64,000 nt of DNA from Zoogloea sp. GTDB taxonomy: Bacteria > Pseudomonadota > Gammaproteobacteria > Burkholderiales > Rhodocyclaceae. The stretch is taken from contig NZ_JAKLLN010000013.1 in NCBI RefSeq assembly GCF_023150065.1, positions 1 through 64,000 of the forward strand. The letters run 5' to 3'. The notes beneath the pieces are model-generated. The model was not told the DNA's origin and made no database searches. It was given only the letters and a program-made list of their open reading frames with translations. Both the position numbers and the translations under genes were made by a program. Shown in pieces: positions 1-64,000 of the stretch. Every line of letters starts with the position of its first letter. Position 1 is the first letter of the stretch.

Positions 1-1323
1 GCGCAGTTGCTGTCGCAGCCCGAGGTGAGGGAAGCGGTGGTGGTGGCCAAGGAAGGTCCGGGCGGAGCGCGGCTGGTGGGTTACGTGTCGGCGCAGGCCG
101 GGAAGGTGATTGAGGTGAGCGAGCTGCGCGAGCGGCTGGGCCGGGCGTTGCCGGACTACATGGTGCCCAGTGTGATCGTGGCGGTGGAGAGCTTGCCGCT
201 CAATGCCAACGGCAAGGTGGACAGGAAGGCGCTGCCGGAGCCGGGGTTCGAGAGCGGGCAGGAGTACGAAGCGCCGCAGGGTGAGGTGGAAGAGGCGCTG
301 GCCAGGATCTGGTCGGAGGTGCTGGGTGTGGAGCGCGTGGGCCGGCACGACAACTTCTTCGAGTTGGGCGGGGACTCTCTTCGCGCGCTCAGACTTGTTG
401 CCGCAGCCAAAGGAGCTAGCCTAACTTTACGAGATGTGATGGCTCGACCTACTCTGGCAGGGATGCTGAAGAATCGAGAGACGGTACGCCACAACGCAGA
501 GCACTTTGCTCGCCTTAATAGCCTGTGTTGGACCAGATCTCCGCTGTTCTGTCTCCATGCGGGAGAAGGTACCTCATTTCCATATTTGCCGCTTGCACGG
601 CATTTGGATCAGGTCCGTACGGTTTTCGGAGTCTCGTGCCGAAGGATTCTAAATCATGATCACCATGACGAATCTCTTGTAACCATGGCCGCAGACTACG
701 CACAGTCCATTCGGCATATCCAGCCCAAAGGCCCTTACTACCTGCTTGGTTGGTCGCTTGGAGGAGCGTTGGCGTCGTTGGTTGCAAACCAATTGGAGAC
801 TCAGTGCGAGCACGTCGCAATGCTGAGTCTTGTTGATCCACTCATTCCAGGAACAGATGAAGCTCAGGAGGAGAACTGGAAGGAGTCGTTACGAGAGTTT
901 GTTGAAACAGTGCTACCGAATTCGTATATGAATCGATTTGATGAGTTAATAATGCGTGCCGAGAACAGCGCTGAGGAGACTGTCGCTGGCATTTTGAGAG
1001 AGTTGGTTGCAGATGAGAAAGCGCCGGACGCGATTGCACTACCTAAGTTGGAGATGGGCATAGCAGGCGTTGGGCCAGACTTGCTGGCGCGAGGTTTTTG
1101 CGTAGCAAGATATCTCCGAGAACTGGCTCGGTCTATTGACGCGCTGCCCCCGACTTTTGTTGCTCCCCATTGTTGGTGGGATTCGAATCGTCCAGAAAGC
1201 CATCGACTGGCGCTGTATGCGCAACTGGGGCAACCCGCAGCATCGACAGAACTGGTGTCCGCACATTCGGAAATGATGAATGATGACGCGCTTTCGATGG
1301 CTCTAGTACAGTTACTGTCTTAA
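1..1323 (+). CDS. Non-ribosomal peptide synthetase, C-terminal end (A-domain tail, carrier domain, thioesterase), partial
   Basis: The reading frame is open at base 1, so only the last part of a larger synthetase is present. The first ~80 residues are the end of an adenylation domain, with the LPDYMVP and NGKVDRKAL (A10 lysine) motifs. Next comes a peptidyl carrier domain with DNFFELGGDSL; the Ser codon at 376-378 would carry phosphopantetheine. From about residue 170 to the end is a type I thioesterase: GWSLGG (nucleophile Ser near residue 250), an Asp in LVDPLIP, and a late His in SAHSEMM. The domain should release, possibly cyclise, the finished peptide. Nearby hydroxylase and formyltransferase genes suggest a hydroxamate peptide siderophore. 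Base composition falls visibly within the carrier domain, starting at the Ser codon. Confidence 0.93.
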   Translation, partial: AQLLSQPEVREAVVVAKEGPGGARLVGYVSAQAGKVIEVSELRERLGRALPDYMVPSVIVAVESLPLNANGKVDRKALPEPGFESGQEYEAPQGEVEEALARIWSEVLGVERVGRHDNFFELGGDSLRALRLVAAAKGASLTLRDVMARPTLAGMLKNRETVRHNAEHFARLNSLCWTRSPLFCLHAGEGTSFPYLPLARHLDQVRTVFGVSCRRILNHDHHDESLVTMAADYAQSIRHIQPKGPYYLLGWSLGGALASLVANQLETQCEHVAMLSLVDPLIPGTDEAQEENWKESLREFVETVLPNSYMNRFDELIMRAENSAEETVAGILRELVADEKAPDAIALPKLEMGIAGVGPDLLARGFCVARYLRELARSIDALPPTFVAPHCWWDSNRPESHRLALYAQLGQPAASTELVSAHSEMMNDDALSMALVQLLS

Positions 1324-1381
1324 AAACCGGGCGGTCTCAAATCTGGAGTGCAACACCTTGCCCCTCTGGTAAGGTGTAACG

Positions 1382-1459
1382 ATGACTAGAAAATTCCAAC
1401 AGATGCAAGCCGAAGAGCGCATGGCGCTGGCGGCGATGAAGCTGCAGGGGATGTCCCTG
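1382..1459 (+). mobile_element. IS30-family transposase N-terminal remnant
   Basis: The reading frame opens with MTRKFQQMQAEERMALAAM and continues to QGMSL, which resembles the first ~26 residues of IS30-family transposases ahead of their helix-turn-helix. It then runs straight into unrelated sequence, so this is a fragment. Identification is from memory of the family and is not a full-length match. Confidence 0.5.
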
Positions 1460-1590
1460 GGGAGCAGGGGCATTGAAGCGCTCAACCGCAAGCCCAACAC
1501 CAGTCGCAAGAAAGCCGGCGAGCAGATCCATTCGTACCTGCTGCGCGAGCTGACGATCGATCGGCCCGACCAAGTCTGGGCAGCCTGCGA
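1460..1590 (+). mobile_element. IS3-family OrfB remnant
   Basis: In the same frame as the IS30-like piece, the sequence reads GIEALNRKPNTSRKKAGEQI followed by YLLRELTIDRPDQVWA. This is the characteristic stretch of IS3-group OrfB just before its DDE catalytic core (usual form: PNTS...YLLR.L.I.RPNQVWA). The core itself is absent. The fusion to an IS30-like start shows deletion or nested insertion. Confidence 0.7.
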
Positions 1591-1722
1591 AGAAGCTGTC
1601 TACATGAGGCTTGCTGTGGGTCAAGCGGTGCTGCCGCTTGGCTTGACCTGTGAGCGCCTTGCTGCGGATCTCTTGCTCGATCTTGTACAGCGCGCCGATG
1701 CGCCGCAGCGCCTCGGCGGCTG
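1591..1722 (-). mobile_element. IS66-family TnpC remnant
   Basis: On the minus strand the sequence reads EALRRIGALYKIEQEIR and then a SKPHVDSFFA-like stretch. This matches the region of IS66 transposases (EALRRI..LY.IE.EIR....R...R...S.P.L..) late in the catalytic domain. Only ~44 codons remain. It abuts the IS3 remnant in opposite orientation. Confidence 0.65.
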
Positions 1723-2066
1723 CCTGCGGTTCAGCACCCCGATGGCCAGTGCAAACTCCCCCGTCTGTGGCCACCCCAAGCTCCCCCAGGCAAGGACGGC
1801 GGATTATGAAGGCTCGGTGCTGAGGGCCAGGCGGCTGGCGGCCTCCTTGAGCCACACAAACCTGGGAGTTCTGACCATCCCCAGTTGCCAGGTTTGATCA
1901 GTGTTCATCGGGGTTGTGGCAGTTTTGCAAGGCCGACTACAGAGCGGGCGGCGGCGCCGTGGATAACGCTACGCCGCAGGGCTCCACTTAACCGAGGGGA
2001 TTTCCAGTCCAAGCAAACGGGGCCACCTCTAAGTTGGAATTGCCGCATGGCGCGCCACGACAAATA
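1723..2066. other. Non-coding remnant stretch between transposase scar and receptor gene
   Basis: No convincing gene is seen on either strand. The stretch near 1750-1800 has a C-rich run that could be the edge of a further insertion element, but no terminal repeat could be confirmed. The 3' end of the receptor gene begins at 2067. Confidence 0.5.
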
Positions 2067-4259
2067 TCAGAAGCGATATGTCGTACTCAGGTTGACCGTT
2101 CGTCTGACCCCCGGATAGTAGCCATAGGCGAAGGATCCAACATAATCTTTATTAAGTGCGTTGTTTATGTTCAACACGGTAGACCATTGCTTCGCATCGT
2201 AGCGGATCGCCACGTCCATCAGCGTATGCGACGGAATGGTCACGAGGTTCTCACTGTCAGCGTAACGCTTGCCGACGTGGCGTACTCCCATACCGAAGCC
2301 GAGCCCGCGTAGATCTCCACCCTGAACACGGTAGTCCAGCCAAGCCGAAGCCATCTGTTGGGGTACATTGACGGGACGTTTCCCAAGATCTATATCGTTG
2401 CTGCGTGTGACCTCAGTTTTGCTCAAGGTATATTGCGCGGAAACGTTTAATCCTCGGGTTATCTCCTGCTTGACTTCCACTTCCAAGCCGCGTGACAGGA
2501 TCTCGCCAGTCTGAACCGCGTAGCCCACATGATCCGGGTCGGTTGTTTGTACGTTCGTTTTACTCAGGTTGAATAGCGAGGCAGAGATCAGACCATTGCC
2601 CTGATTAGGTTGGTATTTCACACCCACTTCATACTGCTTCCCGCGGGAAGGATCGAAGCGTTTGCCCGAAAAATCCGCACCGGTCTGAGGCAGGAACGAT
2701 TCAGTGTAGCTTGCATACGGCGCCCATCCGGAGCTCGTGAGATAGCTTATTCCCAGGCGTCCTGTGACCGCTGAGTCATTAACCGAAGTGCTGGTGCCAG
2801 TTAGGTGGTCACTGCTGCGGGTTTGGACTGAGTCATGACGTAAACCCGCGTTCAGGCGCCAATGCTGTCCCAACTTCATCTGGTCTTGGATATACACGCC
2901 GGTTTGCCGCTGAACGTCTTGTGAGTCGGAATACGCTGTTTGCGGTTCGGATACGGCGAGACCATAGAGTGGGGATAGAACATTCAATCCCGGCGCCGCG
3001 CCAATTGTGGCCTTGGCTTTGTAATTGATTCGAATCCAGTCTAGGCCCAATAGCGTTGTATGCTCAATACCGCCAAGCTGGAACCGTCCCATCAGCTGAT
3101 TGTCAATGGCCGTGTGACGCATCGACTCATAGTGGCCGTAGGCATCGCGCGTCATGTTTCCCAGGGTGTCTGCGCTTTCGACGCCCCAGCCCCATACGAA
3201 CCGGGTGTCGACATTGTTCGACGCCGTGCGCATGTTTTGACGGAACGTCCATGTGGCGTTGAGTCGATGCTCAAACTGATACCCAAGACTCCATTGCCGT
3301 TGGTTGTGTCGATCAAAAGCCGGCTCACCGGTTAGCACTCCGGAGCGCTGTTGGCCCGGTCCTAGATACTCGGTCGCATTTGTCCCCGCGCGGATATCCA
3401 GAAAATCAGAAAGCAGAGTCAATGAAGTGTCATCAGACTGACGCCAGGTAATTGACGGAGCCAAGTAGACGCGCTTCGTACGTTTATCGTCATAGTTTGG
3501 ATAGTCGTTTTGTGGTTGATTGTCACGGCCGAGTGCAATCAGTCTATACATCAAACTTCCGTCCTCTGAGAGGAGGCCCCCTACGTCAGTTGCCAACTCT
3601 CGTCGGCCGAAGTTGCCGATTTGAACCCGTACTTCATTGTTGGGGGCTGCATCGGGGCGCTTACTTACGCGCGCCACTACGCCACCAGCATCGCCCTGGC
3701 CGTACATAACCGATGACGGACCGCGAAGAACTTCAATCCGCTCCAACCCATAGGGTTCGTTCTGCTGGCTTGTGTAACCACTTCCCGGCTGGCGCAAGCC
3801 ATCTAGATAGCTGGCAGAGTAGATGTTCTCAAAGCCACGGATGGTGAACCACTCAAAGCCTCGATCATCGCGACCGTAGGTTTCCGCAAGAACACCAGGC
3901 ACATAGCGGATGGCTTCGATGACCGATGTTGCTCCGCGCGCGTCAAGCTCCTCCCTAGTGATCACCGAAACTGACTGCGGCGTTTCAAGGATCGAAGTGT
4001 CGGTTTTTGTTGCGGTGGAACTACGCTTCGCTACATAGCCTTGCACCGGTCCTGTCGCCGTTTCCTGATCAGCTCTTGCCTTAACAGACACTACCGGTAA
4101 TGTGGCTTCCAGAGGTTCATTTTGAGTATCCGCGGACTCGGCAGCGCAGGCAATGCTGGTGACAAATAACCCGAGAAGGCCCGCTTGGAGCGCGCGCGCG
4201 ATTGGGGTGAGTTGTGCGACAGGCACCTCTCTTTCATACAGATTGCTGAGATTGAGCAT
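2067..4259 (-). CDS. TonB-dependent ferric-siderophore outer-membrane receptor
   Basis: A 730-residue FhuA/FpvA-class receptor that should bind the ferric siderophore at the cell surface and pass it to the periplasm using TonB energy. The N-terminus has a hydrophobic leader (residues ~24-40, ending near ACAAES). A plug domain follows, with TPQSVSVITREELDARGATS, IRGFEN and the conserved ERIEVLRGPSSVMYGQG segment. The rest is a 22-strand-type barrel ending in the outer-membrane signature YRF. No N-terminal signalling domain is present. It lies 57 bases downstream of the N-hydroxylase gene on the same strand, with no promoter visible between, so co-transcription is likely. Base composition looks lower in GC than the hydroxylase upstream, like the thioesterase part of the NRPS. 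Confidence 0.93.
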   Translation of the reverse strand: MLNLSNLYEREVPVAQLTPIARALQAGLLGLFVTSIACAAESADTQNEPLEATLPVVSVKARADQETATGPVQGYVAKRSSTATKTDTSILETPQSVSVITREELDARGATSVIEAIRYVPGVLAETYGRDDRGFEWFTIRGFENIYSASYLDGLRQPGSGYTSQQNEPYGLERIEVLRGPSSVMYGQGDAGGVVARVSKRPDAAPNNEVRVQIGNFGRRELATDVGGLLSEDGSLMYRLIALGRDNQPQNDYPNYDDKRTKRVYLAPSITWRQSDDTSLTLLSDFLDIRAGTNATEYLGPGQQRSGVLTGEPAFDRHNQRQWSLGYQFEHRLNATWTFRQNMRTASNNVDTRFVWGWGVESADTLGNMTRDAYGHYESMRHTAIDNQLMGRFQLGGIEHTTLLGLDWIRINYKAKATIGAAPGLNVLSPLYGLAVSEPQTAYSDSQDVQRQTGVYIQDQMKLGQHWRLNAGLRHDSVQTRSSDHLTGTSTSVNDSAVTGRLGISYLTSSGWAPYASYTESFLPQTGADFSGKRFDPSRGKQYEVGVKYQPNQGNGLISASLFNLSKTNVQTTDPDHVGYAVQTGEILSRGLEVEVKQEITRGLNVSAQYTLSKTEVTRSNDIDLGKRPVNVPQQMASAWLDYRVQGGDLRGLGFGMGVRHVGKRYADSENLVTIPSHTLMDVAIRYDAKQWSTVLNINNALNKDYVGSFAYGYYPGVRRTVNLSTTYRF

Positions 4260-4316
4260 GGCTAGTTAGCTTGGTTGGAGGATAAAGTGCTGGGGAGGAG
4301 GCAAGAGCAGGCCCAA

Positions 4317-5606
4317 TCAGAGGGCGCTAACTGCCATTCGTTGCTTGGGAGACTGTGTCGTTGAAAACAAGGCTTCACCGATCTCGCCCGTACGCACCGC
4401 AGTCACTGACAGCAGCGTGTCACTCAGGCCGTGTGTTGGTTCGCTGGCGCCCTGCACGAAGATCGCCGGGTGGAAATCGGGAGCGGTCTGGAGACGATAG
4501 TGACGGTCGATTTCGAAGCTGCCGAGATGCGGAGCCAGGGAGGTGAGCACGGTCTTGTGGTACTCGCGCTCGTAGCCTGTCGCCAGTACTACTGCGTCAT
4601 AGCGGGTGGTGCTGGTTCGTTCGCTGTTCAGGTCATGCAGCGTCAGGTGCACGCCGTCGTTGGTGGCACGGACATCCCTAACCTCATGTCGGCGCAGGAA
4701 TTGGTGGCGTGTCTCTGCCTTGACCTTCTGTTCGTAGAACACCTTGAAGATCTGCTGGATCAATTCCAGATCCGGGCAGGCGTAGTTCGTATGGCGAAAC
4801 TCGCGCAGCAGTTCAACGCGCTCGGCCGGGGTGCGGCTGAACATGTGGTCGACGAAATCGACGTTGAAGATCTCGTTGACGAAGGGACTGTCGTCGGACG
4901 GCTTGATCGCCCGGGCGCGCATGACGAGGTCGACCTGGGGAGTGTTGGGCCGGCCGTGGAGATCCATGAAAATCTCGGCAGCGCTCTGGCCGGCGCCGAT
5001 GATGGCGATCTTCTGGGCATCGGGATTGGCTGCGATGCTGCGCAGGTAGTTGTGGGAATGAAAGACTCGCGGATCGTCCTTGAAGGGACGGAAGCACTCG
5101 GGCACATGAACGGTGCCGCCAACGCTCACGACGAGGTTGCGGGCCAGGCGCTCATGCACTTCGCCGGCCTGGTCGCGTGAGCGCACGCGCAGCAGGGCGA
5201 CTTCGCCGCCGCGCTTCTCCGGCAACACCTCCACTACGTCCTCGCCATAGACGCAACGATCCTCGAACTGGGCCGCAGCCCAAGCGAAGTAGTCACTGAA
5301 CTCGTGGCGGCTGGGGAAGAAGGTTTTCAGGTTGATGAAGTCCTGCAGACGCTGCTTTTCGTGCAGGTAGTTGACGAAGGTGAAGCGGCTGGTCGGGTTG
5401 CGCAGCGTGGCGAGATCCTTGAGGAAGGAGATCTGCATGTGTGCGTGATCAAGCACCATGTTCGGGTGCCAGGTGAAGGCGGCTTGCCGTTCGATGAACA
5501 GTGAGCTGATGTTGTGGGCGCCGGTCTGCCGCTTCTCGTCCAGGGCGATGGCAAGCGCGATGTTGGATGGACCGAAGCCGATGCCGATGAAGTCATGAAT
5601 GAGCAT
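4317..5606 (-). CDS. pvdA: L-ornithine/L-lysine N-hydroxylase (flavin monooxygenase)
   Basis: Should hydroxylate the side-chain amine of ornithine (N5) or lysine (N6), the first step to a hydroxamate iron ligand, using FAD, NADPH and O2. The FAD motif GIGFGPSN lies at residues 8-15, the NADPH motif IGAGQSAAE near 200, and the ATGYE motif near 342. The 429-residue length fits PvdA/IucD/SidA enzymes. I chose the ATG at 5606 because AAAGGAG sits 6 bases upstream and the protein then begins right before the FAD fold; an upstream in-frame start would add 12 unconserved residues. Ornithine is the likelier substrate because a hydroxyornithine formyltransferase gene lies divergently next to it. A candidate ECF promoter lies about 90 bases upstream. 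Confidence 0.94.
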   Translation of the reverse strand: MLIHDFIGIGFGPSNIALAIALDEKRQTGAHNISSLFIERQAAFTWHPNMVLDHAHMQISFLKDLATLRNPTSRFTFVNYLHEKQRLQDFINLKTFFPSRHEFSDYFAWAAAQFEDRCVYGEDVVEVLPEKRGGEVALLRVRSRDQAGEVHERLARNLVVSVGGTVHVPECFRPFKDDPRVFHSHNYLRSIAANPDAQKIAIIGAGQSAAEIFMDLHGRPNTPQVDLVMRARAIKPSDDSPFVNEIFNVDFVDHMFSRTPAERVELLREFRHTNYACPDLELIQQIFKVFYEQKVKAETRHQFLRRHEVRDVRATNDGVHLTLHDLNSERTSTTRYDAVVLATGYEREYHKTVLTSLAPHLGSFEIDRHYRLQTAPDFHPAIFVQGASEPTHGLSDTLLSVTAVRTGEIGEALFSTTQSPKQRMAVSAL

Positions 5607-5691
5607 GCCGCACTCCTTTGTCAGGTTGGGTTGGCACCACATGGGTGCGCCAAGTTGCCGACCACATGTCCGGCCGGATTACAGATACCTA

Positions 5692-5716
5692 GACGGGGTG
5701 CCCCGGCGTTTGTTTA
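5692..5716 (-). promoter_or_regulatory. Iron-starvation ECF sigma (PvdS/OrbS-type) promoter for the hydroxylase-receptor operon
   Basis: On the minus strand TAAACAA (TAAA at 5716-5713) is followed after exactly 17 bases by CGTC (5695-5692), with a C-rich run just before CGTC. This fits the -35 TAAA / -10 CGT(C) pattern known for PvdS- and OrbS-type sigma factors. A start near 5685 would give a leader of roughly 80 bases to the hydroxylase gene. Confidence 0.75.
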
Positions 5717-5754
5717 GTCGACCAGCCTGAGTGCTTTCTTCGGGGGGTGGTTCT

Positions 5755-5779
5755 TAAACAATCGAGCTGGTTGTTCGTC
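5755..5779 (+). promoter_or_regulatory. Iron-starvation ECF sigma promoter for the formyltransferase-deacetylase-acylase operon
   Basis: TAAACAA starts at 5755 and CGTC lies at 5776-5779, with 17 bases between TAAA and CGTC. It is the mirror partner of the minus-strand promoter at 5692-5716; the two -35 elements are 38 bases apart and point away from each other. Confidence 0.75.
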
Positions 5780-5932
5780 TTGCATGCGTGATGTGTCGAT
5801 CTGTCTGGAGGGTTGAGCGCCCTCCTTCGTGATCGGGCACGGAAGTGCTGCTGCGTTGCCGTCGCGTCGGGGCGCTCGGGTGCGGGCATGCGGGTCATTT
5901 CTTCCTTCAACTTTTTTGGCGATTGGGCGCAG

Positions 5933-6784
5933 ATGGCAAAGACGAAGCTTGTTTACATTTGGTCGTTGAGGAATGCGGCGGCCGACAAGGCTGGGCAGTA
6001 CATCGAGTACAAGGGGGAGCGGCGTTACATGAAGTCGCCGCTCGAGGACCTGGTCGAAGCCTTGAATGGGACGGGGCTGGGGGATGCCTACTCCCTGGAG
6101 GCGGTCGTGTTTGACGACGACGAGGAGTCGGCTCGGGACGGGGTGGCAGTCAAGGACTACGGCTTTTCGTATCAACCTGGCAGGCAGTGGTTCTATCCGC
6201 CGGCGCTCGAGGTGGGTGGGCGGCGGGTGAACGATCTGCTGTGTGCCATCCCTTCGACATACCGCCGGCTGCCCCTGGACGCGGCTGAGCGTGTTGCGGG
6301 CAAGAGCGCTTTCGAGGCTCGCCTACTGGACAAGTTGCTGACGCTGGGCGCGGAACTCGTGGTGCTGGACGGATTGCTGGTGATCCTCGATGAACTGGTG
6401 CGTCCGGGCGCGCCGTTCGACCGCAAGATCGTCAACATCCACCCCGGCATCACCCGGATCGAGTCGCCTTACGAGCGCCGGGGTGCCTATGCAACCCTCG
6501 ATGCGCTGCATGGGGCAAAGGGGAAAAAGGTGGTGAACTGGCAGACGATGGAGGTGAAGCCAGTGCCGGTGGTGGACATGACCGGGGCATCGTTTCACTA
6601 CGTCGATAACGGTATCGATTCCGGCGAGGTGATCGTCGACGTGCTCAATACCCGGATCGATCCGCGGGACACCATCCTGGAATTGCGCTGGAACAATTTC
6701 AACAACAGCCTGTTCCCGGCGCTGCGGCAGGGGCTGGCGCACATGGCCGGGCTGTCTGACGTGGTTGGGAACGAGCCGGCATGA
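5933..6784 (+). CDS. pvdF: N5-hydroxyornithine formyltransferase
   Basis: Should transfer a formyl group from N10-formyltetrahydrofolate to N5-hydroxyornithine, giving the formyl-hydroxyornithine hydroxamate used by the NRPS. The start at 5933 gives MAKTKLVYIWSLRNAAADKA, which closely follows the PvdF N-terminus; this is why I prefer it to in-frame starts at 5888 (ATG) or 5813 (TTG). The formyltransferase catalytic triad is visible: Asn and His in NIHPG (near residue 167) and Asp in DSGEV (near 229). The product is 283 residues, close to PvdF. The stop overlaps the next gene's start as ATGA (6781-6784), so translation is coupled. The ribosome binding site is weak. Confidence 0.9.
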   Translation: MAKTKLVYIWSLRNAAADKAGQYIEYKGERRYMKSPLEDLVEALNGTGLGDAYSLEAVVFDDDEESARDGVAVKDYGFSYQPGRQWFYPPALEVGGRRVNDLLCAIPSTYRRLPLDAAERVAGKSAFEARLLDKLLTLGAELVVLDGLLVILDELVRPGAPFDRKIVNIHPGITRIESPYERRGAYATLDALHGAKGKKVVNWQTMEVKPVPVVDMTGASFHYVDNGIDSGEVIVDVLNTRIDPRDTILELRWNNFNNSLFPALRQGLAHMAGLSDVVGNEPA

Positions 6785-7827
6785 TCACGTTCTTCAATGC
6801 CGATCACGTTCATCACCAAGGCAAGCTGGAGATGTTCCGTGGCGAGCTGGTGCCGTGCTTCGAGGTCTTGGCGCGAGCCGAGCGCGTTCTAGACGAACTG
6901 CAGCGGCGTCGACTGGGTGCCATCGAGGCGCCGTTGCCTTGCGGCGATTCTGCGTTGTACCGGGTTCATGCGCCGCGCTACGTCGATTTCCTTCGCGGCG
7001 CCTGGGACGAGTGGGTTGCCCTGGATCCGGCGCACGGGAATCGTGATGCGCTGCCTTCGGTTTGGCCGGTGCGGCAACATCGCAGCGACGTCCTGCCCGA
7101 GAACTTTGCGGCACGCATGGGTCTGTTCTCATTCGATGTGGGTACGCCGCTCACCAGCGGTACTTGGTGTGCTGCGCGTGGTGGTGCGGCGTGTGCGCTG
7201 TCTGCCGTCGAATGCATCCGCTCAGGCGCAAAGTCGGCCTTCGCGCTGACGCGTCCGCCAGGCCATCATGCCGGCCATGACTTCTTCGGGGGCTACTGCT
7301 TCTTGAACAACGCCGCCATCGCGGCGCAGGCGCTGCGCGACGGCGGTGCGGAGCGGGTGGCGGTGCTGGACGTCGACTACCACCACGGCAACGGCACGCA
7401 GAGCCTCTTCTACGAGCGTGCCGATGTCTTTTTCGCGAGCATTCACGGCGATCCGCGAACCGAGTACCCGTTTTATCTCGGCTATGCCGACGAGGCGGGG
7501 GTGGGGGCCGGATGTGGCTTCAATTTGAATATTCCGTTGCCGCGAGGAACCGAGCTCCCAGTCTGGCGTGCGGCGCTGGCGGATGCGCTGCGCGCCATCG
7601 GCGACTTCCGCGCCGATGCCCTGGTGGTGTCGCTGGGGGTCGATACCTTCGAGGCCGACCCGATCTCCGGGTTCCGATTGCGCAGTGACGACTACCTCCG
7701 GGTCGGCGAGGACATCGCCCGCGCCGGGCTGCCCACGGTGTTTGTGCTGGAAGGCGGCTACGCGGTAGAGGAGATCGGAGTCAATGTGGTGAACGTACTG
7801 GAAGGGTTTGAAGCGTGTTCTTCTTGA
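6781..7827 (+). CDS. Histone-deacetylase-family zinc amidohydrolase
   Basis: A 348-residue member of the HDAC/acetylpolyamine amidohydrolase superfamily, cytoplasmic (no signal peptide). The full catalytic set is present: the His pair in RPPGHHAGHD (near residue 158), zinc ligands Asp and His in DVDYHHGNGT (near 197), the second Asp in LGVDTFEADP (near 286), and the transition-state Tyr in EGGY (near 325). It sits between the formyltransferase (ATGA overlap) and a PvdQ-like acylase (13-base overlap), so it very likely acts in siderophore assembly or recycling. A role in removing an acetyl or other acyl group from a siderophore amine is inference. Pyoverdine loci I know do not carry such a gene. 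Confidence 0.88.
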   Translation: MITFFNADHVHHQGKLEMFRGELVPCFEVLARAERVLDELQRRRLGAIEAPLPCGDSALYRVHAPRYVDFLRGAWDEWVALDPAHGNRDALPSVWPVRQHRSDVLPENFAARMGLFSFDVGTPLTSGTWCAARGGAACALSAVECIRSGAKSAFALTRPPGHHAGHDFFGGYCFLNNAAIAAQALRDGGAERVAVLDVDYHHGNGTQSLFYERADVFFASIHGDPRTEYPFYLGYADEAGVGAGCGFNLNIPLPRGTELPVWRAALADALRAIGDFRADALVVSLGVDTFEADPISGFRLRSDDYLRVGEDIARAGLPTVFVLEGGYAVEEIGVNVVNVLEGFEACSS

Positions 7828-10316
7828 GCGGGTTGTCGGGAGTGGGGCGAGGCGCGCTTGCATGGCGCGCTTGGGCGTTGATGCTTTGTGGCGGGCTGCT
7901 GCTGTTGGCGGGGGGCTCGCATGCGAAGGAGCGCGTGCCGTTGGAGCAGTCGGTTGTGACAGGTGTCGAAATTCGGCGCACCACGGATGGCATTCCGCAT
8001 CTGCGGGCGGGCAGTTGGCGTGAGCTCGGGATCGGCGTTGGCTATGTCCAGGCGCAGGACGCGCTGTGTACCTTGGCCGAAGCGTTCGTCACCTACGAGG
8101 GGAGGCGCGCCTGGTTCTTCGGGGCCGATGGCAGGCCGGCGCGGGACTCCACCTTCGGAAGGCCGAAGAATGTCGATCTGGATTTCTTCTTCCGCGCCTT
8201 CGCTGATGACGTCGTGTTGGCCCGTTACCGGGAGCAGCATCCGCCCGAGCTGAATGAACTCATCGACGGATTTGCTGCGGGTTACAACCGCTATCTTGCG
8301 GATGCTCGCAACGGCCGTGCTCGGGCCGTCGGTCGGTCATGCCTGAAGCAAGCTTGGGTTCGGGACATCACGGCGGACGACATTCATCGGCGCATGTATG
8401 CGGCCCAGATTGCCGCGGGCTATGCCAAGTTCGTGACCGAGATGGCCAACGCCAAGCCCACGAAGTCCGCAGCAGTGGCTGAAACGGGGAAGGGGGGCGA
8501 TACAGCGCTGCGCGCTCGGCTCGCCCAAAGGATAGGCACGCAGCCCGGCATTGGCAGCAACGTCCTCGCTTTCGGCCGCGAGGCCACGGGGGGTGACGGA
8601 GCAGTGTTGTTTGGCAATCCTCATTGGTATTGGGGCGGGCCGGATCGCTTCTACCAGATGCACCTGACGATCCCCGGCAAGGTCGATGTGGCGGGTGTCG
8701 CCTTTCTGGGTGTGCCGGTGGTCATGATCGGTTTCAACGATCATGTGGCCTGGAGTCATACGGTCTCGGAAGCACGCCGTTTCGGGCTGTTCGATGTGGC
8801 GCTGGATGAAGCCGATCCGACGCGTTATCGGGTCGATGGAAAGACCGAGGAAATGATGGCGTACGAGGTTGGCGTTGACGTGCGTGGGGATGATGGGCGC
8901 GTGCGCCGCTTGACACGCACCTTCTATCGAACCCGTTTCGGACCGATGGTGGATCTTGGTGACCACAACGCCGCCTTCGGCTGGGGCTCGGCCCACGCAT
9001 TGGTCATTCGGGATGTGAATGCGGAGAACTTTCGCATCTTCCGCAATTTCTTCTACTGGAATCAGGCGAAGTCGCTGGATGACTTCATCGCGATCCAGCG
9101 CCGCGAGGCGGCCGTGCCATGGGTTAATACGGTGGCCATTGGCCAAGGGGACGGGCGGGTCTGGTACGGCGATGTCGGAGCGGTGCCCAATGCCCCGGAC
9201 GATCTGCGCAAGGCGTGCATGACGCCGCTGGCAACGGGCTTCGCGAATGTGGATCCGCTCACTCCCGTCCTCGACGGCAGTCGCTCGGCCTGCGATTGGC
9301 GGGCCGATTTGTCCGCGGTGCAGCCGGGTGCCATGCCGGTTGCTGCATTGCCCTGGCTGCTGCGCGAAGACTATGTGGCGAACATGAACGACAGTTACTG
9401 GCTCAGCAGTGTCCGCCAGCCGTTGGAAGGGTTTCCTTCACTGTTGGGTGGCGAGCGCCAGCCGTTGGGGCTGCGGGGTAGATTGGGGCACCACATGGCG
9501 CTTGATCTGCTCCAGTGGCAGGCCGCATCGGCCGAAGCCCTGAGTCGCCGCGCGATGAGGGACGTGCTGACGCCACGGGCCTATTCGGCCGAACTGTTCA
9601 AGGATGAGGTACTCGCCCAGGCTTGTGCTCAGCGGTTGGTCCAACTGGATGCCGCCGCGCTGAAGGCAGCGGGGCTGGATGGGCTGGTGAAGGTTTCGTC
9701 AGCGGTGCGCAAGGTCGACATCGGACGGGCTTGCACAGTCCTGCGCCGCTGGTCGAACAAGGCCAATGCTGACGACCGTGGTGCCTTGCTTTGGGAGGCG
9801 CTCTGGGCTCGCCTGGAGCAGATTCCGGCCGACGACCTCTACGGGGTCGCGTTTTCCGGCGACGCACCCTTGGATTCGCCTCGCAAGCTGCAGGTGGGCG
9901 ACGGACGGGCGACCAAGGCTTTGGCTGTGACCGTGCTGGAGTTTGGTGCCAAAGGCTGGCCGTTGGATGAGGCGTTGGGTAACCGTCGCTTCGTGGCAAG
10001 CGGCGGGCATCGCTATCCGATCTATGGCGGATGTCATTCGGCGGGCTATTTCACCGTGGCCTGCGATGATGACGGTGGCAACCGAATGGGGCCGGACTCC
10101 TTGGCGAACAGCTACCTTCAGGTGGTGCGCTTCGGTTCTTTCGGAGTGGAGGCCCACACGCTGCTTGCACACGGCCAGGACGAAGCCGCAGTGGTCGGCG
10201 GTCAAGGTGCGGCCCCGGTTGCCCGGTATGCCCGCAAGGCTTGGCTGCGCTTCCCGTTCCGTGAGGACGAGATCAGGCGCGATCCAGGGTTGAAACGCAC
10301 CGTACTGCAGCGCTGA
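7815..10316 (+). CDS. Periplasmic penicillin-acylase-family (PvdQ-like) N-terminal-nucleophile hydrolase
   Basis: An 833-residue proenzyme of the Ntn-hydrolase superfamily. It has a signal peptide (hydrophobic WALMLCGGLLLLAGG, cleavage near SHA), an alpha-chain, and an autoprocessing site G-S-N at about residue 245, whose Ser becomes the N-terminal nucleophile of the beta-chain; FGNPHWYW follows. PvdQ removes the fatty acyl tail from the pyoverdine precursor in the periplasm, and the position inside a siderophore operon suggests the same job here. The GTG start at 7815 overlaps the deacetylase stop and has a GAAGGGT-like site upstream. Quorum-signal (AHL) acylase activity is an alternative seen in this family. 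Confidence 0.88.
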   Translation: MFFLSGLSGVGRGALAWRAWALMLCGGLLLLAGGSHAKERVPLEQSVVTGVEIRRTTDGIPHLRAGSWRELGIGVGYVQAQDALCTLAEAFVTYEGRRAWFFGADGRPARDSTFGRPKNVDLDFFFRAFADDVVLARYREQHPPELNELIDGFAAGYNRYLADARNGRARAVGRSCLKQAWVRDITADDIHRRMYAAQIAAGYAKFVTEMANAKPTKSAAVAETGKGGDTALRARLAQRIGTQPGIGSNVLAFGREATGGDGAVLFGNPHWYWGGPDRFYQMHLTIPGKVDVAGVAFLGVPVVMIGFNDHVAWSHTVSEARRFGLFDVALDEADPTRYRVDGKTEEMMAYEVGVDVRGDDGRVRRLTRTFYRTRFGPMVDLGDHNAAFGWGSAHALVIRDVNAENFRIFRNFFYWNQAKSLDDFIAIQRREAAVPWVNTVAIGQGDGRVWYGDVGAVPNAPDDLRKACMTPLATGFANVDPLTPVLDGSRSACDWRADLSAVQPGAMPVAALPWLLREDYVANMNDSYWLSSVRQPLEGFPSLLGGERQPLGLRGRLGHHMALDLLQWQAASAEALSRRAMRDVLTPRAYSAELFKDEVLAQACAQRLVQLDAAALKAAGLDGLVKVSSAVRKVDIGRACTVLRRWSNKANADDRGALLWEALWARLEQIPADDLYGVAFSGDAPLDSPRKLQVGDGRATKALAVTVLEFGAKGWPLDEALGNRRFVASGGHRYPIYGGCHSAGYFTVACDDDGGNRMGPDSLANSYLQVVRFGSFGVEAHTLLAHGQDEAAVVGGQGAAPVARYARKAWLRFPFREDEIRRDPGLKRTVLQR

Positions 10317-10607
10317 TAGAAGGCGCGCTTGCAGAGAAAAATGGAGCGGAGTTGAATCCGATGAGCCGGGCTGCGCCGTGTCGCATTGCTGGCACGGTGG
10401 CGGTTCTGCGGTGGGGGTAGGGTCTGGTTGGGCCTTTCTCCCGCGGATTCGCCGTTGCAGCGACGCCTTTCATTTGCCCTCCTCCATCGGAAGCCTCGTG
10501 TCGGCCGTCGATCTGGCCATTCACCAACAGGTTCATGCGCTCTACAGTGACCACCACGGTTGATCGCACGGGTCATCATCCGGGCGCGATGACCGGGGTG
10601 GATAATT
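10317..10607. other. Intergenic gap between converging acylase and FhuF genes
   Basis: Both flanking genes converge here. I see no clear terminator, and the open frames on either strand have no family resemblance or ribosome binding site, so I call no gene. Confidence 0.5.
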
Positions 10608-11390
10608 TCAATCTGGCTGTCCCGTCGGACCAAGGTATCGACCGTCTGCGCGGTGCGCCGGTGCCAGCGGGCAGGCGCCACAGTAGTCCTGACCAGGCAC
10701 ACGGTAGAACAGGCAGCACTGACGGTGCAGGGTGATGGTGCTGGCTGCCCCATCCTCGACATGCACCGCCGTGCGCTTCCGGCCGTAAAGGGGATTGGGA
10801 CGGCCATCGGGATGTGTCGGCTGTTGCAGCAATGTTTCCCGGTCCGCGGCGATGTGATCGGCGTTGTTGGTCAGTGCCAGCGCCTGCTCGAGAATGACCT
10901 CCAGGTAGCGTGCCGCGTTGCCCCAGAGAATCTTCTGCGCAAGGCGAGTCTGCCGGCCGATGGCCTTGAAGAGCGGGTCGAGGTGCTCCTCCAGCAGCGG
11001 GGCATAGCGGGTAGTTGCCGGGGTGCCGGGCATCGCGTGGCCTTCATGCCTGATGTGAAAACGGACGGGGGTGCCGATATCGTTCAGGCTCAACGCAACG
11101 TCGTCCGCGTGCATCGGAAATCGGTGTTGCAGCACGCTTGCCGCGGCGGCGGTCGGTGGCAGCAAGGCCCACAGGTAGTCCAGGCTCCAGGCGGAGGCCG
11201 CAGCGCGCAGGTCATTGCCTGTGACGCCGAGGTGGGTCGCGTAGCGCCGAATCGCATCGCCAAGCAGCGAGTCGTGGCTCACCAAGCGGGAGATGGGGAC
11301 TCCCTCGGACGGCCAATGGGAAGCCAAGGCGAGCGTCTCGCCATGGGCGGCCCATTCACCCTGGAACAGAGGCGCGAGCAGGAGAATCAA
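10608..11390 (-). CDS. fhuF: Siderophore-iron reductase, FhuF family
   Basis: A cytoplasmic [2Fe-2S] protein that reduces ferric siderophore so iron is released after uptake. The C-terminus carries the FhuF cysteine pattern C-C-x10-C-x2-C (CCLFYRVPGQDYCGACPL). I chose the TTG at 11390 because GGGGGA lies 6 bases upstream and it gives 260 residues, like E. coli FhuF (262), starting just before the conserved LLAPLF segment. A GTG at 11471 would add 27 residues without family resemblance and would lie at or before the predicted transcription start. It is divergent from the PvdE-type exporter and shares its regulatory region. Confidence 0.87.
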   Translation of the reverse strand: MILLLAPLFQGEWAAHGETLALASHWPSEGVPISRLVSHDSLLGDAIRRYATHLGVTGNDLRAAASAWSLDYLWALLPPTAAAASVLQHRFPMHADDVALSLNDIGTPVRFHIRHEGHAMPGTPATTRYAPLLEEHLDPLFKAIGRQTRLAQKILWGNAARYLEVILEQALALTNNADHIAADRETLLQQPTHPDGRPNPLYGRKRTAVHVEDGAASTITLHRQCCLFYRVPGQDYCGACPLAPAHRADGRYLGPTGQPD

Positions 11391-11475
11391 TGGGCTTCCC
11401 CCGGATTGGTGCTGTTCCTTCGTTCGCGAAAGGCAACTTGGGGATGGATCTGATAGAGATGTCTCATGCACCCAT

Positions 11476-11500
11476 GACGTTCTGGCCGGGTGGATGTTCA
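11476..11500 (-). promoter_or_regulatory. Possible weaker ECF promoter for fhuF
   Basis: On the minus strand CGTC lies at 11479-11476 and, 17 bases upstream, TGAA at 11500-11497 takes the place of TAAA. The position matches the divergent layout at 5692-5779, but the -35 has one mismatch. Confidence 0.4.
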
Positions 11501-11502
11501 GC

Positions 11503-11527
11503 TAAACAAATGAGCATGCTGCTCGTC
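11503..11527 (+). promoter_or_regulatory. Iron-starvation ECF sigma promoter for the exporter-tonB operon
   Basis: GCTAAACAAA has TAAA at 11503-11506; CGTC lies at 11524-11527, with 17 bases between. A start near 11534 leaves ~70 bases to the exporter's TTG start. Confidence 0.75.
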
Positions 11528-11606
11528 TTCGTGTTGTTGGCTCCAGAACGCGCGGTTACGCGAGCTGTTTCCGCCGCCCTTCCATTTCTTCTCAAGGTGA
11601 ACCGGT

Positions 11607-13268
11607 TTGCTTAGCTATCTGATTCAACAGTCGCGCAAGCTGCTGATCGCCGCGGCGTTGGCCAGTGTTACCAGCGGTGCATGCAGCGTGCTGCTCCTCA
11701 CGCAGATCAACGCGGCCTTGACGGCGACGTCTTCGGCGGAGCACATGATGTTGGCGTGGCGTTTTGCGGCCTTCGCGGTGGCAGCGATGTTGAGCCAGAT
11801 GGTGGCGTCGGTGCTGTTTGAGCGCTTGAACCAGCGTGCCCATGCCGACCTGCGGCGCTTCATTTCCGCGCGGGTGATCGCGGCAGACTTTCGCCGGCTG
11901 GAGGAGATCGGCGGCCCGAAGGTGCAGTCGGCCCTGTCGGAGCACAGCACGCAGGTGGCCGAGTTCTTCGTGAGCTTCCCGACGATCCTGGTCAACGCCA
12001 TCATCGTGTCGGGATGCCTGGTCTACATGGCGTGGCTCTCCTGGCAGATCTTCCTCGCGGCTGTGCTGGTCATCGGGCTGGGCTCGCTGGGTTACCACTT
12101 GGCGCACCTGCGGGCGATCCGCCACCTGGACGTGGCATCCAAGGAGCAGGATCGCCTGTTCGACCACTTCCGCTCGCTGATGGAGGGGGCCAAGGAACTG
12201 CGTCTGCATGCTGCGAAGCGCCGTCGATTCTCTGATGATGTGCTGGGTGGCTCGATCGAGACGGTGCGGCGAGAACGCGCGTTCGGCATGTCGGTGTTCC
12301 TGGTGTCCTCCGCCTGGGGCAACTTCCTGATCTACGGCTTCATCGGGCTGGTGCTGTTCGTGCTCGTGGGCGACGTGCCCGAGCGGGGGCGCATCATGAC
12401 CGGCTTCGCGCTGGTCTTTGTGTACATGGTGGCGCCGCTGGAGAACCTGCTGATCGCGTTGCCGCGCGCCAATCTGGCCAAGGTTTCCGGTGCCCGCATC
12501 GATGAAATTACGCAGCAGCTGGAGCACACCGAGCGCGATGCCGCGTCCGAGACTCCATCTGGCTTGGAGAGCGCCGTGCTGCAGGGGGTCAGTCACCGTT
12601 ACTACCATGAAGGTGTGGACGATCTGTTCACCCTGGGGCCCGTCGATCTGACCTTCTCACCCGGGCAAATCACTTATCTGGTGGGGGGTAACGGCAGCGG
12701 CAAGACCTCGCTGGCCAAGCTGCTGGTGGGCCTGTACCGGCCGGAGCAGGGCGCCATCCTGATCAACGGCGAGCCGGTCGGCGACGCAAACCGCGATCGC
12801 TACCGCCAGAGCTTCTCGGCAATCTTTTCGGACTTCCACCTGTTCGAGCAAATGCTTGATGCTGCATCGGCCGAACTGGATGCGCAAGGCAACGCCTTGC
12901 TGGAGAAGCTCCACCTGCAGCACAAGGTGCAGGTGCGCAACGGGGCCTTCACGACGCGGGCCTTGTCCCAGGGGCAACGCAAGCGGCTGGCCCTGGTGGT
13001 CGCCTATCTCGAAGATCGGCCCTTCCTGGTGTTCGACGAATGGGCCGCGGACCAGGATCCGGTGTTCAAGGATGTGTTCTACCGGGAGCTGCTGCCTGAG
13101 CTGAAGATCAAGGGCAAGGCGGTATTGGTGATCTCGCACGACGACCGCTATTTCCATCTGGCCGATCGCCTGATCCGCATGGAGAACGGACAGGTCGTGG
13201 CCATCGAGACGCCTGCCGAACGCACACTGCAGAAGTCACCGGCTGCGAATCTGACCGCCGTGTCATGA
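11607..13268 (+). CDS. pvdE: Cyclic-peptide/siderophore export ABC transporter (PvdE/SyrD type)
   Basis: A 553-residue fused membrane-ATPase exporter, here likely moving the peptide siderophore precursor from cytoplasm to periplasm, where the acylase acts. The N-terminal ~300 residues hold six membrane segments. The ATPase has Walker A GGNGSGKTS near residue 361, the PvdE-type signature SQGQRKR and Walker B FLVFDEWAADQDP near 472; the DEWAADQDP form is typical of PvdE-family proteins. The start is TTG with AAGGTGA 6 bases upstream. The stop overlaps the next gene's start (ATGA, 13265-13268). An ECF promoter lies upstream. Confidence 0.92.
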   Translation: MLSYLIQQSRKLLIAAALASVTSGACSVLLLTQINAALTATSSAEHMMLAWRFAAFAVAAMLSQMVASVLFERLNQRAHADLRRFISARVIAADFRRLEEIGGPKVQSALSEHSTQVAEFFVSFPTILVNAIIVSGCLVYMAWLSWQIFLAAVLVIGLGSLGYHLAHLRAIRHLDVASKEQDRLFDHFRSLMEGAKELRLHAAKRRRFSDDVLGGSIETVRRERAFGMSVFLVSSAWGNFLIYGFIGLVLFVLVGDVPERGRIMTGFALVFVYMVAPLENLLIALPRANLAKVSGARIDEITQQLEHTERDAASETPSGLESAVLQGVSHRYYHEGVDDLFTLGPVDLTFSPGQITYLVGGNGSGKTSLAKLLVGLYRPEQGAILINGEPVGDANRDRYRQSFSAIFSDFHLFEQMLDAASAELDAQGNALLEKLHLQHKVQVRNGAFTTRALSQGQRKRLALVVAYLEDRPFLVFDEWAADQDPVFKDVFYRELLPELKIKGKAVLVISHDDRYFHLADRLIRMENGQVVAIETPAERTLQKSPAANLTAVS

Positions 13269-14626
13269 CGATTGGGCGGATTGGAGTCGCTCGTCTGCGT
13301 TGGGGCATCGATCGTCCTTTGCTCGTGCTGGTGCACCGCTGGGTTGGGCTGGTCATGGCGGGTTTTCTGCTGGTCGCCGGGCTGACGGGGGCGCTGCTGG
13401 CCTGGAACGAGGAGTTGGAAGCGGCCATCAGCCCGCAACTGTTTCGCGTGATGCCACCGGCACCCGATGCCGCGCCCATGGATCCGCTGGTGTTGCGGGA
13501 GAGGGTGCAGGCAGCCTATCCGCAGGCATTGGTGGCCTATGCCCCGCTGGCGGTTGAACCGGGGCACGCGCTGGTGCTGCGCGTGTTCGCGCTGCCGGAC
13601 CCGGCCACGGGCATCGCGCCCGATCTGCCCAACAACCAGGTCTTCGTAGATCCGTATACCGGCCGCGTGCTGGGCGAGCGCAACTGGGGCGACATCTCCC
13701 AGGGCTTTAAGAACCTGATGCCCTTCATCTACCGGCTGCACTACCAACTCGCACTGGGTGTGGTGGGCAGCTATGCCTTTGGTGTCATCGCGCTGCTGTG
13801 GACGCTGGATTGTTTCGTCGGTGCGTACCTCACCTTTCCGGCTCCGGTGCGCAAGGGGCCCAAATCGAACTCCGCGGCAAAGACCGGCGGCAAGCCCTGG
13901 CTGACGCGCTGGTGGCCTTCGTGGAGAGTTCGCTGGACGGGTGGCAGCTACAAGGTCAATTTCGATCTGCATCGCGCGGGCGGCCTGTGGATGTGGGCCA
14001 TGCTGTTCGTGCTGGCCTGGAGCAGCGTGGCCTTCAACCTCTCCGAGGTGTACGACCCGGTGATGAGAGCCGTCTTCAGGCACCAGCCCGACGGTGGCAC
14101 CTTGCAAGCGCTGCCCGCGCCGAAGATCGATCCCGCCATCGGCTGGCACAAAGCGCGCGAACTGGGCCGCCGGCTGATGGCCGAGCAGGCCCGGGTGCAG
14201 GGCTTCACCATCCAGCGCGAGGATGCGCTGATGCACGATCCGCGCAGTGGCCTCTATCGCTACAACGTGATCAGCAGCCGCGACGTCAGTCATCGTTGGG
14301 GTGGCTCCAGCGTGGTGTTCGATGCCGACACCGGCGCCCTGAAAAGCCTATGGCTGCCGACCGGCGTGGCCAGCGGCGACACCATCCGAACCTGGCTGAC
14401 CAGCCTGCACATGGCGGCGGTGGGCGGCGTCGTGGCCGGTCTGCCGATGAAGCTGTTTATCTGCACCATGGGTCTGGTGGTGGCCATGCTGTCGGTTACC
14501 GGTGTGATCATCTGGTGGAAGAAGCGCCAGGGGCGTGCGCGTCTGGCGGCTCGGGATCTGGCGGATCGGCCCGCCGACGGTGCAGGGTTGCCCAAGAAGG
14601 CAGCCACGCAGGACAGGGCTGCGTGA
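13265..14626 (+). CDS. PepSY-domain inner-membrane protein (putative siderophore-iron reductase)
   Basis: A 453-residue PepSY-associated membrane protein. It opens with the family's first helix (HRWVGLVMAGFLLVAGLTGA, near residues 22-41, with the His conserved in these proteins), followed by a periplasmic PepSY region, two middle helices, a second PepSY part and a last helix near residue 400 (MGLVVAMLSVTGVIIWW). FpvG-like proteins of this family help strip iron from ferripyoverdine in the periplasm. Coupling to the exporter (ATGA) and to the next gene supports such a role, but no substrate is visible from sequence. Confidence 0.85.
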   Translation: MTIGRIGVARLRWGIDRPLLVLVHRWVGLVMAGFLLVAGLTGALLAWNEELEAAISPQLFRVMPPAPDAAPMDPLVLRERVQAAYPQALVAYAPLAVEPGHALVLRVFALPDPATGIAPDLPNNQVFVDPYTGRVLGERNWGDISQGFKNLMPFIYRLHYQLALGVVGSYAFGVIALLWTLDCFVGAYLTFPAPVRKGPKSNSAAKTGGKPWLTRWWPSWRVRWTGGSYKVNFDLHRAGGLWMWAMLFVLAWSSVAFNLSEVYDPVMRAVFRHQPDGGTLQALPAPKIDPAIGWHKARELGRRLMAEQARVQGFTIQREDALMHDPRSGLYRYNVISSRDVSHRWGGSSVVFDADTGALKSLWLPTGVASGDTIRTWLTSLHMAAVGGVVAGLPMKLFICTMGLVVAMLSVTGVIIWWKKRQGRARLAARDLADRPADGAGLPKKAATQDRAA

Positions 14627-14630
14627 CCTC

Positions 14631-16910
14631 ATGGGCAGACCATTCGGCACGCATTGCCCGGCCGGCTTTCGGCACCATGCGCCCACGGGTGGGCGCAGGT
14701 CTGGCCTTGTCCGCCGGGCAGCAGCCTTCGCCGTTGTATTGACCGTATCTTCGGTGATGGCATCGCAGGATTCCGTTCCTCCAGCGCCGACACGTTTGGC
14801 CGCTGCCGTGCGTCTGCCTGCGACGACGCCCGCTGGCGATCCAGTGTCATCACTGGCTGATGCGGCACCGATCGGCGGCTTCGTCCAGGTGGCTCCCGTG
14901 TCTGGGGGTGCCCCCACTCGCCGAACCGAATTGCGCATGGCTCACGACGGCAAGGCTTTGCACATCCACGTGCATGCCTACGACCCCGAGCCCTCTGCCA
15001 TCGTGGCGCAGCAGATGCGCCGGGACGTGGAGGGCATGCTCACCGAAGACCAGGTAACGCTGGTGTTCGACCCCGATGGGGACGGCCGCAACGGCTACCT
15101 CTTCGCCGTCAATGCCAACGGTGCCCAGTTCGACGCCCTGATCTTCGACGGCGGCCAGATGCGTTTCGACTGGGATGCGCTGTGGCGCAGCGAGGCGCGC
15201 ATCGAGGCCGATGGTTGGAGTGCCGACATCACGATCCCCCTGTCGGTGTTCGGGCGCGGGCGCCGAGTCAGCGGGGACGAGGTGCGCAACTGGCGCGTCA
15301 ATGCCGAGCGCTGGATGCCGCGGGGCAGCGAGCGTGTGCGGCTGGCCGGCATCCAGCCCGACAAGGAGGTGTACTCCCTGGGCGACGCCCTGCCCATGCC
15401 GGCTGTCGTTGCCGAGGACCAGGACGGATGGGGGCTGCGCCTGAAGACATCCTTGCGCGCCACCAGCGAGTCGGCCGCCGCGTCGGGTACCGGCCGGGCG
15501 CGGCAGCGCCTGGAGCCCGGCCTGGAAGTGTTTCACGAGAGTCCCTCGGGGCTGCGCACGACTGCCGCGTTGAACATCGATTTCGGTGAAGCCGAAGCAG
15601 ATGAGCGCACCGTCAACCTCACGCGCTTCGAACTCTTTCGCCCCGAGAAACGCGAGTTTTTTTTGCAAGACGCGGGGCGTTTCACCTTCGGTGGATTGGT
15701 GGAGAGCGCCGTCATCCCGTACTACTCGCGCCGGGTCGGGCTGGACGCGACCGGGCGAAGGCGCAGCCTGGATGCCGGTCTCAAGTTCTCGGGCCAGCTC
15801 GCCGGGACTGACTTTGGCCTGTTCGGCGCACGCGTGGCGGGAGGGCCGACGGAGCCCGGCGAGCCCAATCAACGCGCCGCCGAAGTGGCGGTGTTGCGCG
15901 TCGCGCGTCCGCTGGACAGCCGCAGCCGCGTAGGACTGATGGCCACCCGCGGCAACCCTGAAGGTACCTCAGGCAGCAGCCTGTGGGGTGTGGACTACCA
16001 GTTCCGGGACACCAACTGGGCGCCGCCGGGCGGGGAGGGGGGCAAGACCCTGGAGACGCATGCCTGGATGCTGGAATCGAGCAATGCCGGGTTGGGCAAC
16101 GGCCGCTCCTGGGGCGCCAGCGTGAAGTATCCCAACGTGGGTCTCACCGGCAATGCCGAAGTGCAGCACATCGATGCACGCTTCAATCCGGCCCTCGGCT
16201 ACCTCGCCGAAGCCGGCGTGACGCGAGGGCAGGGCGAATTGGGGTGGTGGCATCGCACGCGCAGGGGCGAGAGCATCATCCCCGAACTCGACTGGAGTTT
16301 TCGGCGCAAGCAAGACGGCAGCGAGCACTCGTGGCTGTTGAATCCCGAGCTGGGTTACATCAATGCGGCGGGCGATACGGCGATGGTCGAAGTGTTCTTT
16401 GAGGGCGACCAACTGGCCTCTGCCTACACCCCGGTGCCCGGTGTCACCGTGCAGCCCGGCAGCTACGGCTGGCACTACCTGTTCGGCTACCTTGAGACTT
16501 CGGCGTCCCGCCCGGTTTCGGCACATGCGGAGTTGCGCAGCGGCGGGTACTACGACGGCCACCGTGACGACCAGGTCCTGCAACTGGCCTGGAAACCCAG
16601 TCCGTACTGGGGCTGGCGGGCCGGCCTGGCCAGGAACGCGATTCGCCTGCCGGCGGGCAGCTTCACCGTTCGTACGGCCACCTTGCGACTCGATCACACG
16701 CCCAACACGCGCCTGGCGCAGAGCCTGCTGCTGCAGTGGGACAACGTGTCGAACGAAGTGGGTGTCAGCGCGCGCCTGCGCTGGTTGCTGGCATCCGATC
16801 GGGAGCTCATTTTCTCACTCGACCGTCTGGGCTACACGGGAGCGCAACGCGATCTGCTTCCCAACCAGACCCGCGCCATGCTCAAGCTGGTGTGGAACCT
16901 GGAGCGTTGA
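14631..16910 (+). CDS. DUF5916 outer-membrane protein with CBM9-like N-terminal domain
   Basis: The ATG at 14631, 4 bases after the PepSY stop, gives 759 residues with a leader (RRAAAFAVVLTVSSVMA) near residues 33-49. Residues ~60-210 resemble the carbohydrate-binding family 9-like domain that precedes DUF5916, including DQVTLVFDPDGDGRNGY. The RPEKREFFLQDAGRF signature of DUF5916 is near residue 336, and the remainder reads as beta-strand-rich, barrel-like sequence. Its place between the PepSY gene and tonB suggests a TonB-linked outer-membrane job in siderophore release or recovery, but the function of the family is not established. The reading frame also extends upstream inside the previous gene; I reject that start. 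Confidence 0.8.
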   Translation: MGRPFGTHCPAGFRHHAPTGGRRSGLVRRAAAFAVVLTVSSVMASQDSVPPAPTRLAAAVRLPATTPAGDPVSSLADAAPIGGFVQVAPVSGGAPTRRTELRMAHDGKALHIHVHAYDPEPSAIVAQQMRRDVEGMLTEDQVTLVFDPDGDGRNGYLFAVNANGAQFDALIFDGGQMRFDWDALWRSEARIEADGWSADITIPLSVFGRGRRVSGDEVRNWRVNAERWMPRGSERVRLAGIQPDKEVYSLGDALPMPAVVAEDQDGWGLRLKTSLRATSESAAASGTGRARQRLEPGLEVFHESPSGLRTTAALNIDFGEAEADERTVNLTRFELFRPEKREFFLQDAGRFTFGGLVESAVIPYYSRRVGLDATGRRRSLDAGLKFSGQLAGTDFGLFGARVAGGPTEPGEPNQRAAEVAVLRVARPLDSRSRVGLMATRGNPEGTSGSSLWGVDYQFRDTNWAPPGGEGGKTLETHAWMLESSNAGLGNGRSWGASVKYPNVGLTGNAEVQHIDARFNPALGYLAEAGVTRGQGELGWWHRTRRGESIIPELDWSFRRKQDGSEHSWLLNPELGYINAAGDTAMVEVFFEGDQLASAYTPVPGVTVQPGSYGWHYLFGYLETSASRPVSAHAELRSGGYYDGHRDDQVLQLAWKPSPYWGWRAGLARNAIRLPAGSFTVRTATLRLDHTPNTRLAQSLLLQWDNVSNEVGVSARLRWLLASDRELIFSLDRLGYTGAQRDLLPNQTRAMLKLVWNLER

Positions 16911-17043
16911 GGGGATGAGCATGGCACCACTCTTTCTGCGAAATCTCTCCCCTGTGGCTGAGGGGCCCTGCGGCGTTCGCCCTGCGTCCGACATCGAACT
17001 CGAACCCATCATCAAAGACAAGACCGAACGAAAGGGCGCCCGT

Positions 17044-17739
17044 GTGACGCGATCCTCCCCATCATTCCACGCTGAACATTGGCATCGCCTGGCCTGGGAA
17101 CACGGCGCGCCACTCGTCCTGATCTGTACCGCACATCTGGCCGCGCTGTGGTGGTTGACGACCACGCTGAACCGCAGCCCGGTGCTGACCACGCCGCCAG
17201 CGGTAGTGGGGGTGCTGGTATCGGCGCCTGCCGCGACGGTCGAGCCCAAGCCGCTACCGATGGCGCAGCAGCCTCGGCCCACGCCAGTGCCGCGCCGACG
17301 GCCGACGCCGCTGCCCCCGAAAGCCCCACCCTCGGAACGTGCTGTGGCGGCATCGCCGCCCGAGCCAGCCGCCCAGCCGCAGGCGGCAACTGCGGCTGTT
17401 GCGCAGGCGGCGCCACCTGCCGCCGCTCCTGAGGCCAAACAACCCGCCGCGCCCGTCACGCCACCACGCGCGGACGCGGCCATGCTCAACAACCCCGCCC
17501 CGGCATACCCGGCGCAGTCGCGCCGCCTGCACGAAGAGGGCCGCGTGCTGTTCGATGTGTACATCCTGCCTAACGGCAGCGTTGGTCAGATCAAGCTCAA
17601 ACGCAGCAGCGGCTTCCCGCGGCTGGACGATGCGGCGCTGGAGGCGATCCGCCGCTGGCGCTACGTCCCCGCCAAGCGGGGCGATGAGCCCATTCCGTAC
17701 TGGTACGTGCAGCCGCTCGATTTCCAGTTGGATTCGTAG
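17044..17739 (+). CDS. tonB: TonB energy-transducing protein
   Basis: Spans the periplasm and delivers proton-motive energy from ExbBD to outer-membrane receptors. One N-terminal helix (APLVLICTAHLAALWWL), a long Pro/Ala/Gln-rich stretch (residues ~65-140) and a C-terminal TonB domain (YPAQSRRLHEEGRVLFDVYI ... SGFPRLDDAALEAIRRWRY) are all present. I chose the GTG at 17044 because AAAGGG lies 7 bases upstream and the product (231 residues) has normal TonB length. An ATG at 16921 is also in frame but would put 41 extra residues ahead of the membrane anchor. exbB follows after 49 bases. Confidence 0.9.
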   Translation: MTRSSPSFHAEHWHRLAWEHGAPLVLICTAHLAALWWLTTTLNRSPVLTTPPAVVGVLVSAPAATVEPKPLPMAQQPRPTPVPRRRPTPLPPKAPPSERAVAASPPEPAAQPQAATAAVAQAAPPAAAPEAKQPAAPVTPPRADAAMLNNPAPAYPAQSRRLHEEGRVLFDVYILPNGSVGQIKLKRSSGFPRLDDAALEAIRRWRYVPAKRGDEPIPYWYVQPLDFQLDS

Positions 17740-17788
17740 GCGCGGCATCCGAAATGCATTCCCTGTTCCCCAAGAAAGGACTCACTCC

Positions 17789-18526
17789 ATGACCAACAAC
17801 CCATATGGCATTGCCGCGCTGTGGAGCGGCGGCGATCCGGTGATCCGTACCGTGGCTGTTTTGCTGCTGCTGATGTCGATCGCCTCATGGTTCATCATCG
17901 TCACGCGCGTCTGGCGTGTGGTGAAGTTGCGCCGTTCGGCCCGCGCCTCGGCCGACTTCTGGCATGCGCACAGCTTCGGCGAGGGGCTGCACATGCTCGG
18001 TGGTGATGCGGAGGGCAATCCGTTTCGCCACCTGGCCGAAGAGGGCAAGGCCGCCATCGACCACCACGCCAGCAATCGGGAAGACCTGCACGGTCAAATC
18101 AGTCTGGCCGAATGGCTGACCGAGAGCCTGCGTGGTGCCATCGACGAGAGCGCCGAGCGCCTGCAAAGTGGCCTGTCGGTGCTGGCTTCGGTAGGGGCCA
18201 CCGCGCCCTTTGTCGGCCTGTTTGGCACCGTGTGGGGCATCTACCATGCGCTGGTGGGCATCGGCGTGGCAGGACAGGCCAGCATCGACAAGGTGGCCGG
18301 CCCGGTGGGCGAGGCGCTGATCATGACGGCCTTTGGTCTGGCCGTCGCCATCCCCGCCGTGCTGGGCTACAACGCGCTGATGCGGGTCAACAAGGGCATG
18401 CTGGGCAGGCTCAACCGATTCGCTCGGCAACTGCACGCCTACTTTCTGACCGGCGCACCGGTGGCGCGCGGCAATGGGGCCGGCAACGGCAAGGCCGTGC
18501 CCGCACGCGCCCTGGCCCAGGCTTGA
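17789..18526 (+). CDS. exbB: ExbB proton-channel subunit of the TonB system
   Basis: A 245-residue inner-membrane protein forming the ExbBD motor that powers TonB. It has three membrane helices: residues ~18-38 (IRTVAVLLLLMSIASWFIIV) and two in the conserved SVGATAPFVGLFGTVWGIYH and MTAFGLAVAIPAVLGYN segments, which are the MotA/TolQ/ExbB hallmark. The ATG at 17789 follows AAGAAAGGA. ExbD begins 11 bases after the stop, so tonB-exbB-exbD form one unit downstream of the exporter gene. Confidence 0.95.
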   Translation: MTNNPYGIAALWSGGDPVIRTVAVLLLLMSIASWFIIVTRVWRVVKLRRSARASADFWHAHSFGEGLHMLGGDAEGNPFRHLAEEGKAAIDHHASNREDLHGQISLAEWLTESLRGAIDESAERLQSGLSVLASVGATAPFVGLFGTVWGIYHALVGIGVAGQASIDKVAGPVGEALIMTAFGLAVAIPAVLGYNALMRVNKGMLGRLNRFARQLHAYFLTGAPVARGNGAGNGKAVPARALAQA

Positions 18527-18537
18527 GGAGTACCGCC

Positions 18538-18951
18538 ATGGCCTTTGGAAGCGGACTCGACAGCAGCGACGACATGGTCAGCGAGATCAACATGACGCCG
18601 CTGGTGGACGTGATGCTGGTGCTGCTCATTATCTTCATCATCACGGTGCCGGTGCTCACGCATTCGGTGAAGCTGGATCTGCCGCGTGCGGACAATACTC
18701 CCAACCTTGTCAAACCCGAGAGCGTGAATGTCTCAGTCACCGCCGACGGAGCGCTGCACTGGAACGACGACACCATCAATGAGGCGCAACTGACCTCACG
18801 CCTTGAAGCGGCCGCCACGCAGCAGCCTCAGCCTGAAATCTTCATTCGCGGCGATCGCAAGGTGGACTACGAGCGCGTCGTGAAGGTGATGGCGGCTGTG
18901 CAGAAGGCCGGGGTGTTGAAGCTGGGCTTCGTCACCGAGCCGGGGGGCTGA
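18538..18951 (+). CDS. exbD: ExbD subunit of the TonB system
   Basis: A 137-residue partner of ExbB with one N-terminal helix and a periplasmic domain. The helix carries the essential proton-carrying Asp in NMTPLVDVMLVLLIIFI. The C-terminus has the ExbD/TolR pattern IFIRGDRKVDYERVVKVMAA. GAGGAG precedes the ATG. This is the last gene of the 11607-18951 operon; no clear terminator is seen after it. Confidence 0.95.
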   Translation: MAFGSGLDSSDDMVSEINMTPLVDVMLVLLIIFIITVPVLTHSVKLDLPRADNTPNLVKPESVNVSVTADGALHWNDDTINEAQLTSRLEAAATQQPQPEIFIRGDRKVDYERVVKVMAAVQKAGVLKLGFVTEPGG

Positions 18952-19089
18952 GCAAGGTATTGCCGCGGTGCTTACCGGGCATGCAGTGATAGCTGGCTTC
19001 TGCCCCCACCGGGTTCTTGCCGACCTGATCTGTGCAAATTGGGTGCGGACGGGGTTCCAAAGAGAGTTGAGTGGAAAGACCGCTCGAGC

Positions 19090-19114
19090 TAAACAAACTC
19101 ACGGATTGGACGTC
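19090..19114 (+). promoter_or_regulatory. Iron-starvation ECF sigma promoter in front of the Fur-family gene
   Basis: GCTAAACAAA has TAAA at 19090-19093 and CGTC at 19111-19114, 17 bases apart. It lies in the 249-base gap after exbD; a start near 19121 would give an ~80-base leader to the regulator gene. Confidence 0.7.
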
Positions 19115-19200
19115 CTGGTTGACAGAGTGGTGGGCTGCCATGAGCGATGGTCGCGAAGGCCTGTGGAGCGAGATCGTATTCAACAAATCGGTATCTGTGT

Positions 19201-19647
19201 ATGAGGACCATTGAGGGGACGGACAACCAGGATCTGAAAAGTGTCGGCCTGAAGGTAACCCTGCCGCGTCGCCTCGTTATGGAGATCTTCCGCACTGGTA
19301 GCGAACGTCATCTGTCCGTTGAAGATGTCTTTCGGCGGCTGGTCCAGCAAGGGAGCGACGTGGGGTTGGGCACCGTGTATCGGGTGGTGTCACAACTCGA
19401 GTCGGCCGGCCTGTTGTCCCGCAACGTTTTCGAGTCGGGCAAGACACTCTACGAAGTCAACGAGGGCGGCGACCACGATCACTTGGTCTGCCTCGGGTGC
19501 GGTCGGGTGGACGAGTTTCGCAACGAAGCGATAGAGGGGCTGCTGCTGGATGTGGCTGCGACCCATGCGTACAAGCTCAGCCGTCACAGGCTGGTTCTCT
19601 ACGGCTACTGCCCGGATTGCGCCGGCATGCACCAGCCGGACCGATGA
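19201..19647 (+). CDS. Fur-family metal-responsive transcription regulator
   Basis: A 148-residue regulator: N-terminal winged helix (LKVTLPRRLVMEIF ... VGLGTVYRVVSQLESAGLL), then the metal-binding dimerisation domain with GDHDHLVCLGCGRVDEF and HRLVLYGYCPDC. The two CxxC pairs should hold structural zinc, and the His/Asp cluster the regulatory site. The sequence and order fit Fur itself rather than Zur or PerR. The ATG at 19201 is chosen over an in-frame start 54 bases upstream that lacks family resemblance. It has its own ECF-type promoter, which would make this Fur protein iron-starvation induced; that is unusual and suggests it is an accessory copy. Confidence 0.88.
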   Translation: MRTIEGTDNQDLKSVGLKVTLPRRLVMEIFRTGSERHLSVEDVFRRLVQQGSDVGLGTVYRVVSQLESAGLLSRNVFESGKTLYEVNEGGDHDHLVCLGCGRVDEFRNEAIEGLLLDVAATHAYKLSRHRLVLYGYCPDCAGMHQPDR

Positions 19648-19685
19648 AGCGATTGAATTCCATTTGCCCGTGAAGGAGCTTTGCC

Positions 19686-20165
19686 ATGTTTCTTGCTGTT
19701 TCCCACCGCTCTTCTGTTGCCCATCGCCCGAGCACTTTCCTGGGCGCGCTTCTGTTGCTGGCGGCCATGTCGTCGGCGCAAGCCTCGGACCACACCGTGA
19801 AAATGCTCAGCTCCGGCAAGGATGGGGCCATGGTGTTTGAACCCGCCTTCGTCAAGGTGGCGGTGGGTGACACGGTCATCTTCACTCCGACCGAGAAGGC
19901 GGCTCATAACAGCGCTTCGCTGCTGGTGCCGGCGGGCGCGACCGGCTGGAAGAGTGACCCGGACAAGGAGTTCAAGGTCAAGATCGAGAAGGAGGGCGTC
20001 TACCTCTACGCCTGCCAGCCACACAAGATGATGGGTATGGTCGGTGTGATCCAGGCTGGTAAGCCGGTCAATCTGGCCGATGCCAAGGCCGCAGCGGCGA
20101 AGGAGCAGGCGACCTTTGCCATGGGCAAGGACCGCTTTGACAAGGCGTTGGCCCAGGCCAAGTGA
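19686..20165 (+). CDS. Pseudoazurin (type I blue copper protein), periplasmic
   Basis: A small electron carrier exported by a signal peptide (cleavage near AQASDH). The mature part shows the pseudoazurin layout VKMLSSGKDGAMVFEPAFVK and copper ligands His (AAHNS), Cys (LYACQPH), His (QPHK) and Met (MMGM). Pseudoazurins usually feed electrons to nitrite or nitrous oxide reductases, but no denitrification gene is seen here. GAAGGAG precedes the ATG. It lies 38 bases after the Fur-like gene, so an iron-linked electron-transfer role (for example supplying a periplasmic iron reduction) is possible but inferred. Confidence 0.88.
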   Translation: MFLAVSHRSSVAHRPSTFLGALLLLAAMSSAQASDHTVKMLSSGKDGAMVFEPAFVKVAVGDTVIFTPTEKAAHNSASLLVPAGATGWKSDPDKEFKVKIEKEGVYLYACQPHKMMGMVGVIQAGKPVNLADAKAAAAKEQATFAMGKDRFDKALAQAK

Positions 20166-20194
20166 TCCCGGCCTGGTGATCGTTGAGGCAACCC

Positions 20195-20710
20195 GTGAGT
20201 TCTCCGGAATTTGCTCCCCAACCCCATCCTGGGCCGGTACAGATTTGGGAGGAGCTCGCCCGCCAGAGCAAGGATCTGTTCCGCCGCGGCGAGTTGTTGC
20301 GGGCACTCGCCGTTTGCGAGGCGGCGCGGGTCTTCGCGCTCGCGCACTTCAACCAGTGGCCGACTCCCGACGATGCACTGGCCGCTGCCATGGTGAGCCA
20401 TTTCAATCTCGCCGACACGCAGGCCCGTGCCGGCTGGCTGCCCGAAGCCTCGGCGACCCTGTGTCATGCGCACGGCAGCCTGCTGGCGGTCATCAACGAC
20501 GCGCAGGCGCATCCCGGGCTGCGCCAGGCCGCATCGCGCCACATGCACCGCTCGCTTCTCGCGCTGGCGCAGTTTCAGTCGGCTCATGGTGAGCGCAGGG
20601 AGATTGCCCAACTGCTGCGCCAGCACGGCCAAGCCATCAGCGCAACTCGGGCTGAACGCGATCATGGCGGCGAAGCCGAAACGACCGAAGTTCCACGTGT
20701 TCTGCATTGA
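20195..20710 (+). CDS. Hypothetical helical (TPR-like) protein
   Basis: A 171-residue soluble protein I do not recognise. It looks almost entirely alpha-helical, with repeated Ala/Leu/His-rich helix pairs (LLRALAVCEAARVFALAHF, MVSHFNLADTQARAGWLPEA), like tetratricopeptide-type folds. No signal peptide or catalytic motif is visible. I chose the GTG at 20195 because GAGG lies ~7 bases upstream. It follows the pseudoazurin gene by 29 bases and probably belongs to the Fur-pseudoazurin transcript. Confidence 0.65.
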   Translation: MSSPEFAPQPHPGPVQIWEELARQSKDLFRRGELLRALAVCEAARVFALAHFNQWPTPDDALAAAMVSHFNLADTQARAGWLPEASATLCHAHGSLLAVINDAQAHPGLRQAASRHMHRSLLALAQFQSAHGERREIAQLLRQHGQAISATRAERDHGGEAETTEVPRVLH

Positions 20711-20823
20711 CCCTGATCCAGTCCACCCGCTATGAAAGGAATCAAGACATGTGCATGACTTTGGCATGATCTTGACGAGGCTTCTTCGCGTTGTGCTGGG
20801 GAGGGTCCTCCCGCTCGGGGATG

Positions 20824-21750
20824 TCAACCCGGGCTCACCGACTTGGGCACCTGCCCGAAGTAGCGCGCAAAGGCCGCACTGAAGCTGGCCGGGTGCCTGT
20901 AACCGACCGCGTAGGCGGCCTGCGCTACCTGACAGCCGGACTGCAGCAGCGTTCGTGCTCGCCGCATGCGCAGTTCAAACAGGAACTGGTGCGGCGTGGC
21001 GCCGTAGAGCTCACGAAACCCCTGCTTGAATTTGCACTCGTTGAGCCCGACGGTGACGCTGAGGTACGGAATCGTCAGCGCGCGATCCATCTGGGTGTGC
21101 ATCAGATCGCGGGCTCGGGAGAGTTTTTCCACGTCGGCTGCGCTCAGGCGCAGGGATGAGGTGCTCGGCACCGATGCTGGCATGAGTGGGCGCAGGTGTT
21201 CGGCCGCCAGGGTCAGGGCGGCGATGTGCCGATCCACGGGCGTTGCCGCTTCGGGCGACAGCAGCGGATGGAGCAGAGTGCGGCACCAGGCCGTCGTCGG
21301 GTGCTCACCCAGCAGACGAATTCCCTTGCGACTGGCCAAGTGCGTCATGGCCGCCTCGCCGAGGTAGCGCGAGAGCGCGTTGCCGTTGAGCACCAGCCTG
21401 AGCTGGCGAACCGCCGTCTCCGCCCGAAAGTGCCGCTCGCCGCGCGTGTGAGCAAAGGCCGCGAGGGTGGTGCGTCCGGCGCCAAAGCGCAGGCTGGCGC
21501 CATCCTCGGCCACGAAGCCGGACTCGCCCGACAAGCCGTACGTGATCACCAGTGTCGGCCCTGCCTCGTTCTGGGTGGATGCCTCGGCGAGGTCCCGCGT
21601 CGGTTGGTAGTGCGAGCGAACCACCGTCAGCCCATCGTCGAGTGTGGCGCGGTCGATCCAGCAGCCGTTGCCTGAGATGGGAAGGCGGCCTGTCGTCCCC
21701 ACGGCGCGCGCCTCTTCAACCTTCGTGCCCAACCTCGCTCCCGTTTGCAT
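20824..21750 (-). CDS. AraC-family transcription regulator (metallophore-responsive)
   Basis: A 308-residue regulator: an N-terminal ligand-sensing region (to residue ~200), then two helix-turn-helix units at the C-terminus (TVGLNECKFKQGFRELYGATPHQFLFELRM ending the first, and VAQAAYAVGYRHPASFSAAFARYFG the second). The FKQGF and FxAAFxRxFG forms resemble PchR/YbtA-type activators, which respond to a ferric siderophore. It is divergent from the receptor gene at 21844 and the Fur-box-like palindrome lies between, as expected for a regulator of region B. Confidence 0.88.
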   Translation of the reverse strand: MQTGARLGTKVEEARAVGTTGRLPISGNGCWIDRATLDDGLTVVRSHYQPTRDLAEASTQNEAGPTLVITYGLSGESGFVAEDGASLRFGAGRTTLAAFAHTRGERHFRAETAVRQLRLVLNGNALSRYLGEAAMTHLASRKGIRLLGEHPTTAWCRTLLHPLLSPEAATPVDRHIAALTLAAEHLRPLMPASVPSTSSLRLSAADVEKLSRARDLMHTQMDRALTIPYLSVTVGLNECKFKQGFRELYGATPHQFLFELRMRRARTLLQSGCQVAQAAYAVGYRHPASFSAAFARYFGQVPKSVSPG

Positions 21751-21782
21751 ACGAAACCCTCCCGATTGCCATCGAAATTACA

Positions 21783-21797
21783 TGAGAACAATTCTCA
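21783..21797. promoter_or_regulatory. Fur-box-like palindrome
   Basis: TGAGAAC-A-ATTCTCA is a near-perfect 7-1-7 inverted repeat matching the Fur 7-1-7 model at most positions. It lies between the divergent AraC and receptor genes, 47 bases before the receptor start. Confidence 0.65.
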
Positions 21798-21843
21798 TTG
21801 CTTCTTAGCATGGAAGTCGTCTGATACTCAAGGAGAACGACTC

Positions 21844-23877
21844 ATGCCCACCCTCTACTTGCGGGCAAGCGGGCTGCTGCCGCTGATGGTGACAGCCCTG
21901 TCGGCGACGGCGCAGCAGGCACCTGAGCCGCAGCGGGAGCAGGAACGGGAGCACGTGCTGCCGGCTGTCACCGTTACGGTGAACAAGCAGTCTCAAACGC
22001 TCGAGCGTGTGCCCGCCAGCGTGTCCGTCTTCGACGGTGAGCAGCTCGAAGCCGACGGTGTGCGCGGTCTGGAGGGCGTGGCGGCGATCACCCCGGGTTT
22101 TGCGTTCCAGACCATGGGGCAGTCGGGCGCACAGCCGCCGGTGATGCGCGGGCTGTCGGCCAACGTCACCTCGTTTTCGTCATCGACCGCGCTGGTGGTG
22201 GATGGCGTGGCGACGCTGCGCGGGCTGGGCTTCGACGACGCCTTGCTGGGAGTAGAACGCGTGGAGGTGCTGCGCGGCCCTCAGTCGACGCTCTATGGAC
22301 GCAATGCCGAGGCCGGTGTGGTGAACATCGTCACCCGTCGACCGGGCAATGAACCGCATGCCGCCGTCTCGCTCGACCTGGGCAGCCGCAACAAGCAGGC
22401 CCTGCGCTTCGATGCGAGCCGGGCCCTGGTGGACAACACGCTCTTCCTGGGCGTGGCCGGCGAATTCGCTCGGCAGGACGGTTTCATCGACAACACCTAC
22501 TCTGGCCGCAAGGAGGATGACCGCGAGCGCAAGGGCGGCCGCGTGGCCTTGCGCTGGACGCCGAGCGCCCGGACCGATGCCACGCTGCGGCTGAACCAAC
22601 GTGAGTACGACGACGGTGGTTCGCTGTGGGGGCCGACGGGCGGTGCACGAGAGAGGGTGCGCTCCGGAACCGAGAGCTGGAACCGATCCCAGGCCCGTTC
22701 GGCGTCGCTGGATGTCTCCCATGAGCTGGCCGACGACCTGCGCTTGCGCTCGATCACGGCACACAACGAGTACTTCGACCGCATTCTTCAGGACACCGAC
22801 TTCCAGCCGGCCGATCTCCTGCACCTGGGGCGCGATTACCACTTCAAGACCGTGTCGCAGGAGCTGCGCCTGGAGGGCAAGGCCGGTGAGGCGCGCTGGC
22901 TCGCCGGCGTCTACCTCGACCGCGAAGACAACGCCTTGAACTTCGAGCAGAAGACGCCGTTCGCACTGGCGCGCACGCGGTCGACGCAGAAGGGGGACTC
23001 CACTGCCGTCTTCACCCACTGGGACGTGCCGCTGACGGCGCTGGGGTTGGCGCTGTGGTCCATCCAGGCCGGCCTGCGCGTCGAGCGCGACGAGATGCGC
23101 TTTGCACTGGCCGGCGGCAGCGAGCAGACGCGGAGCTGGACGCATGCCAGCCCCAAGCTCGCGCTGCAATACCAGTGGCAGCCTGCGGCGCAACTCTACG
23201 CCAGCGTGTCCGACGGGTTTCGTGCGGGGGGATTCAATGCCTTCGCGCCGGAAACCCATCGCCGCTATGAGCCTGAGAAGGTGCGTGCCTTCGAACTGGG
23301 CGCCAAGGGCCACCTCTTGAACCGGCGCCTGCGCTACAGCGCGGCCGTCTACCGCATGGACATCGACGACATGCAGGTGCAGCAGATGGGCTCGGTGGCC
23401 GGGCAGGTGTTCATGACCAACGCCGCCTCGGCCCGCTCGACCGGCGCCGAGGCCGAATTGCGCTGGCTGGTCGGCAGCGGCTGGCAGGCGCAGATGGGGC
23501 TGGGGCTCAACCACACGCGCTTCCGAGAGTTTCGCGACGGCGCCAACGACCACGCCGGCAAGCGCAACCCCTTTGCGCCCGACATCAACGGCCATCTCGG
23601 CGTGCGCTACGACGCGCCCTCGGGCTGGTTTGCGCAGGCCCAGGCCGCCGGCGCCGGCAAGGTCTACGTCGACGCGGCCAACACGGCGGCCAACAAGCGG
23701 TCGGGGTATGCCGTCATCAACCTGTCGGCCGGCTATGCGTGGACCCGCACCGAACTGACGGCCTACGTCAACAACGCTGCCGACAAGCACTACGACGTGA
23801 TCGGGTTCCCCGCGAGCACGATCACGATCTACAGCCCACCCCGCGAAGCCGGGCTGCGCCTGACCTTCCGTCTTTGA
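21844..23877 (+). CDS. TonB-dependent metallophore receptor (FyuA-like)
   Basis: A 677-residue outer-membrane receptor. A leader (LRASGLLPLMVTALSATA) is followed by a TonB-box-like stretch, a plug with VERVEVLRGPQSTLYGRNAE and VVNIVTRRPG, and a barrel ending in LRLTFRL. The plug wording and length resemble the yersiniabactin/pesticin receptor class (FyuA, ~670 residues) more than the first receptor in the window. The ATG at 21844 is chosen because AAGGAGA lies 6 bases upstream; the in-frame start at 21745 would overlap the divergent AraC gene. It heads the four-gene region B unit; the methyltransferase follows after 19 bases. Confidence 0.92.
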   Translation: MPTLYLRASGLLPLMVTALSATAQQAPEPQREQEREHVLPAVTVTVNKQSQTLERVPASVSVFDGEQLEADGVRGLEGVAAITPGFAFQTMGQSGAQPPVMRGLSANVTSFSSSTALVVDGVATLRGLGFDDALLGVERVEVLRGPQSTLYGRNAEAGVVNIVTRRPGNEPHAAVSLDLGSRNKQALRFDASRALVDNTLFLGVAGEFARQDGFIDNTYSGRKEDDRERKGGRVALRWTPSARTDATLRLNQREYDDGGSLWGPTGGARERVRSGTESWNRSQARSASLDVSHELADDLRLRSITAHNEYFDRILQDTDFQPADLLHLGRDYHFKTVSQELRLEGKAGEARWLAGVYLDREDNALNFEQKTPFALARTRSTQKGDSTAVFTHWDVPLTALGLALWSIQAGLRVERDEMRFALAGGSEQTRSWTHASPKLALQYQWQPAAQLYASVSDGFRAGGFNAFAPETHRRYEPEKVRAFELGAKGHLLNRRLRYSAAVYRMDIDDMQVQQMGSVAGQVFMTNAASARSTGAEAELRWLVGSGWQAQMGLGLNHTRFREFRDGANDHAGKRNPFAPDINGHLGVRYDAPSGWFAQAQAAGAGKVYVDAANTAANKRSGYAVINLSAGYAWTRTELTAYVNNAADKHYDVIGFPASTITIYSPPREAGLRLTFRL

Positions 23878-23896
23878 TCGACAGGGAGCCGATCTC

Positions 23897-24991
23897 ATGA
23901 ATCTCGAACAAACACATGAGCTGCGCCGCTGGTGGGATCTGGCGGTCGCTCCCGTGCAGGCCGAGGGCCTGCGGCTTGCCGTCGAACTCGGCGTGCTGGA
24001 TGCGCTCTTCGAGCCGGCCGGCGCCGCGACGCTGGCGCAGCGCCTGCAACTGCACCCCGTCGGCACCGCCCATCTGCTGGAACTCCTGTGGAGCATGGGG
24101 GTGCTGGAGCGCGAAGGCCATGGCCGCGACCACGACGAAGGCCAGGTCGATGACGACGGCGCCACCGATGACAAGCCGACCTATCGCCTTGAAGCGGGCG
24201 TGCGGACCTATCTTGGCCACGGCTCGGAGCTGTCCTGCGCCAAGGCCTGGCTGTTCCGGCTGCGGTCCATGCGCGGGTTCGTCGACAGCCTCGGTGAGCA
24301 TGTCCGCCACGGTCCGGGCGTGCCGAAGCTCCCGCTTTCGGCTGACCACGGCCCCTCCGGTGGCGCAGCGCAGTGGGCGGCCGCCGCGCGGGTGCAGATC
24401 GCGCAGGAGCAGCGTGCGGTGACCGCGCCGGCCGCCGTCGAGGTGATGGCGCGCCTGCCGGAGTTTCAGCGGGCGCAGCGCCTGCTCGATCTGGGTGGCG
24501 GCCCGGGTCTGGTGGCCATCGCGCTGGCCGAGCGGCGCCCGGACCTTCAGGGCGTCGTGTTTGACTTCCCCGAGACGGTCGCCGTGGCGGCCGAGAACAT
24601 CATGGCACGGGGGCTTGGCCACCGGCTGTCCACGCGCGGCGGCAGCCTGGCCGCGGACGACATCGGGTCGGACCACGACCTGATCTGGTGCTCATCGGTG
24701 CTGCATTTTGTGCCGGACATCGAATCCGCCCTGCGCAAGATCCTCGCCGCCCTTCGACCGGGTGGCGTGCTGGTGGCGGTGCATGCGGAACTGCCCGAGG
24801 AGCAGGGTGGAGCGCGCAGCGTGGTGCCGTGGTACCTGCCGCTGCGCATGCTCGGGCGGCACGTGACGCATGAGGGGGAGCTGGCTGCGGCCATGGCGCG
24901 TGTCGGCTTCGTGCGCATCGAGCAATTCGCGTCCGGTCAGTTTCCCATGGCCGTGCAGCAGGTCGTCGTGGCGCGGCGCGAGGTGCCATGA
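23897..24991 (+). CDS. S-adenosylmethionine-dependent O-methyltransferase (Methyltransf_2 type)
   Basis: A 364-residue enzyme of the small-molecule O-methyltransferase family. The N-terminal dimerisation winged helix (residues ~10-80) is followed by the SAM-binding LLDLGGGPGLVAIALAE near residue 197 and the late FDFPETV and LRPGGVLV motifs. Between them, residues ~75-93 form an Asp/His-rich insertion (GHGRDHDEGQVDDDGATDD) not usual in the family. The gene is coupled to the next one (ATGA at 24988). Its place between a receptor and an MFS suggests it modifies a small metallophore; the substrate is unknown. Confidence 0.85.
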   Translation: MNLEQTHELRRWWDLAVAPVQAEGLRLAVELGVLDALFEPAGAATLAQRLQLHPVGTAHLLELLWSMGVLEREGHGRDHDEGQVDDDGATDDKPTYRLEAGVRTYLGHGSELSCAKAWLFRLRSMRGFVDSLGEHVRHGPGVPKLPLSADHGPSGGAAQWAAAARVQIAQEQRAVTAPAAVEVMARLPEFQRAQRLLDLGGGPGLVAIALAERRPDLQGVVFDFPETVAVAAENIMARGLGHRLSTRGGSLAADDIGSDHDLIWCSSVLHFVPDIESALRKILAALRPGGVLVAVHAELPEEQGGARSVVPWYLPLRMLGRHVTHEGELAAAMARVGFVRIEQFASGQFPMAVQQVVVARREVP

Positions 24992-26268
24992 ACGGTACGC
25001 TGCGTCCTGGCGTCCAGCAGCTGCTGTTTGGTTGGGTGAACTTTGCGTTGACGGCGCCCGCCATCTACCTCTGGCTGGGCCTGCCATTGATCATGCGGCA
25101 ACAGGGTTGGTCGGGTACGGAGATCGGTGTCTTTCAACTCGCCGGTCTGCCCGCTGTGTTCAAGGCGCTGCTGGCGATTCCGGTGGAGCGCTGGCTGCTC
25201 CGGCGGCGCTCTGCCTTGTCGTCGGATCCAGCGTTCGACCCGTCGAACAGGGTCTTGGCCTGGCAGCGCTGGGCTTGGCTGACGGGCGGCGGCTTCACGC
25301 TGTGCCTGCTGGCTCTGGCGGCAGTGGGTGAGGATGCCGGCAAGGGAACGCTCTTTGCGCTGGCCCTGCTGGCGGCCCTGCTGTCCACCTGGGCCGACAT
25401 CCCGGTGCAGGCGCTGGCCATCGGGCTGCTGCCACCTCAGGCCCGGCCGCTGGCCGGCGGCATCCGCGCTGCGGCCACGTTTGCAGGTGCAGTCGTGGGC
25501 GGTGGCCTCATGCTGCTGCTCCAGCAGGCCAGGGGCTGGGCGCTTCCTTTCCTGATTCTGGCCGCAGCTGTGTCGAGCGCCTTGGTGATCGTCGCTGTGC
25601 TGGGCCGTGGATCCGCTCCATCGCCGCAGGCGATGTCTTCAGGGGCCGCCGTGTCGAGGCTGGCGCCCTGGCGTGTCTGGAGAGGCTTCTTTCAGCAGCC
25701 GGGGGCGCCGGCCTGGACGCTGCTGCTGGCCGGGCAGTTTCCTTTCGTCGCGGCCGCCTGGGTGTTCCTCAAACCGCTGCTGCTGGACCATGGACTGCCC
25801 GCTGCGCAGGTGGCGCTGGTCGCCGGTGTGGGGGGAGGGGCCTTGGGCGCTGGCGCCAGCCTCGCGGCAGGCTGGGTGCGGCGGGAGCGCCTGATGTCGA
25901 TGGCGTGGCTGTCGGCGTGGGCCAATGTGCTGGCCCTCGGGTTGTTTGCCGCTGTCCTGGGTTTTCAGCTTGGCGTGGAGGCGCGTTGGGGACTGTTGGC
26001 GGGCAGCGCCGCGCTGGCCCTGGCGATGGGGCTGGCGTCTTCGCTCGCCTTTGCCTTGATGATGGAGTTCTCTCGCGATGCCTGCCGGGCCACCGACTAC
26101 GGCCTGCAGGCCGGGCTGTTCGCGCTGAGCCGCGTGCTGGTGCCGCCCGTGGCGGGCCTGCTGCTTGACCGTTTTGGCGACGCGGCGATGTTGGGTGCAC
26201 TGGCGGCGCTCGCGCTGTGCACGGCGCTGGCCGGACGCCGTCTGCGGCAAGGAGCGTCCACGTCATGA
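24988..26268 (+). CDS. MFS transporter, RhtX/FptX-like
   Basis: A 426-residue protein with about twelve membrane helices and no ATPase. The opening (GVQQLLFGWVNFALTAPAIY ... LAGLPAVFKALLAIPVERWL) resembles the single-component RhtX/FptX siderophore transporters, with the conserved 'lysine in helix 2 followed by PVERW' layout. It may move the metallophore across the inner membrane; import is the family's known direction, export cannot be excluded. It overlaps both neighbours by ATGA. Confidence 0.82.
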   Translation: MNGTLRPGVQQLLFGWVNFALTAPAIYLWLGLPLIMRQQGWSGTEIGVFQLAGLPAVFKALLAIPVERWLLRRRSALSSDPAFDPSNRVLAWQRWAWLTGGGFTLCLLALAAVGEDAGKGTLFALALLAALLSTWADIPVQALAIGLLPPQARPLAGGIRAAATFAGAVVGGGLMLLLQQARGWALPFLILAAAVSSALVIVAVLGRGSAPSPQAMSSGAAVSRLAPWRVWRGFFQQPGAPAWTLLLAGQFPFVAAAWVFLKPLLLDHGLPAAQVALVAGVGGGALGAGASLAAGWVRRERLMSMAWLSAWANVLALGLFAAVLGFQLGVEARWGLLAGSAALALAMGLASSLAFALMMEFSRDACRATDYGLQAGLFALSRVLVPPVAGLLLDRFGDAAMLGALAALALCTALAGRRLRQGASTS

Positions 26269-27365
26269 CGAACAAGAGAGATGACGTGACGGTGGTCGCC
26301 GACCCGGCGGTACTGGTTGTCGGCGGCTATGGCGCGGTGGGGGGCGGCATCGTCCGCGCCCTGCTGCGCGACAGCCCCTGCCATGTGCTGGTCGCTGGAC
26401 GCAGCCTGGAGCGGGCTCGCGCGTTCTGCCAGGCCCATGGCCCTCGGACGACGGCGGTTGCCTTGCGTGATGAGGATTTCTCGCTGATCGAGGTGTTGCC
26501 GCACCGAATCACCGTGGTGGTCAACTGCGTCGAAGAAGCGAGCCTGCGAATCGCCCCGCAGTGCCAGGCCGCCGGCGTTCACTACGTCGACGTCTCGGCC
26601 ACGGCTTCGGTGCTGGATGCAGTGCAGACCCGATGGGCGCTGGGCGAAGGTCGGCGCTCCTGTGCGGTCCTGAGCGTCGGCGTCGCGCCGGGGCTCACCA
26701 ATCTGCTGGTGCGCCAAGCCTGCGACCACCTGGGGCCGCTGCGGCACGTGGACGTCACGGTGCTGCTGGGTGCAGGCGAGGTCCACGGCCTGGCCGCCAT
26801 CCGCTGGACGCTGGACCGTTTGGGCGCCGCGTTCACGCTCCAGACCCCAGCCGGTCCAAGAGCGGTTCGGGCCTTTGGCGATTCGCGGCCGGTGCGGCTC
26901 GCAGCGCCCTACGGCCGAAGAACCGCCTACCGCTTCGACTTCTCGGAGCAGCACACGCTGCCGCGTACCCTGGCTTTGCAGTCGGCCGCTGCCTGGCTGT
27001 GTTTCGATTCCCGGCTGGTGACGCAGGCCTTTGCCTGGATGGCGCGCCTGCGCGTTCGGCGGTGGCTGCCGCTGGACGGCTTGGCGAAGTCACTGGCCTG
27101 GGCGGCCGCGCATGCGCCGGTCGGCGGCAATGGATTCATGGTCCAGGTCGATGCCCTCAGCCAGGCTGGGGATCGCGCGAGTTGGGCCGTCGCCGGAGAG
27201 GGGGAGGCGGCATGCACGGCTGCGGTGGCCGCCTGGGTGGCTCGCACGCTGCTGGCTGGCCGTCTGACACCGGGCGCCCATCACATTGAGGAGGTGCTGA
27301 CGTTGGACGAGGCGTTGGCGGGTTGCGCGCCAGTCCTTCGGCGGGTGGGGTTCGACCCGATGTAG
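26265..27365 (+). CDS. Saccharopine-dehydrogenase-like NAD(P)-dependent oxidoreductase
   Basis: A 366-residue protein with an N-terminal Rossmann fold (VLVVGGYGAVGGGIVRALL near residue 17) and the central VNCVEEASLRIAPQCQAAGVHYVDVS segment typical of saccharopine-dehydrogenase NADP-binding proteins. Such folds make or break secondary amines between an amino acid and a keto acid. In a metallophore unit this could be the condensing reductase of an opine-type metallophore, but sequence alone does not show the substrates. It starts at 26265 inside the MFS stop (ATGA) and ends the operon. Confidence 0.8.
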   Translation: MTNKRDDVTVVADPAVLVVGGYGAVGGGIVRALLRDSPCHVLVAGRSLERARAFCQAHGPRTTAVALRDEDFSLIEVLPHRITVVVNCVEEASLRIAPQCQAAGVHYVDVSATASVLDAVQTRWALGEGRRSCAVLSVGVAPGLTNLLVRQACDHLGPLRHVDVTVLLGAGEVHGLAAIRWTLDRLGAAFTLQTPAGPRAVRAFGDSRPVRLAAPYGRRTAYRFDFSEQHTLPRTLALQSAAAWLCFDSRLVTQAFAWMARLRVRRWLPLDGLAKSLAWAAAHAPVGGNGFMVQVDALSQAGDRASWAVAGEGEAACTAAVAAWVARTLLAGRLTPGAHHIEEVLTLDEALAGCAPVLRRVGFDPM

Positions 27366-27438
27366 GCGCTTCTCGCCGACTTGACAAGGCTCGGATTCGC
27401 CTGGATTGACCGCGTGGCTGCGCTTTGTCGCGGGTGCC

Positions 27439-27939
27439 TCAGCCACGGTGTTGCGGACAGAATCGCCGCTCGAACCACTCGGTGAGCATGGCCTTGTCGT
27501 ACACCAGCGGATCGCCATCGGAGCGGACAAAGGCACTGCGAGACAGGTAGTCCATGTCCGAAACACGCTCCTGCTGTTCGGCGAGTACCTTGCCCTGAGC
27601 GTCCTTCCAGAGGTACTCGAGGTCCGCCCGCGGCCACGTGACACCGCGCATGATGCGCACATCGTACGTGCCAGGGCGCCACCACTCATGTCGGCCCGCC
27701 AGGTCGAGGTCGGTGATTCGGATGTCCAGCGTATGGCCCGCCGGCAGGCAGCGATCTCCCAGGGCCTGCAGGTGCCGCCTGATGGACTCAAGGTTGCGCT
27801 GGGAGCGCACGCCGTAGTCGCCCGCGTCGGCATAGTGCTCGGGATGGACGAACTGCACCCCGACGTCGGCTGCAGCAGGCGGCACGGGTGCCGACAAGGC
27901 TGCGACACAGCACAGCGCGCGGAACGTTCTGGTGGTCAT
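27439..27939 (-). CDS. DUF3016 secreted protein
   Basis: A 166-residue exported protein: leader RTFRALCCVAALSAPVPPAAA and then the DUF3016 body (VQFVHPEHYADAG, LDIRITDLDLAGRHEWW, two late Cys). The start at 27939 is chosen because it puts the leader at the very N-terminus; an in-frame start 48 bases upstream has no similarity. The function of DUF3016 is not known. It converges on the saccharopine-dehydrogenase-like gene and is divergent from DUF1173. Confidence 0.8.
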   Translation of the reverse strand: MTTRTFRALCCVAALSAPVPPAAADVGVQFVHPEHYADAGDYGVRSQRNLESIRRHLQALGDRCLPAGHTLDIRITDLDLAGRHEWWRPGTYDVRIMRGVTWPRADLEYLWKDAQGKVLAEQQERVSDMDYLSRSAFVRSDGDPLVYDKAMLTEWFERRFCPQHRG

Positions 27940-28097
27940 GGTGAACCCTCGTATTGCTACAAGGTATTCGACTCCGTAGACCTTCATCTGGTTGCACCGC
28001 GCACACGGGGGCTGACATCGAAATCGGGCCGATAGAGCAGTGATTTTGGATGGCGTTCCTGCCTTGCTGGCGGCACGATGGGCTTTTCGAGACCTCC

Positions 28098-29303
28098 ATG
28101 GACGCTCAGCGCTATTCCATCGCCGGACAGGTGTATGACGCTTTGGATCCTCGCTTGCAGGAGGTTCTGGCGCGCGTGCGCGAGGGGGTGGATCGGCCGC
28201 GTTGCCTGTGCGTGCCTGACGGTGTCGAGATGTACGTGGCGCGCCACCGGCAGTACGTCGTCAAGCGCATGCCGGGCACTGGTGGGCAGCATCATCCGCA
28301 GTGCCCGTCCTATGAGCCGGATGCCCAGCAGTCCGGGCTCGGCGAACTGATGGGGGAGGCCATCATCGAGACCCTGGCGGGCAGCGTCGAGTTGCGCGTG
28401 GATTTTCCGTGGGTGCGCGTCCTCGGACGGGGTGTCGCGCCGGGCGAGCCCCATGATCCGGGTGAGATCAACGTCCCGCGTCGCCGGATGAGCCTGCGCG
28501 CCTTGACGCACTTCCTTTTCGAACGGGCGGGCTTCAATCGCTGGTTGCCCGCCATGGCGGGCAAGCGCAACCAGGGTGTCATCTGCAAGCACTTGCTGGA
28601 GGCTGCGGCGGAGATGATCGTCAAGGGACAGCCGCTTTCTCAACGCCTTCATGTTCCCGAGCTCTTCAGCGAAGCTTCGAAAGCTGCGGCCGCCCAGCGC
28701 CGCCGCGATAAGCTCGCGGTCCTGCAACCTCGTGATGGCCATTCGCCGCTGGCGGTGGTTCTGGGCGAGTTCAAGACCTGCGAGGCGACAGCGTTCGGGC
28801 GTCGCGTGTGGATCAAGCACATGCCCGACGCGCCGCTGCTCATCGCCGACAAGACCTGGGAGCGCGCTCGGCGGGCCTATGCGGCGTACTTCGAGGTGCA
28901 GGACGCAGATGTGGGCTACCGGCCGCGCTTGGTGTTGACGGCCTTGATCCGTGCCAAACGTGAGCACGTCTATGAAGTGGATGCGTTGAGCTTGATGTTG
29001 ACGACCGAACACTGGATTCCGGTGGAGGGCGCGCACGAAATTGAACTCATCCACGCCCTGGTGGAACAACAGCGGCGTTTCATCAAGCCCTTGGGTTACG
29101 ACGCGAGGAGCACGGCGGGGTTTCCGAACGCACTGCTGACTGACACCGGCGCCGAGCCAGTCGCCCTTCACGTGGTCAGCGCGTTCGCCGAGGCAAAGGA
29201 ACGTGCGGCCAAAATGCAGGTGATTGCGCGGATATCGCCGCCGCCCTGGACCTGGTGGACCGATCAGCCGATGCCGACATTGCCTGCTTGTGCGGTGTGC
29301 TGA
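28098..29303 (+). CDS. DUF1173 family protein (integrative-element gene)
   Basis: A 401-residue protein of the DUF1173 family, found mainly on integrative elements and plasmids. The N-terminal part has a Cys/His pattern (RCLCVPDGVEMYVAR ... HHPQCPSYEP) consistent with a metal site; the middle carries the conserved MSLRALTHFLFERAGFNRW and GKRNQGVICKHLLEAA segments. No enzymatic role is established. I use the ATG at 28098; the ribosome binding site is weak. Its presence between two metallophore regions is one reason to see the window as element DNA with cargo. Confidence 0.85.
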   Translation: MDAQRYSIAGQVYDALDPRLQEVLARVREGVDRPRCLCVPDGVEMYVARHRQYVVKRMPGTGGQHHPQCPSYEPDAQQSGLGELMGEAIIETLAGSVELRVDFPWVRVLGRGVAPGEPHDPGEINVPRRRMSLRALTHFLFERAGFNRWLPAMAGKRNQGVICKHLLEAAAEMIVKGQPLSQRLHVPELFSEASKAAAAQRRRDKLAVLQPRDGHSPLAVVLGEFKTCEATAFGRRVWIKHMPDAPLLIADKTWERARRAYAAYFEVQDADVGYRPRLVLTALIRAKREHVYEVDALSLMLTTEHWIPVEGAHEIELIHALVEQQRRFIKPLGYDARSTAGFPNALLTDTGAEPVALHVVSAFAEAKERAAKMQVIARISPPPWTWWTDQPMPTLPACAVC

Positions 29304-29333
29304 ACACGGCGTCCTCCGAGGGAGGAAAAGTTC

Positions 29334-29376
29334 GGGTACGGTACCCTACCTTTGGAGGAAATCGGGTACCATACCC
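29334..29376. promoter_or_regulatory. Two phased palindromic operators upstream of the MerR-like gene
   Basis: GGGTACGGTACCC (29334-29346, perfect 6-1-6) and GGGTACCATACCC (29364-29376, 5-3-5) are centred 30 bases apart, about three helical turns, and end 25 bases before the regulator's ATG. Likely autoregulatory binding sites for the following gene product. Confidence 0.7.
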
Positions 29377-29401
29377 GACGTTGGCGAACTCTGTTGAAAG
29401 G

Positions 29402-29914
29402 ATGGCTATGCGACTGGTTCCGACCCCGGTGGCATCGAAGCTTACGGGCCTTTCGATAGAGAAGCTTCGCGAGTGGACCAGTCGACGTGCGCTGGTGCCG
29501 GCGGACGTGCGTCCGAAGACGAAAGGATCGCCTGCACAGTTCAGTTGGCAAACCATCCTCGTTCTTCGGCTGGCCGTGCTTCTTCGCGACCAGTTTGCTG
29601 TTGAGCTGCAGACGCATCAAGGCGCGTTCGCCCAGTTGCGCAAGGCACTGCGATCAACCTCTTTCATTGCGCTTTGGGGCCGGCGCTTGGCGTTGGCTCC
29701 CGGAGGCGCATGGTTCTTTCTGGATGATGGGTCGCTGCCGTCCGAAGCCGATGCCATCGTTGTTCGTCTCGATCCGCACCTTGCTGTCCTGCGGGACGGT
29801 TTTGCCTTGCCTGATGTGGCTGCTGGTCAACTCGATCTTTTCTCCTTGCCTGCCACGCGCGATACCCCGACGGTCAAGGCGGTGAGTCGCCCCCGCCAGA
29901 GGAGGTCGGCATGA
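29402..29914 (+). CDS. MerR-like helix-turn-helix regulator of the methyltransferase-nuclease system
   Basis: A 170-residue protein whose start reads VASKLTGLSIEKLREWTSRR, the opening of a MerR-type winged helix that recognises DNA. The rest is not like classic MerR sensor domains and has no metal-binding Cys. GAAAGG precedes the ATG at 29402 (a second ATG two codons later is possible). Two palindromes lie directly upstream, so it probably controls its own operon. The methyltransferase begins 63 bases after its stop. A role as the controller protein of a restriction-modification-like unit is inference from context. Confidence 0.72.
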   Translation: MAMRLVPTPVASKLTGLSIEKLREWTSRRALVPADVRPKTKGSPAQFSWQTILVLRLAVLLRDQFAVELQTHQGAFAQLRKALRSTSFIALWGRRLALAPGGAWFFLDDGSLPSEADAIVVRLDPHLAVLRDGFALPDVAAGQLDLFSLPATRDTPTVKAVSRPRQRRSA

Positions 29915-29977
29915 GCCGCCAAGCTTGGAGCGTCGCAGTGCGTGGTAGGCACGGTTTGATGCGCAGAGGGGTGTAGC

Positions 29978-32900
29978 GTGGCGGGCGCAGTGCTGAAGCA
30001 GTGGCTGGACAGGCTCGGCTATGCCGCCGAGCCTGCGGCGCTTCACGTCCGCGGTGCGGCGATCTCCGAAGCGCACCCTTATGCGTTGGAGATCAAGTCG
30101 CTGCTCAAGCCGGACGGGGCCGTTCGGGCTCAGGCGGTCTTCGTGGTGGAAGGCGTGCCAACCGTTGTCTTCATGGCGGATGACCAGCCTTTGTCGGCTT
30201 CTGCGCTCGACGATGTCCGCAAACGCATTTGGAATCAGAACCTGGCAACGGTGGTGATCGAGCTGCGCGACCGCGAAGCGGTTGCGCTTCCGGTACGAAA
30301 GCTCCAGAAGGCTGAGCAGCGTTTCAGTTTGCAAGAAGCCAGGCCGGATGGTCCGTTTTCCGCCCTCGACGTCGCCACTGCGAATCTGTCGCGAAGGCTG
30401 CCGGCTTGGTTCGACGTCAAGGCTCGGGTGGACAGCAAGCTGCTTGCGAACTTGTCGGTGACAGTGTCGAAACTTGCGGGTACTGGTTTTCGTGGCGCTG
30501 CAAAGACCAGTGACCGCAAGCGATGGGCAGAGCTGCTCATGGGGCAGGTGCTCTTCATCTCCTATCTGGAGCATCGGGAGATTGTTGGAGTGACCTATCG
30601 CGGGCGTCGCGATGTCGGTGAGCTTCATGACCTCGTTGCGCGAATGGACCGCGAGGGCGTGCGCGTGCTGGTCGATCGTCTGCGCGGAGATTTCAATGGC
30701 GATTTCCTGGGCGACGACCGGCACGATCCCTGGACCGCCCTCACAGATGACGGATTCGATTTTCTGAACCAGTTTCTGCGCCGAACCGACATGGAGACGG
30801 GGCAGGGCGATTTCTGGAATTACGATTTCAGCTACATCCCCGTCGAATTGCTCTCCGGTCTCTATGAGAAGTTTCTGACGCCAGAGCAGCAGGCCAAAGA
30901 TGGCGCCTACTACACGCCCCGCAACCTGGCAATGCTGGCGGTTGAACAGGCGCTCATGGCCTCGCCCGATCCGCTGGCGGAGACGATTTTTGATGGAGCC
31001 TGCGGTTCAGGCATCCTGCTGACCACAGCCTATCGTCGCCTGATTGCACTGTGCGAGGCGCGGCAGGGGCGGCAACTCGGATTCGCCGAGCGGGGTGAGC
31101 TCCTCAAGCGCAGCATCTTTGGCGGCGACATCAATTTCATGGCGTGCCGCGTGACGGCCTTCAGCCTGTACCTATCCCTCCTTGAGGGGCTGGCCCCAGC
31201 GGACATCTTGGCGGCACAGGAGCGCGATGGAACGAAGCTGCCCTCCCTCAATGGGAGCAACCTCGCCCATGGCAGCCAACGGGCCGACTTCTTCCGGACT
31301 TCCCACACGTTCCACACGCGCCGTTTTTCATTGGTCATCTCCAATCCTCCCTGGGCAGAACCTGAGGGCGAGAGCCGAACGTCGGCGGATGACTGGGCGG
31401 ATCGCGCTGGTGTTCCTTTTGCACGGCGGCAGATCGCCGGTGCCTACGCGCTGCGCGCGCTTGAATTTCTCTCGGAAGGCGGTAGAGCTTGCCTGATCCT
31501 TCCCATCGGCCAATTTCTTGGCGCCTCCAGCGCGGACTTTGTCGCTCACCTTCTCAAGGGATACCGACCGTCGCGCCTGATCAACTTTGGCGATCTGCAG
31601 GGGCTGCTGTTTCCTACGGCTGAAAACACGTGCCATATCTTCCTGGGGGAGAGACGTCCGGATGGTTTGTTGAGTCACATTCCGTTTGGGGAGACGTTCG
31701 ACTATTTGGTGCCGAAAGCCGACCTTAGTCTTGCCCTCGGTCGGTTGACCATGCAGTCCGCCGATCGCCACACGCTGCAGACCCGCTCGGTTGCCGAGGA
31801 TCCACAACTGCTTGTCGCCATGATGTGGGGAGATGCCAGTGACCTGTCCATCTGGACGCGGTTGACCTTGCGCGGTACGTTTGCCGATTTCTGGCGTGGG
31901 CCCCGCGAGTTTCGGCGCTGGGTATATCGAAAGGGGATCCATCTCCATGACAAGAGCCGTGAGGCTGTCGATCCCGGCGAGCTGCGCAAGATGCCATTCG
32001 TGCCCATTGTGGCGCTGCGTGCGGGATCGCCTGTTCTTCATCCCGAACTGCTAGCCAAGTGGCCTGAGGCTCAGGACACGGTCGTGGGTTTGAACGAAGG
32101 GGTGCGTGCCGTTTTCGATGGACCGCGAGTGCTTTTTCCGGATGGTTTCTCCAAGGGTGAGCAGAACATTCGCGCGGTCTACTACGATGGGCAGGCCTCC
32201 TTCACCCACAGCATCGGTGTGATCGCTGGCCGCGAGGAGGACGCTGCCCTGCTTCAGTTCACTGCGGCGTATCTGCGCTCGACGCTCGCCCGCTACTTTC
32301 TCATGATGCGTGGCTGGAAGATGCTGTGCGAACGCAACGGCGTGCATCTGGCTGACGTCGAAACCTTCCCGTTCTTTGTGCCAGAGGATGCGCCGGATCC
32401 GGCGGCGGCACGGGACGCGCTCTTGGCGGTTCAGGCTCGCATGGCGGAACTGATGGCCTTGCCCGAACTTGAGCAAGCATCCCGCTACGACGAGTTGCGT
32501 GACGAGTTTGACGCGGCGGTTTTTTCCTATTTCGGACTCTCCGGTGAAGAGCAGACGCTGATCCGTGAATCGGTTCGCGTCCTCATGCCCTCTGTGCGGC
32601 CGCGCAGTTTCAAAAGTTTGGATACCCCAGCTCAGCATAGGGCCAGCGCCGAGGACTTCGGCATCTATGCGCAGGCACTCGCCAATGCCTTGACTGCGTG
32701 GAGAACGAAGGCACGCGGCCAAGGCCGATTCCGTGTCGATGTGGTTGCGAACGATCCGAGTCGCGCTGGGCCGTCAGGCATCGTGCGGATTTCGTATCTG
32801 GGAGATTCCACTGACAGGCCCGAGGTCAGCGCGTCGATGAATGACGAGTTGGTGCTTGCGACACTCGCCGAGTTGAGAAAAGCGGGGCTTTGCGCGATTC

Positions 32901-33082
32901 CATCGGGAGACTTCCTCTGCCTGGTGCCGGATGTGCATCTCTGGGTTGATGGCGCGCTGTACCTTGTGCGGCCGCTAACCAAGCGCAACTGGACAGTGCG
33001 AAAGGCTCTTCGAGATGCCGAGCATATCGTCCGTGGTGTGCAAGTGCGCCAATCCGTCGAGAAGGGGGAGGCGACGGCATGA
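29978..33082 (+). CDS. Large N6-adenine DNA methyltransferase (restriction-modification-like)
   Basis: A 1034-residue protein. Residues ~1-110 read like a compact alpha/beta region (PYALEIKSLLKPDGAVRAQA, then TVVIELRDREAVALPV) reminiscent of nuclease-like N-termini of type IIG enzymes, but I see no secure catalytic site. The methyltransferase core has AYYTPRNLAMLAVEQALM, motif I DGACGSG near residue 338 and motif IV SNPPW near 456, the adenine-N6 signature. The C-terminal half (from ~600) looks like a target-recognition region (KMPFVPIVALR, RYFLMMRGWKMLCERNGVHL, a pattern shared with Eco57I-like enzymes). The GTG start has GAGGGG 7 bases upstream. The stop overlaps the next gene (ATGA). Confidence 0.85.
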   Translation: MAGAVLKQWLDRLGYAAEPAALHVRGAAISEAHPYALEIKSLLKPDGAVRAQAVFVVEGVPTVVFMADDQPLSASALDDVRKRIWNQNLATVVIELRDREAVALPVRKLQKAEQRFSLQEARPDGPFSALDVATANLSRRLPAWFDVKARVDSKLLANLSVTVSKLAGTGFRGAAKTSDRKRWAELLMGQVLFISYLEHREIVGVTYRGRRDVGELHDLVARMDREGVRVLVDRLRGDFNGDFLGDDRHDPWTALTDDGFDFLNQFLRRTDMETGQGDFWNYDFSYIPVELLSGLYEKFLTPEQQAKDGAYYTPRNLAMLAVEQALMASPDPLAETIFDGACGSGILLTTAYRRLIALCEARQGRQLGFAERGELLKRSIFGGDINFMACRVTAFSLYLSLLEGLAPADILAAQERDGTKLPSLNGSNLAHGSQRADFFRTSHTFHTRRFSLVISNPPWAEPEGESRTSADDWADRAGVPFARRQIAGAYALRALEFLSEGGRACLILPIGQFLGASSADFVAHLLKGYRPSRLINFGDLQGLLFPTAENTCHIFLGERRPDGLLSHIPFGETFDYLVPKADLSLALGRLTMQSADRHTLQTRSVAEDPQLLVAMMWGDASDLSIWTRLTLRGTFADFWRGPREFRRWVYRKGIHLHDKSREAVDPGELRKMPFVPIVALRAGSPVLHPELLAKWPEAQDTVVGLNEGVRAVFDGPRVLFPDGFSKGEQNIRAVYYDGQASFTHSIGVIAGREEDAALLQFTAAYLRSTLARYFLMMRGWKMLCERNGVHLADVETFPFFVPEDAPDPAAARDALLAVQARMAELMALPELEQASRYDELRDEFDAAVFSYFGLSGEEQTLIRESVRVLMPSVRPRSFKSLDTPAQHRASAEDFGIYAQALANALTAWRTKARGQGRFRVDVVANDPSRAGPSGIVRISYLGDSTDRPEVSASMNDELVLATLAELRKAGLCAIPSGDFLCLVPDVHLWVDGALYLVRPLTKRNWTVRKALRDAEHIVRGVQVRQSVEKGEATA

Positions 33083-33786
33083 TGTCTCCAGTCGACTGGT
33101 TTGCTGCCTTTCCGATCCAGCCGGCCACGGAGGCCGTGGAGGCGCTGCGTCAGGGCTGGACAGAATTGGCGGGACGGCCGCGCCCGGATTTCAATCCCAA
33201 GACGAAGGAAGATGGGCTGACCAAACGGCTGAAGGTGTACGTTGAGAACCACGTCGCACGGGAACGCGGCTTGCTCGGTATGTGGGCTGCCGAAGACATC
33301 ATCGGGGACGTTGATCCGAACACTGGCGCGATGCTTGAGGAGCGTCGGACCGATATTGTCTACGGCTGGAACGATGACGTCCGCGGCATGAAGCTGGTCT
33401 TCGAGTTCAAACGCCTGGGTCGCCAGAAGAAACACCGTGACCACTATCTACAAGACCAGGGATTGGGGCGATTCGTCACGGGCATCTATAGCAGAAAGGA
33501 GGCCGTTGCGGCCATGGTGGGAGTTCTGCTGGATCCGGAGCCTGAGGTGGTGCCACCCATCAGGGAGGCACTCCAGGACGCTGCGCTTGCCACGTTTCTG
33601 CGTTTGCGGCGCTTGCCTTCGGGCCTCCCTTATGCCCGGCCTTCTGCGATGTTCACGGGGGCGGATTTCGATACGGAACACGAGCGGGATGCCGCGCTTG
33701 CACCCACGCACGGGACGATTCGCGTATCTCATTTCTTCTTCGCATTCGGCTATCCGACTACCACTCGGAAGCAGAAATCCGCATAG
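33079..33786 (+). CDS. Putative PD-(D/E)XK-type nuclease, partner of the methyltransferase
   Basis: A 235-residue protein I do not recognise by name. It contains ERRTDIVYGWNDDVRG and then KLVFEFKRLG (residues ~88-113), which reads as the Asp...Glu-x-Lys core of PD-(D/E)XK nucleases. Upstream, TKRLKVYVENHVARERG fits the helix before such cores. It starts inside the methyltransferase stop codon (33079-33082), so the two are made together. It is likely the cutting component of the system; that is inference. Confidence 0.68.
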   Translation: MMSPVDWFAAFPIQPATEAVEALRQGWTELAGRPRPDFNPKTKEDGLTKRLKVYVENHVARERGLLGMWAAEDIIGDVDPNTGAMLEERRTDIVYGWNDDVRGMKLVFEFKRLGRQKKHRDHYLQDQGLGRFVTGIYSRKEAVAAMVGVLLDPEPEVVPPIREALQDAALATFLRLRRLPSGLPYARPSAMFTGADFDTEHERDAALAPTHGTIRVSHFFFAFGYPTTTRKQKSA

Positions 33787-33805
33787 GAGCCCATTGCCAG
33801 CTGGA

Positions 33806-34786
33806 TCATCGGCCGCGCCGTCTGGCCTCTCCCGGATTGACGCCGAACTGCTTGCGAAATGCCGCTGAGAAGTGGCTCATGTTCGAGTAGCCCAGATCGC
33901 ACGCCACTGCCGACACACTGGTATCGTCCCTCAGCAGGCGGCGCCGCGCCTCGTTCATGCGCTCATGCTGGAACAGGCCGTACACACTGAAGCCGTACAG
34001 CGCGCGAAACCCGCGCTTCAGTTTCGCCGGGCTCAGCCCGTTCTCGCGCGCCACATCCAGGATCAGCGGAGGCTGCGACAGATCGGACAGGAGATGCGCG
34101 CGCGCACGGGCCAGACGCATTTGATCTGCTCGGTCCAATGCGCCTGTGCCACCTATATCCGCCCGCGCCTCCAAAAGCAGGCTCACCAGCGTCAGTCCTT
34201 GTGCCTGCAGCCACAAGGGGTGCCGGTCCCCTGACGATTCGCCGTCGCCCGGACGGTACCGCATCGCGTGCGCCAATGCTTGGGCCGTGGCATGCAATTC
34301 CGTGCCGCGGAGCCCGGTCTCAAAACACAGTCCATTTGATAGCGCACGACGCAGCGTCGGTTCGGCGTCGCCCATCAGTTCCTCGAATGCGTCATGTCGC
34401 ACCATGACGCCAACGCTCTCATAGACACCGTGCTGGTGAAATCGCCAGCACTGATCGGGGCCAAAAGCGATGTTGCCACTGGCCGCGTGAACCTGACGCT
34501 CGTCGATCCGCCGGCCGACACCTTGCCCCTTCATGCCGTTCAGCACCGCGAGGGATTCGCCCAGCAATACGTAGCTGAAATGGATGAACCCGCTGTCATC
34601 GAGCACGCTGAGATCGATCGGGTTGGCCAGACGCGTGGACCAGTGCATCAGCTGCACGCCCTCTCGCGTCGCCACCCGCCGATGACTGGACGTAACAAGG
34701 TCCAGCCCCAAGGCTTCGCTGGGGTCTCTGATCATCTCCGTGGCCAGGAGATGGGGTATCGAAGTAGCTGCGTTGGCCCTGGGCAT
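33806..34786 (-). CDS. AraC-family transcription regulator (PchR/YbtA-like)
   Basis: A 326-residue regulator: N-terminal sensing region (to ~230), then the C-terminal DNA-binding domain (ILDVARENGLSPAKLKRGFR, then VSAVACDLGYSNMSHFSAAF, ending FGVNPGEARR). This form is typical of activators that bind a ferric siderophore, such as PchR and YbtA. I chose the ATG at 34786 because GAGGAA lies ~11 bases upstream and longer in-frame starts read into the divergent promoter. It faces the region D operon across an AT-richer gap with a Fur-box-like site. Confidence 0.87.
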   Translation of the reverse strand: MPRANAATSIPHLLATEMIRDPSEALGLDLVTSSHRRVATREGVQLMHWSTRLANPIDLSVLDDSGFIHFSYVLLGESLAVLNGMKGQGVGRRIDERQVHAASGNIAFGPDQCWRFHQHGVYESVGVMVRHDAFEELMGDAEPTLRRALSNGLCFETGLRGTELHATAQALAHAMRYRPGDGESSGDRHPLWLQAQGLTLVSLLLEARADIGGTGALDRADQMRLARARAHLLSDLSQPPLILDVARENGLSPAKLKRGFRALYGFSVYGLFQHERMNEARRRLLRDDTSVSAVACDLGYSNMSHFSAAFRKQFGVNPGEARRRGR

Positions 34787-34855
34787 CACTGCATCGCTTC
34801 CTCTTGCCTCCGTTGATCCGATGCGGGCAGCAATGAGCCCGTTCCGGGTGGCAAT

Positions 34856-34874
34856 CGTAATACGAATCATTATT
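34856..34874. promoter_or_regulatory. Fur-box-like site between divergent AraC and methyltransferase genes
   Basis: CGTAATACGAATCATTATT agrees with the 19-base Fur consensus at 13 of 19 positions and stands out in GC-rich surroundings. It lies ~97 bases before the methyltransferase start and 70 bases before the AraC start. Confidence 0.65.
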
Positions 34875-34970
34875 ATTGAACAGGGTTGTAACTTTTCCTT
34901 GCGTGGGTCCGAGGGGCTGGGCGTTTGCTTTTGCACCACCACGGATCCATCGAATTCCCTTGATCGACTC

Positions 34971-35816
34971 ATGTCCCAAGCACCGCTCAATCCCGTTTCC
35001 GCAGTTGATGCCACGCCGGTGCTATGCGGCGTACCGCAGACCATGTTGTGGACGCTGCACAACCGCGCCACCGAATCCCTGCGGCCCGATGCTTGGTTTC
35101 GTGATCCGGCGGCCGAGCGCATCTTCCAGTCCATCGCTTTTGACTACCGGGCCCATTTCGGCCGTCCCGACAGTTCGCACGCCACCCGCTCGCAGATGTT
35201 CGACGAGGCGCTGCGTCCGTGGCTCGCCGCGCATCCCGGCGGCACGGTGGTCGAACTCGGTTGCGGGCTGGAGACGCAGTTCCAGCGCTGCGACGATGGA
35301 CGGGTGCGCTGGTTGTGTGTGGATGTGCCGGACGCGATTGCCGTGCGCGAGCGCTACCTGGCACCCAGCGAGCGATGCCGCCATGTTGTGCGCTCCGCGC
35401 TCGACTTGAGCTGGATGGATGAGGTCGAGGCGAGCAACGGTGTCTTCGTCACCGCCCAGGGCCTGTTCATGTATTTCCCCGAAGACGAGGTTGGGTACCT
35501 GATCTCGGCGATGGCGAGGCGCTTCAAAGGGGGCGAACTCATGTTCGACACCATTCCGCGCTGGTTCTCGCGCAAGACGATGGCCGGGCTCGATATCACG
35601 AGCCACTACCGCGCCCCGCCCATGCCCTGGGGTATCAATCGCGACGAAATCGAGACCGTGCTGAGGGCATGGTGCCCACACATCGACTCGGTGCAGAACG
35701 AGCCCTACCGCCGTTTCAGAACCTTCCCTGCGCGGCTGGGCCCCTGGATAGCGCACATACCGGTGCTCGCCAAACTCCTTCCCGCGATCGTGCGCGTGCG
35801 CTTCGCTCGGGAATGA
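34971..35816 (+). CDS. SAM-dependent methyltransferase (leucine carboxyl methyltransferase-like)
   Basis: A 281-residue protein of the LCMT/Ppm1-like class. AWFRDPAAERIFQSI, the SAM-binding VVELGCGLETQFQR near residue 92, the acidic VDVPDAI and the AQGLFMYFPEDEV segment match small-molecule methyltransferases in polyketide and siderophore loci. ATG at 34971 is chosen because the family resemblance starts just after it. It leads the region D operon, 60 bases before the receptor. Its fold differs from the region B methyltransferase. Substrate unknown; modification of an imported or made metallophore is possible. Confidence 0.82.
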   Translation: MSQAPLNPVSAVDATPVLCGVPQTMLWTLHNRATESLRPDAWFRDPAAERIFQSIAFDYRAHFGRPDSSHATRSQMFDEALRPWLAAHPGGTVVELGCGLETQFQRCDDGRVRWLCVDVPDAIAVRERYLAPSERCRHVVRSALDLSWMDEVEASNGVFVTAQGLFMYFPEDEVGYLISAMARRFKGGELMFDTIPRWFSRKTMAGLDITSHYRAPPMPWGINRDEIETVLRAWCPHIDSVQNEPYRRFRTFPARLGPWIAHIPVLAKLLPAIVRVRFARE

Positions 35817-35876
35817 CCGCCCTCTGGCGTCCTCCACAAGCTCCTCTTCGTCCATGCCCGCTCCCCATCTTTCCTC

Positions 35877-38228
35877 ATGACACCCTTCCAAGCCCGCCCG
35901 AACAAAGCCCACCGCATCTCAGCACTTGTCGCACTCGCATCGATCCATTGGACCTGCCTGGCCGCCGAGCTGCCCTTCGACATTCCAACCCAGCCGCTCG
36001 AGGCCGCGCTGAAGCTGTTCGAAGCACAGGCCGGCGTTCCGGTTCAGCGTCCGCTGCAGTGGCCCCAAGGGCTGGCTGAAACCCCGGCCGCTGCACTGAG
36101 CGGCCGCTTCGAGCCAGTGCGGGCGCTGCATCGCCTGCTTGCGGGACACCCCCTCCAGATCGCGGAACACGATGGACGCTTCGTGATCGCGGTGGTCGAG
36201 CAAGCCCAGCCCGCCACCGAGCCGGACAAGACCTTGCCCGCGGTGACGGTCACTGCCCGGCGCGGTGCCGAGCGCGCCAAGGACGTTCCGTTCAGCGTCA
36301 GCACGGTTCAGGGGTTCGAGCTGGAGCAGCGGCGCCTCACCACGCTCGAAGAAGCCCTGCGCGACACCCCTGGCGTGGAGGTCAATGCCTGGGGCGGCTT
36401 CGGCGATGCCAACGTGCGCATGCGCGGCGTGGGGTCGCTGTACCAGGTGAGCAGCGAGGACAGTTCGGTTGTCGTCAATCTGGACGGTACACCGCTGTCG
36501 GCGCGCAACGCTTCGCTGCCCATGCTGGACGTGGAACGCGTCGAGGTGCTCAAGGGGCCGCAGGGCACGCTCTTCGGCCGCAACAGCGAAGCCGGCGCCA
36601 TCAACATCGTCACGCGCAAGCCTACCCGCGAACCCGATGGCTATGCGCGCGTCGAGGCCGGGCAGGAGGGGCAGCGGCTGATCGAGGGCGCCATGGGCGG
36701 TGCGCTCGCCGAGGATTGGAGCGCGCGCATCGCGCTGCGCAGCCAGCAGTCGGACGACGTGGTCCATAACGTCCAGACCGGCAAGCCGATCATGAAGGCC
36801 AAGGAACTCGGCCTGCGCGCCAGCGTGCTGTGGCAGCCGCGGGCCGCGACATCTGTGCTGCTGTCCACCGAGCACCAGGACCAGAAGGACAAGGTCGGCC
36901 TGATGCTGCTGCGGCCTTATGGCGATCCGCCCAGCCTGGACGCGACGCCCGGCCTTTTCGGTGCTGACGTGAAGAGCCACCGGCACGCGCTGGAAATCAA
37001 TCACGACCTGGCGAGCGCAAGGCTGACGTCTCATACCTCATTCCAGCAGCGCCGCGAAGATCAGACCTCGGGGGCCGACCGCATAGTGGCGGCCACCGTG
37101 TTCGGGATGCCCACCGAGTACCTCAAGCAATATCGCCGCGACGAATCCGCGTGGAACCAGGACCTGCGCCTGTCCTCGCTGCCCGGAGCCGCGACGTTCT
37201 GGGTGGCGGGCGTCAATCTGTACGGCTCCAAGCGCGAGTACGACACCACGGTCGGTGGGATGACCGACAACCTGCGCGACTTCGAGACGCGCAGCGAGGC
37301 GGCCTATGGGGAAGTCACGGTGCCGCTCGCGGCCGCGCTGAAACTCACCGGCGGTCTGCGCTACACGCAGGAGCGCAAGAAATACGACGCCAGCTTCGTC
37401 ACCACCGGCTATCCGGCTACTCAGGACAGCCGCTCGCTCGACGACCGGTACGCGACCGGGCGAGTGGCGCTGTCCTGGGCGCTGAACCCCCAGACCAACC
37501 TCTACGGCGTGCTTGCCCACGGACACAAGGCCAAGGGTTTCCAGGACGAGACCTCGCAGGTTGCCGACGGCGATCCCTTCAAGGCCGCCAAGGTCGACAG
37601 CCTGGAACTGGGCATGAAGTTCGAAAGTGCGGACCGCCGTCTCGCATGGACCACCGCCGCCTTCTTCAACCGGGTGCGCGACGATCACATGCTGGGCTAC
37701 GACTACACCACCTTCGCGACCAAGGCGATCAACGCCGATACGCGAACCCGGGGCCTGGAGGTCGAAGGCCAGTGGCGGGCGGCGCCCGGTCTCACCCTCA
37801 AGGGCGGCGCCGTCTACACGGATGCCACCATCACCCGGTCGGTAACGGGCGTGTCCGGCGGAGACGTGGCCACCGGCAACCGCGTGCCGGACGTGCCGCG
37901 CTGGAGCGGCAAGCTCTCCGTCAATTACACCCGGCCGCTGCCCGGTTTCATGGGGCTGGCCTCGCCGCAGCTCACAACGCTGCTGGCCTACCGGGTCATG
38001 AGCACGCGTGCCAACGATCCGCAGAACCACATCTTCCTGCCGTGCTTCCAGAAGATCGACGCGCGTGTCGGCATCGCCTCGGGCGCCGGCGAACTCTATC
38101 TGTGGGTGGACAACCTGCAGGACAAGCGTTACGACCAGTACGTCTACTACTTCACCCCGAATGCCAATGTGGGCATGCCGACGCGCGGCCGGACCGTGGG
38201 GCTGGGTTTCACCTGGCAGTTCTTCTGA
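35877..38228 (+). CDS. TonB-dependent receptor with N-terminal STN (secretin/TonB) signalling domain
   Basis: A 783-residue outer-membrane receptor. A leader is followed by an STN domain (LPFDIPTQPLEAALKLFEAQ to about residue 105), a plug with VERVEVLKGPQGTLFGRNSE and INIVTRKP, and a barrel ending in GLGFTWQFF. STN domains usually signal through a FecR-type anti-sigma partner, yet no fecI/fecR genes lie nearby and the adjacent regulator is AraC type. The plug wording again resembles FyuA-like receptors. The CDF gene starts inside its stop (ATGA at 38228). Confidence 0.92.
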   Translation: MTPFQARPNKAHRISALVALASIHWTCLAAELPFDIPTQPLEAALKLFEAQAGVPVQRPLQWPQGLAETPAAALSGRFEPVRALHRLLAGHPLQIAEHDGRFVIAVVEQAQPATEPDKTLPAVTVTARRGAERAKDVPFSVSTVQGFELEQRRLTTLEEALRDTPGVEVNAWGGFGDANVRMRGVGSLYQVSSEDSSVVVNLDGTPLSARNASLPMLDVERVEVLKGPQGTLFGRNSEAGAINIVTRKPTREPDGYARVEAGQEGQRLIEGAMGGALAEDWSARIALRSQQSDDVVHNVQTGKPIMKAKELGLRASVLWQPRAATSVLLSTEHQDQKDKVGLMLLRPYGDPPSLDATPGLFGADVKSHRHALEINHDLASARLTSHTSFQQRREDQTSGADRIVAATVFGMPTEYLKQYRRDESAWNQDLRLSSLPGAATFWVAGVNLYGSKREYDTTVGGMTDNLRDFETRSEAAYGEVTVPLAAALKLTGGLRYTQERKKYDASFVTTGYPATQDSRSLDDRYATGRVALSWALNPQTNLYGVLAHGHKAKGFQDETSQVADGDPFKAAKVDSLELGMKFESADRRLAWTTAAFFNRVRDDHMLGYDYTTFATKAINADTRTRGLEVEGQWRAAPGLTLKGGAVYTDATITRSVTGVSGGDVATGNRVPDVPRWSGKLSVNYTRPLPGFMGLASPQLTTLLAYRVMSTRANDPQNHIFLPCFQKIDARVGIASGAGELYLWVDNLQDKRYDQYVYYFTPNANVGMPTRGRTVGLGFTWQFF

Positions 38229-39235
38229 TGTGCGACGCCATCATGAGTTCTCTGCCCGTGGCGTCCCGAACCTGCCCGCAAGCCGATGCCTTGGCGCACG
38301 CCCATGACTTCGGTCAGGAGGGGATACGCCCGGCCGAGCGCCGGGTCAGCATGGTGGCCATGCTGACCGTCGCGGTGATGGGCCTGGAGATCGCCGCCGG
38401 GTGGTGGACGGGCTCCATGGCGCTGCTGGCCGACGGGGTGCACATGGGGGGACACGCCGTTGCACTGGGCCTTGCGGCTGGCGCCTATGCCATGTCGCGG
38501 CGCTACGCCCGTGACCGGCGCCTGAGCCTGGGAAGCGGCAAGATCAACGATCTGGCGGCCCACACCAGCGCCCTGATCCTGGCTGTATCCACGGTGTGGA
38601 CCGCCATCGAGTCAGCGCAGCGCCTGCTGAGTCCCGAACCGCTGCGCCCGACGGAAGCCCTGGTCGTGGCCGTGCTGGGGTTGGCGGTGAACCTGCTGTC
38701 CGCTTGGCTCTTGGGCGGTGCGCACGATCATGAACACGACCACGGACACGGACACGACGATCCTCGCGACCACCCCGGCCACGTGCATGACCACAACCTC
38801 GGTGCCGCACTGGCGCATGTGCTTGCCGATGCCGTCACGTCGGTGGCCGCCATCGCCGGTCTGCTCGCCGCCTGGGGCTGGACTTGGCTGGATCCACTGA
38901 TTGCGCTGCTGGCACTGGGCGTGGTGGCGCGCTGGGCCGTCCGACTGCTGCGCCAGACCGGCGCGGTGCTGCTCGATGCCGAAGGTCCCGCCGAACTGCG
39001 GCGCCAGGTGAGCGCCCGGCTCGAAGCGGTGGCCGGCAGCCGCGTGACCGATCTGCACCTGTGGTCGGTGGGCCAGGGCGCCTGGACGCTCGCAGCCTCG
39101 GTGGTCAGTCACGGCCCGGCCGCCACCGAGGTGTACAAGGCCGCGCTCGCCGGCCTGCCCGGCATCCATCACCCGATGGTCGAGATCCATGCCTGCCGCC
39201 ACTGCCAGAGTTCCCATGGAGCGGAGTTGCCATGA
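38228..39235 (+). CDS. dmeF: Cation diffusion facilitator (DmeF-like) metal exporter
   Basis: A 335-residue inner-membrane cation/proton antiporter of the DmeF type (Co/Ni/Zn). The N-terminus HAHDFGQEG, helix II LLADGVHMGGH and helix V HVLADAVTS carry the metal-site His/Asp pairs; between helices IV and V is a His-rich loop (HDHEHDHGHGHDD, residues ~170-190). The C-terminal cytoplasmic domain (VTDLHLWSVGQGAWTLAASV) is intact. It sits inside a siderophore-transport operon, ATGA-coupled on both sides, which suggests the imported ligand may bring metals other than iron. Confidence 0.88.
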   Translation: MCDAIMSSLPVASRTCPQADALAHAHDFGQEGIRPAERRVSMVAMLTVAVMGLEIAAGWWTGSMALLADGVHMGGHAVALGLAAGAYAMSRRYARDRRLSLGSGKINDLAAHTSALILAVSTVWTAIESAQRLLSPEPLRPTEALVVAVLGLAVNLLSAWLLGGAHDHEHDHGHGHDDPRDHPGHVHDHNLGAALAHVLADAVTSVAAIAGLLAAWGWTWLDPLIALLALGVVARWAVRLLRQTGAVLLDAEGPAELRRQVSARLEAVAGSRVTDLHLWSVGQGAWTLAASVVSHGPAATEVYKAALAGLPGIHHPMVEIHACRHCQSSHGAELP

Positions 39236-40503
39236 CCGAGTTTGCGACGACGACACGCCTGCGCACCCCGGCCGGCACCTGGTGGCTGCTGGGCAGTCTC
39301 TACACCACCCAGTTCCTCGCGCTCGGCTTTCTGTCGGTGGCACTGGTTGCGCTGCTGCAGGAGCAGGGTGCCTCCATGTCGCGCGTGAGCCTGATCTATC
39401 TGCTCGGCACGGTCTGGGCCTTCAAGCTCCTGTGGGCGCCGCTGCTGGATCATTTCGGCTGGACCCGGCTGGGCCACTACCGCGGCTGGCTGCTGCTCAC
39501 TCAGGCCGGGCTGGTGCTCGCGCCGCTGGCCATGATGGCGCTCGATCCGGTCGTGGACTTTCCCGCCGTCTATGCGCTGGCCGTGCTCGTCGCCGTGCTG
39601 TCGGCGACGCAGGATGTGGCCACCGACGCCATTGCCTGCCGCACGCTGCCCGAGACCGAACGCGGTTTGGGCAATGGCATCCAGACGGCAGGCGGCCTGC
39701 TGGGGAATCTGCTCGGCGGCGGGGTGTTGGTGATGGCCTACCCGAGCATCGGCTGGAGCGCGTGCATGGGGTGGCTCGCCGCGGGCACGGCCGTATCGCT
39801 CGCACAGCTCGCCTGGCTGAGCGAGCCCGGGCAGCGCCTGACGCCGCTCGCAGCGCGCACCTTGTACGGCCGCTTGCGCACGTTCTGGCCCGATGCCGGG
39901 GGCATCGGCTGGCTGTTCGTGCTGCTCCTGTTTCCCTTCGCGTCGGGACTGGCCTATGGCCTGGTGACGCCGTTGCTGGTGGCGTCAGGCTGGGGCATGG
40001 AGCGCATCGGCCTGGTCACCAACGTTGCCGGTTCGCTGCTCTCGGCGGGCTCGGCGCTGGCGGCCGGCTGGCTGCTGCCACGCTGGGGGCGGCGGCGCGC
40101 ACTGGTCATGGCCGCGGCCATCAATCTCTTCGGCAGTGCGGCGCTGCTGGCCCCCTGGGCCGGCTGGGGCGGCGTTGGCGGGAGCGACGCTGCCCTGACG
40201 CTGGCCGTGTGCCTCTACTTCCTGTGCTACACGCCGCTGCACGTGGTGCTCGCCACGCTGATGATGGACCGTGTCCACCCCGCCAGCGCAGGAACCGACT
40301 ACAGCCTGCAGTTCAGCGTGTTCATGCTGTCCAGCATGGGCTCGGCCACGCTGGCGCCGCTGCTGACCGACGCGCTGGGCATGCGCGACACGCTGCTCGT
40401 CGGCGCCGTCGCCGCCCTCGCGTCGGTGGTGCTGGCTTGGCGCCCCCGCCTGTCGACCCCGCCGGCTCCCGCAACGGCTCCTACACCGGCCCGTCCGTCA
40501 TGA
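39232..40503 (+). CDS. MFS transporter, RhtX/FptX family
   Basis: A 423-residue, ~12-helix transporter. The segments TQFLALGFLSVALVALLQE, LGTVWAFKLLWAPLLDHFGW and LSATQDVATDAIACRTLPET are the family's typical form (the DxATD motif in helix 4-5). RhtX/FptX proteins import rhizobactin and pyochelin across the inner membrane. Coupled by ATGA to the CDF gene and to the ABC gene. Confidence 0.87.
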   Translation: MTEFATTTRLRTPAGTWWLLGSLYTTQFLALGFLSVALVALLQEQGASMSRVSLIYLLGTVWAFKLLWAPLLDHFGWTRLGHYRGWLLLTQAGLVLAPLAMMALDPVVDFPAVYALAVLVAVLSATQDVATDAIACRTLPETERGLGNGIQTAGGLLGNLLGGGVLVMAYPSIGWSACMGWLAAGTAVSLAQLAWLSEPGQRLTPLAARTLYGRLRTFWPDAGGIGWLFVLLLFPFASGLAYGLVTPLLVASGWGMERIGLVTNVAGSLLSAGSALAAGWLLPRWGRRRALVMAAAINLFGSAALLAPWAGWGGVGGSDAALTLAVCLYFLCYTPLHVVLATLMMDRVHPASAGTDYSLQFSVFMLSSMGSATLAPLLTDALGMRDTLLVGAVAALASVVLAWRPRLSTPPAPATAPTPARPS

Positions 40504-42380
40504 ACACGTCCAACACCGCGACCGCCGATCGCTCGGCACTGCCTCCCACAGCCGATCCGCAGGCGGGTGACACCGCAGCACCAACGCCTCGATCGGTGCG
40601 TGCCTCCCCGTGGCGGATCATGCAACCGGTGCGCAGGGGCATCCAGTTCGCCATGGCCCTGTCTGCGCTGGCCACACTGTGCCAATTCGTCGTGCTCGGG
40701 GCGCTGGCCTGGATGGTGCGCGCGCTGCTCGCAGCGACTGACTCAGGTCCATGGCCTTGGCTGGCGCTTGCCGCGGTCGGCACGGTGCTGTTCCTCGTGC
40801 TGCGCATCACGGCCTTCAACCAGTCACACTACGCTGCCTTCCGGCTGGAGACGATCCTGCGCACGCGGGTGGCCGAGCATGCGGCCCGCGTGTCCATGGG
40901 TGAGGTTCAGCGCCTGGGCTCGGGTGCGCTGGCCAAGGTCATGCAGGACGACGTGAATGCGCTGCATGTCTTCGTTGCAGACAGCACTCCCCTGTTTGCT
41001 CGCGCCGCCGTGGCGCCTCTCGCAAGCCTGGCGCTGATGTTCGCGCTGGACTGGCGTCTGGCGCTGGCCGCGCTGGGTGTCGTGCTGGCAGGCCTGGCCG
41101 TGCTGAGCCTGGCCATGCGTGATCGAGTCGAGATGGTGCGCCGGTACAACGAGGCGCGCGAACAGGTGAGCGCCGCTGTGGTGGAGTTCGTCCAGGCCAT
41201 GCCGGTGGTGCGCACCTTCGATACCGGCCAGTCCACCTTCGGCCGCTACCAGCGCGCCCTCGACAGTTACCTGGGCGTCCTCGTGCGTTGGTACGCGGGC
41301 GTGGCATTCAGCGCCCGTTTCGGCATGGCGGCCATGAGCGCGCTGCCCACGCTGGCCGTGCTGCTGGCGCTGGGCGGCTGGCTGTTCCAGGCCGGTCGGC
41401 TCGATTTCGGCACCTGGCTGGCCGTGCTGCTGCTGGGTGCCGGCGTGGCTGAGGCCATGCTGCCGCTGATGACGCTGATGCATCTGGTGGACAAGACCAT
41501 GCTCTCAGTGCGCCGCATCCAGCAGGTGCTGGAACTGCCGGTTCTGCCGCAGCCCGCGGCGGCGCAAGCGCGCACGCCAGCAGACGCCAGCGTGCGCTTC
41601 GAACGCGTCAGCTTCAGCTACGTTGCCGATGCCACCGAGCCCGCCTTGAGCAACGTGAGCTTTTGCGCGGCGCCGGGCACAGTCACCGCCCTCGTGGGCC
41701 CCTCGGGCGCGGGCAAGACGACCGTGGCGCGCCTGATCCCGCGCTTCTGGGACGTGAACGCCGGCCGGGTGCTCGTCGGCGGCGTAGACGTGCGGGATAT
41801 GAGCGCCGACACCTTGATGCGGCACGTGGCCTTCGTCTTCCAGGACACCTTCCTCTTCGCCAGCAGCATCGCCGACAACATCCGCCTGGGCTTGCCCGAT
41901 GCGACGATGGACGAGGTGATCGCCGCGGCCACCGCGGCGCAGGCGCATGAGTTCATCAGCGCGCTGCCGCGCGGCTACGACACCCCGGCCGGCGAGCGTG
42001 GCGTGTTCCTCTCGGGCGGACAGCGCCAGCGCATCACCATCGCCCGCGCCATTCTGCAAAACCGGCCCATCCTCGTGCTCGACGAGGCCACCGCCTTTGC
42101 CGATCCCGAGAACGAGGCCGCACTGGTGCAGGCGCTGTCGGCCCTGATGCAGGGCAAGACGGTGCTCATGGTCGCGCACCGCCTGGCCACCATCCGCGAC
42201 GCCGACCAGATCCTGGTGTTCGACCGCGGCCGCCTGGCCGAATCCGGCACGCACGAGGCGCTGCTGGCAGGGCAGGGCATGGGCGTAGGACAAGGCGTTT
42301 ATGCGCGCCTGTGGGCCGGCTACGAGCGCGCCCAGCACTGGACCTTGCACACCACTCCCGGCTCAAAGGCCCCTGCATGA
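40500..42380 (+). CDS. ABC transporter, membrane-ATPase fusion, YbtP/IrtA-like half
   Basis: A 626-residue half-transporter: six-helix exporter-type membrane domain (residues ~40-340), then an ATPase with Walker A GPSGAGKTT near residue 400, signature LSGGQRQR and Walker B ILVLDEATAFADPENE. The DEATAFADPE wording, in place of DEATSALD, is characteristic of YbtP/IrtA siderophore importers, which use exporter folds to bring ferric siderophore inward. It pairs with the ABC gene at 43696, with an MFS gene between. ATGA-coupled on both sides. A long Ala/Pro-rich N-terminal tail (~35 residues) is unusual. Confidence 0.89.
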   Translation: MNTSNTATADRSALPPTADPQAGDTAAPTPRSVRASPWRIMQPVRRGIQFAMALSALATLCQFVVLGALAWMVRALLAATDSGPWPWLALAAVGTVLFLVLRITAFNQSHYAAFRLETILRTRVAEHAARVSMGEVQRLGSGALAKVMQDDVNALHVFVADSTPLFARAAVAPLASLALMFALDWRLALAALGVVLAGLAVLSLAMRDRVEMVRRYNEAREQVSAAVVEFVQAMPVVRTFDTGQSTFGRYQRALDSYLGVLVRWYAGVAFSARFGMAAMSALPTLAVLLALGGWLFQAGRLDFGTWLAVLLLGAGVAEAMLPLMTLMHLVDKTMLSVRRIQQVLELPVLPQPAAAQARTPADASVRFERVSFSYVADATEPALSNVSFCAAPGTVTALVGPSGAGKTTVARLIPRFWDVNAGRVLVGGVDVRDMSADTLMRHVAFVFQDTFLFASSIADNIRLGLPDATMDEVIAAATAAQAHEFISALPRGYDTPAGERGVFLSGGQRQRITIARAILQNRPILVLDEATAFADPENEAALVQALSALMQGKTVLMVAHRLATIRDADQILVFDRGRLAESGTHEALLAGQGMGVGQGVYARLWAGYERAQHWTLHTTPGSKAPA

Positions 42381-43699
42381 CCACTCCCGCCCCTCAGACC
42401 CATCGCAGCGACGACGTATTGCTGGCCGTCCTGTTCTTCGCCCAGGGCCTGCCCACTGGGCTGGCTTGGCTCGGCTTGCCGGCGTGGCTGCGCAGCCATG
42501 ACGCCGCGCTGGACACCATCGGCCTGGTGAGCCTGACCTTTCTGCCCTGGGCGCTGAAGTTCCTGTGGGCCGCGCCAGTCGAGCGCCTGGCGGTGCGGCT
42601 GGGTTGCGGCCGCGTCATCGTCGCCACGCAACTTGTCGCGGCCCTGGCCTACGCCGCCCTGGCGGCGGTGGATCTGCGTACGCATTTCCTGCCCGGATTG
42701 GTGCTGCTGACCCTGTTGGCCGCCGCCTGCGCAACGCAGGATGTCGCCACCGATCGTCATGCCATCGTCCGCCGGGGGGCAGTCGGCGCCGCGCGCATCA
42801 ACACCCTGCGCTTCGCCGGTTTCACGGGCGGCATGCTGGCGGGCGGATCCGGTCTACTGCTGGCCGGCGCCACGGCGGGCTGGGCCACGTTCATGCTCGC
42901 CTGCGCGTCGGCCATGATCGTCGCGGCCGCCATGGCGATTCGGATGATGCCGGCGACGCGGACACCCGATGGTGCACTCGAACTTCGAGCCCGGGACGAT
43001 GCGGCGCGGGTGCGGATGCGCGGCTTCTTCGAGCGCACGCACCCCTGGACGCTGCTTGCGCTGGCCCTGTTGTTCAAGAGCGCCAGCGCCGCCAGCGAAT
43101 CCATGGTCAAGAGCTTCTGGATAGACCACGGCGTCACGCTGGAGCAGGTGGGCATCATGACCGCGGTGAACCTGGGGCTGTGGGGACTGGTGGGCGCTCC
43201 GCTGGGCGCCTGGCTGCTTGGCCGCAAGGGGCTGTCCGCGCGCGGTGTGGCGGCCGGTGCAGGCCTGTGCCTGGCGCTGCTGCTCGGTCTGCTGGCCGTG
43301 TGCATCCATGGTGGCCTCGGCATCACGTGGTTGCCGACATCGGGCATCGAGTGGGATTGGGTCTACGTGCTGCTGCCAGCGCTGCAGGCGGTGGCCGACG
43401 GCGTGGCATCGATGGGCTTCTTCACCGTCTTCACCCGTGCCGTCGTCGGCCGCCAGCCAGGCACCGACCTCACGCTGGTGATGTGCGCAGAGAGCCTGGG
43501 CGGCCTCGTGCTCGGCGCGCTGGCCGGCGTTTCGGCGGCGCGCCTGGGCTACGCGGCGCATTTCGGACTTGCAGGTGCTGCCTACGCCACCTACATCGCC
43601 TGGGCCTGGCGGGCGCTGCCGCGCGTGGATATCCACGCTGCGGTGGACGAGCGCGCCAGCCAACCCTTCAACGCCACACCGGCCCGAGCTCTGCCATGA
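42377..43699 (+). CDS. MFS transporter, second RhtX/FptX-like (YbtX-like) copy
   Basis: A 440-residue, ~12-helix protein. LLAVLFFAQGLPTGLAWLGL, LPWALKFLWAAPVERLA and CATQDVATDRHAIV place it in the same family as the MFS genes at 39232 and 24988. Its position between the two ABC halves copies the role of YbtX beside YbtPQ. The ATG at 42377 overlaps the ABC stop; in-frame codons further upstream lie inside that gene. ATGA-coupled to the next gene. Confidence 0.86.
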   Translation: MTTPAPQTHRSDDVLLAVLFFAQGLPTGLAWLGLPAWLRSHDAALDTIGLVSLTFLPWALKFLWAAPVERLAVRLGCGRVIVATQLVAALAYAALAAVDLRTHFLPGLVLLTLLAAACATQDVATDRHAIVRRGAVGAARINTLRFAGFTGGMLAGGSGLLLAGATAGWATFMLACASAMIVAAAMAIRMMPATRTPDGALELRARDDAARVRMRGFFERTHPWTLLALALLFKSASAASESMVKSFWIDHGVTLEQVGIMTAVNLGLWGLVGAPLGAWLLGRKGLSARGVAAGAGLCLALLLGLLAVCIHGGLGITWLPTSGIEWDWVYVLLPALQAVADGVASMGFFTVFTRAVVGRQPGTDLTLVMCAESLGGLVLGALAGVSAARLGYAAHFGLAGAAYATYIAWAWRALPRVDIHAAVDERASQPFNATPARALP

Positions 43700-45540
43700 G
43701 TACTGCAACCATTGCCAACATCGCCCCCCTCGCCACCTGGCGCCAACTGCTGCATCGCCTGCTGCGCAGCACCGGCGGCGAGGCGCAGGCGTTGCGCGCC
43801 AGCCTCGCCGGTCTGGTGGCTGCCTCCGCCGTACAGGGCTTGGCTTTGGCCTGCGTGTTTCCGATGCTCGCCGCTCTGTCGGTAACCGCGCAACGCGCGT
43901 CCGACGTCGCAGCCGCATCACGCTGGCTGCTCGCCTTCATGGCGCTGGCGCTGATCGCCTCCGCGCTGCGCTGGCGCGCCCAGGGCTTCGACTTCCAAGG
44001 CCACATGGCACGCGCGACTCACGCCCTGCGCACGCGGCTGGGCGAGCAGTTGCGCCGCATGCCGCTTGAGGCCATCCAGGACAAGCGCGCGGGTGAACTC
44101 AACGCAGCCCTGTTGGGCAACGTGGACGAGAACTTCAACTACACCCTGACCGTTGCCAACTTGATCGCGCAGGTGTTGGTGATGCCGCCGGTGCTGGCGT
44201 TGGCACTAATGTTCGTGGAGTGGCGTCTGGGGCTCGCGCTGCTGCTGGTCTACCCGCCGGTCGTCGTGCTGTACCGCTGGCGCCGCCCCTACCAAGCGCG
44301 CGGCATGCGCGCGCTGGAAGACGCCCACCGCCGCGCCAACGCCGACATCGTCGAATACACACAGGGCCTGCCGGTACTGCGCGCCGCGCGTTGCGAGGGT
44401 GAAAAGGCCGTCGCGCTGCAGGCCTCGTTTGCGCAGGTCGAGCGCGTGCAGACCATCGGCCAGCGCAAGGCCGCTGGGCCGAAGATGATTTTTGCCAGCG
44501 TGGTCGAACTCGGCCTGCTCGCTACGGCTGCACCGGGCGCGAGCTGGGTCGCCACAGGTACGCTGGAGCCGGCCCTGCTGGCCGCATGGCTGGTCGTGCT
44601 GGTACGCTTCTCTGAGCCGCTGGCCAATTTCCTCAGCTACACCAACATCGTCGAGCTGGTCGAGGTGGCGCTCGACCGCATCGAGGCGCTGCTGGCCGTG
44701 TCCCCGCTGCCGCAGCGCGTGCCGGTGCGCACGCCCACGAGCTTCGGTGTGCAGTTCGAAGGCGTACGCTTCCATTACGCCGGCCAGGATCCGGCCTGCG
44801 ACGCGCCTGTTCTCTGCGACTTCAGCGCCGATCTGCCCGAGCGCGGCATGACCGCGCTGGTGGGCCCCTCGGGTTCGGGCAAGACCACCATTACCCGTCT
44901 GCTGATGCGCCACGCCGACCCCCAAGCGGGTCGCGTTCTCATCGGCGGCGTCGACCTGCGCGAGATGACGCCCGACGTACTCAACGGCCTCATCTCCACC
45001 GTGTTCCAGGACGTCTACCTGTTCGACGACACCGTCATCGCCAACATCCACATGGCTCGCCCCGATGCAAGCGACGAGGCGGTGCGCGAGGCCGCTCGCG
45101 CTGCGCAATGCCTGGACTTCATCGAACGCCTGCCACAGGGCTGGGATACGCGCCTGGGCGACATCGGCGCGCGCCTGTCCGGCGGCGAACGCCAGCGCAT
45201 ATCCATCGCCCGCGCCCTGCTCAAGGACGCGCCCATCGTCATCCTTGATGAGCCCACCGCGGCGCTCGATACCGAGAGCGAATTGGCCGTGCAGCAGGCC
45301 ATCGACGCGCTGGTGGAGAGCCGTACGGTCATCGTCATCGCCCACCGGCTTTCCACAATCGCGGCAGCCGACCGGGTCCTGGTCATCGACGACGGCCGGC
45401 TCGTGCAGAAAGGTCGGCACGATGAACTCATCGCGCAGCAGGGACGCTACCGGGCAATGTGGTCTGCACAGCAGCGGGCAAAGGCATGGCATGTTCGGCA
45501 CGCAGGTCCGGCGGAAAGGCAATATCCAGGTCTGCAGTGA
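43696..45540 (+). CDS. ABC transporter, membrane-ATPase fusion, YbtQ/IrtB-like half
   Basis: A 614-residue half-transporter completing the pair with 40500. It has a six-helix membrane domain and an ATPase with Walker A GPSGSGKTT near residue 390, signature LSGGERQR and Walker B IVILDEPTAALDTESE. Unlike its partner, it keeps a normal D-loop (AALD). Heterodimers of one atypical and one typical half are usual for YbtPQ and IrtAB. It is the last gene of the six-gene coupled operon; no clear terminator was seen in the 132 bases after it. Confidence 0.89.
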   Translation: MSTATIANIAPLATWRQLLHRLLRSTGGEAQALRASLAGLVAASAVQGLALACVFPMLAALSVTAQRASDVAAASRWLLAFMALALIASALRWRAQGFDFQGHMARATHALRTRLGEQLRRMPLEAIQDKRAGELNAALLGNVDENFNYTLTVANLIAQVLVMPPVLALALMFVEWRLGLALLLVYPPVVVLYRWRRPYQARGMRALEDAHRRANADIVEYTQGLPVLRAARCEGEKAVALQASFAQVERVQTIGQRKAAGPKMIFASVVELGLLATAAPGASWVATGTLEPALLAAWLVVLVRFSEPLANFLSYTNIVELVEVALDRIEALLAVSPLPQRVPVRTPTSFGVQFEGVRFHYAGQDPACDAPVLCDFSADLPERGMTALVGPSGSGKTTITRLLMRHADPQAGRVLIGGVDLREMTPDVLNGLISTVFQDVYLFDDTVIANIHMARPDASDEAVREAARAAQCLDFIERLPQGWDTRLGDIGARLSGGERQRISIARALLKDAPIVILDEPTAALDTESELAVQQAIDALVESRTVIVIAHRLSTIAAADRVLVIDDGRLVQKGRHDELIAQQGRYRAMWSAQQRAKAWHVRHAGPAERQYPGLQ

Positions 45541-45672
45541 GACTCGCCAGCACGCTCACCAAAGCGCAGTTGCGTTTTGGACGAGGCTCACTTGCCTGCC
45601 GCCTGCCTTGCGGCCGCCATCAGAGCGTGAGGGCAACGGGCATTGCGCTAGTCAGCTGCGAAAATCCCCCCC

Positions 45673-46323
45673 ATGGACGCTCATATCCTTGATCCGGCCG
45701 AGGTGCGGGACATTTCCGGATTGCTGCTGGACGAGCAACGCTGCCTTCGTGTGATCCCGTCCAGCGTTCTGGAGGACACCACGCCGCAGGAACGGCTGCT
45801 CTTCGGCGTGCGTCACGGCCTGTACAGCTTCCCGACCGAGGAACTGTGTTCGTTCCTGCGCGAGCGCATCCGTGGCAGGCGGGCTATCGAGATCGGTGCA
45901 GGGCACGGCGCGCTCGCGAAAGCGCTGGCGATCCCCGCCACGGACAACCGGCAGCAGGAGGATGAGCGGGTGAAGTCGCACTATGCGGCCCTTCGCCAAC
46001 CCACGGTGCCCTATGGCGAGCACGTGGAGAAGCTGGATGCCGCCGCAGCGGTTGAACAGTACCGCCCCGATGTCGTCATTGCGTGCTGGGTGACCCATCG
46101 CTTCGATCCTGGTCGGCCTCATGCGGGGGGCGGCTCGAGCGGGGTTGACGAGGAGGCGATCATCGCCTCGTGCGACGAGTACATCTTCGTCGGCAACGAG
46201 CATGTCCACGCCCCCAAGCCGATCTGGTCGCTGCCCCACGAGAAGCTGACACCGCCGTGGCTCTACTCGCGTGCTGTGAACGGAAGCCGAGACTTCATCG
46301 GGATCTGGCGACGCGAACGCTGA
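45673..46323 (+). CDS. Putative SAM-binding protein (integrative-element gene)
   Basis: A 216-residue protein with a class I methyltransferase-like glycine motif (AIEIGAGHGALAKAL near residue 75) and a helical N-terminus (RLLFGVRHGLYSFPTEELCSF). The later catalytic motifs are not recognisable, so an actual methyl transfer is unproven. There is no Shine-Dalgarno sequence before the ATG, only a C-run, so the start could be wrong. It begins the block of backbone-type genes after the region D cargo. Confidence 0.68.
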   Translation: MDAHILDPAEVRDISGLLLDEQRCLRVIPSSVLEDTTPQERLLFGVRHGLYSFPTEELCSFLRERIRGRRAIEIGAGHGALAKALAIPATDNRQQEDERVKSHYAALRQPTVPYGEHVEKLDAAAAVEQYRPDVVIACWVTHRFDPGRPHAGGGSSGVDEEAIIASCDEYIFVGNEHVHAPKPIWSLPHEKLTPPWLYSRAVNGSRDFIGIWRRER

Positions 46324-46441
46324 CACCACGGGTGACATCCTTCGCGCTTTGCACCGCTGTCACGGCACTGTAGTCCCGCCTGACTTCCAGCGGCGCAAGC
46401 GCCGCCGCGCGGCCACTTGAACAGCGAGGGTCCGCTGAGAA

Positions 46442-46472
46442 CATGAATCGTCGGCATGAGCCGGCATTCATG
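46442..46472. promoter_or_regulatory. Hairpin directly upstream of a ribosome binding site
   Basis: Arms CATGAAT (46442-46448) and ATTCATG (46466-46472) with an inner CGGC/GCCG stem; the AAGGAG of the next gene begins right after it. One of a set of similar leader hairpins in the backbone genes. Confidence 0.6.
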
Positions 46473-46484
46473 AAGGAGCGAACC

Positions 46485-47777
46485 ATGGCGAACGCGATCG
46501 TCACTGTCCAAGGCGGCGTGCCCGCACTACCTACACTGCTGGGCCAGGGGCCGGCCCGCATCCCCACCGGCGGCAAGATCCGGCCGGGGATCATGGTGCT
46601 CACCAAGCGTGCGGCCGAGGTGCCTCAGGCCAAGGAAATCTACAAGCAGGGCGTGGCCGATGGCCACTCGTTCGAGCAGATCGAACGCCTCCTGAAAGAG
46701 GCGCTGCCGCAGCTGAAGTCGCCGCTGGTGCCGCGCAACCTGCCTTGGTTCACCGTGCGTGCGGCCGATTTCCCGAATCCCGAGGTCGCGCGACAGATCG
46801 TCGACGCCTACGGCGAAGACCGCGGCCAGGGGCGGCGCCTGTACCGCTTCCCCGTCGTGTTCCCGGCCGACCACTGGCAGAGCGTGATGCCGCATGAAAT
46901 GGCGGCTTGGGGCACGCATGAGAAGCGCTTCTGGTCGCAGTATTCGGCCGATGGCCTGACGCGCCATTGCATGAGCCACGCGCCGATCCCGACGGACAAC
47001 ACGGGCCGGCGCACGATCCGCATCTTCGGCGGTCGCAAGACCATGCTGCGCGAGGAGAACGGCGGGGTCTGCGATCCCGAGTCCTGCCCGGAGTACCAGG
47101 CGCGCCAGTGCAACCTGACCGGCCGCTTCCTGTTCTTCATCCCGGGCATCCGCACGATCAACGCATTGGAGTTGCCCACCACCAGCTTCTACGCCATGTC
47201 CAATGCGATCCAGCGCTTCCAGGCCATCGGCCACATGCGCGGCGGAAGAATCTCGGGCTTCCTTGGCCGCGCACGCGAGACCTTCTATCTGACCAAGGTG
47301 CTGCGCGATGTGCCACACATCGACGAGACGGGGCGGTCTGTGCGTGTCCCTCAGTGGATCATCGAGCTGGAGGCGCCGATCGACGTCACTGCATTGCTGC
47401 GCGACGGTGAGGATGACGAGGCGGCCATCATGCAGGCCTCGATGGCCGAGCAGGTGCTGGAAGGTGCGGCATCCCGAGCCCACGCGCAAAGTGCGAGCGC
47501 GGCGGTGTCCGACGTTCAGCCGAGCCACGCCGAGGAAGAGCTGCCCATGCGTCCGGGCCATCCCACGCTGGAACAATTGCTGCATCGTGTGGAGGCCATG
47601 GGCGTAGATCGCGAGCGTTTCGAGCGCTACGCGGATGGGCGTTGGGGCCGGGGCTGGAAGATCAATCCGCATGGCCGCGGCCGAGCCTGGGATGAGGTCG
47701 AGCGTTATGCGAATGACGCAGAGGGCTACGCCGACAAGATCGACTGCGCCGTGGGGGCGCTGGCGGGGAGGGACTGA
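46485..47777 (+). CDS. Metal-binding protein, possible Gp3-like recombination directionality factor
   Basis: A 430-residue protein with a central GGRKTMLREENGGVCDPES and CPEYQARQC segment (four Cys in a likely zinc site). NCBI-style annotation for such proteins is 'hydrolase or metal-binding protein', and the layout recalls the Gp3-like directionality factors of serine integrases. I chose the ATG at 46485 because GAAGGAG lies 7 bases upstream. If the RDF reading is right, it would help excise the element. Two bases separate its stop from the next start. Confidence 0.72.
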   Translation: MANAIVTVQGGVPALPTLLGQGPARIPTGGKIRPGIMVLTKRAAEVPQAKEIYKQGVADGHSFEQIERLLKEALPQLKSPLVPRNLPWFTVRAADFPNPEVARQIVDAYGEDRGQGRRLYRFPVVFPADHWQSVMPHEMAAWGTHEKRFWSQYSADGLTRHCMSHAPIPTDNTGRRTIRIFGGRKTMLREENGGVCDPESCPEYQARQCNLTGRFLFFIPGIRTINALELPTTSFYAMSNAIQRFQAIGHMRGGRISGFLGRARETFYLTKVLRDVPHIDETGRSVRVPQWIIELEAPIDVTALLRDGEDDEAAIMQASMAEQVLEGAASRAHAQSASAAVSDVQPSHAEEELPMRPGHPTLEQLLHRVEAMGVDRERFERYADGRWGRGWKINPHGRGRAWDEVERYANDAEGYADKIDCAVGALAGRD

Positions 47778-47779
47778 AC

Positions 47780-49063
47780 ATGCGGATCGCGCACTTTTCC
47801 GATCTGCACTACGGCGCGGCGACGCTTGAAGAAGCCGATCGGTGCTTTGGCGCGGCCATCGACCGCGCCATTGCCGAAGGGGTCGAGGCGGCCGTCATCT
47901 CGGGGGACGCCACCGACCACGGCCTGGACTTGCACGAGCCCGCCACGCGGCGGCTGTGCGCCCAGGTGCGCCGCCTGGCCGACCATTGCCCGGTGCTGAT
48001 GCTGCAAGGGACCTTCTCCCACGAACCACCGGGCACGCTGGCCGTGTTCGGCTTGCTGGGGGCGCGTCATCCGGTTTACGTGGCCGAGCGGATCGAGCAG
48101 GTGGTCTTGATGGAGGATGGCCGGTGGCTGTCCTCGACGGGCTGGCGTTTCGATCTGGTGCCGGCCGGCGCTCGCGCGCTGCTCACCTGCGTGCCGACCA
48201 TCAACAAAGCCGTGGTGGCGGCGACCGTCGGCGCCGTCGAAGCGCCGCAGGCCGTGGGCGAACACCTGGCCCTGTTGCTGCGAGGCTTCGCGCTCACCAA
48301 CCGACGGGCAAGGGCGCGTGGCGTGCCGACGATCGCCGTGTCACACGGGACGGTGTTCGGCAGCGTCAGCGAGCATGGTGTGCCGATGGCGGGATTCGAC
48401 CACGAGTTCAGCACCGGGGTGCTGTTCAGCGCCGAGACCCAAGCCGTGATGCTGGGCCATATTCACCGGCATCAGCGCTGGGAACAAGAGGTACCGGAGG
48501 GCCGCCAGTGCATTGCGTATGCGGGCTCCATCGGGCGCTTCCATTTCGGCGAGCATGGCGACAAGGGCTTCCTGCTGTGGGAAGTGACGCCTGACGGTGC
48601 CGCGTGCGAACTGGTGCCGACGCCGGCACGCCGCACCATCGACATCGTGTTTGAGGGGCGGCCCGACCTGGAGGCGCTGCGCGAAGCTGCGGCCAGCCAT
48701 GGCATCGACGGAGCACATGTACGCGTGCGCTGGACTGTGGCGGACGAAGACCGCCACGCGGTTGACCGCGCAGCGATTGCCAGGCTGCTGGCCGGCGCGG
48801 CGCATACGAAGCTGGAAGGGCGGATTGTGCCGATCGTTCGCGCTCGAGCCCCGGGCATCAGCCAGTTGACCTCGCTGGCCGACAAGGTGCAGCGCTGGGC
48901 CGATCTGACCGGGGTCGAGCCGACTTGTGTTCTCGACTGCCTGGAGGCGCTGGTGGAGCGTGCGCCGGCGGAGATCGCGGAGCAACTGCTGTCAGGGTCT
49001 GCCGAAACACATGAGCTTGAGCCTGGAGGCCCCGGGCAACAGGACGAAGTGCGGGGAAGGTAA
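47780..49063 (+). CDS. SbcD-like metallophosphoesterase
   Basis: A 427-residue calcineurin-like phosphoesterase, probably the nuclease half of an SbcCD-like pair. Metal-site motifs: FSDLHYG at the start (DxH), SGDATDHG (GDxxD) and LGHIHRHQ (GHxH). The usual GNH(D/E) motif appears as GTFSHE near residue 78, so the active site is slightly altered. The matching SbcC-like ATPase lies 3.5 kb downstream on the same strand, not next to it. It starts 2 bases after the previous stop. Confidence 0.84.
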   Translation: MRIAHFSDLHYGAATLEEADRCFGAAIDRAIAEGVEAAVISGDATDHGLDLHEPATRRLCAQVRRLADHCPVLMLQGTFSHEPPGTLAVFGLLGARHPVYVAERIEQVVLMEDGRWLSSTGWRFDLVPAGARALLTCVPTINKAVVAATVGAVEAPQAVGEHLALLLRGFALTNRRARARGVPTIAVSHGTVFGSVSEHGVPMAGFDHEFSTGVLFSAETQAVMLGHIHRHQRWEQEVPEGRQCIAYAGSIGRFHFGEHGDKGFLLWEVTPDGAACELVPTPARRTIDIVFEGRPDLEALREAAASHGIDGAHVRVRWTVADEDRHAVDRAAIARLLAGAAHTKLEGRIVPIVRARAPGISQLTSLADKVQRWADLTGVEPTCVLDCLEALVERAPAEIAEQLLSGSAETHELEPGGPGQQDEVRGR

Positions 49064-49409
49064 GTCGAGTGCGTGTGAGGAGCCTGTCCAAATTTCTGTG
49101 TGCAAGGCATTGACTGTCTCCCGCGATCCTGATGCAGGAGGCGTTGAACGACATCGCCGACACCGGCGAGGCGCGGTACCGGCGCTACCATGTGCAGGTG
49201 GATCGCTTCCCGCGGTTTCAATATGCCGAGCAATCGGTCGGGGAGTGGTCGGCTGTCTTGGCTGGGCTGTTGATTCCGGCTGATCTTCTGGGTATGTTTG
49301 CTGCATACCGTGCGCGCAGCTATGCGATCGATTCGTAAGCCGCGCAACCGCTGGGAAGAGGAAGGGGACCGCTCGTTGTGGTCGAGCCAAGATCGTTCAA
49401 GGGGGTAGT
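49064..49409. other. Gap with a possible gene remnant
   Basis: A 68-codon open frame at 49132-49338 (MQEALNDIADTGEARYRRYH...) has codon use like a real gene but no convincing ribosome binding site or family. It may be the tail of a broken gene. AAGGGGG near 49399 serves the phosphatase start at 49410. Confidence 0.35.
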
Positions 49410-49997
49410 GTGCAGGCAAGTCGTCCGGTACAGATTGTGTTGCTGAGGCATGGGCTGCCGATGATCGACAGGGATCGACGGGTAAACGCCAGGGATTTCG
49501 GAGTCTGGGTTTCCGAGTACGATGCCGTCGGCATCGATGCCCGGCATCGACCGCCTCAGGCGGCAATCGAGCAGGCAAGAGGTTGCGCGTTCGTCGTGTG
49601 CAGCAGCCTTCCTCGCTCGCTGGAGTCGGCCAGAGCTCTGGGCATGGAGAATATCGGCGCCTGCGAGCCACTGTTCCGGGAAATGGGCATGCCCTATGCG
49701 AACTGGCGCTTCCCGCGCCTGGGCTTGGCCGTATGGTCGGTTCTGTTCAGACTGATGTGGGCGGTCGGGTATTCGGCAAATGCCGAGCCATTCAGGGAAG
49801 CGAGGGAGCGAGCCCGTGCATGTGCCGAGCGGTTGGCTGAACTGGCATCCTTGCATGGTACGGTTCTCCTTGTCGGGCATGGTTCCCTGAACTGGTTCAT
49901 CGCGAGATATTTCAAGAGCATGGGGTGGAAGGGCCCACGGAAGTCGCCTCGCAAGCACTGGGATTTCGCCGTGTATTGCCACCACCAGGCCATGTAA
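49410..49997 (+). CDS. Histidine phosphatase family (phosphoglycerate mutase-like) protein
   Basis: A 195-residue protein with LLRHGLP near residue 11 (the phospho-accepting His) and VGHGSLNWF near 158 (second catalytic His), the signature of the branch 1/2 histidine phosphatases. The substrate is unknown; the sequence lacks features of a glycolytic mutase. GTG start with AAGGGGG ~5 bases upstream. It lies between the SbcD-like gene and the minus-strand hypothetical and Fic genes. Confidence 0.8.
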   Translation: MQASRPVQIVLLRHGLPMIDRDRRVNARDFGVWVSEYDAVGIDARHRPPQAAIEQARGCAFVVCSSLPRSLESARALGMENIGACEPLFREMGMPYANWRFPRLGLAVWSVLFRLMWAVGYSANAEPFREARERARACAERLAELASLHGTVLLVGHGSLNWFIARYFKSMGWKGPRKSPRKHWDFAVYCHHQAM

Positions 49998-50094
49998 CGA
50001 TCCCGTCGCTCCCCTTGATTCGTATGGCTTGGCGGCGGGTCCGAAACACCACAGTAAGGGTTACTGACCCGTTTGCCGCGCCCAGGCGGAAAAG

Positions 50095-50529
50095 TCAGAG
50101 CGGGAAGGCCGCGAGCAGTTGGCTGAACGTGTGTTCGGCGGGCAGTGCCGGCAGTTGCTGAGAGCGGTAAGGTGCCGGGACTTCGTCCGGCGCCATCTCA
50201 CCCTTGCGCACGGCGCGGTTGAGCACGTTCAGGCGCTCGAACCAGATCAGCTCGTAGCGCGCGATGGCATCCCATTGCTCGGGCGTGTCACGCTCCAGGT
50301 CGAAGGCGTAGCCGGTGGCCACCGGGTCGGTGTCTTCGTAACGCACGCAGACTTCGCGGTAGCTACCGAAATCGTGGGGAAAGGTCTTCACGATCAGGCT
50401 GACCAGAGCCTCGGGCGGTACGGGGTGCAGGCGTTCGAGCGGGGACAGTTCGTCGTAGTCGGGGCGGCCCACCTGGGCCGCGTTCTCTTCGCACGGCATG
50501 GGGCCGATGTTCATGATCTGGCTGGGCAT
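50095..50529 (-). CDS. Hypothetical protein of the integrative-element backbone
   Basis: A 144-residue acidic, soluble protein with conserved-looking RPDYDELSPLERLHPVPPEA and FERLNVLNRAVRKGEMAP. No known domain recognised and no signal peptide. Start at 50529 chosen because GGAGA lies ~7 bases upstream and a leader hairpin of the backbone type lies 20 bases further upstream, as for other genes in this block. Confidence 0.65.
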   Translation of the reverse strand: MPSQIMNIGPMPCEENAAQVGRPDYDELSPLERLHPVPPEALVSLIVKTFPHDFGSYREVCVRYEDTDPVATGYAFDLERDTPEQWDAIARYELIWFERLNVLNRAVRKGEMAPDEVPAPYRSQQLPALPAEHTFSQLLAAFPL

Positions 50530-50548
50530 CAAGGTGTCTCCGAGAAAT

Positions 50549-50583
50549 GGGAACACCTTGTCCGCACTGGGAAGCGTGTTCCC
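50549..50583. promoter_or_regulatory. Leader hairpin (backbone set)
   Basis: GGGAACAC (50549-50556) pairs with GTGTTCCC (50576-50583), 8 of 8 bases, 20 bases before the start at 50529. The same arms occur at 62683-62718. Confidence 0.7.
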
Positions 50584-50713
50584 GGAGTTGCGGGCGCGCA
50601 TGGCGCGTGTGGAAGGCAGGTGTTTGTCGGTCGCGCCGATGGTCGCGGGGAGAGGCGTCCGGGATACCGGGGCTGAGGCGCAAACCCTCTACTGCGCGCC
50701 TACCCACTGGCAC

Positions 50714-52279
50714 CTACTCTTGTTCCTGCTCCTCGCCTTCGAACACCGCCCGCACCGCCGCGACGATCTGCGCGTGCCTGCCGTAGAAGGCCCCCTCTTC
50801 GGCGAAGACCTGAGGCAAGGTCTTGCGCAGCTTGTTGCTGACCTGCCAGCCACTTTCCTTGAGCGATCGGATGATGCGGTCCGCATCCGGGTCCGGCATT
50901 TCCACGAAGTTCTTGATCGCCTCCCGCGCATCGTCGTACTGGCGCAGTGTCAGGGCTTCCTGCGCCATTTCCTGTTCGACCGTCTGGCGAAGTACCCCGC
51001 TCAGGTAGCGCACCTGCTCCGTCAGATCGAGGTAACGCCAGGCGTGTTGTGCATCCTCTGAGCGAAGGAACTCGAAATTGGTTTCGACCCCGTCAGGGCA
51101 TACCCGCCTTGGCCCGAAACGATAGCCATCGGTGTAGGCCTGCATGAAAGGACGTGAAAACCCTTCCAGGGCCTGGTCGTAATCGGCGCGCCCCTTGGCT
51201 GAGCCTGCGATCGTCGCCGACACCGGCACGATGATGTTGGCCGGTACCACCTTGTCGGCCGCGAGCAGGTGGTTGATCAGGAAGCGGTGGATCCGGCCAT
51301 TGCCATCCGCAAGCGGGTGCAGGTAGACGAAGGCGAACGACACGGCTGCGGCGCGTGCCACGGCGTTGGTGCCTTGCGTGCGCGTTTCGAACCCGCGCAA
51401 GGCGTCGAGCATGCCATCGACCCATTCCTCGGACGGTGCGACGTAGTGGACGATCTCGTTGATGAAGCTGCGTTCCCCGACGAACACTGGCGATTGTCGG
51501 ATGCCAACCCGCAACGCAGCTTCGCCGAGCACGGTTTGCTGCAACTTGAGAAGCTGCTCCGGTGCCATCGGATCGTTCATCCGCCCGCTGTACGTACTGA
51601 TGGCTGCCGCGAAACGTTTCACCCGGTCCTGCTTGTCCGCCTCGTGCTCGATGGCGAAACTGGCCCGGGACTCCTTGAACGTGAGCCACGCCGCGCTGCG
51701 CAGCAGCAATTCCGGTCCGTAGGTGTCATCCAGGGACTGCACGCCGGCTGCCAGGTCGTAGAGCCATTCGCGTTGCTCGGGGGCACCGAGAAAAACCATC
51801 GGGCAGAACTCGCGTGAGCCCGGCAGGTTGTTGTTGACGCGCCAGCGCCGCATGCGATCTGGCCGCCGAGCCGCCAGATACAGGCTGGCGTCGATCGCAT
51901 CGACATAGCCCACGTTGGGCGCTGTGTCCGGCACGGCGAGTTGCCGGCCGGTGAACCATTCGTAGAAGAACGCCGCTCGCCGGGCGTAGCTGCCGGTAGG
52001 CTCGTCTCTCACCCATGACGCCACCTCTTCCGGGTCAAGGCGATCGAACAGGCGCGAGAAGAACTCGAAGCTGAGCCGCTCATACTTCAGGCCGAACTCG
52101 AAGTGCCCCCGAAAGTTGTCCACGGGCTGGTACTGGGCCGTCCAGATGCGGGTTTCCTGGCCATTGGCCGTCTCGCGCTGGCGCACCGGCCCCAGCCGGC
52201 TGCGGGTGAACAGCGGCTGCACCAGCTGGATGCCATGCATCTCAGCGAGTCGGTGGAAGCCCAATAAGGTGTCGGACAT
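50714..52279 (-). CDS. Fic-family protein (AMP-transferase type), self-standing
   Basis: A 521-residue Fic protein. The catalytic motif reads HPLADGNGRIHR near residue 317 (canonical HPFxDGNGRxxR with Leu for Phe), so AMPylation or a related transfer is likely. A possible inhibitory helix, SRASFAIEHE near residue 200, resembles the (S/T)xxxE(G/N) motif, which would make it self-controlled. C-terminal helical domain of ~120 residues unknown. Start chosen at the ATG 52279; the TTG at 52285 is also in frame. Two ATTTYGCTAT repeats lie upstream. Confidence 0.85.
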   Translation of the reverse strand: MSDTLLGFHRLAEMHGIQLVQPLFTRSRLGPVRQRETANGQETRIWTAQYQPVDNFRGHFEFGLKYERLSFEFFSRLFDRLDPEEVASWVRDEPTGSYARRAAFFYEWFTGRQLAVPDTAPNVGYVDAIDASLYLAARRPDRMRRWRVNNNLPGSREFCPMVFLGAPEQREWLYDLAAGVQSLDDTYGPELLLRSAAWLTFKESRASFAIEHEADKQDRVKRFAAAISTYSGRMNDPMAPEQLLKLQQTVLGEAALRVGIRQSPVFVGERSFINEIVHYVAPSEEWVDGMLDALRGFETRTQGTNAVARAAAVSFAFVYLHPLADGNGRIHRFLINHLLAADKVVPANIIVPVSATIAGSAKGRADYDQALEGFSRPFMQAYTDGYRFGPRRVCPDGVETNFEFLRSEDAQHAWRYLDLTEQVRYLSGVLRQTVEQEMAQEALTLRQYDDAREAIKNFVEMPDPDADRIIRSLKESGWQVSNKLRKTLPQVFAEEGAFYGRHAQIVAAVRAVFEGEEQEQE

Positions 52280-52285
52280 GGTCAA

Positions 52286-52345
52286 CCATTTCGCTATGGG
52301 TTGTTCTATTTTGCTATAAAAACCGCTTTTGCGACAAAATCAATA
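52286..52345. promoter_or_regulatory. AT-rich promoter region with two direct repeats upstream of the Fic gene
   Basis: ATTTCGCTAT (52288-52297) and ATTTTGCTAT (52308-52317) are spaced 20 bases centre to centre, about two helical turns, in the most AT-rich stretch nearby. Likely promoter with a repressor site for the minus-strand Fic gene. Confidence 0.55.
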
Positions 52346-52540
52346 TACATCCCGGGCGCAAAGGGGGCTGGCTCGCCTTCCAAGCAGCGCCAGGCGCAAG
52401 CATGTCGCGATGTTTCCGGGCGCCGTCTGGCTCTGGGGCTCCAGAGCCATGGCTGATTCGAAGACCGTGGCGAAGCCAGACCCTTGAACCGCGTTGAACA
52501 GGGGGCAAGCTGAAGGCTCTGATCCTTGGAGCCCGATGCC

Positions 52541-55018
52541 ATGTATCCCCTCTCGCTGACCCTCAAAGGCTTTCGCGGTATCCGCGATGGCCTCGGCATG
52601 GATGTGCTGACCCTCGACCTGGAACGTCTTGCCGGCGATGCCGAACTCGTGGCACTGGCCGGCGCCAATGGCCGGGGCAAGAGCACCATTCTCGACAACC
52701 TGCACCCCTTCCTCGTCATGCCGTCGCGGGCGGCTGGCGTCGGGGGCTTTTCCTACTACGACCATGTGTGCCTGCCTGAGGCCGAGAAGGATCTGCTGTG
52801 GCTGCACGAGGGGCGGCGTTACCGCTCGCAGGTCGTGATCCGCAGCAATGGGCGGCGGGCCACCGATGCCTTCCTGTTCGAGGCCGACGACGAGGGGCGC
52901 TGGCGGCCCGTGCAGTTGCCAGATGGAACGGTCTCGGACGGCAAGACCGGCACCTATGTGCGGTGCGTCGAATACTTGCTGGGCAGCGCGGAGACCTTCT
53001 TCACGTCCGCATTCAGCGCCCAGGGCAAGCGGCAGCTCAGCAGCTACCAGAACGGCGAGATCAAGACTTTGCTGGCCGACCTGCTGGGACAGGAAGAGAT
53101 CCGCAACGAAGGCAAGAAGGCCGCGCAGGTGGCCGATCTGCTGAAAGCCGGTCTGGTGTCCATGCGCCAGCAACAGGCCACGCTCGACGAGCAGATCGGC
53201 CGCCAGGATGGCGAGCGGCAGCGCCTGGAAGAAGCGCCGAAGCGGGTGGTCGAACTCGCCGGCACCCTGAAGGCGGCGCAAACGACCCTGGAGGCCGCAC
53301 GCGAACGCCTGGCGCAGCAGCGCGCAGTGCGGGAGCAGGCGCGCGGCACGGAGACGGTGCGCAGTCGGATGAGCAGCGAGCGCACAGCGCTGATCCGCAC
53401 CGGCAAAGAGGCCATCGAAGCCATCGCCTCCCAGAAGAAATGCCAGCAACAGCGGCTGGAGCGGCTCGAACAACGTGCCGCGACCCGCCGGACACAGCGT
53501 GCATCGCGGGTGCAGGCCCTGGCGCGCCAGCGGCAGCAGTGCGATGCGGTTCTGGCGCACGAGGCGGGCGTGCAGCGGGCCGTCCGGCGTCTGGAGCTTG
53601 CCGAAGCTGTGGCGGCGGCGCATGGCGAACGGGTGCGGGCAGCCCGTGAGCAGGTCCAGGCCTTGGCCCGCTGCGACAGCGCGTTGGAGGCGGCAGGCGT
53701 TCGCGCCAAGGCGATCGAGCGTGAAGCCGGGCAGGCCGCCCTGCGGGCCGAAGACCTGGCGCGCCGAATCGGCCTGACGCGGGAGGTGCCCTGCGCCGGG
53801 ACCGATCTGCAAGGGCAATGCAAGCTGCTGGGTGACGCCAGGGAGGCGCAGGCGCTGATGCCGAGTGCCCAGGGCGCGATCCGGCGTCTTGCCGATGATC
53901 GGGCGGCCACGCGGCGGCAGGAGGCGGCGCTGGCGGCCCAGCGGCGTGACCTCGAGAGCGGGCCGCAGGCCCTGGCCTGGGCCGAGTGGCGGGAATCGGT
54001 GGCCCGCGGCCGGGCGGAGCAGTGCGGCCGTTTGGCGGAACGGGCCGGAGAGCTTCGCCAGGCCCGCCTGCGCTGCGAAGAGATCGATGGCGAGCTGGCC
54101 GGCTTGCAGGTGGGGGGTAGCGACGACGGGAAGGATGAAACCCCGGAAGAAGTCACCGAGCGCGGTGACATTGCCAAGGTTCTGGAGGCGCTCGCGGCCC
54201 AGCAGGAACAGCAGGCCAAGTACTACCGGCAGTCGCTCGACAGGCTGGATGCGGCACTGGCCGCTTTGCCCCCGGCGTTCGACGAGCAGCGGCTGACAGC
54301 AGCGGAGCGTGCGGTAGCGGGAGCGCAAACAGCGGCCGTCGAAGCCGAGCGCGCGCATTTGCAGGCGATCCGCGATGTCGAGGTCAAGGTAGCGCTGGAT
54401 CGTCAGCTGCGTGAGCGCCGGAGCGAACGTCACCAGCTGGCGGCGCGCGTCGCTCTGGTGGAGTCGCAATTGGGAAGCTGGAACCTGCTGGCCAAGTGCC
54501 TGAGCAACGACGGCGTGATTGCGCTGGCGATCGACGACGCTGGCCCTACGCTGGCGGGGCTGGCCAACGACCTGCTTCTGGCCTGCTACGGGCCGCGTTT
54601 CACGGTGTCGTTGCTGACGCAGCTCGAAACGCGCAAGGGCGAGCAGCGTGAGGGCTTTGCCATCGAAGTCCACGACGGTGAATCGGGACAGAGCAAACGG
54701 GTGGAGCAGATGAGCGGCGGCGAGAGGGTCTGGGTGAACGAGTGTCTGGTGCGTGCCGTGGCCTTGTACCTCGGCCAGAACAGCGGGCGCTGCTACGGAA
54801 CTTTGTTCAGCGACGAAGCGGACGGCGCGCTGGATCCGGCGCGCAAGCGGATGTTCATGGCGATGAAGCGGGAAGTGCTGCGCCTGGGTGGGTATGCCCG
54901 GGAGATCTACATCTCTCAGACGCCCGAGCTGACGTCAATGGCCGATGCGGTCATCAATCTGGATGGGCTGTGCCAGGCGCAGGGTGATCGAGTGCTGGCG
55001 AGCTCGGCTGCTTCGTAG
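52541..55018 (+). CDS. SbcC/Rad50-like SMC-type ATPase
   Basis: An 825-residue protein: N-terminal ATPase half with Walker A GANGRGKST near residue 41, ~550 residues of coiled coil (Gln/Arg/Glu/Ala-rich), and a C-terminal half with signature QMSGGERVWVNE near 724 and Walker B TLFSDEADGALD near 755. The hook region has two Cys eight residues apart (CAGTDLQGQC) instead of the usual CxxC. With the SbcD-like protein at 47780 it would form a DNA-end processing complex. ATG 52541 chosen (GGAG ~9 bases upstream) over the TTG at 52526. Confidence 0.86.
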   Translation: MYPLSLTLKGFRGIRDGLGMDVLTLDLERLAGDAELVALAGANGRGKSTILDNLHPFLVMPSRAAGVGGFSYYDHVCLPEAEKDLLWLHEGRRYRSQVVIRSNGRRATDAFLFEADDEGRWRPVQLPDGTVSDGKTGTYVRCVEYLLGSAETFFTSAFSAQGKRQLSSYQNGEIKTLLADLLGQEEIRNEGKKAAQVADLLKAGLVSMRQQQATLDEQIGRQDGERQRLEEAPKRVVELAGTLKAAQTTLEAARERLAQQRAVREQARGTETVRSRMSSERTALIRTGKEAIEAIASQKKCQQQRLERLEQRAATRRTQRASRVQALARQRQQCDAVLAHEAGVQRAVRRLELAEAVAAAHGERVRAAREQVQALARCDSALEAAGVRAKAIEREAGQAALRAEDLARRIGLTREVPCAGTDLQGQCKLLGDAREAQALMPSAQGAIRRLADDRAATRRQEAALAAQRRDLESGPQALAWAEWRESVARGRAEQCGRLAERAGELRQARLRCEEIDGELAGLQVGGSDDGKDETPEEVTERGDIAKVLEALAAQQEQQAKYYRQSLDRLDAALAALPPAFDEQRLTAAERAVAGAQTAAVEAERAHLQAIRDVEVKVALDRQLRERRSERHQLAARVALVESQLGSWNLLAKCLSNDGVIALAIDDAGPTLAGLANDLLLACYGPRFTVSLLTQLETRKGEQREGFAIEVHDGESGQSKRVEQMSGGERVWVNECLVRAVALYLGQNSGRCYGTLFSDEADGALDPARKRMFMAMKREVLRLGGYAREIYISQTPELTSMADAVINLDGLCQAQGDRVLASSAAS

Positions 55019-55047
55019 GGTGGGATGGGGTTTCTATCTGACAAATG

Positions 55048-55095
55048 ATGCCGGATGTCCGGCATGGAATGCGACTGTAAGATGTTGTCCGGTAT
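55048..55095. promoter_or_regulatory. Palindromic operator and half-site upstream of the toxin-antitoxin pair
   Basis: ATGCCGGATGTCCGGCAT (55048-55065) is a perfect 8-2-8 inverted repeat; a further half-site TCCGGTAT lies at 55088-55095, 30 bases after the first right arm. They precede the antitoxin start by ~65 bases and fit autoregulation. Confidence 0.7.
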
Positions 55096-55160
55096 GGTGA
55101 AAGCTGCTTTTCTTTGGTCTGAATGTTAAAATGCTCTGGCGAACACAAGAGGAGCCAAAC

Positions 55161-55835
55161 ATGAAGCTTGAAGATCGGATGCGGCAGTCGATCAGGCGTC
55201 GTTCTGGCACGGTGGTTCTGCGTTCCGACGTGGCCGCGCTGGGGGGGCGGACACAGGTCTCCCATGCCCTGGATGCTCTATTGCGCGGCGGGGAACTGGT
55301 ACGTCTTGGGGCAGGTATCTATGCCAAGGCCCAGCGCGAATCCCCGGCCGGGCGAGTGCGCCTGCTGGGCAGTCTTGAGGCGATCATTCGTGAGGCCGCC
55401 CAGAAATGGGGGGTCATCCTTCATGAGGAGGGGCTCCCCAGGGACGCCGCAGGCCTTAACGAGCCTGCACTTGTGGTCGAGACAGACACGCCGCGGATTT
55501 CGCGCAAACTGATCGTGGACGGGAAGCGCGTCGAGTTCCGCAGCCGTCGCCGCAAGCCTCGAAGCTACAAGGCAACACCGTTGGCAATTCCCACGGTGGA
55601 TGTCGCTCGTTTCGTGCAGGAACTGGCTCGCCGATACAAGGTGGTCTACACCCCCAATGCCATGGATCAGTGGGCCGAAACCGTCACCCGACTGGCTGGG
55701 GATGATGTTCGCGCGGACAGTACTGAAGACCTGCTGATCGCGTTGAAGCGTGCCGGCAAGATATCCACGACGGACGTCGCTGCGCTGACGATCAACCACC
55801 TGAGGGAGCGCAAGCAGCGTGTTCGATCCCTTTAA
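55161..55835 (+). CDS. DUF6088-type antitoxin (AbiEi-like winged helix)
   Basis: A 224-residue DNA-binding protein with an N-terminal winged helix (MRQSIRRRSGTVVLRSDVAA, residues ~6-60, RLGAGIYAK near 53) of the kind shared by AbiEi antitoxins and DUF6088. Basic C-terminus (RERKQRVRSL). Start at 55161 chosen because GAGGAG lies ~8 bases upstream. It overlaps the Fic gene by 17 bases, a normal toxin-antitoxin arrangement. The palindromic operator upstream fits autorepression. Confidence 0.75.
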   Translation: MKLEDRMRQSIRRRSGTVVLRSDVAALGGRTQVSHALDALLRGGELVRLGAGIYAKAQRESPAGRVRLLGSLEAIIREAAQKWGVILHEEGLPRDAAGLNEPALVVETDTPRISRKLIVDGKRVEFRSRRRKPRSYKATPLAIPTVDVARFVQELARRYKVVYTPNAMDQWAETVTRLAGDDVRADSTEDLLIALKRAGKISTTDVAALTINHLRERKQRVRSL

Positions 55836-56553
55836 GGATTTTGACCAAGCGGGTTACCTGCGCAATCGATACGGTGAGAAGGATCCGCAGATCGTGCGCG
55901 AGCTCGAACACACCATGTTTCGTGCCGGTCTCGACGAGGCGCTGGGTCATGTGGCCAAGCGCAGGACACTCGGCTACGAGGACTTTCTCGCGGTGCATCG
56001 CATCCTGTTTTCAGCGTTCTACCCCTGGGCCGGACAGGATCGAGCGGCCACAACCCCCGACATTGCCATACGCAAGGGTGATACCTTGTTTTGTCACCCG
56101 TTCGATGCCCGACGGGCGGTGGAGGAGGGATTGCGGATTGGGCAGGACAAGGCGGCGCTACGGCAGCGACCGGGCGAAGTGATGGGGCTGTTTGCCTATG
56201 GCCACCCGTTCCTTGACGGCAATGGCCGCACGATGCTCGTCCTGCACAGCGAACTGTGCCATCGCGCGGGTTTCTGCATCGAATGGCAGCGCACACGTAA
56301 GACCGACTACCTTGCTGCACTCAGCGCGGAAATCGCATCTCCTGGCAAAGGCCATCTGGATCGCTACCTGCTGGGCTTCATTGGGATGTCACGCGACCGC
56401 CAGTTGTGGGGCGGCGTCATTGACGGCATCCAGGGACTCAATGGCGGCAGCGTCGACGATGCGGTCGATGACGAGTATTCGGATGCGCATGTGCGGCAGA
56501 AGTACCAGGCGTTCGAGTTGAATCGATCTCGCTCCAAGGCTGGATCGTCTTGA
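55819..56553 (+). CDS. Fic/DOC-family toxin
   Basis: A 244-residue Fic protein: N-terminal helical part, then HPFLDGNGRTMLV near residue 129. The His, Gly-Asn-Gly-Arg loop is intact, but the last Arg of canonical HPFx(D/E)GNGRxxR is Leu, so the nucleotide phosphate contact may differ from classical AMP transfer. GTG start inside the end of the antitoxin gene. As toxin it would modify a cell target when the antitoxin is lost; the substrate is unknown. Confidence 0.82.
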   Translation: MFDPFKDFDQAGYLRNRYGEKDPQIVRELEHTMFRAGLDEALGHVAKRRTLGYEDFLAVHRILFSAFYPWAGQDRAATTPDIAIRKGDTLFCHPFDARRAVEEGLRIGQDKAALRQRPGEVMGLFAYGHPFLDGNGRTMLVLHSELCHRAGFCIEWQRTRKTDYLAALSAEIASPGKGHLDRYLLGFIGMSRDRQLWGGVIDGIQGLNGGSVDDAVDDEYSDAHVRQKYQAFELNRSRSKAGSS

Positions 56554-56678
56554 TCTTCCGGTTGAGTGGCGTCACGGATCTGATGCTGTCTGGACGCGAG
56601 TGGGAATGGGGCACGGTTTGGCGGGCTCGCGTATGGTTCCAACCCCTTGAATGAGGGTGGTGGTAACTCTTGCCGGTA

Positions 56679-56709
56679 AAAAAACCGCCTCGGCGCGAAC
56701 CGAGGCGGG
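56679..56709 (-). terminator. Rho-independent terminator of the minus-strand radC operon
   Basis: CCGCCTCGG (56686-56694) pairs with CCGAGGCGG (56701-56709) around a 6-base loop; on the minus strand it is followed by a T-run (plus-strand A-run 56679-56685). It ends the operon of genes from 58044 down to 56793, and its T-run faces away from the plus-strand Fic gene. Confidence 0.85.
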
Positions 56710-56792
56710 AAAAGGGCTGCAAGGCCACAGGGAGGAAATGGCCCGTCGAGGCAGCCTGTCAAATTATGCGTAGCAAATTCTTGTGCGCTGGC

Positions 56793-57137
56793 TCAGTCCG
56801 GGCCGCAGGTTTCCACGTCGCCCGTCTCGTCGGCGGGGTGCTCGACGTAACGGTTGCCGACGTTGAAGGTCTGGTCGAGGTAGATCTGCTCGATCACGCT
56901 TGGCGGCACTTTGATGTCCAGGTGCGCCAGCGTCTCGGTCAAGGTGTTGATGTCGGTCCAGTCCTTCTGGGGCTCATCCAGGCTGTCGTAGATGAACGCC
57001 TCGGCCGCATCCCTCGGGGCAGCATCCGAGCCTTCCCGGATGACGTGGAGGAAGAGTTCGCGCAGCGGTCGGTCGTAGCCGGCGACCACCAGGACGGGCA
57101 GGCCGCCGTGGCGGGATCGGGTGAGGTGTCGGCTCAT
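56793..57137 (-). CDS. Hypothetical protein, last gene of the radC operon
   Basis: A 114-residue protein (LPVLVVAGYDRPLRELFLHV, later IKVPPSVIEQIYLDQTFNVG). Acidic, no membrane segment, no domain recognised. ATG at 57137 follows AGGAG by 8 bases; its ATGA overlaps the stop of the zinc-ribbon gene upstream. Confidence 0.72.
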   Translation of the reverse strand: MSRHLTRSRHGGLPVLVVAGYDRPLRELFLHVIREGSDAAPRDAAEAFIYDSLDEPQKDWTDINTLTETLAHLDIKVPPSVIEQIYLDQTFNVGNRYVEHPADETGDVETCGPD

Positions 57138-57325
57138 GCTTGATGCTCCTGGATGGTTGGGCGTGCCGGTTGAACGGCGGGCGTGTGCGGCTTCTTCGGG
57201 CGTGCAGCCCGGCTGAAATCCATGCCGCAGTGGCGACAGCGGTACCAGTGCAGGCGGCCAAGGCTGCCGAGGGCAATGCCTGGCCCCTGGCACAGCGGGC
57301 AGGTCGGGGGTCTTCTCGTGCCCAT
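57134..57325 (-). CDS. Small zinc-ribbon protein
   Basis: A 63-residue protein with CPLCQGPG near residue 9 and CRHCG near 33, two CxxC pairs that should hold one zinc. The basic tail suggests nucleic-acid binding. It starts 3 bases after the radC stop and ends in an ATGA overlap with the next gene, so it is part of the radC operon. Confidence 0.75.
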   Translation of the reverse strand: MGTRRPPTCPLCQGPGIALGSLGRLHWYRCRHCGMDFSRAARPKKPHTPAVQPARPTIQEHQA

Positions 57326-57327
57326 GC

Positions 57328-58044
57328 TCAGATCAACCCGTGTTCGGCGAACGAGTAGTGCTGGTCGCCGGCCACGATGAAGTGGTCGATGACCTGGACG
57401 TCGACGAGTGCCAGGCTGGTCTTGAGCTGCTGGGTGAGCCGCTGATCCGCCGTGCTGGGCTCTGTACTGCCACTGGGGTGGTTGTGCGCGAAAGCGACCG
57501 CAGCAGTGTGATGGGCGAGCGCAGCCTTGACCACTTCGCGGGGGTAGACCGAGGTCTGGGTCAGCGTCCCCCGAAAGAGCTGTTCGATGGTGATCAGCCG
57601 GTGCTGCGCATCCAGGTAGATGACGAGGAAGACCTCGTAGTCGAGGGCAGCGCAGTGCAGGCGCAGCCATTCGGCCAGCAGCCTGGGTGAATCCATCACG
57701 GGGCGGCCCCGCAGATCGTCCAGCATGTCGCGGCAGAGCAGTTCGCGCGCTGCTTGCAGACGTCGAGCAACCGTGGTCTCCAGTGAGGCGGGCAGGGCTC
57801 GACTCGAATCGACGTCGCACACCCGGTAGATCTCGTCCTGGCTGACGGACGACACCGGCGCCAGCAGTTCGCGCAGCAGACCTGCACGGCTGAGCTGGCG
57901 CGCGTCGAATTCCGTGCCATTGGCGTCATTGCTCGAGTGCGCTTTCGGCGCTGAACTCGCGGCAATGGCGCGCAACGTTGTCTTGCCGATGTGGCGGATC
58001 GATGCGTTCAGCATCGTCCAAAGATCCATGTGAAGCGTGCTCAT
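57328..58044 (-). CDS. radC: RadC-family JAB-domain protein
   Basis: A 238-residue protein with the RadC/MPN+ metal motif HNHPSGSTEPSTAD near residue 186 and the late DHFIVAG. RadC-like proteins are common on integrative elements; DNA repair is the old assignment but the JAB fold is a metallo-hydrolase. CAGGAGA precedes the ATG at 58044. The frame continues far upstream without a gene, so a longer start is rejected. A leader hairpin lies 19 bases further upstream. Confidence 0.87.
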   Translation of the reverse strand: MSTLHMDLWTMLNASIRHIGKTTLRAIAASSAPKAHSSNDANGTEFDARQLSRAGLLRELLAPVSSVSQDEIYRVCDVDSSRALPASLETTVARRLQAARELLCRDMLDDLRGRPVMDSPRLLAEWLRLHCAALDYEVFLVIYLDAQHRLITIEQLFRGTLTQTSVYPREVVKAALAHHTAAVAFAHNHPSGSTEPSTADQRLTQQLKTSLALVDVQVIDHFIVAGDQHYSFAEHGLI

Positions 58045-58062
58045 GGTGTTCTCCTGAAAAGA

Positions 58063-58095
58063 GGGACACCGAACCTCCCTCGGGATCGGTGTCCC
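58063..58095. promoter_or_regulatory. Leader hairpin (backbone set), radC
   Basis: GGGACACCGA (58063-58072) pairs perfectly with TCGGTGTCCC (58086-58095). It lies just upstream of the radC ribosome binding site. The rest of the gap to the next gene holds only the terminator at 58349-58388. Confidence 0.7.
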
Positions 58096-58348
58096 GAATG
58101 GATGGGAGGGTGCCCGTTGCATGCGCAAGGGCGGAAAGGGCGGGTGTCGACCGCGACGCCGGAGGGACCGGAATGGCTTCGTTGATGAAGCCGGGGTGAT
58201 GACGAAGTCTCGCGCTGAGCGGCTGGCCTGTGTGATGCCATGGCGCGGGTGCCATCCGCAGGAGACCGCTGGCGAGGGGCTTTTCGGGTGGCGGCTGAGG
58301 TGCCGGTGCGGGTGCTCGCCATGCCGGATCAGGGATGTCTGGCTTCCC

Positions 58349-58388
58349 AAAAAACAGCCCCGATCACCTGTCATGGTGATCGGGGCTG
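58349..58388 (-). terminator. Rho-independent terminator for the minus-strand gene block upstream of radC
   Basis: CAGCCCCGATCACC (58355-58368) and GGTGATCGGGGCTG (58375-58388) form a perfect 14-base stem with a 6-base loop; on the minus strand a T-run follows (plus-strand A-run 58349-58354). It ends the transcript covering the genes from 60517 to 58410. Confidence 0.88.
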
Positions 58389-58409
58389 CAGAAGAGTCAA
58401 AGTTGTGAC

Positions 58410-58562
58410 TCAGAGTGAGGCGTGGCCAGTCGGACGCGGTTCCGAATCGGCGGTTGCAGCAAGGAGCCGAAATTGCCGCAGCAGCGGCCCGCGCTCGAAA
58501 GTCTCGAGGTTCATCTCGGCCGGACGCCGCGCCGCGACGTCCGGGTTGTGGAACGGGGTCAT
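58410..58562 (-). CDS. Small hypothetical protein (50 residues)
   Basis: A short frame (MTPFHNPDVAARRPAEMNLE...) with a strong AGGAGG six bases before the ATG at 58562. No domain recognised. The ribosome binding site and position between a backbone gene and the terminator support it as real. Confidence 0.55.
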   Translation of the reverse strand: MTPFHNPDVAARRPAEMNLETFERGPLLRQFRLLAATADSEPRPTGHASL

Positions 58563-58634
58563 GAGAGTCCTCCTGGGCGCAGCGCCCGCTCGGGGCACTG
58601 CGCAAGAACTGCCCGTCACACGGACGGACAGGGA

Positions 58635-59306
58635 TTACTGGAAGATGCGCGGTTCGATCGTCTCGCCGCGCATGAAGGCGACGTAGGCGCCGGCCTTGCC
58701 GATATCCTGGAAGCGCGCCACGACCCGTTCGTCGTGCAGCACATCCCACGGGCGCTCGGCGTCGTCGCTGGGCCGGATCAGCAGATCCGGCGCACGGTAG
58801 CGGGCATGACGAAAGAGAAACTCCCCGCTCCGCCAATCGACGATGGCCAGCAGGCACGCCGACAGGATGGCGGTTCCGCCATCGGCGCCGGGCTCGACCA
58901 GGAGCGGCACCTTGAGCGTGCCCGTCGAGCGGCCGATCCGGCCGACCACGTCATGCTCATCGAGCCAGGTCCGGCCCGTCTCGGTGTCGCCCTGGATCAG
59001 GCGGACCTTGGCGCCGTTCTCGCGGCACCGCTCCAGAACCCGGGCGGCCTTGGGATCGGTTGCCGGGTCGAAGTAGGTCTTGCGGCTCAGGGCCGATTGG
59101 CCCCAGGCGTCGACGGCGGCCAGGTACTTCTGGTAGCCGCTGAGAGCGCCGAAGTCCGTTTCGCCAAAGGCCAGCTCGGGGCGCTTCAGCCGCTCGGCCA
59201 TCTGTTTGGCATGGTCACGCGCGTTGGCGAAGCCGAAGCACGTGTAGCCGTGGCCGTGGTCGAGCACGTAGAGCTGCCGCTCGGCATTGAGGGTGATGTT
59301 CGCCAT
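58635..59306 (-). CDS. Hypothetical integrative-element protein
   Basis: A 223-residue protein opening MANITLNAERQLYVLDHGHG and containing YTCFGFANARDHAKQMAERL and later DTETGRTWLDEHDVVGRIGR. No known domain, signal peptide or membrane segment. ATG at 59306 with GAGGTG 5 bases upstream. It starts 8 bases after the methyltransferase stop, so co-transcription is likely. Confidence 0.75.
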   Translation of the reverse strand: MANITLNAERQLYVLDHGHGYTCFGFANARDHAKQMAERLKRPELAFGETDFGALSGYQKYLAAVDAWGQSALSRKTYFDPATDPKAARVLERCRENGAKVRLIQGDTETGRTWLDEHDVVGRIGRSTGTLKVPLLVEPGADGGTAILSACLLAIVDWRSGEFLFRHARYRAPDLLIRPSDDAERPWDVLHDERVVARFQDIGKAGAYVAFMRGETIEPRIFQ

Positions 59307-59314
59307 GGCGCACC

Positions 59315-60517
59315 TCATCCTTGCCGATGGCTGCCTTGAAGCGCGCCCTCGACCTGCTTGACGGCGCGCAGGCGCAGCACCGAGACCTTCGTGCCCGAAG
59401 CCTTGAAGGCACCGGCCGGCAAGGCTTCGACTTCGGCGCCGATGTTGTCCACGAAGGCGCGGAAGTTGCGCTGCGCTTTCGTGCGCCCGGTGCGCCATCC
59501 CGGCGAGGTGAGGCTGACCAGCACGCCGCCAGGACGCAGGAAGCGCCACATGTGGATCACATGGGTGATGTCCTGATCCTTGCTGAACGGTGGGTTGGCA
59601 ATGACCACATCGAAGAGACCGATGTCGGCCAGGCTCAGGGACAGGAAATCCCGCTCTATTACCTCGAAACCCTTGTCGCGCAGGATCTGCGCGCTCGGGC
59701 CATTGATCTCCACGGCGATCACCTTGGCGTCGGCGGCTCGGGCCGGTTCGGCCAGTGCGCCTTCCCCTGCGGAAGGTTCGAGCATCCGCTTGCCGGTCAA
59801 ATCGCCCAGGCATTCCATCGCCCAGGCCACCGTCTCGGCGGCGACATCTTCCGGGGTGTAGAAGGCCTGCCGATCCTTCTTGGGGTTGGGCTTTTCGCCA
59901 CCCCGCAGACGGTTCAGCACCTGGGTCACGTCGATCGCCGCGCCGAACTGAAAGCCATTGCGGCTGTAGACGCCGCCGGCGTTCAGGATCAGCGTCTTGA
60001 TGTGCGCGTAGTGCTGCAGACGCCGGGCGGGCAGCTCGATGCGCTGCCCCTTGGCCCGCAGCAGGGCCATCTCGCCTTGCAGCGATGCAGGCTCCGTCTC
60101 TGCGGCTTTCGCGGGCTCGGGTGCCTGCAATTGCCGGACCGTCTCTTCGAACGATTCGGCCTGTTCATCCGTCATCCGGATCAGCAGGCGCGAACCGAGG
60201 ATCTGCTGGTACTTCAGCCACAGGCTGCGTTGCTCGCGGAGGTACTCGACGTAGAAGTCGTCGGCGACCCGGACGTTGCGCAGCGAATAGATCACGCCGC
60301 TGTCCAGCACCGCCTGGATCAACCCTTCATAGAGCTTCAGGGCGATCTGCGGGCGGGCGCCCGGGGTGTGCTCGGTCTCGACGGATGTCGGGATGCCGAA
60401 GATCCGCAGGACACTGCGGTCGCGCGGATCGGCCGCGATCACGGCGGCCAGGATGCGGGGGAACTGCTCGGTCGCAAGGACCGGTGTGGGCGCGTCGGCC
60501 CAAAGGGTAGAGGACAT
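59315..60517 (-). CDS. DNA N6-adenine methyltransferase (orphan, integrative-element type)
   Basis: A 400-residue protein. The N-terminal half (~residues 1-210) is helical and unassigned (KLYEGLIQAVLDSGVIYSLR). From TPEDVAAETVAWAMECLGDL onward it is a methyltransferase with motif I LEPSAGEGALAEPA near 241 and motif IV ANPPFSKDQ near 306, the N6-adenine form. No restriction enzyme is beside it, so it is probably used to protect or mark element DNA. A leader hairpin lies ~21 bases before the start. Confidence 0.85.
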   Translation of the reverse strand: MSSTLWADAPTPVLATEQFPRILAAVIAADPRDRSVLRIFGIPTSVETEHTPGARPQIALKLYEGLIQAVLDSGVIYSLRNVRVADDFYVEYLREQRSLWLKYQQILGSRLLIRMTDEQAESFEETVRQLQAPEPAKAAETEPASLQGEMALLRAKGQRIELPARRLQHYAHIKTLILNAGGVYSRNGFQFGAAIDVTQVLNRLRGGEKPNPKKDRQAFYTPEDVAAETVAWAMECLGDLTGKRMLEPSAGEGALAEPARAADAKVIAVEINGPSAQILRDKGFEVIERDFLSLSLADIGLFDVVIANPPFSKDQDITHVIHMWRFLRPGGVLVSLTSPGWRTGRTKAQRNFRAFVDNIGAEVEALPAGAFKASGTKVSVLRLRAVKQVEGALQGSHRQG

Positions 60518-60537
60518 GCTCGACTCTTGATGAAGAA

Positions 60538-60571
60538 GGGGATGCCCTCGCCCGGCGGGGAGGACATCCCC
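60538..60571. promoter_or_regulatory. Leader hairpin (backbone set), methyltransferase
   Basis: GGGGATG (60538-60544) pairs with CATCCCC (60565-60571), with a further GC-rich inner stem. It lies 21 bases before the methyltransferase start. Confidence 0.65.
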
Positions 60572-60679
60572 GTCGGGTAGGTGAAAGAGGCCATGTGGCC
60601 TGGGGGGCAGAGGTCGGTCGGCGTGGACGGCCCGGACGCGCTTTGGAAAGCGCGCGACGGCCCGTTGCCGAGGCTCACC

Positions 60680-61270
60680 TCAAGCGGCTTGGCGCAGCGC
60701 CGTGAAAAGCTGCCGGGCCGGGCCGTGGTCGCCGTGTTCGAGCGCCATGCACGCCCGCGCGACGTGCAGGTCGACGGTCGGCATCGGCGTCTCAATCGCT
60801 TCGACGCGAACCAGGACGGTGCCGTGGTGCGAGCGCACGGTGAGCGTGCCGCGACCATCGGTCCAGTCGGCCTCGGTCAGATCGTTGGGATCTGCCTTGT
60901 GCCGATCCACTGCCAGTTGCACGGCCAGCGTGAAGCTCTCGACGACGGCCACGTCCTCGAGGTCGCCGTAGTCGCGATCGAAGAGGCGCACCTCGTAGTC
61001 GCTCGGCGCCGACGGCAGGATGTCGTCGAGGGACGGGAGCGGCGGGAAGGGCGGCAGCGGCGGCGCATTGGCCGCGTCGATCGGCCGCACGACTTGGTCG
61101 CCATGCAGGCGATCCAGCTTCAACAGCAGGGCATCCGCGTGGTTCCTGTCCTCGAGGACGAGGCTGGTGCGCATCTTCAAGACCTGCTCCATCATCAGGT
61201 GCAGCTCTTGGGCGATGGCGCGTTCGGCGCGGTGCTCGATCGAGCGCAGGATGTCGGAAACGGTACTCAT
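60680..61270 (-). CDS. Hypothetical integrative-element protein
   Basis: A 196-residue protein: helical N-terminus (SDILRSIEHRAERAIAQEL), a Pro-rich linker (residues ~70-85) and a C-terminal part (VRLFDRDYGDLEDVAVVES) of unknown fold. No membrane or export signal. ATG at 61270 with AAGGAG ~10 bases upstream. CCGCCG/CGGCGG arms flank the region ~50 bases upstream, a possible weaker leader hairpin. A 162-base gap separates its stop from the methyltransferase start. Confidence 0.72.
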   Translation of the reverse strand: MSTVSDILRSIEHRAERAIAQELHLMMEQVLKMRTSLVLEDRNHADALLLKLDRLHGDQVVRPIDAANAPPLPPFPPLPSLDDILPSAPSDYEVRLFDRDYGDLEDVAVVESFTLAVQLAVDRHKADPNDLTEADWTDGRGTLTVRSHHGTVLVRVEAIETPMPTVDLHVARACMALEHGDHGPARQLFTALRQAA

Positions 61271-61456
61271 GATGGGTGGGCTCCTTTCGAGTGAGCGAAA
61301 AATCAGGGGGAGGCCGCCGTGCATGTGCATAGCGGCGGGGTGAAGCGCCCGCGGCCAGGGGCCGGGGCAGGGAATCGGGGGTGTGGCGCGGAGCGGCAGG
61401 GCGAGGCCGCACGGACCGGCGTCGGAGGACGCCAGGTCACGTGGGCACATCGCGGC

Positions 61457-61939
61457 TCAGGAGGAGGCCGGTTCGGCTTTCTCCGCGCCAGCCTCTGCGG
61501 GGGCAGGGGCATCGGGCCGGGCCTTGCGGCTGCGGCGGGTCGGCGTGACAACGCCGGGTGAGGAAGGCGGCAGGGGGGCCTGCCGGTTGGAACGCTCGGG
61601 TTCGGGCAACATCTCGATCGCGATGTCGCGGCTCTCTCCGCCGAATTCACGGAGGGCCTGCCACGGCATGATGAACAAGGCGTGCGTCAGCCAGCGAACG
61701 AAGAAGCCGATGCGCTTGTGCCTTGCTTGGCGTGCCTTCTCGCGCCGCAAGGTTTCCTTACAGGACAGGTACAGGGCCAGGTGGCTGCGCTTCATTTCGA
61801 CATCTCGTTCAAGCTGGCCGATCACTTCGGCGGCCAGTGCAGCATCGCTGCGCACGCGCCGGTAGAACTCGACCCAGGTGCGTTCTTCCTCGGTTTCGAT
61901 GCCCGAACGCTTCGGGCGGGGACGTTTCTCAGGGGACAT
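61457..61939 (-). CDS. Hypothetical integrative-element protein with basic C-terminus
   Basis: A 160-residue protein. It starts MSPEKRPRPKRSGIETEEER and is helical and charged in the middle (SDAALAAEVIGQLERDVEMK); a hydrophobic stretch (ALFIMPWQALREF) sits near residue 90 but is too short to be a sure membrane helix. Low-complexity Pro/Ala tail. AAAGGAG lies ~6 bases before the ATG at 61939. The open frame continues upstream without support. Confidence 0.72.
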   Translation of the reverse strand: MSPEKRPRPKRSGIETEEERTWVEFYRRVRSDAALAAEVIGQLERDVEMKRSHLALYLSCKETLRREKARQARHKRIGFFVRWLTHALFIMPWQALREFGGESRDIAIEMLPEPERSNRQAPLPPSSPGVVTPTRRSRKARPDAPAPAEAGAEKAEPASS

Positions 61940-61962
61940 GGCACTCTCCTTTTCAAGAAAAT

Positions 61963-62003
61963 GGGAGGCACTCGTCCCCGACCGGGAGACGACCGGATCT
62001 CCC
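61963..62003. promoter_or_regulatory. Leader hairpin (backbone set)
   Basis: GGGAG near 61963 and CTCCC near 62003 bracket an inner TCGTC/GACGA stem, 24 bases before the start at 61939. Confidence 0.55.
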
Positions 62004-62068
62004 TGGGATTGCACAGGTGTGCGACGGGGCTATGCTGAGCGCTGACCCCTTTTCAGGAGAGCGACAAC

Positions 62069-62326
62069 ATGCTGCGCACAGGCGATTCACTCCGGTTCAC
62101 ACCCGCCGAAGTCGAGGATTTCCGAAAGCTCGGAATCGACTTCGACGGCGTGCGAACGCAGGCCGACGTCGAGGCGGCGATGGCCACATGGACCAACGTG
62201 CTCGGCGAGGAACGGCCGGATCTGCTGGAGAAGATCGCCGTGGAAATGGCCAGGGCCAAAGGGGTATTGCCACCCCCACGACTTACTGTCGTTAGCCCCG
62301 AACCTGATTCTCCTGAGCAATCCTGA
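62069..62326 (+). CDS. Small hypothetical protein (85 residues)
   Basis: MLRTGDSLRFTPAEVEDFRK continues into an acidic helical protein (ADVEAAMATWTNVLGEERPD) without a known domain. CAGGAGAGC lies ~7 bases before the ATG. It is the only plus-strand gene in this part and its 3' end overlaps the minus-strand gene at 62292 by 35 bases. Confidence 0.68.
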   Translation: MLRTGDSLRFTPAEVEDFRKLGIDFDGVRTQADVEAAMATWTNVLGEERPDLLEKIAVEMARAKGVLPPPRLTVVSPEPDSPEQS

Positions 62327-62483
62327 TCCAGCGGTCGGCGATCCGGTCCAGATAGACCAGATCGTCGGCTTCGATGTCACCCGACTCGCGAAGACGGGCG
62401 ATGACTTCCTTGACCAACTGAGGGTCATCCTTGGCGAGTTGGATCGCCATGGCGGCAATGCGCTTGCGGTAAGAGCCGAGCAT
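62292..62483 (-). CDS. Small hypothetical protein (63 residues)
   Basis: MLGSYRKRIAAMAIQLAKDD then a helical acidic tail (IEADDLVYLDRIADRWI). AAAGGAG lies 7 bases before the ATG at 62483, and the upstream small gene ends 2 bases before it, so both are translated together. Function unknown. Confidence 0.7.
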   Translation of the reverse strand: MLGSYRKRIAAMAIQLAKDDPQLVKEVIARLRESGDIEADDLVYLDRIADRWIRIAQENQVRG

Positions 62484-62485
62484 GC

Positions 62486-62662
62486 TCAACTCCTTTCGCT
62501 GCGCGAGGGAAGAGCGCCACCGGTCGTATCCGCAGAAGACGGCAGGGGACGCAGCAGTGCGGCCACGGGACGCGACTGCACGGTGAGCGGCCGGCTGTGG
62601 CCGGAACCGCCCAACAGCACGCAGGTGCGTGCGACGGATCGGGTTGCGATCGATGCGAACAT
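62486..62662 (-). CDS. Small hypothetical protein (58 residues)
   Basis: A frame starting MFASIATRSVARTCVLLGGS and ending ALPSRSERS, with AAGGAG 6 bases before the ATG at 62662 and a leader hairpin 20 bases upstream. No domain recognised. It may be a real small protein or a leader peptide for the gene at 62483, as its stop lies 2 bases before that start. Confidence 0.5.
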   Translation of the reverse strand: MFASIATRSVARTCVLLGGSGHSRPLTVQSRPVAALLRPLPSSADTTGGALPSRSERS

Positions 62663-62682
62663 GGTGTTCTCCTTCGTGTAAA

Positions 62683-62718
62683 GGGAACACCCATCCCCAG
62701 ACGGGAAACAGTGTTCCC
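62683..62718. promoter_or_regulatory. Leader hairpin (backbone set)
   Basis: GGGAACAC (62683-62690) and GTGTTCCC (62711-62718) pair 8 of 8, 20 bases before the start at 62662. The arms are identical to those at 50549-50583. Confidence 0.7.
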
Positions 62719-63578
62719 GTTCGGGTTTGCTCGACCTAGGAGGGTCAAGCGGCTCGGTGGCGGCACCTTGCGGTGCGCTGGGTAGATGGCGCTCTTGCGA
62801 ACTCAGGCCGACTCATGCGGTGAAGCAGAGGCTCGCGAATCGGGGGAGCCGATTCGGATGACACGCATTCGGCAAGCCGGACGCTGGGCATGAAGCCTGC
62901 TACTGAGCCGATCACCGAAGTGATCGACAAGCCAGGAAAACCTGGTGTCAAGAGGCGGGTAACGACCGCGACGCCAGCCAAAGCTGGACTTCAAACCACC
63001 CGCGACGGACGGTGTTGAAGGCTGCGCGGACACGATGTCCGCAAGAAGCACGGCCAGTGTGGTCCGATCTTCAACGGGACACAAAGGTACTCCGACCCTC
63101 GCCATCCCCACATGATCCATATGGCGACTCTTGCGTGTTGCGCCTTGGCAGTTGACAGGACGCTCCGCTCCCAGTGGCAAGAACCAAGCTGCATTCTGGG
63201 CTTGGGACTCGCCGCTGAGATGCTAGGTGGGCCACTGCGTGTTGCACTTTTTTTGTGCACGTGGGCTTCGTAGGTAGGCAGCCCCGGAGCTTACTCGGGT
63301 CGATCTCCTACACAGCGGAGTTTTCCCCATGGTTGTCCACAGAAATTGTGGGTAAGTTGGGGCATCAAGGGGTCACTGCATATCTGCGGTGACCCGAACG
63401 ATACAGGTCTTGCCGCGACGCTGAGCTTCGGGCAAGGCTCCATCATCTCGGGGCAGTACAACCGCCAACAGATCCTCGCGAGTGCGCTGGTTGACTAAAC
63501 ACCGTTGCCGCTCACCCGTCATTCCAGACAAGGCCCCACATGCGGGCACGGGTTTCCTTTGCGCGTGGAGATAAAGGC
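62719..63578. other. Non-coding, origin-like stretch
   Basis: No supported gene in ~860 bases. It contains a small inverted repeat GATCACCGAAGTGATC (near 62909), an A/T-richer patch near 63245-63260 and a DnaA-box-like pair at 63333-63355. It may hold a replication or transfer origin, or regulatory sites for the gene at 63579. Confidence 0.45.
63333..63355. other. DnaA-box-like inverted pair
   Basis: TTGTCCACA (63333-63341) differs by one base from the DnaA box TTATCCACA; TTGTGGGTAA (63346-63355) is its near-complement, read on the minus strand as TTACCCACAA. Such pairs occur at replication origins. Confidence 0.4.
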
Positions 63579-64000
63579 ATGGCGAGTTTGGTGCGTGAGC
63601 TCGATCGCAAGCCAGCACGATCGGAGTTGGCAGTACTGGTGTCCCAGTATGGCAAGGTGCAGGAGCGCTGCAGCAACGTGATTGCCAAGCAGGCGGCGCT
63701 GATCGACGCCTTACAAGCCGAGCAGATGCGCTTGCGTGCGGAGTTGGTGATTCGCGTGACGGCTTTGCAGTTCGAGCGTGAGGGCCGTGCTCGCCTCGAA
63801 GCCTTGGTTCCGGGGCTGCCACGCCGGGCGTTACTCGCGCGCCAGATCGACCACTTGAAGGAGCGCATTGAGGTGCTGCTGCGAGAACGAACCCGCTGGC
63901 GATGGGGGAGTGATTCTCGGCATGTGGTGTGCATGCCGTCTTCGCCGGTCGCCGAGTCCCCGAGAGGCGATTGCGCTCACGGGATAGGCGAAGCCTGCCC
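63579..64000 (+). CDS. Coiled-coil protein, 5' end only (runs off the window)
   Basis: From the ATG at 63579 (GGAG ~8 bases upstream) the frame stays open to the window end, giving 140 residues: MASLVRELDRKPARSELAVL, a long helical stretch rich in Glu, Gln, Arg and Leu (IAKQAALIDALQAEQMRLRA, later LERIEV-type heptads), then WRWGSDSRHVVCM. It resembles the coiled-coil N-termini of DUF2325-type proteins, but the part after Cys-Met does not follow that family, so a frameshift or another family is possible. Function unknown. Confidence 0.55.
   Translation, partial: MASLVRELDRKPARSELAVLVSQYGKVQERCSNVIAKQAALIDALQAEQMRLRAELVIRVTALQFEREGRARLEALVPGLPRRALLARQIDHLKERIEVLLRERTRWRWGSDSRHVVCMPSSPVAESPRGDCAHGIGEAC

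Follow-up and report, generated by a model that had tools for sequence, protein, structure and literature searches.

A conserved three-gene cassette with a catalogued Type IIG methyltransferase and a separate predicted PD-(D/E)XK-like nuclease

The cassette and its setting

In the 64-kb stretch of Zoogloea DNA analysed here (the window), open reading frames and a dyad scan delimit a three-gene cassette at 29,334-33,786 on the plus strand, with all genes reading in that direction. A weakly MerR-like helix-turn-helix (HTH) regulator (29408..29914) is followed by a 1034-aa adenine-N6 DNA methyltransferase with a GTG start (29978..33082) and by a 235-aa protein, a predicted PD-(D/E)XK-like nuclease subunit (33079..33786), whose gene overlaps that of the methyltransferase by ATGA. 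These are the three compact genes, the last two overlapping, that a sequence-only reading of the same DNA had singled out as a candidate defence system. The host genome carries a single copy of the module. A DUF1173 gene lies directly upstream of the cassette, which is flanked on the left by genes for a saccharopine-dehydrogenase-like protein and an O-methyltransferase and on the right by genes of the AraC, LCM-methyltransferase and TonB-receptor types; a second TonB receptor gene is found in the window at 2067-4259. We infer that these neighbours are metallophore cargo. The setting thus fits the earlier description of an insert between element genes and metallophore cargo, except that such genes occur on both sides.

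Comparison with related loci separates the cassette from its carrier. Four loci from Acidovorax, Roseateles, Zoogloea and Thauera (L001, L002, L003 and L005) are collinear with the window at 94-100% identity over the entire 15-16.7 kb fetched, and a shorter Thauera locus (L004) is collinear over 6.9 kb, a long collinearity that points to recent spread of a larger element containing the cassette. In four other loci (L006, L007, L009, L010), DNA similarity to the window is confined to 29328-33782, from the dyads through the nuclease stop; in L008, L011 and L013 it consists of two pieces within the same limits, and in L038 it begins at 29997. Because the similarity in several unrelated loci is limited to about 29.33-33.78 kb, the cassette is self-contained. 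No additional gene was found inside the conserved cassette (29328-33782), and a scan of 29200-34000 found no sigma-70-like promoter.

The regulator was called MerR-like in the sequence-only reading, and the likeness holds at a weak level, with a Pfam MerR_1 match (E 0.0047) that falls under the cut-off. Its open reading frame is also open from 29255 and 29402; the latter is a possible start, and 29408 is favoured because relatives start at the (M/V)RLV residue. Inspection by eye indicates that some relatives carry other HTH types as regulator and that the gene preceding the methyltransferase is the least constant member of the module, with an HTH-like gene, of several kinds, in that place in 12 of 23 loci and none in the other 11.

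Two operator-like dyads of 13 bp, GGGTA-N3-TACCC, lie on the plus strand upstream of the regulator gene, at 29334..29346 (GGGTAcggTACCC) and, 30 bp further on, at 29364..29376 (GGGTAccaTACCC). They are the sole matches in the 64-kb window with one mismatch allowed, a number equalled in 5 of 100 shuffles, so that the case for them rests on their conservation in relatives. Of 31 loci, 27 have a dyad pair at 28-31 bp spacing with at least 8/10 positions in each dyad, where shuffling each locus 300 times gave an expectation of 0.00 (0.25 at 7/10 positions). The 31 loci are kin, and the 27 hence not independent events. The pair is missing from L012 and L028, which have no regulator match, from L038, which by eye has another HTH gene, and from L024, where the regulator is present with a single imperfect dyad; three of the four therefore lack or replace the MerR-like gene.

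A dyad scoring 9-10/10 also precedes similar regulators in L047, L052, L090 and L091, whose methyltransferases are distant, with a second, weaker dyad (7-8/10) 28 bp further on in just L090 and L091 of these four. Upstream of the regulators of L048, L049, L054, L062 and L087, which are built differently, the best dyad scores are 7-8/10, in other palindromes. From the dyads that precede similar regulators of distant methyltransferases, regulator and operator seem to travel jointly and to be exchanged between systems. The layout is of the controller type, with an HTH regulator and tandem palindromic candidate sites upstream of its own gene, and it suggests autoregulation, in which the regulator would bind the two dyads and set expression of the operon. 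Classical C-proteins form an XRE-type family, unlike the weakly MerR-like window regulator.

The methyltransferase and its small partner

The large protein matches Pfam N6_Mtase (E 1.9e-14) and Eco57I (E 9.1e-12), and alignments of relatives place motif I, FDGACGSG, at residues 338-345 (30989..31012) and motif IV, NPPW, at residues 456-459 (31343..31354). These matches, with the DGACGSG and NPPW motifs, confirm the earlier call of an adenine methyltransferase. Motif I and NPPW are retained across diverse methyltransferases, with NAPW in L051. The PADLOC model PDLC03623, 'Type IIG restriction enzyme-methyltransferase', covers residues 4-1023 (E 7e-246, 816.7 bits), and to that extent the N-terminus and recognition region are not entirely unassigned; the PADLOC label is a catalogue name, and models of this kind rest largely on REBASE predictions. 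The best NCBIfam match is MAD2, the NCBIfam scores being far under the cut-offs (30.5 vs 720; 20.7 vs 900), and nothing in phage records matched the methyltransferase at E <= 1e-15.

The target-recognition region lies at about residues 627-745 (approximately 31856..32212), by homology with the block exchanged between L090 and L091 (see below), and was transferred onto the window by eye through an alignment of diverse methyltransferases. The N-terminal domain (about residues 1-125; 29978..30352) has no conserved D...E-x-K nuclease motif, and neither that motif nor an acidic-x-lysine motif is conserved in residues 1-140 of 23 close and nine diverse members. An AlphaFold2 model built on a 23-row alignment has a mean pLDDT of 59.9; Foldseek with this low-confidence model gave BrxX as the top match, with MmeI and BpuSI among the matches. 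Taken together, these features suggest that the large protein is an active methyltransferase that lacks a nuclease of its own.

By eye and by element order alone, the N-terminal domain might be a dead PD-(D/E)XK domain. Neither a Pfam scan of nine N-termini nor hhalign, which compared four HSDR_N-type sequences out of five such loci (L124 left out), supported this idea, which stays a guess.

In the small protein, D92 (33352-33354), E109 (33403-33405) and K111 (33409-33411), the presumed catalytic motif (33352..33411), are invariant in an alignment of 13 rows with 19-86% identity to the window (A4), as are W7, W27, E44, T48, Y123, F132, Y137, M146, G148, H201 and H218; by eye, more distant family members retain D...E-x-K as well. 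No Pfam, PADLOC or NCBIfam model matches the protein at E <= 1, PHROGs has no match at E <= 0.1, and sequences of solved structures give nothing better than E 0.39. When 13 diverse members were compared singly with Pfam, three chance-level matches appeared, each to one member (best E 0.068). A profile of 13 members found nothing substantial among PDB sequences (best E 0.023, a protein A chain), and 20 comparisons between the nuclease profile and domains of HsdR type gave weak similarity (best P 0.0024).

The AlphaFold2 model of the small protein (23-row alignment) has a mean pLDDT of 50.3, and Foldseek with it found no solved structure at E <= 0.001. At this low confidence, the modelled order runs from a helix (44-62) through strands (75-78, 85-98, 103-112) and a second helix (118-127) to two further strands (131-134, 144-151), and D92 and E109/K111 come to lie on neighbouring strands. 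This predicted order is consistent with the PD-(D/E)XK fold and is no proof of it. Summed over L001, L002 and L005, nuclease genes differ from the window by 21 synonymous and one non-synonymous change, indicating purifying selection among near-identical copies; in L003 there are zero differences of either kind. With its invariant D...E-x-K, the small partner, which matches no family model, looks like an active PD-(D/E)XK nuclease, much as the sequence-only reading had proposed. Plasmid records of relatives label the protein 'Fis family transcriptional regulator', a function that the invariant motif speaks against.

Linkage, mobility and exchange of the recognition region

On genome contigs, the methyltransferase adjoins the small protein in 30 of the 33 loci found with the small protein, and the regulator is also present in 26 of the 33. 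Four loci have no detected regulator, two of which end at contig ends (L004, L017) and two of which truly have no match (L012, L028); the remaining three (L031-L033) hold part of a nuclease and no methyltransferase match. Less biased by the route of discovery are counts based on PDLC03623, which found the methyltransferase in 5 of 398 genomes of a phylum sample (E <= 1e-30), in 10 of 385 of a sample of the class of G155 (E <= 1e-15) and in 13 of 376 of a sample of its order (E <= 1e-20). The samples overlap and G155 was matched in all three, leaving 26 distinct genomes, among which L115/L116, L118/L119 and L120/L121 are near-identical copies and L089 and L092 have methyltransferases split over two reading frames. 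The nuclease gene is adjacent to the methyltransferase in all 26. Conversely, the nuclease profile A4 finds 9 of 385 genomes, all nine among the 10 with a methyltransferase, and the tenth (G446) holds a more distant nuclease copy (E 6e-7); the narrow profile A1 finds 2 of 398.

Plasmid and genome homologues with methyltransferase identities of 23-42% keep the order of methyltransferase and small protein (about 210-260 aa). In viral contigs with a related methyltransferase, the nuclease was seen in 7 of 11 (L057 and L059 being the same contigs as L038 and L039) and was not found in L060, L065, L066 and L067, where L066 ends inside the methyltransferase and L067 is a weak match. Related methyltransferases occur in 28 plasmid records, 13 of them typed as conjugative, three as mobilisable and 12 as non-mobilisable. 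Some lie beside known or predicted defence genes: Thoeris ThsA and ThsB in L097, PDC-S06 in L049, an LmuB-like ATPase in L051, a SoFic-like Fic protein in L048 and a TIR protein in L047, six neighbours picked by eye from annotation and counted without an enrichment test. The module is real, conserved and mobile, and the search for the same genes on mobile elements that had been suggested from the sequence was fruitful. Plasmid copies and nearby defence genes make restriction its likely role.

Two groups of homologues bear on how nuclease and recognition region are related. The first consists of L090 and L091, from two alphaproteobacterial genomes, whose methyltransferases are 97% identical over 360 residues, 50% in a block of 115 residues and 90% over a further 277; DNA identity exceeds 90%, drops to 42% and climbs again. 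Their nucleases are 88% identical overall, with 95% over residues 1-150 and 74% over the last 66 (151-216). The dS of that end (1.36) is higher than that of the first part of the nuclease (0.49) and of the methyltransferase flanks (0.32-0.34), which gives the end a separate history and weakens this case. A third relative, L095, was too distant to count as an exchange (flanks 78 and 68%, block 49-56%, nuclease 70-71%). Viral contigs yielded no further exchange partner for L090 and, for L086, a single distant one on an already known contig; 40 genomes of the order of G688 yielded none except G688 itself.

The second group, of about 957 aa, comprises two recognition types and six sequences (L114, L115, L118, L120, L097, L093), which remained once the near-duplicates L116, L119 and L121 had been removed before counting. 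In AU tests, trees of the core and of the recognition region reject one another (p 0.0016 and 2e-5). Nuclease identity goes with core identity (rho 0.73; 15 of 720 label permutations as high) rather than that of the recognition region (0.09; 256 of 720), and the most similar nucleases of the group (76.5%) belong to L118 and L120, which differ in recognition type. The nuclease tree has low supports (35-54) and pairs L120 with L093, of one recognition type, at 54; the nuclease data do not reject either topology, and the core data in turn reject the nuclease tree (p 4e-5). In both groups, then, the recognition region appears to have been swapped while a similar nuclease stayed, each case having its weak points. 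Across the whole family (820 pairs, pairs with missing regions dropped), nuclease identity tracks the recognition region (0.84) and the core (0.83) about equally, with all methyltransferase parts at 0.78-0.84, as expected from common descent.

Probable mode of action and relation to known systems

These results very probably describe a restriction-modification system of one kind or another, taking together the trans-subunit, Type II and Type IIG readings weighed below. Within that frame, the cassette is probably a motor-less restriction-modification system related to Type IIG but split, its nuclease acting in trans and being aimed by the methyltransferase. As judged from homology at the family level, the large protein would protect host DNA by methylating adenine N6 at a site that its target-recognition region recognises, and the small PD-(D/E)XK-like protein would dock on the methyltransferase and cut DNA unmethylated at those sites, with no ATP motor. 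The result would be a Type IIG-like enzyme in two pieces, with methylase and specificity in one chain and the nuclease in trans. This trans-subunit reading draws on gene linkage, the conserved active-site residues, recognition exchange with a similar nuclease kept and the conserved dyads; the differing nuclease ends of the first exchange group, the weakly supported nuclease tree of the second, the whole-family tracking of the recognition region, the poor models, the weak similarity to HsdR-type domains and the viral contigs without a nuclease count against it.

Among the closest known systems are Type IIG enzymes such as BpuSI and MmeI (REase_MTase_IIG, PDLC03623/PDLC03603), which likewise combine a gamma-class adenine methyltransferase and a recognition region. 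In the available text of PMC4081073, Type IIG enzymes carry their cleavage domain and their methylation domain on one polypeptide, and one specificity module serves both. In the cassette, by contrast, the likely nuclease has a conserved gene to itself, and no nuclease motif is present in the N-terminal domain of the methyltransferase. Since the single-chain feature fails, we do not file the cassette as Type IIG, though it would probably work like one.

The alternative that survives best, though we consider it unlikely, is a classical two-enzyme Type II system like AhdI ('Type IIH'), in which the small protein reads the site alone and the methyltransferase just protects. In its favour, the cassette resembles controller-protein systems in that R and M are encoded by different genes, that the PD-(D/E)XK-like protein is small and that the HTH regulator comes with tandem palindromes; the AhdI system, too, has a controller protein. 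AhdI likewise shares with the cassette a separate small REase gene and a gamma-class methyltransferase related to Type I. The differing nuclease ends of L090 and L091 and the whole-family tracking of the recognition region also speak for such a system. Against it, nuclease identity seems not to depend on the recognition region within the two exchange groups, and nucleases of a single homologous family stand beside methyltransferases with recognition regions as little as 13% identical, whereas REases of Type II systems are mostly unrelated to one another. The cassette also has M and S fused in the 1034-aa chain, while the matched passages of PMC3874165 and PMC4081073 give M.AhdI separate M and S subunits and, in PMC4081073, pair a Type IIP-like REase with the gamma-class methyltransferase.

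A comparable proposal comes from Haloferax volcanii, where, in the portion of PMC4389544 retrieved, a PD-(D/E)XK protein is proposed to complete a nuclease-less Type IIG-like methyltransferase (HVO_A0006 / HVO_A0237), the two being proposed as fragments of a broken Type IIG gene in separate places. Unlike that pair, the cassette forms an operon that many genera have retained, in which the nuclease gene follows that of the methyltransferase.

It is improbable that the cassette is a conditional effector in the manner of BREX or MADS, with the methyltransferase surveying DNA and the nuclease released on disturbed methylation or by a phage inhibitor. Large adenine methyltransferases are common to the cassette, BREX (BrxX/PglX) and MADS (MAD2), the methyltransferase is weakly similar to PglX/BrxX and MAD2, and defence genes adjoin some copies; PglX proteins were formerly listed as Type IIG, according to the excerpt of PMC12707154. 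However, the cassette has no further gene, which excludes other BREX or MADS genes from it, including any brx gene, and the methyltransferase stays far under the family cut-offs, at 20.7 bits or less with BREX models (cut-offs 400-900) and at the NCBIfam scores given above. Type I systems differ in having an HsdR with an ATP-dependent motor; the 235-aa partner matches no helicase or other model.

Very improbable is a genuine Type IIG enzyme whose N-terminal domain holds the nuclease, the small protein being an accessory factor: the PADLOC label favours it, and the predicted N-terminal helix/strand order could, at low confidence, be a worn PD-(D/E)XK fold, but residues 1-140 hold no conserved D...E-x-K in close or diverse members, and it is in the small protein that this motif is invariant. 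Least credible of all is a small protein that is not a nuclease, for example a DNA-binding or anti-restriction partner, with methylation alone acting, a reading favoured by the lack of direct backing for nuclease activity from family models or structures and opposed by the invariant D and E-x-K and the low-confidence PD-(D/E)XK-like topology.

Under the trans-subunit reading, the cassette is new in part. The likely nuclease has its own gene, which belongs to a family without a name, while the methyltransferase belongs to a catalogued Type IIG model, so that the 'undescribed system' of the sequence-only reading may hold for the former and fails for the latter. Homologues already named as type II or IIG, which that reading had taken as grounds for giving up its proposal, exist as a PADLOC label for the methyltransferase and leave the separate nuclease gene outside. 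Among the matches listed in full-text searches, the titles, abstract openings and passages displayed gave no description of a PDLC03623-type methyltransferase paired with a separate small nuclease.

More tentatively, the cassette may represent a widespread restriction-modification class now filed under Type IIG, with a stand-alone nuclease subunit acting in trans, interchangeable recognition-domain and HTH-operator modules, and specificity altered by the swap of a single cassette; it would then be a living intermediate, without a motor, on the way from Type I to fused Type IIG. If this is true, methyltransferases catalogued as complete Type IIG enzymes require a second gene for restriction, and defence catalogues accordingly miss a component. 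It would also offer a natural test of the origin of Type IIG, in a stable unfused form with natural recognition-domain exchanges. The part of Bower et al. (PMC6158711) available to us discusses evolution from Type I to Type IIG through nuclease fusion and reports that fusions of the HsdR nuclease domain to HsdM were not restriction-active, nature being supposed to have tried many until one worked. Within the present family, one locus (L096) carries the methyltransferase in a two-gene form.

The element around the cassette

The three-gene cassette (HTH regulator, adenine methyltransferase and putative nuclease) lies within a larger element of recent spread, which carries TonB-receptor, AraC-type and methyltransferase genes. 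The stretch at window positions 25055-41788 is collinear with contigs from Acidovorax, Roseateles, Zoogloea and Thauera (L001-L003 and L005) across the entire 15-16.7 kb fetched around the cassette, at 94-100% DNA identity, and collinearity with a further locus, L004, extends across 6.9 kb.

Variation among related cassettes

On the Burkholderia glumae plasmid p22s3p (L096:4109-8298), the methyltransferase is encoded by two genes of 548 and 448 aa that overlap by 4 nt, and the nuclease gene comes after them; this two-gene form looks like a natural M + S version of this system. The IncP plasmid pRSB223 (L040) encodes a 40%-identical nuclease and a related methyltransferase whose annotation splits it into two reading frames, and class 1 integron resistance genes adjoin this pair. 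In two viral contigs, a smaller protein (L063:4569-5318 and L065:5156-5842) is encoded immediately ahead of the large methyltransferase; on visual inspection this smaller protein looks similar to a Dam-like adenine methyltransferase, which would be the second methyltransferase there.

Regulators are also of more than one kind. Just upstream of a second HTH subtype (L048, L054 and L062), visual inspection identified a palindrome-like G-rich/C-rich sequence that differs from the GGGTA dyads preceding the window regulator, perhaps reflecting a different regulator-operator pair.

Public annotation and another gene in the window

In 13 plasmid records (H1 and H3-H14), the region matched by the nuclease is publicly annotated as ‘Fis family transcriptional regulator’, a label that is probably a propagated error. 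Away from the cassette, the window encodes a 523-aa Fic/DOC family protein at 50714-52285 on the minus strand (Pfam PF02661, E 2.1e-10).
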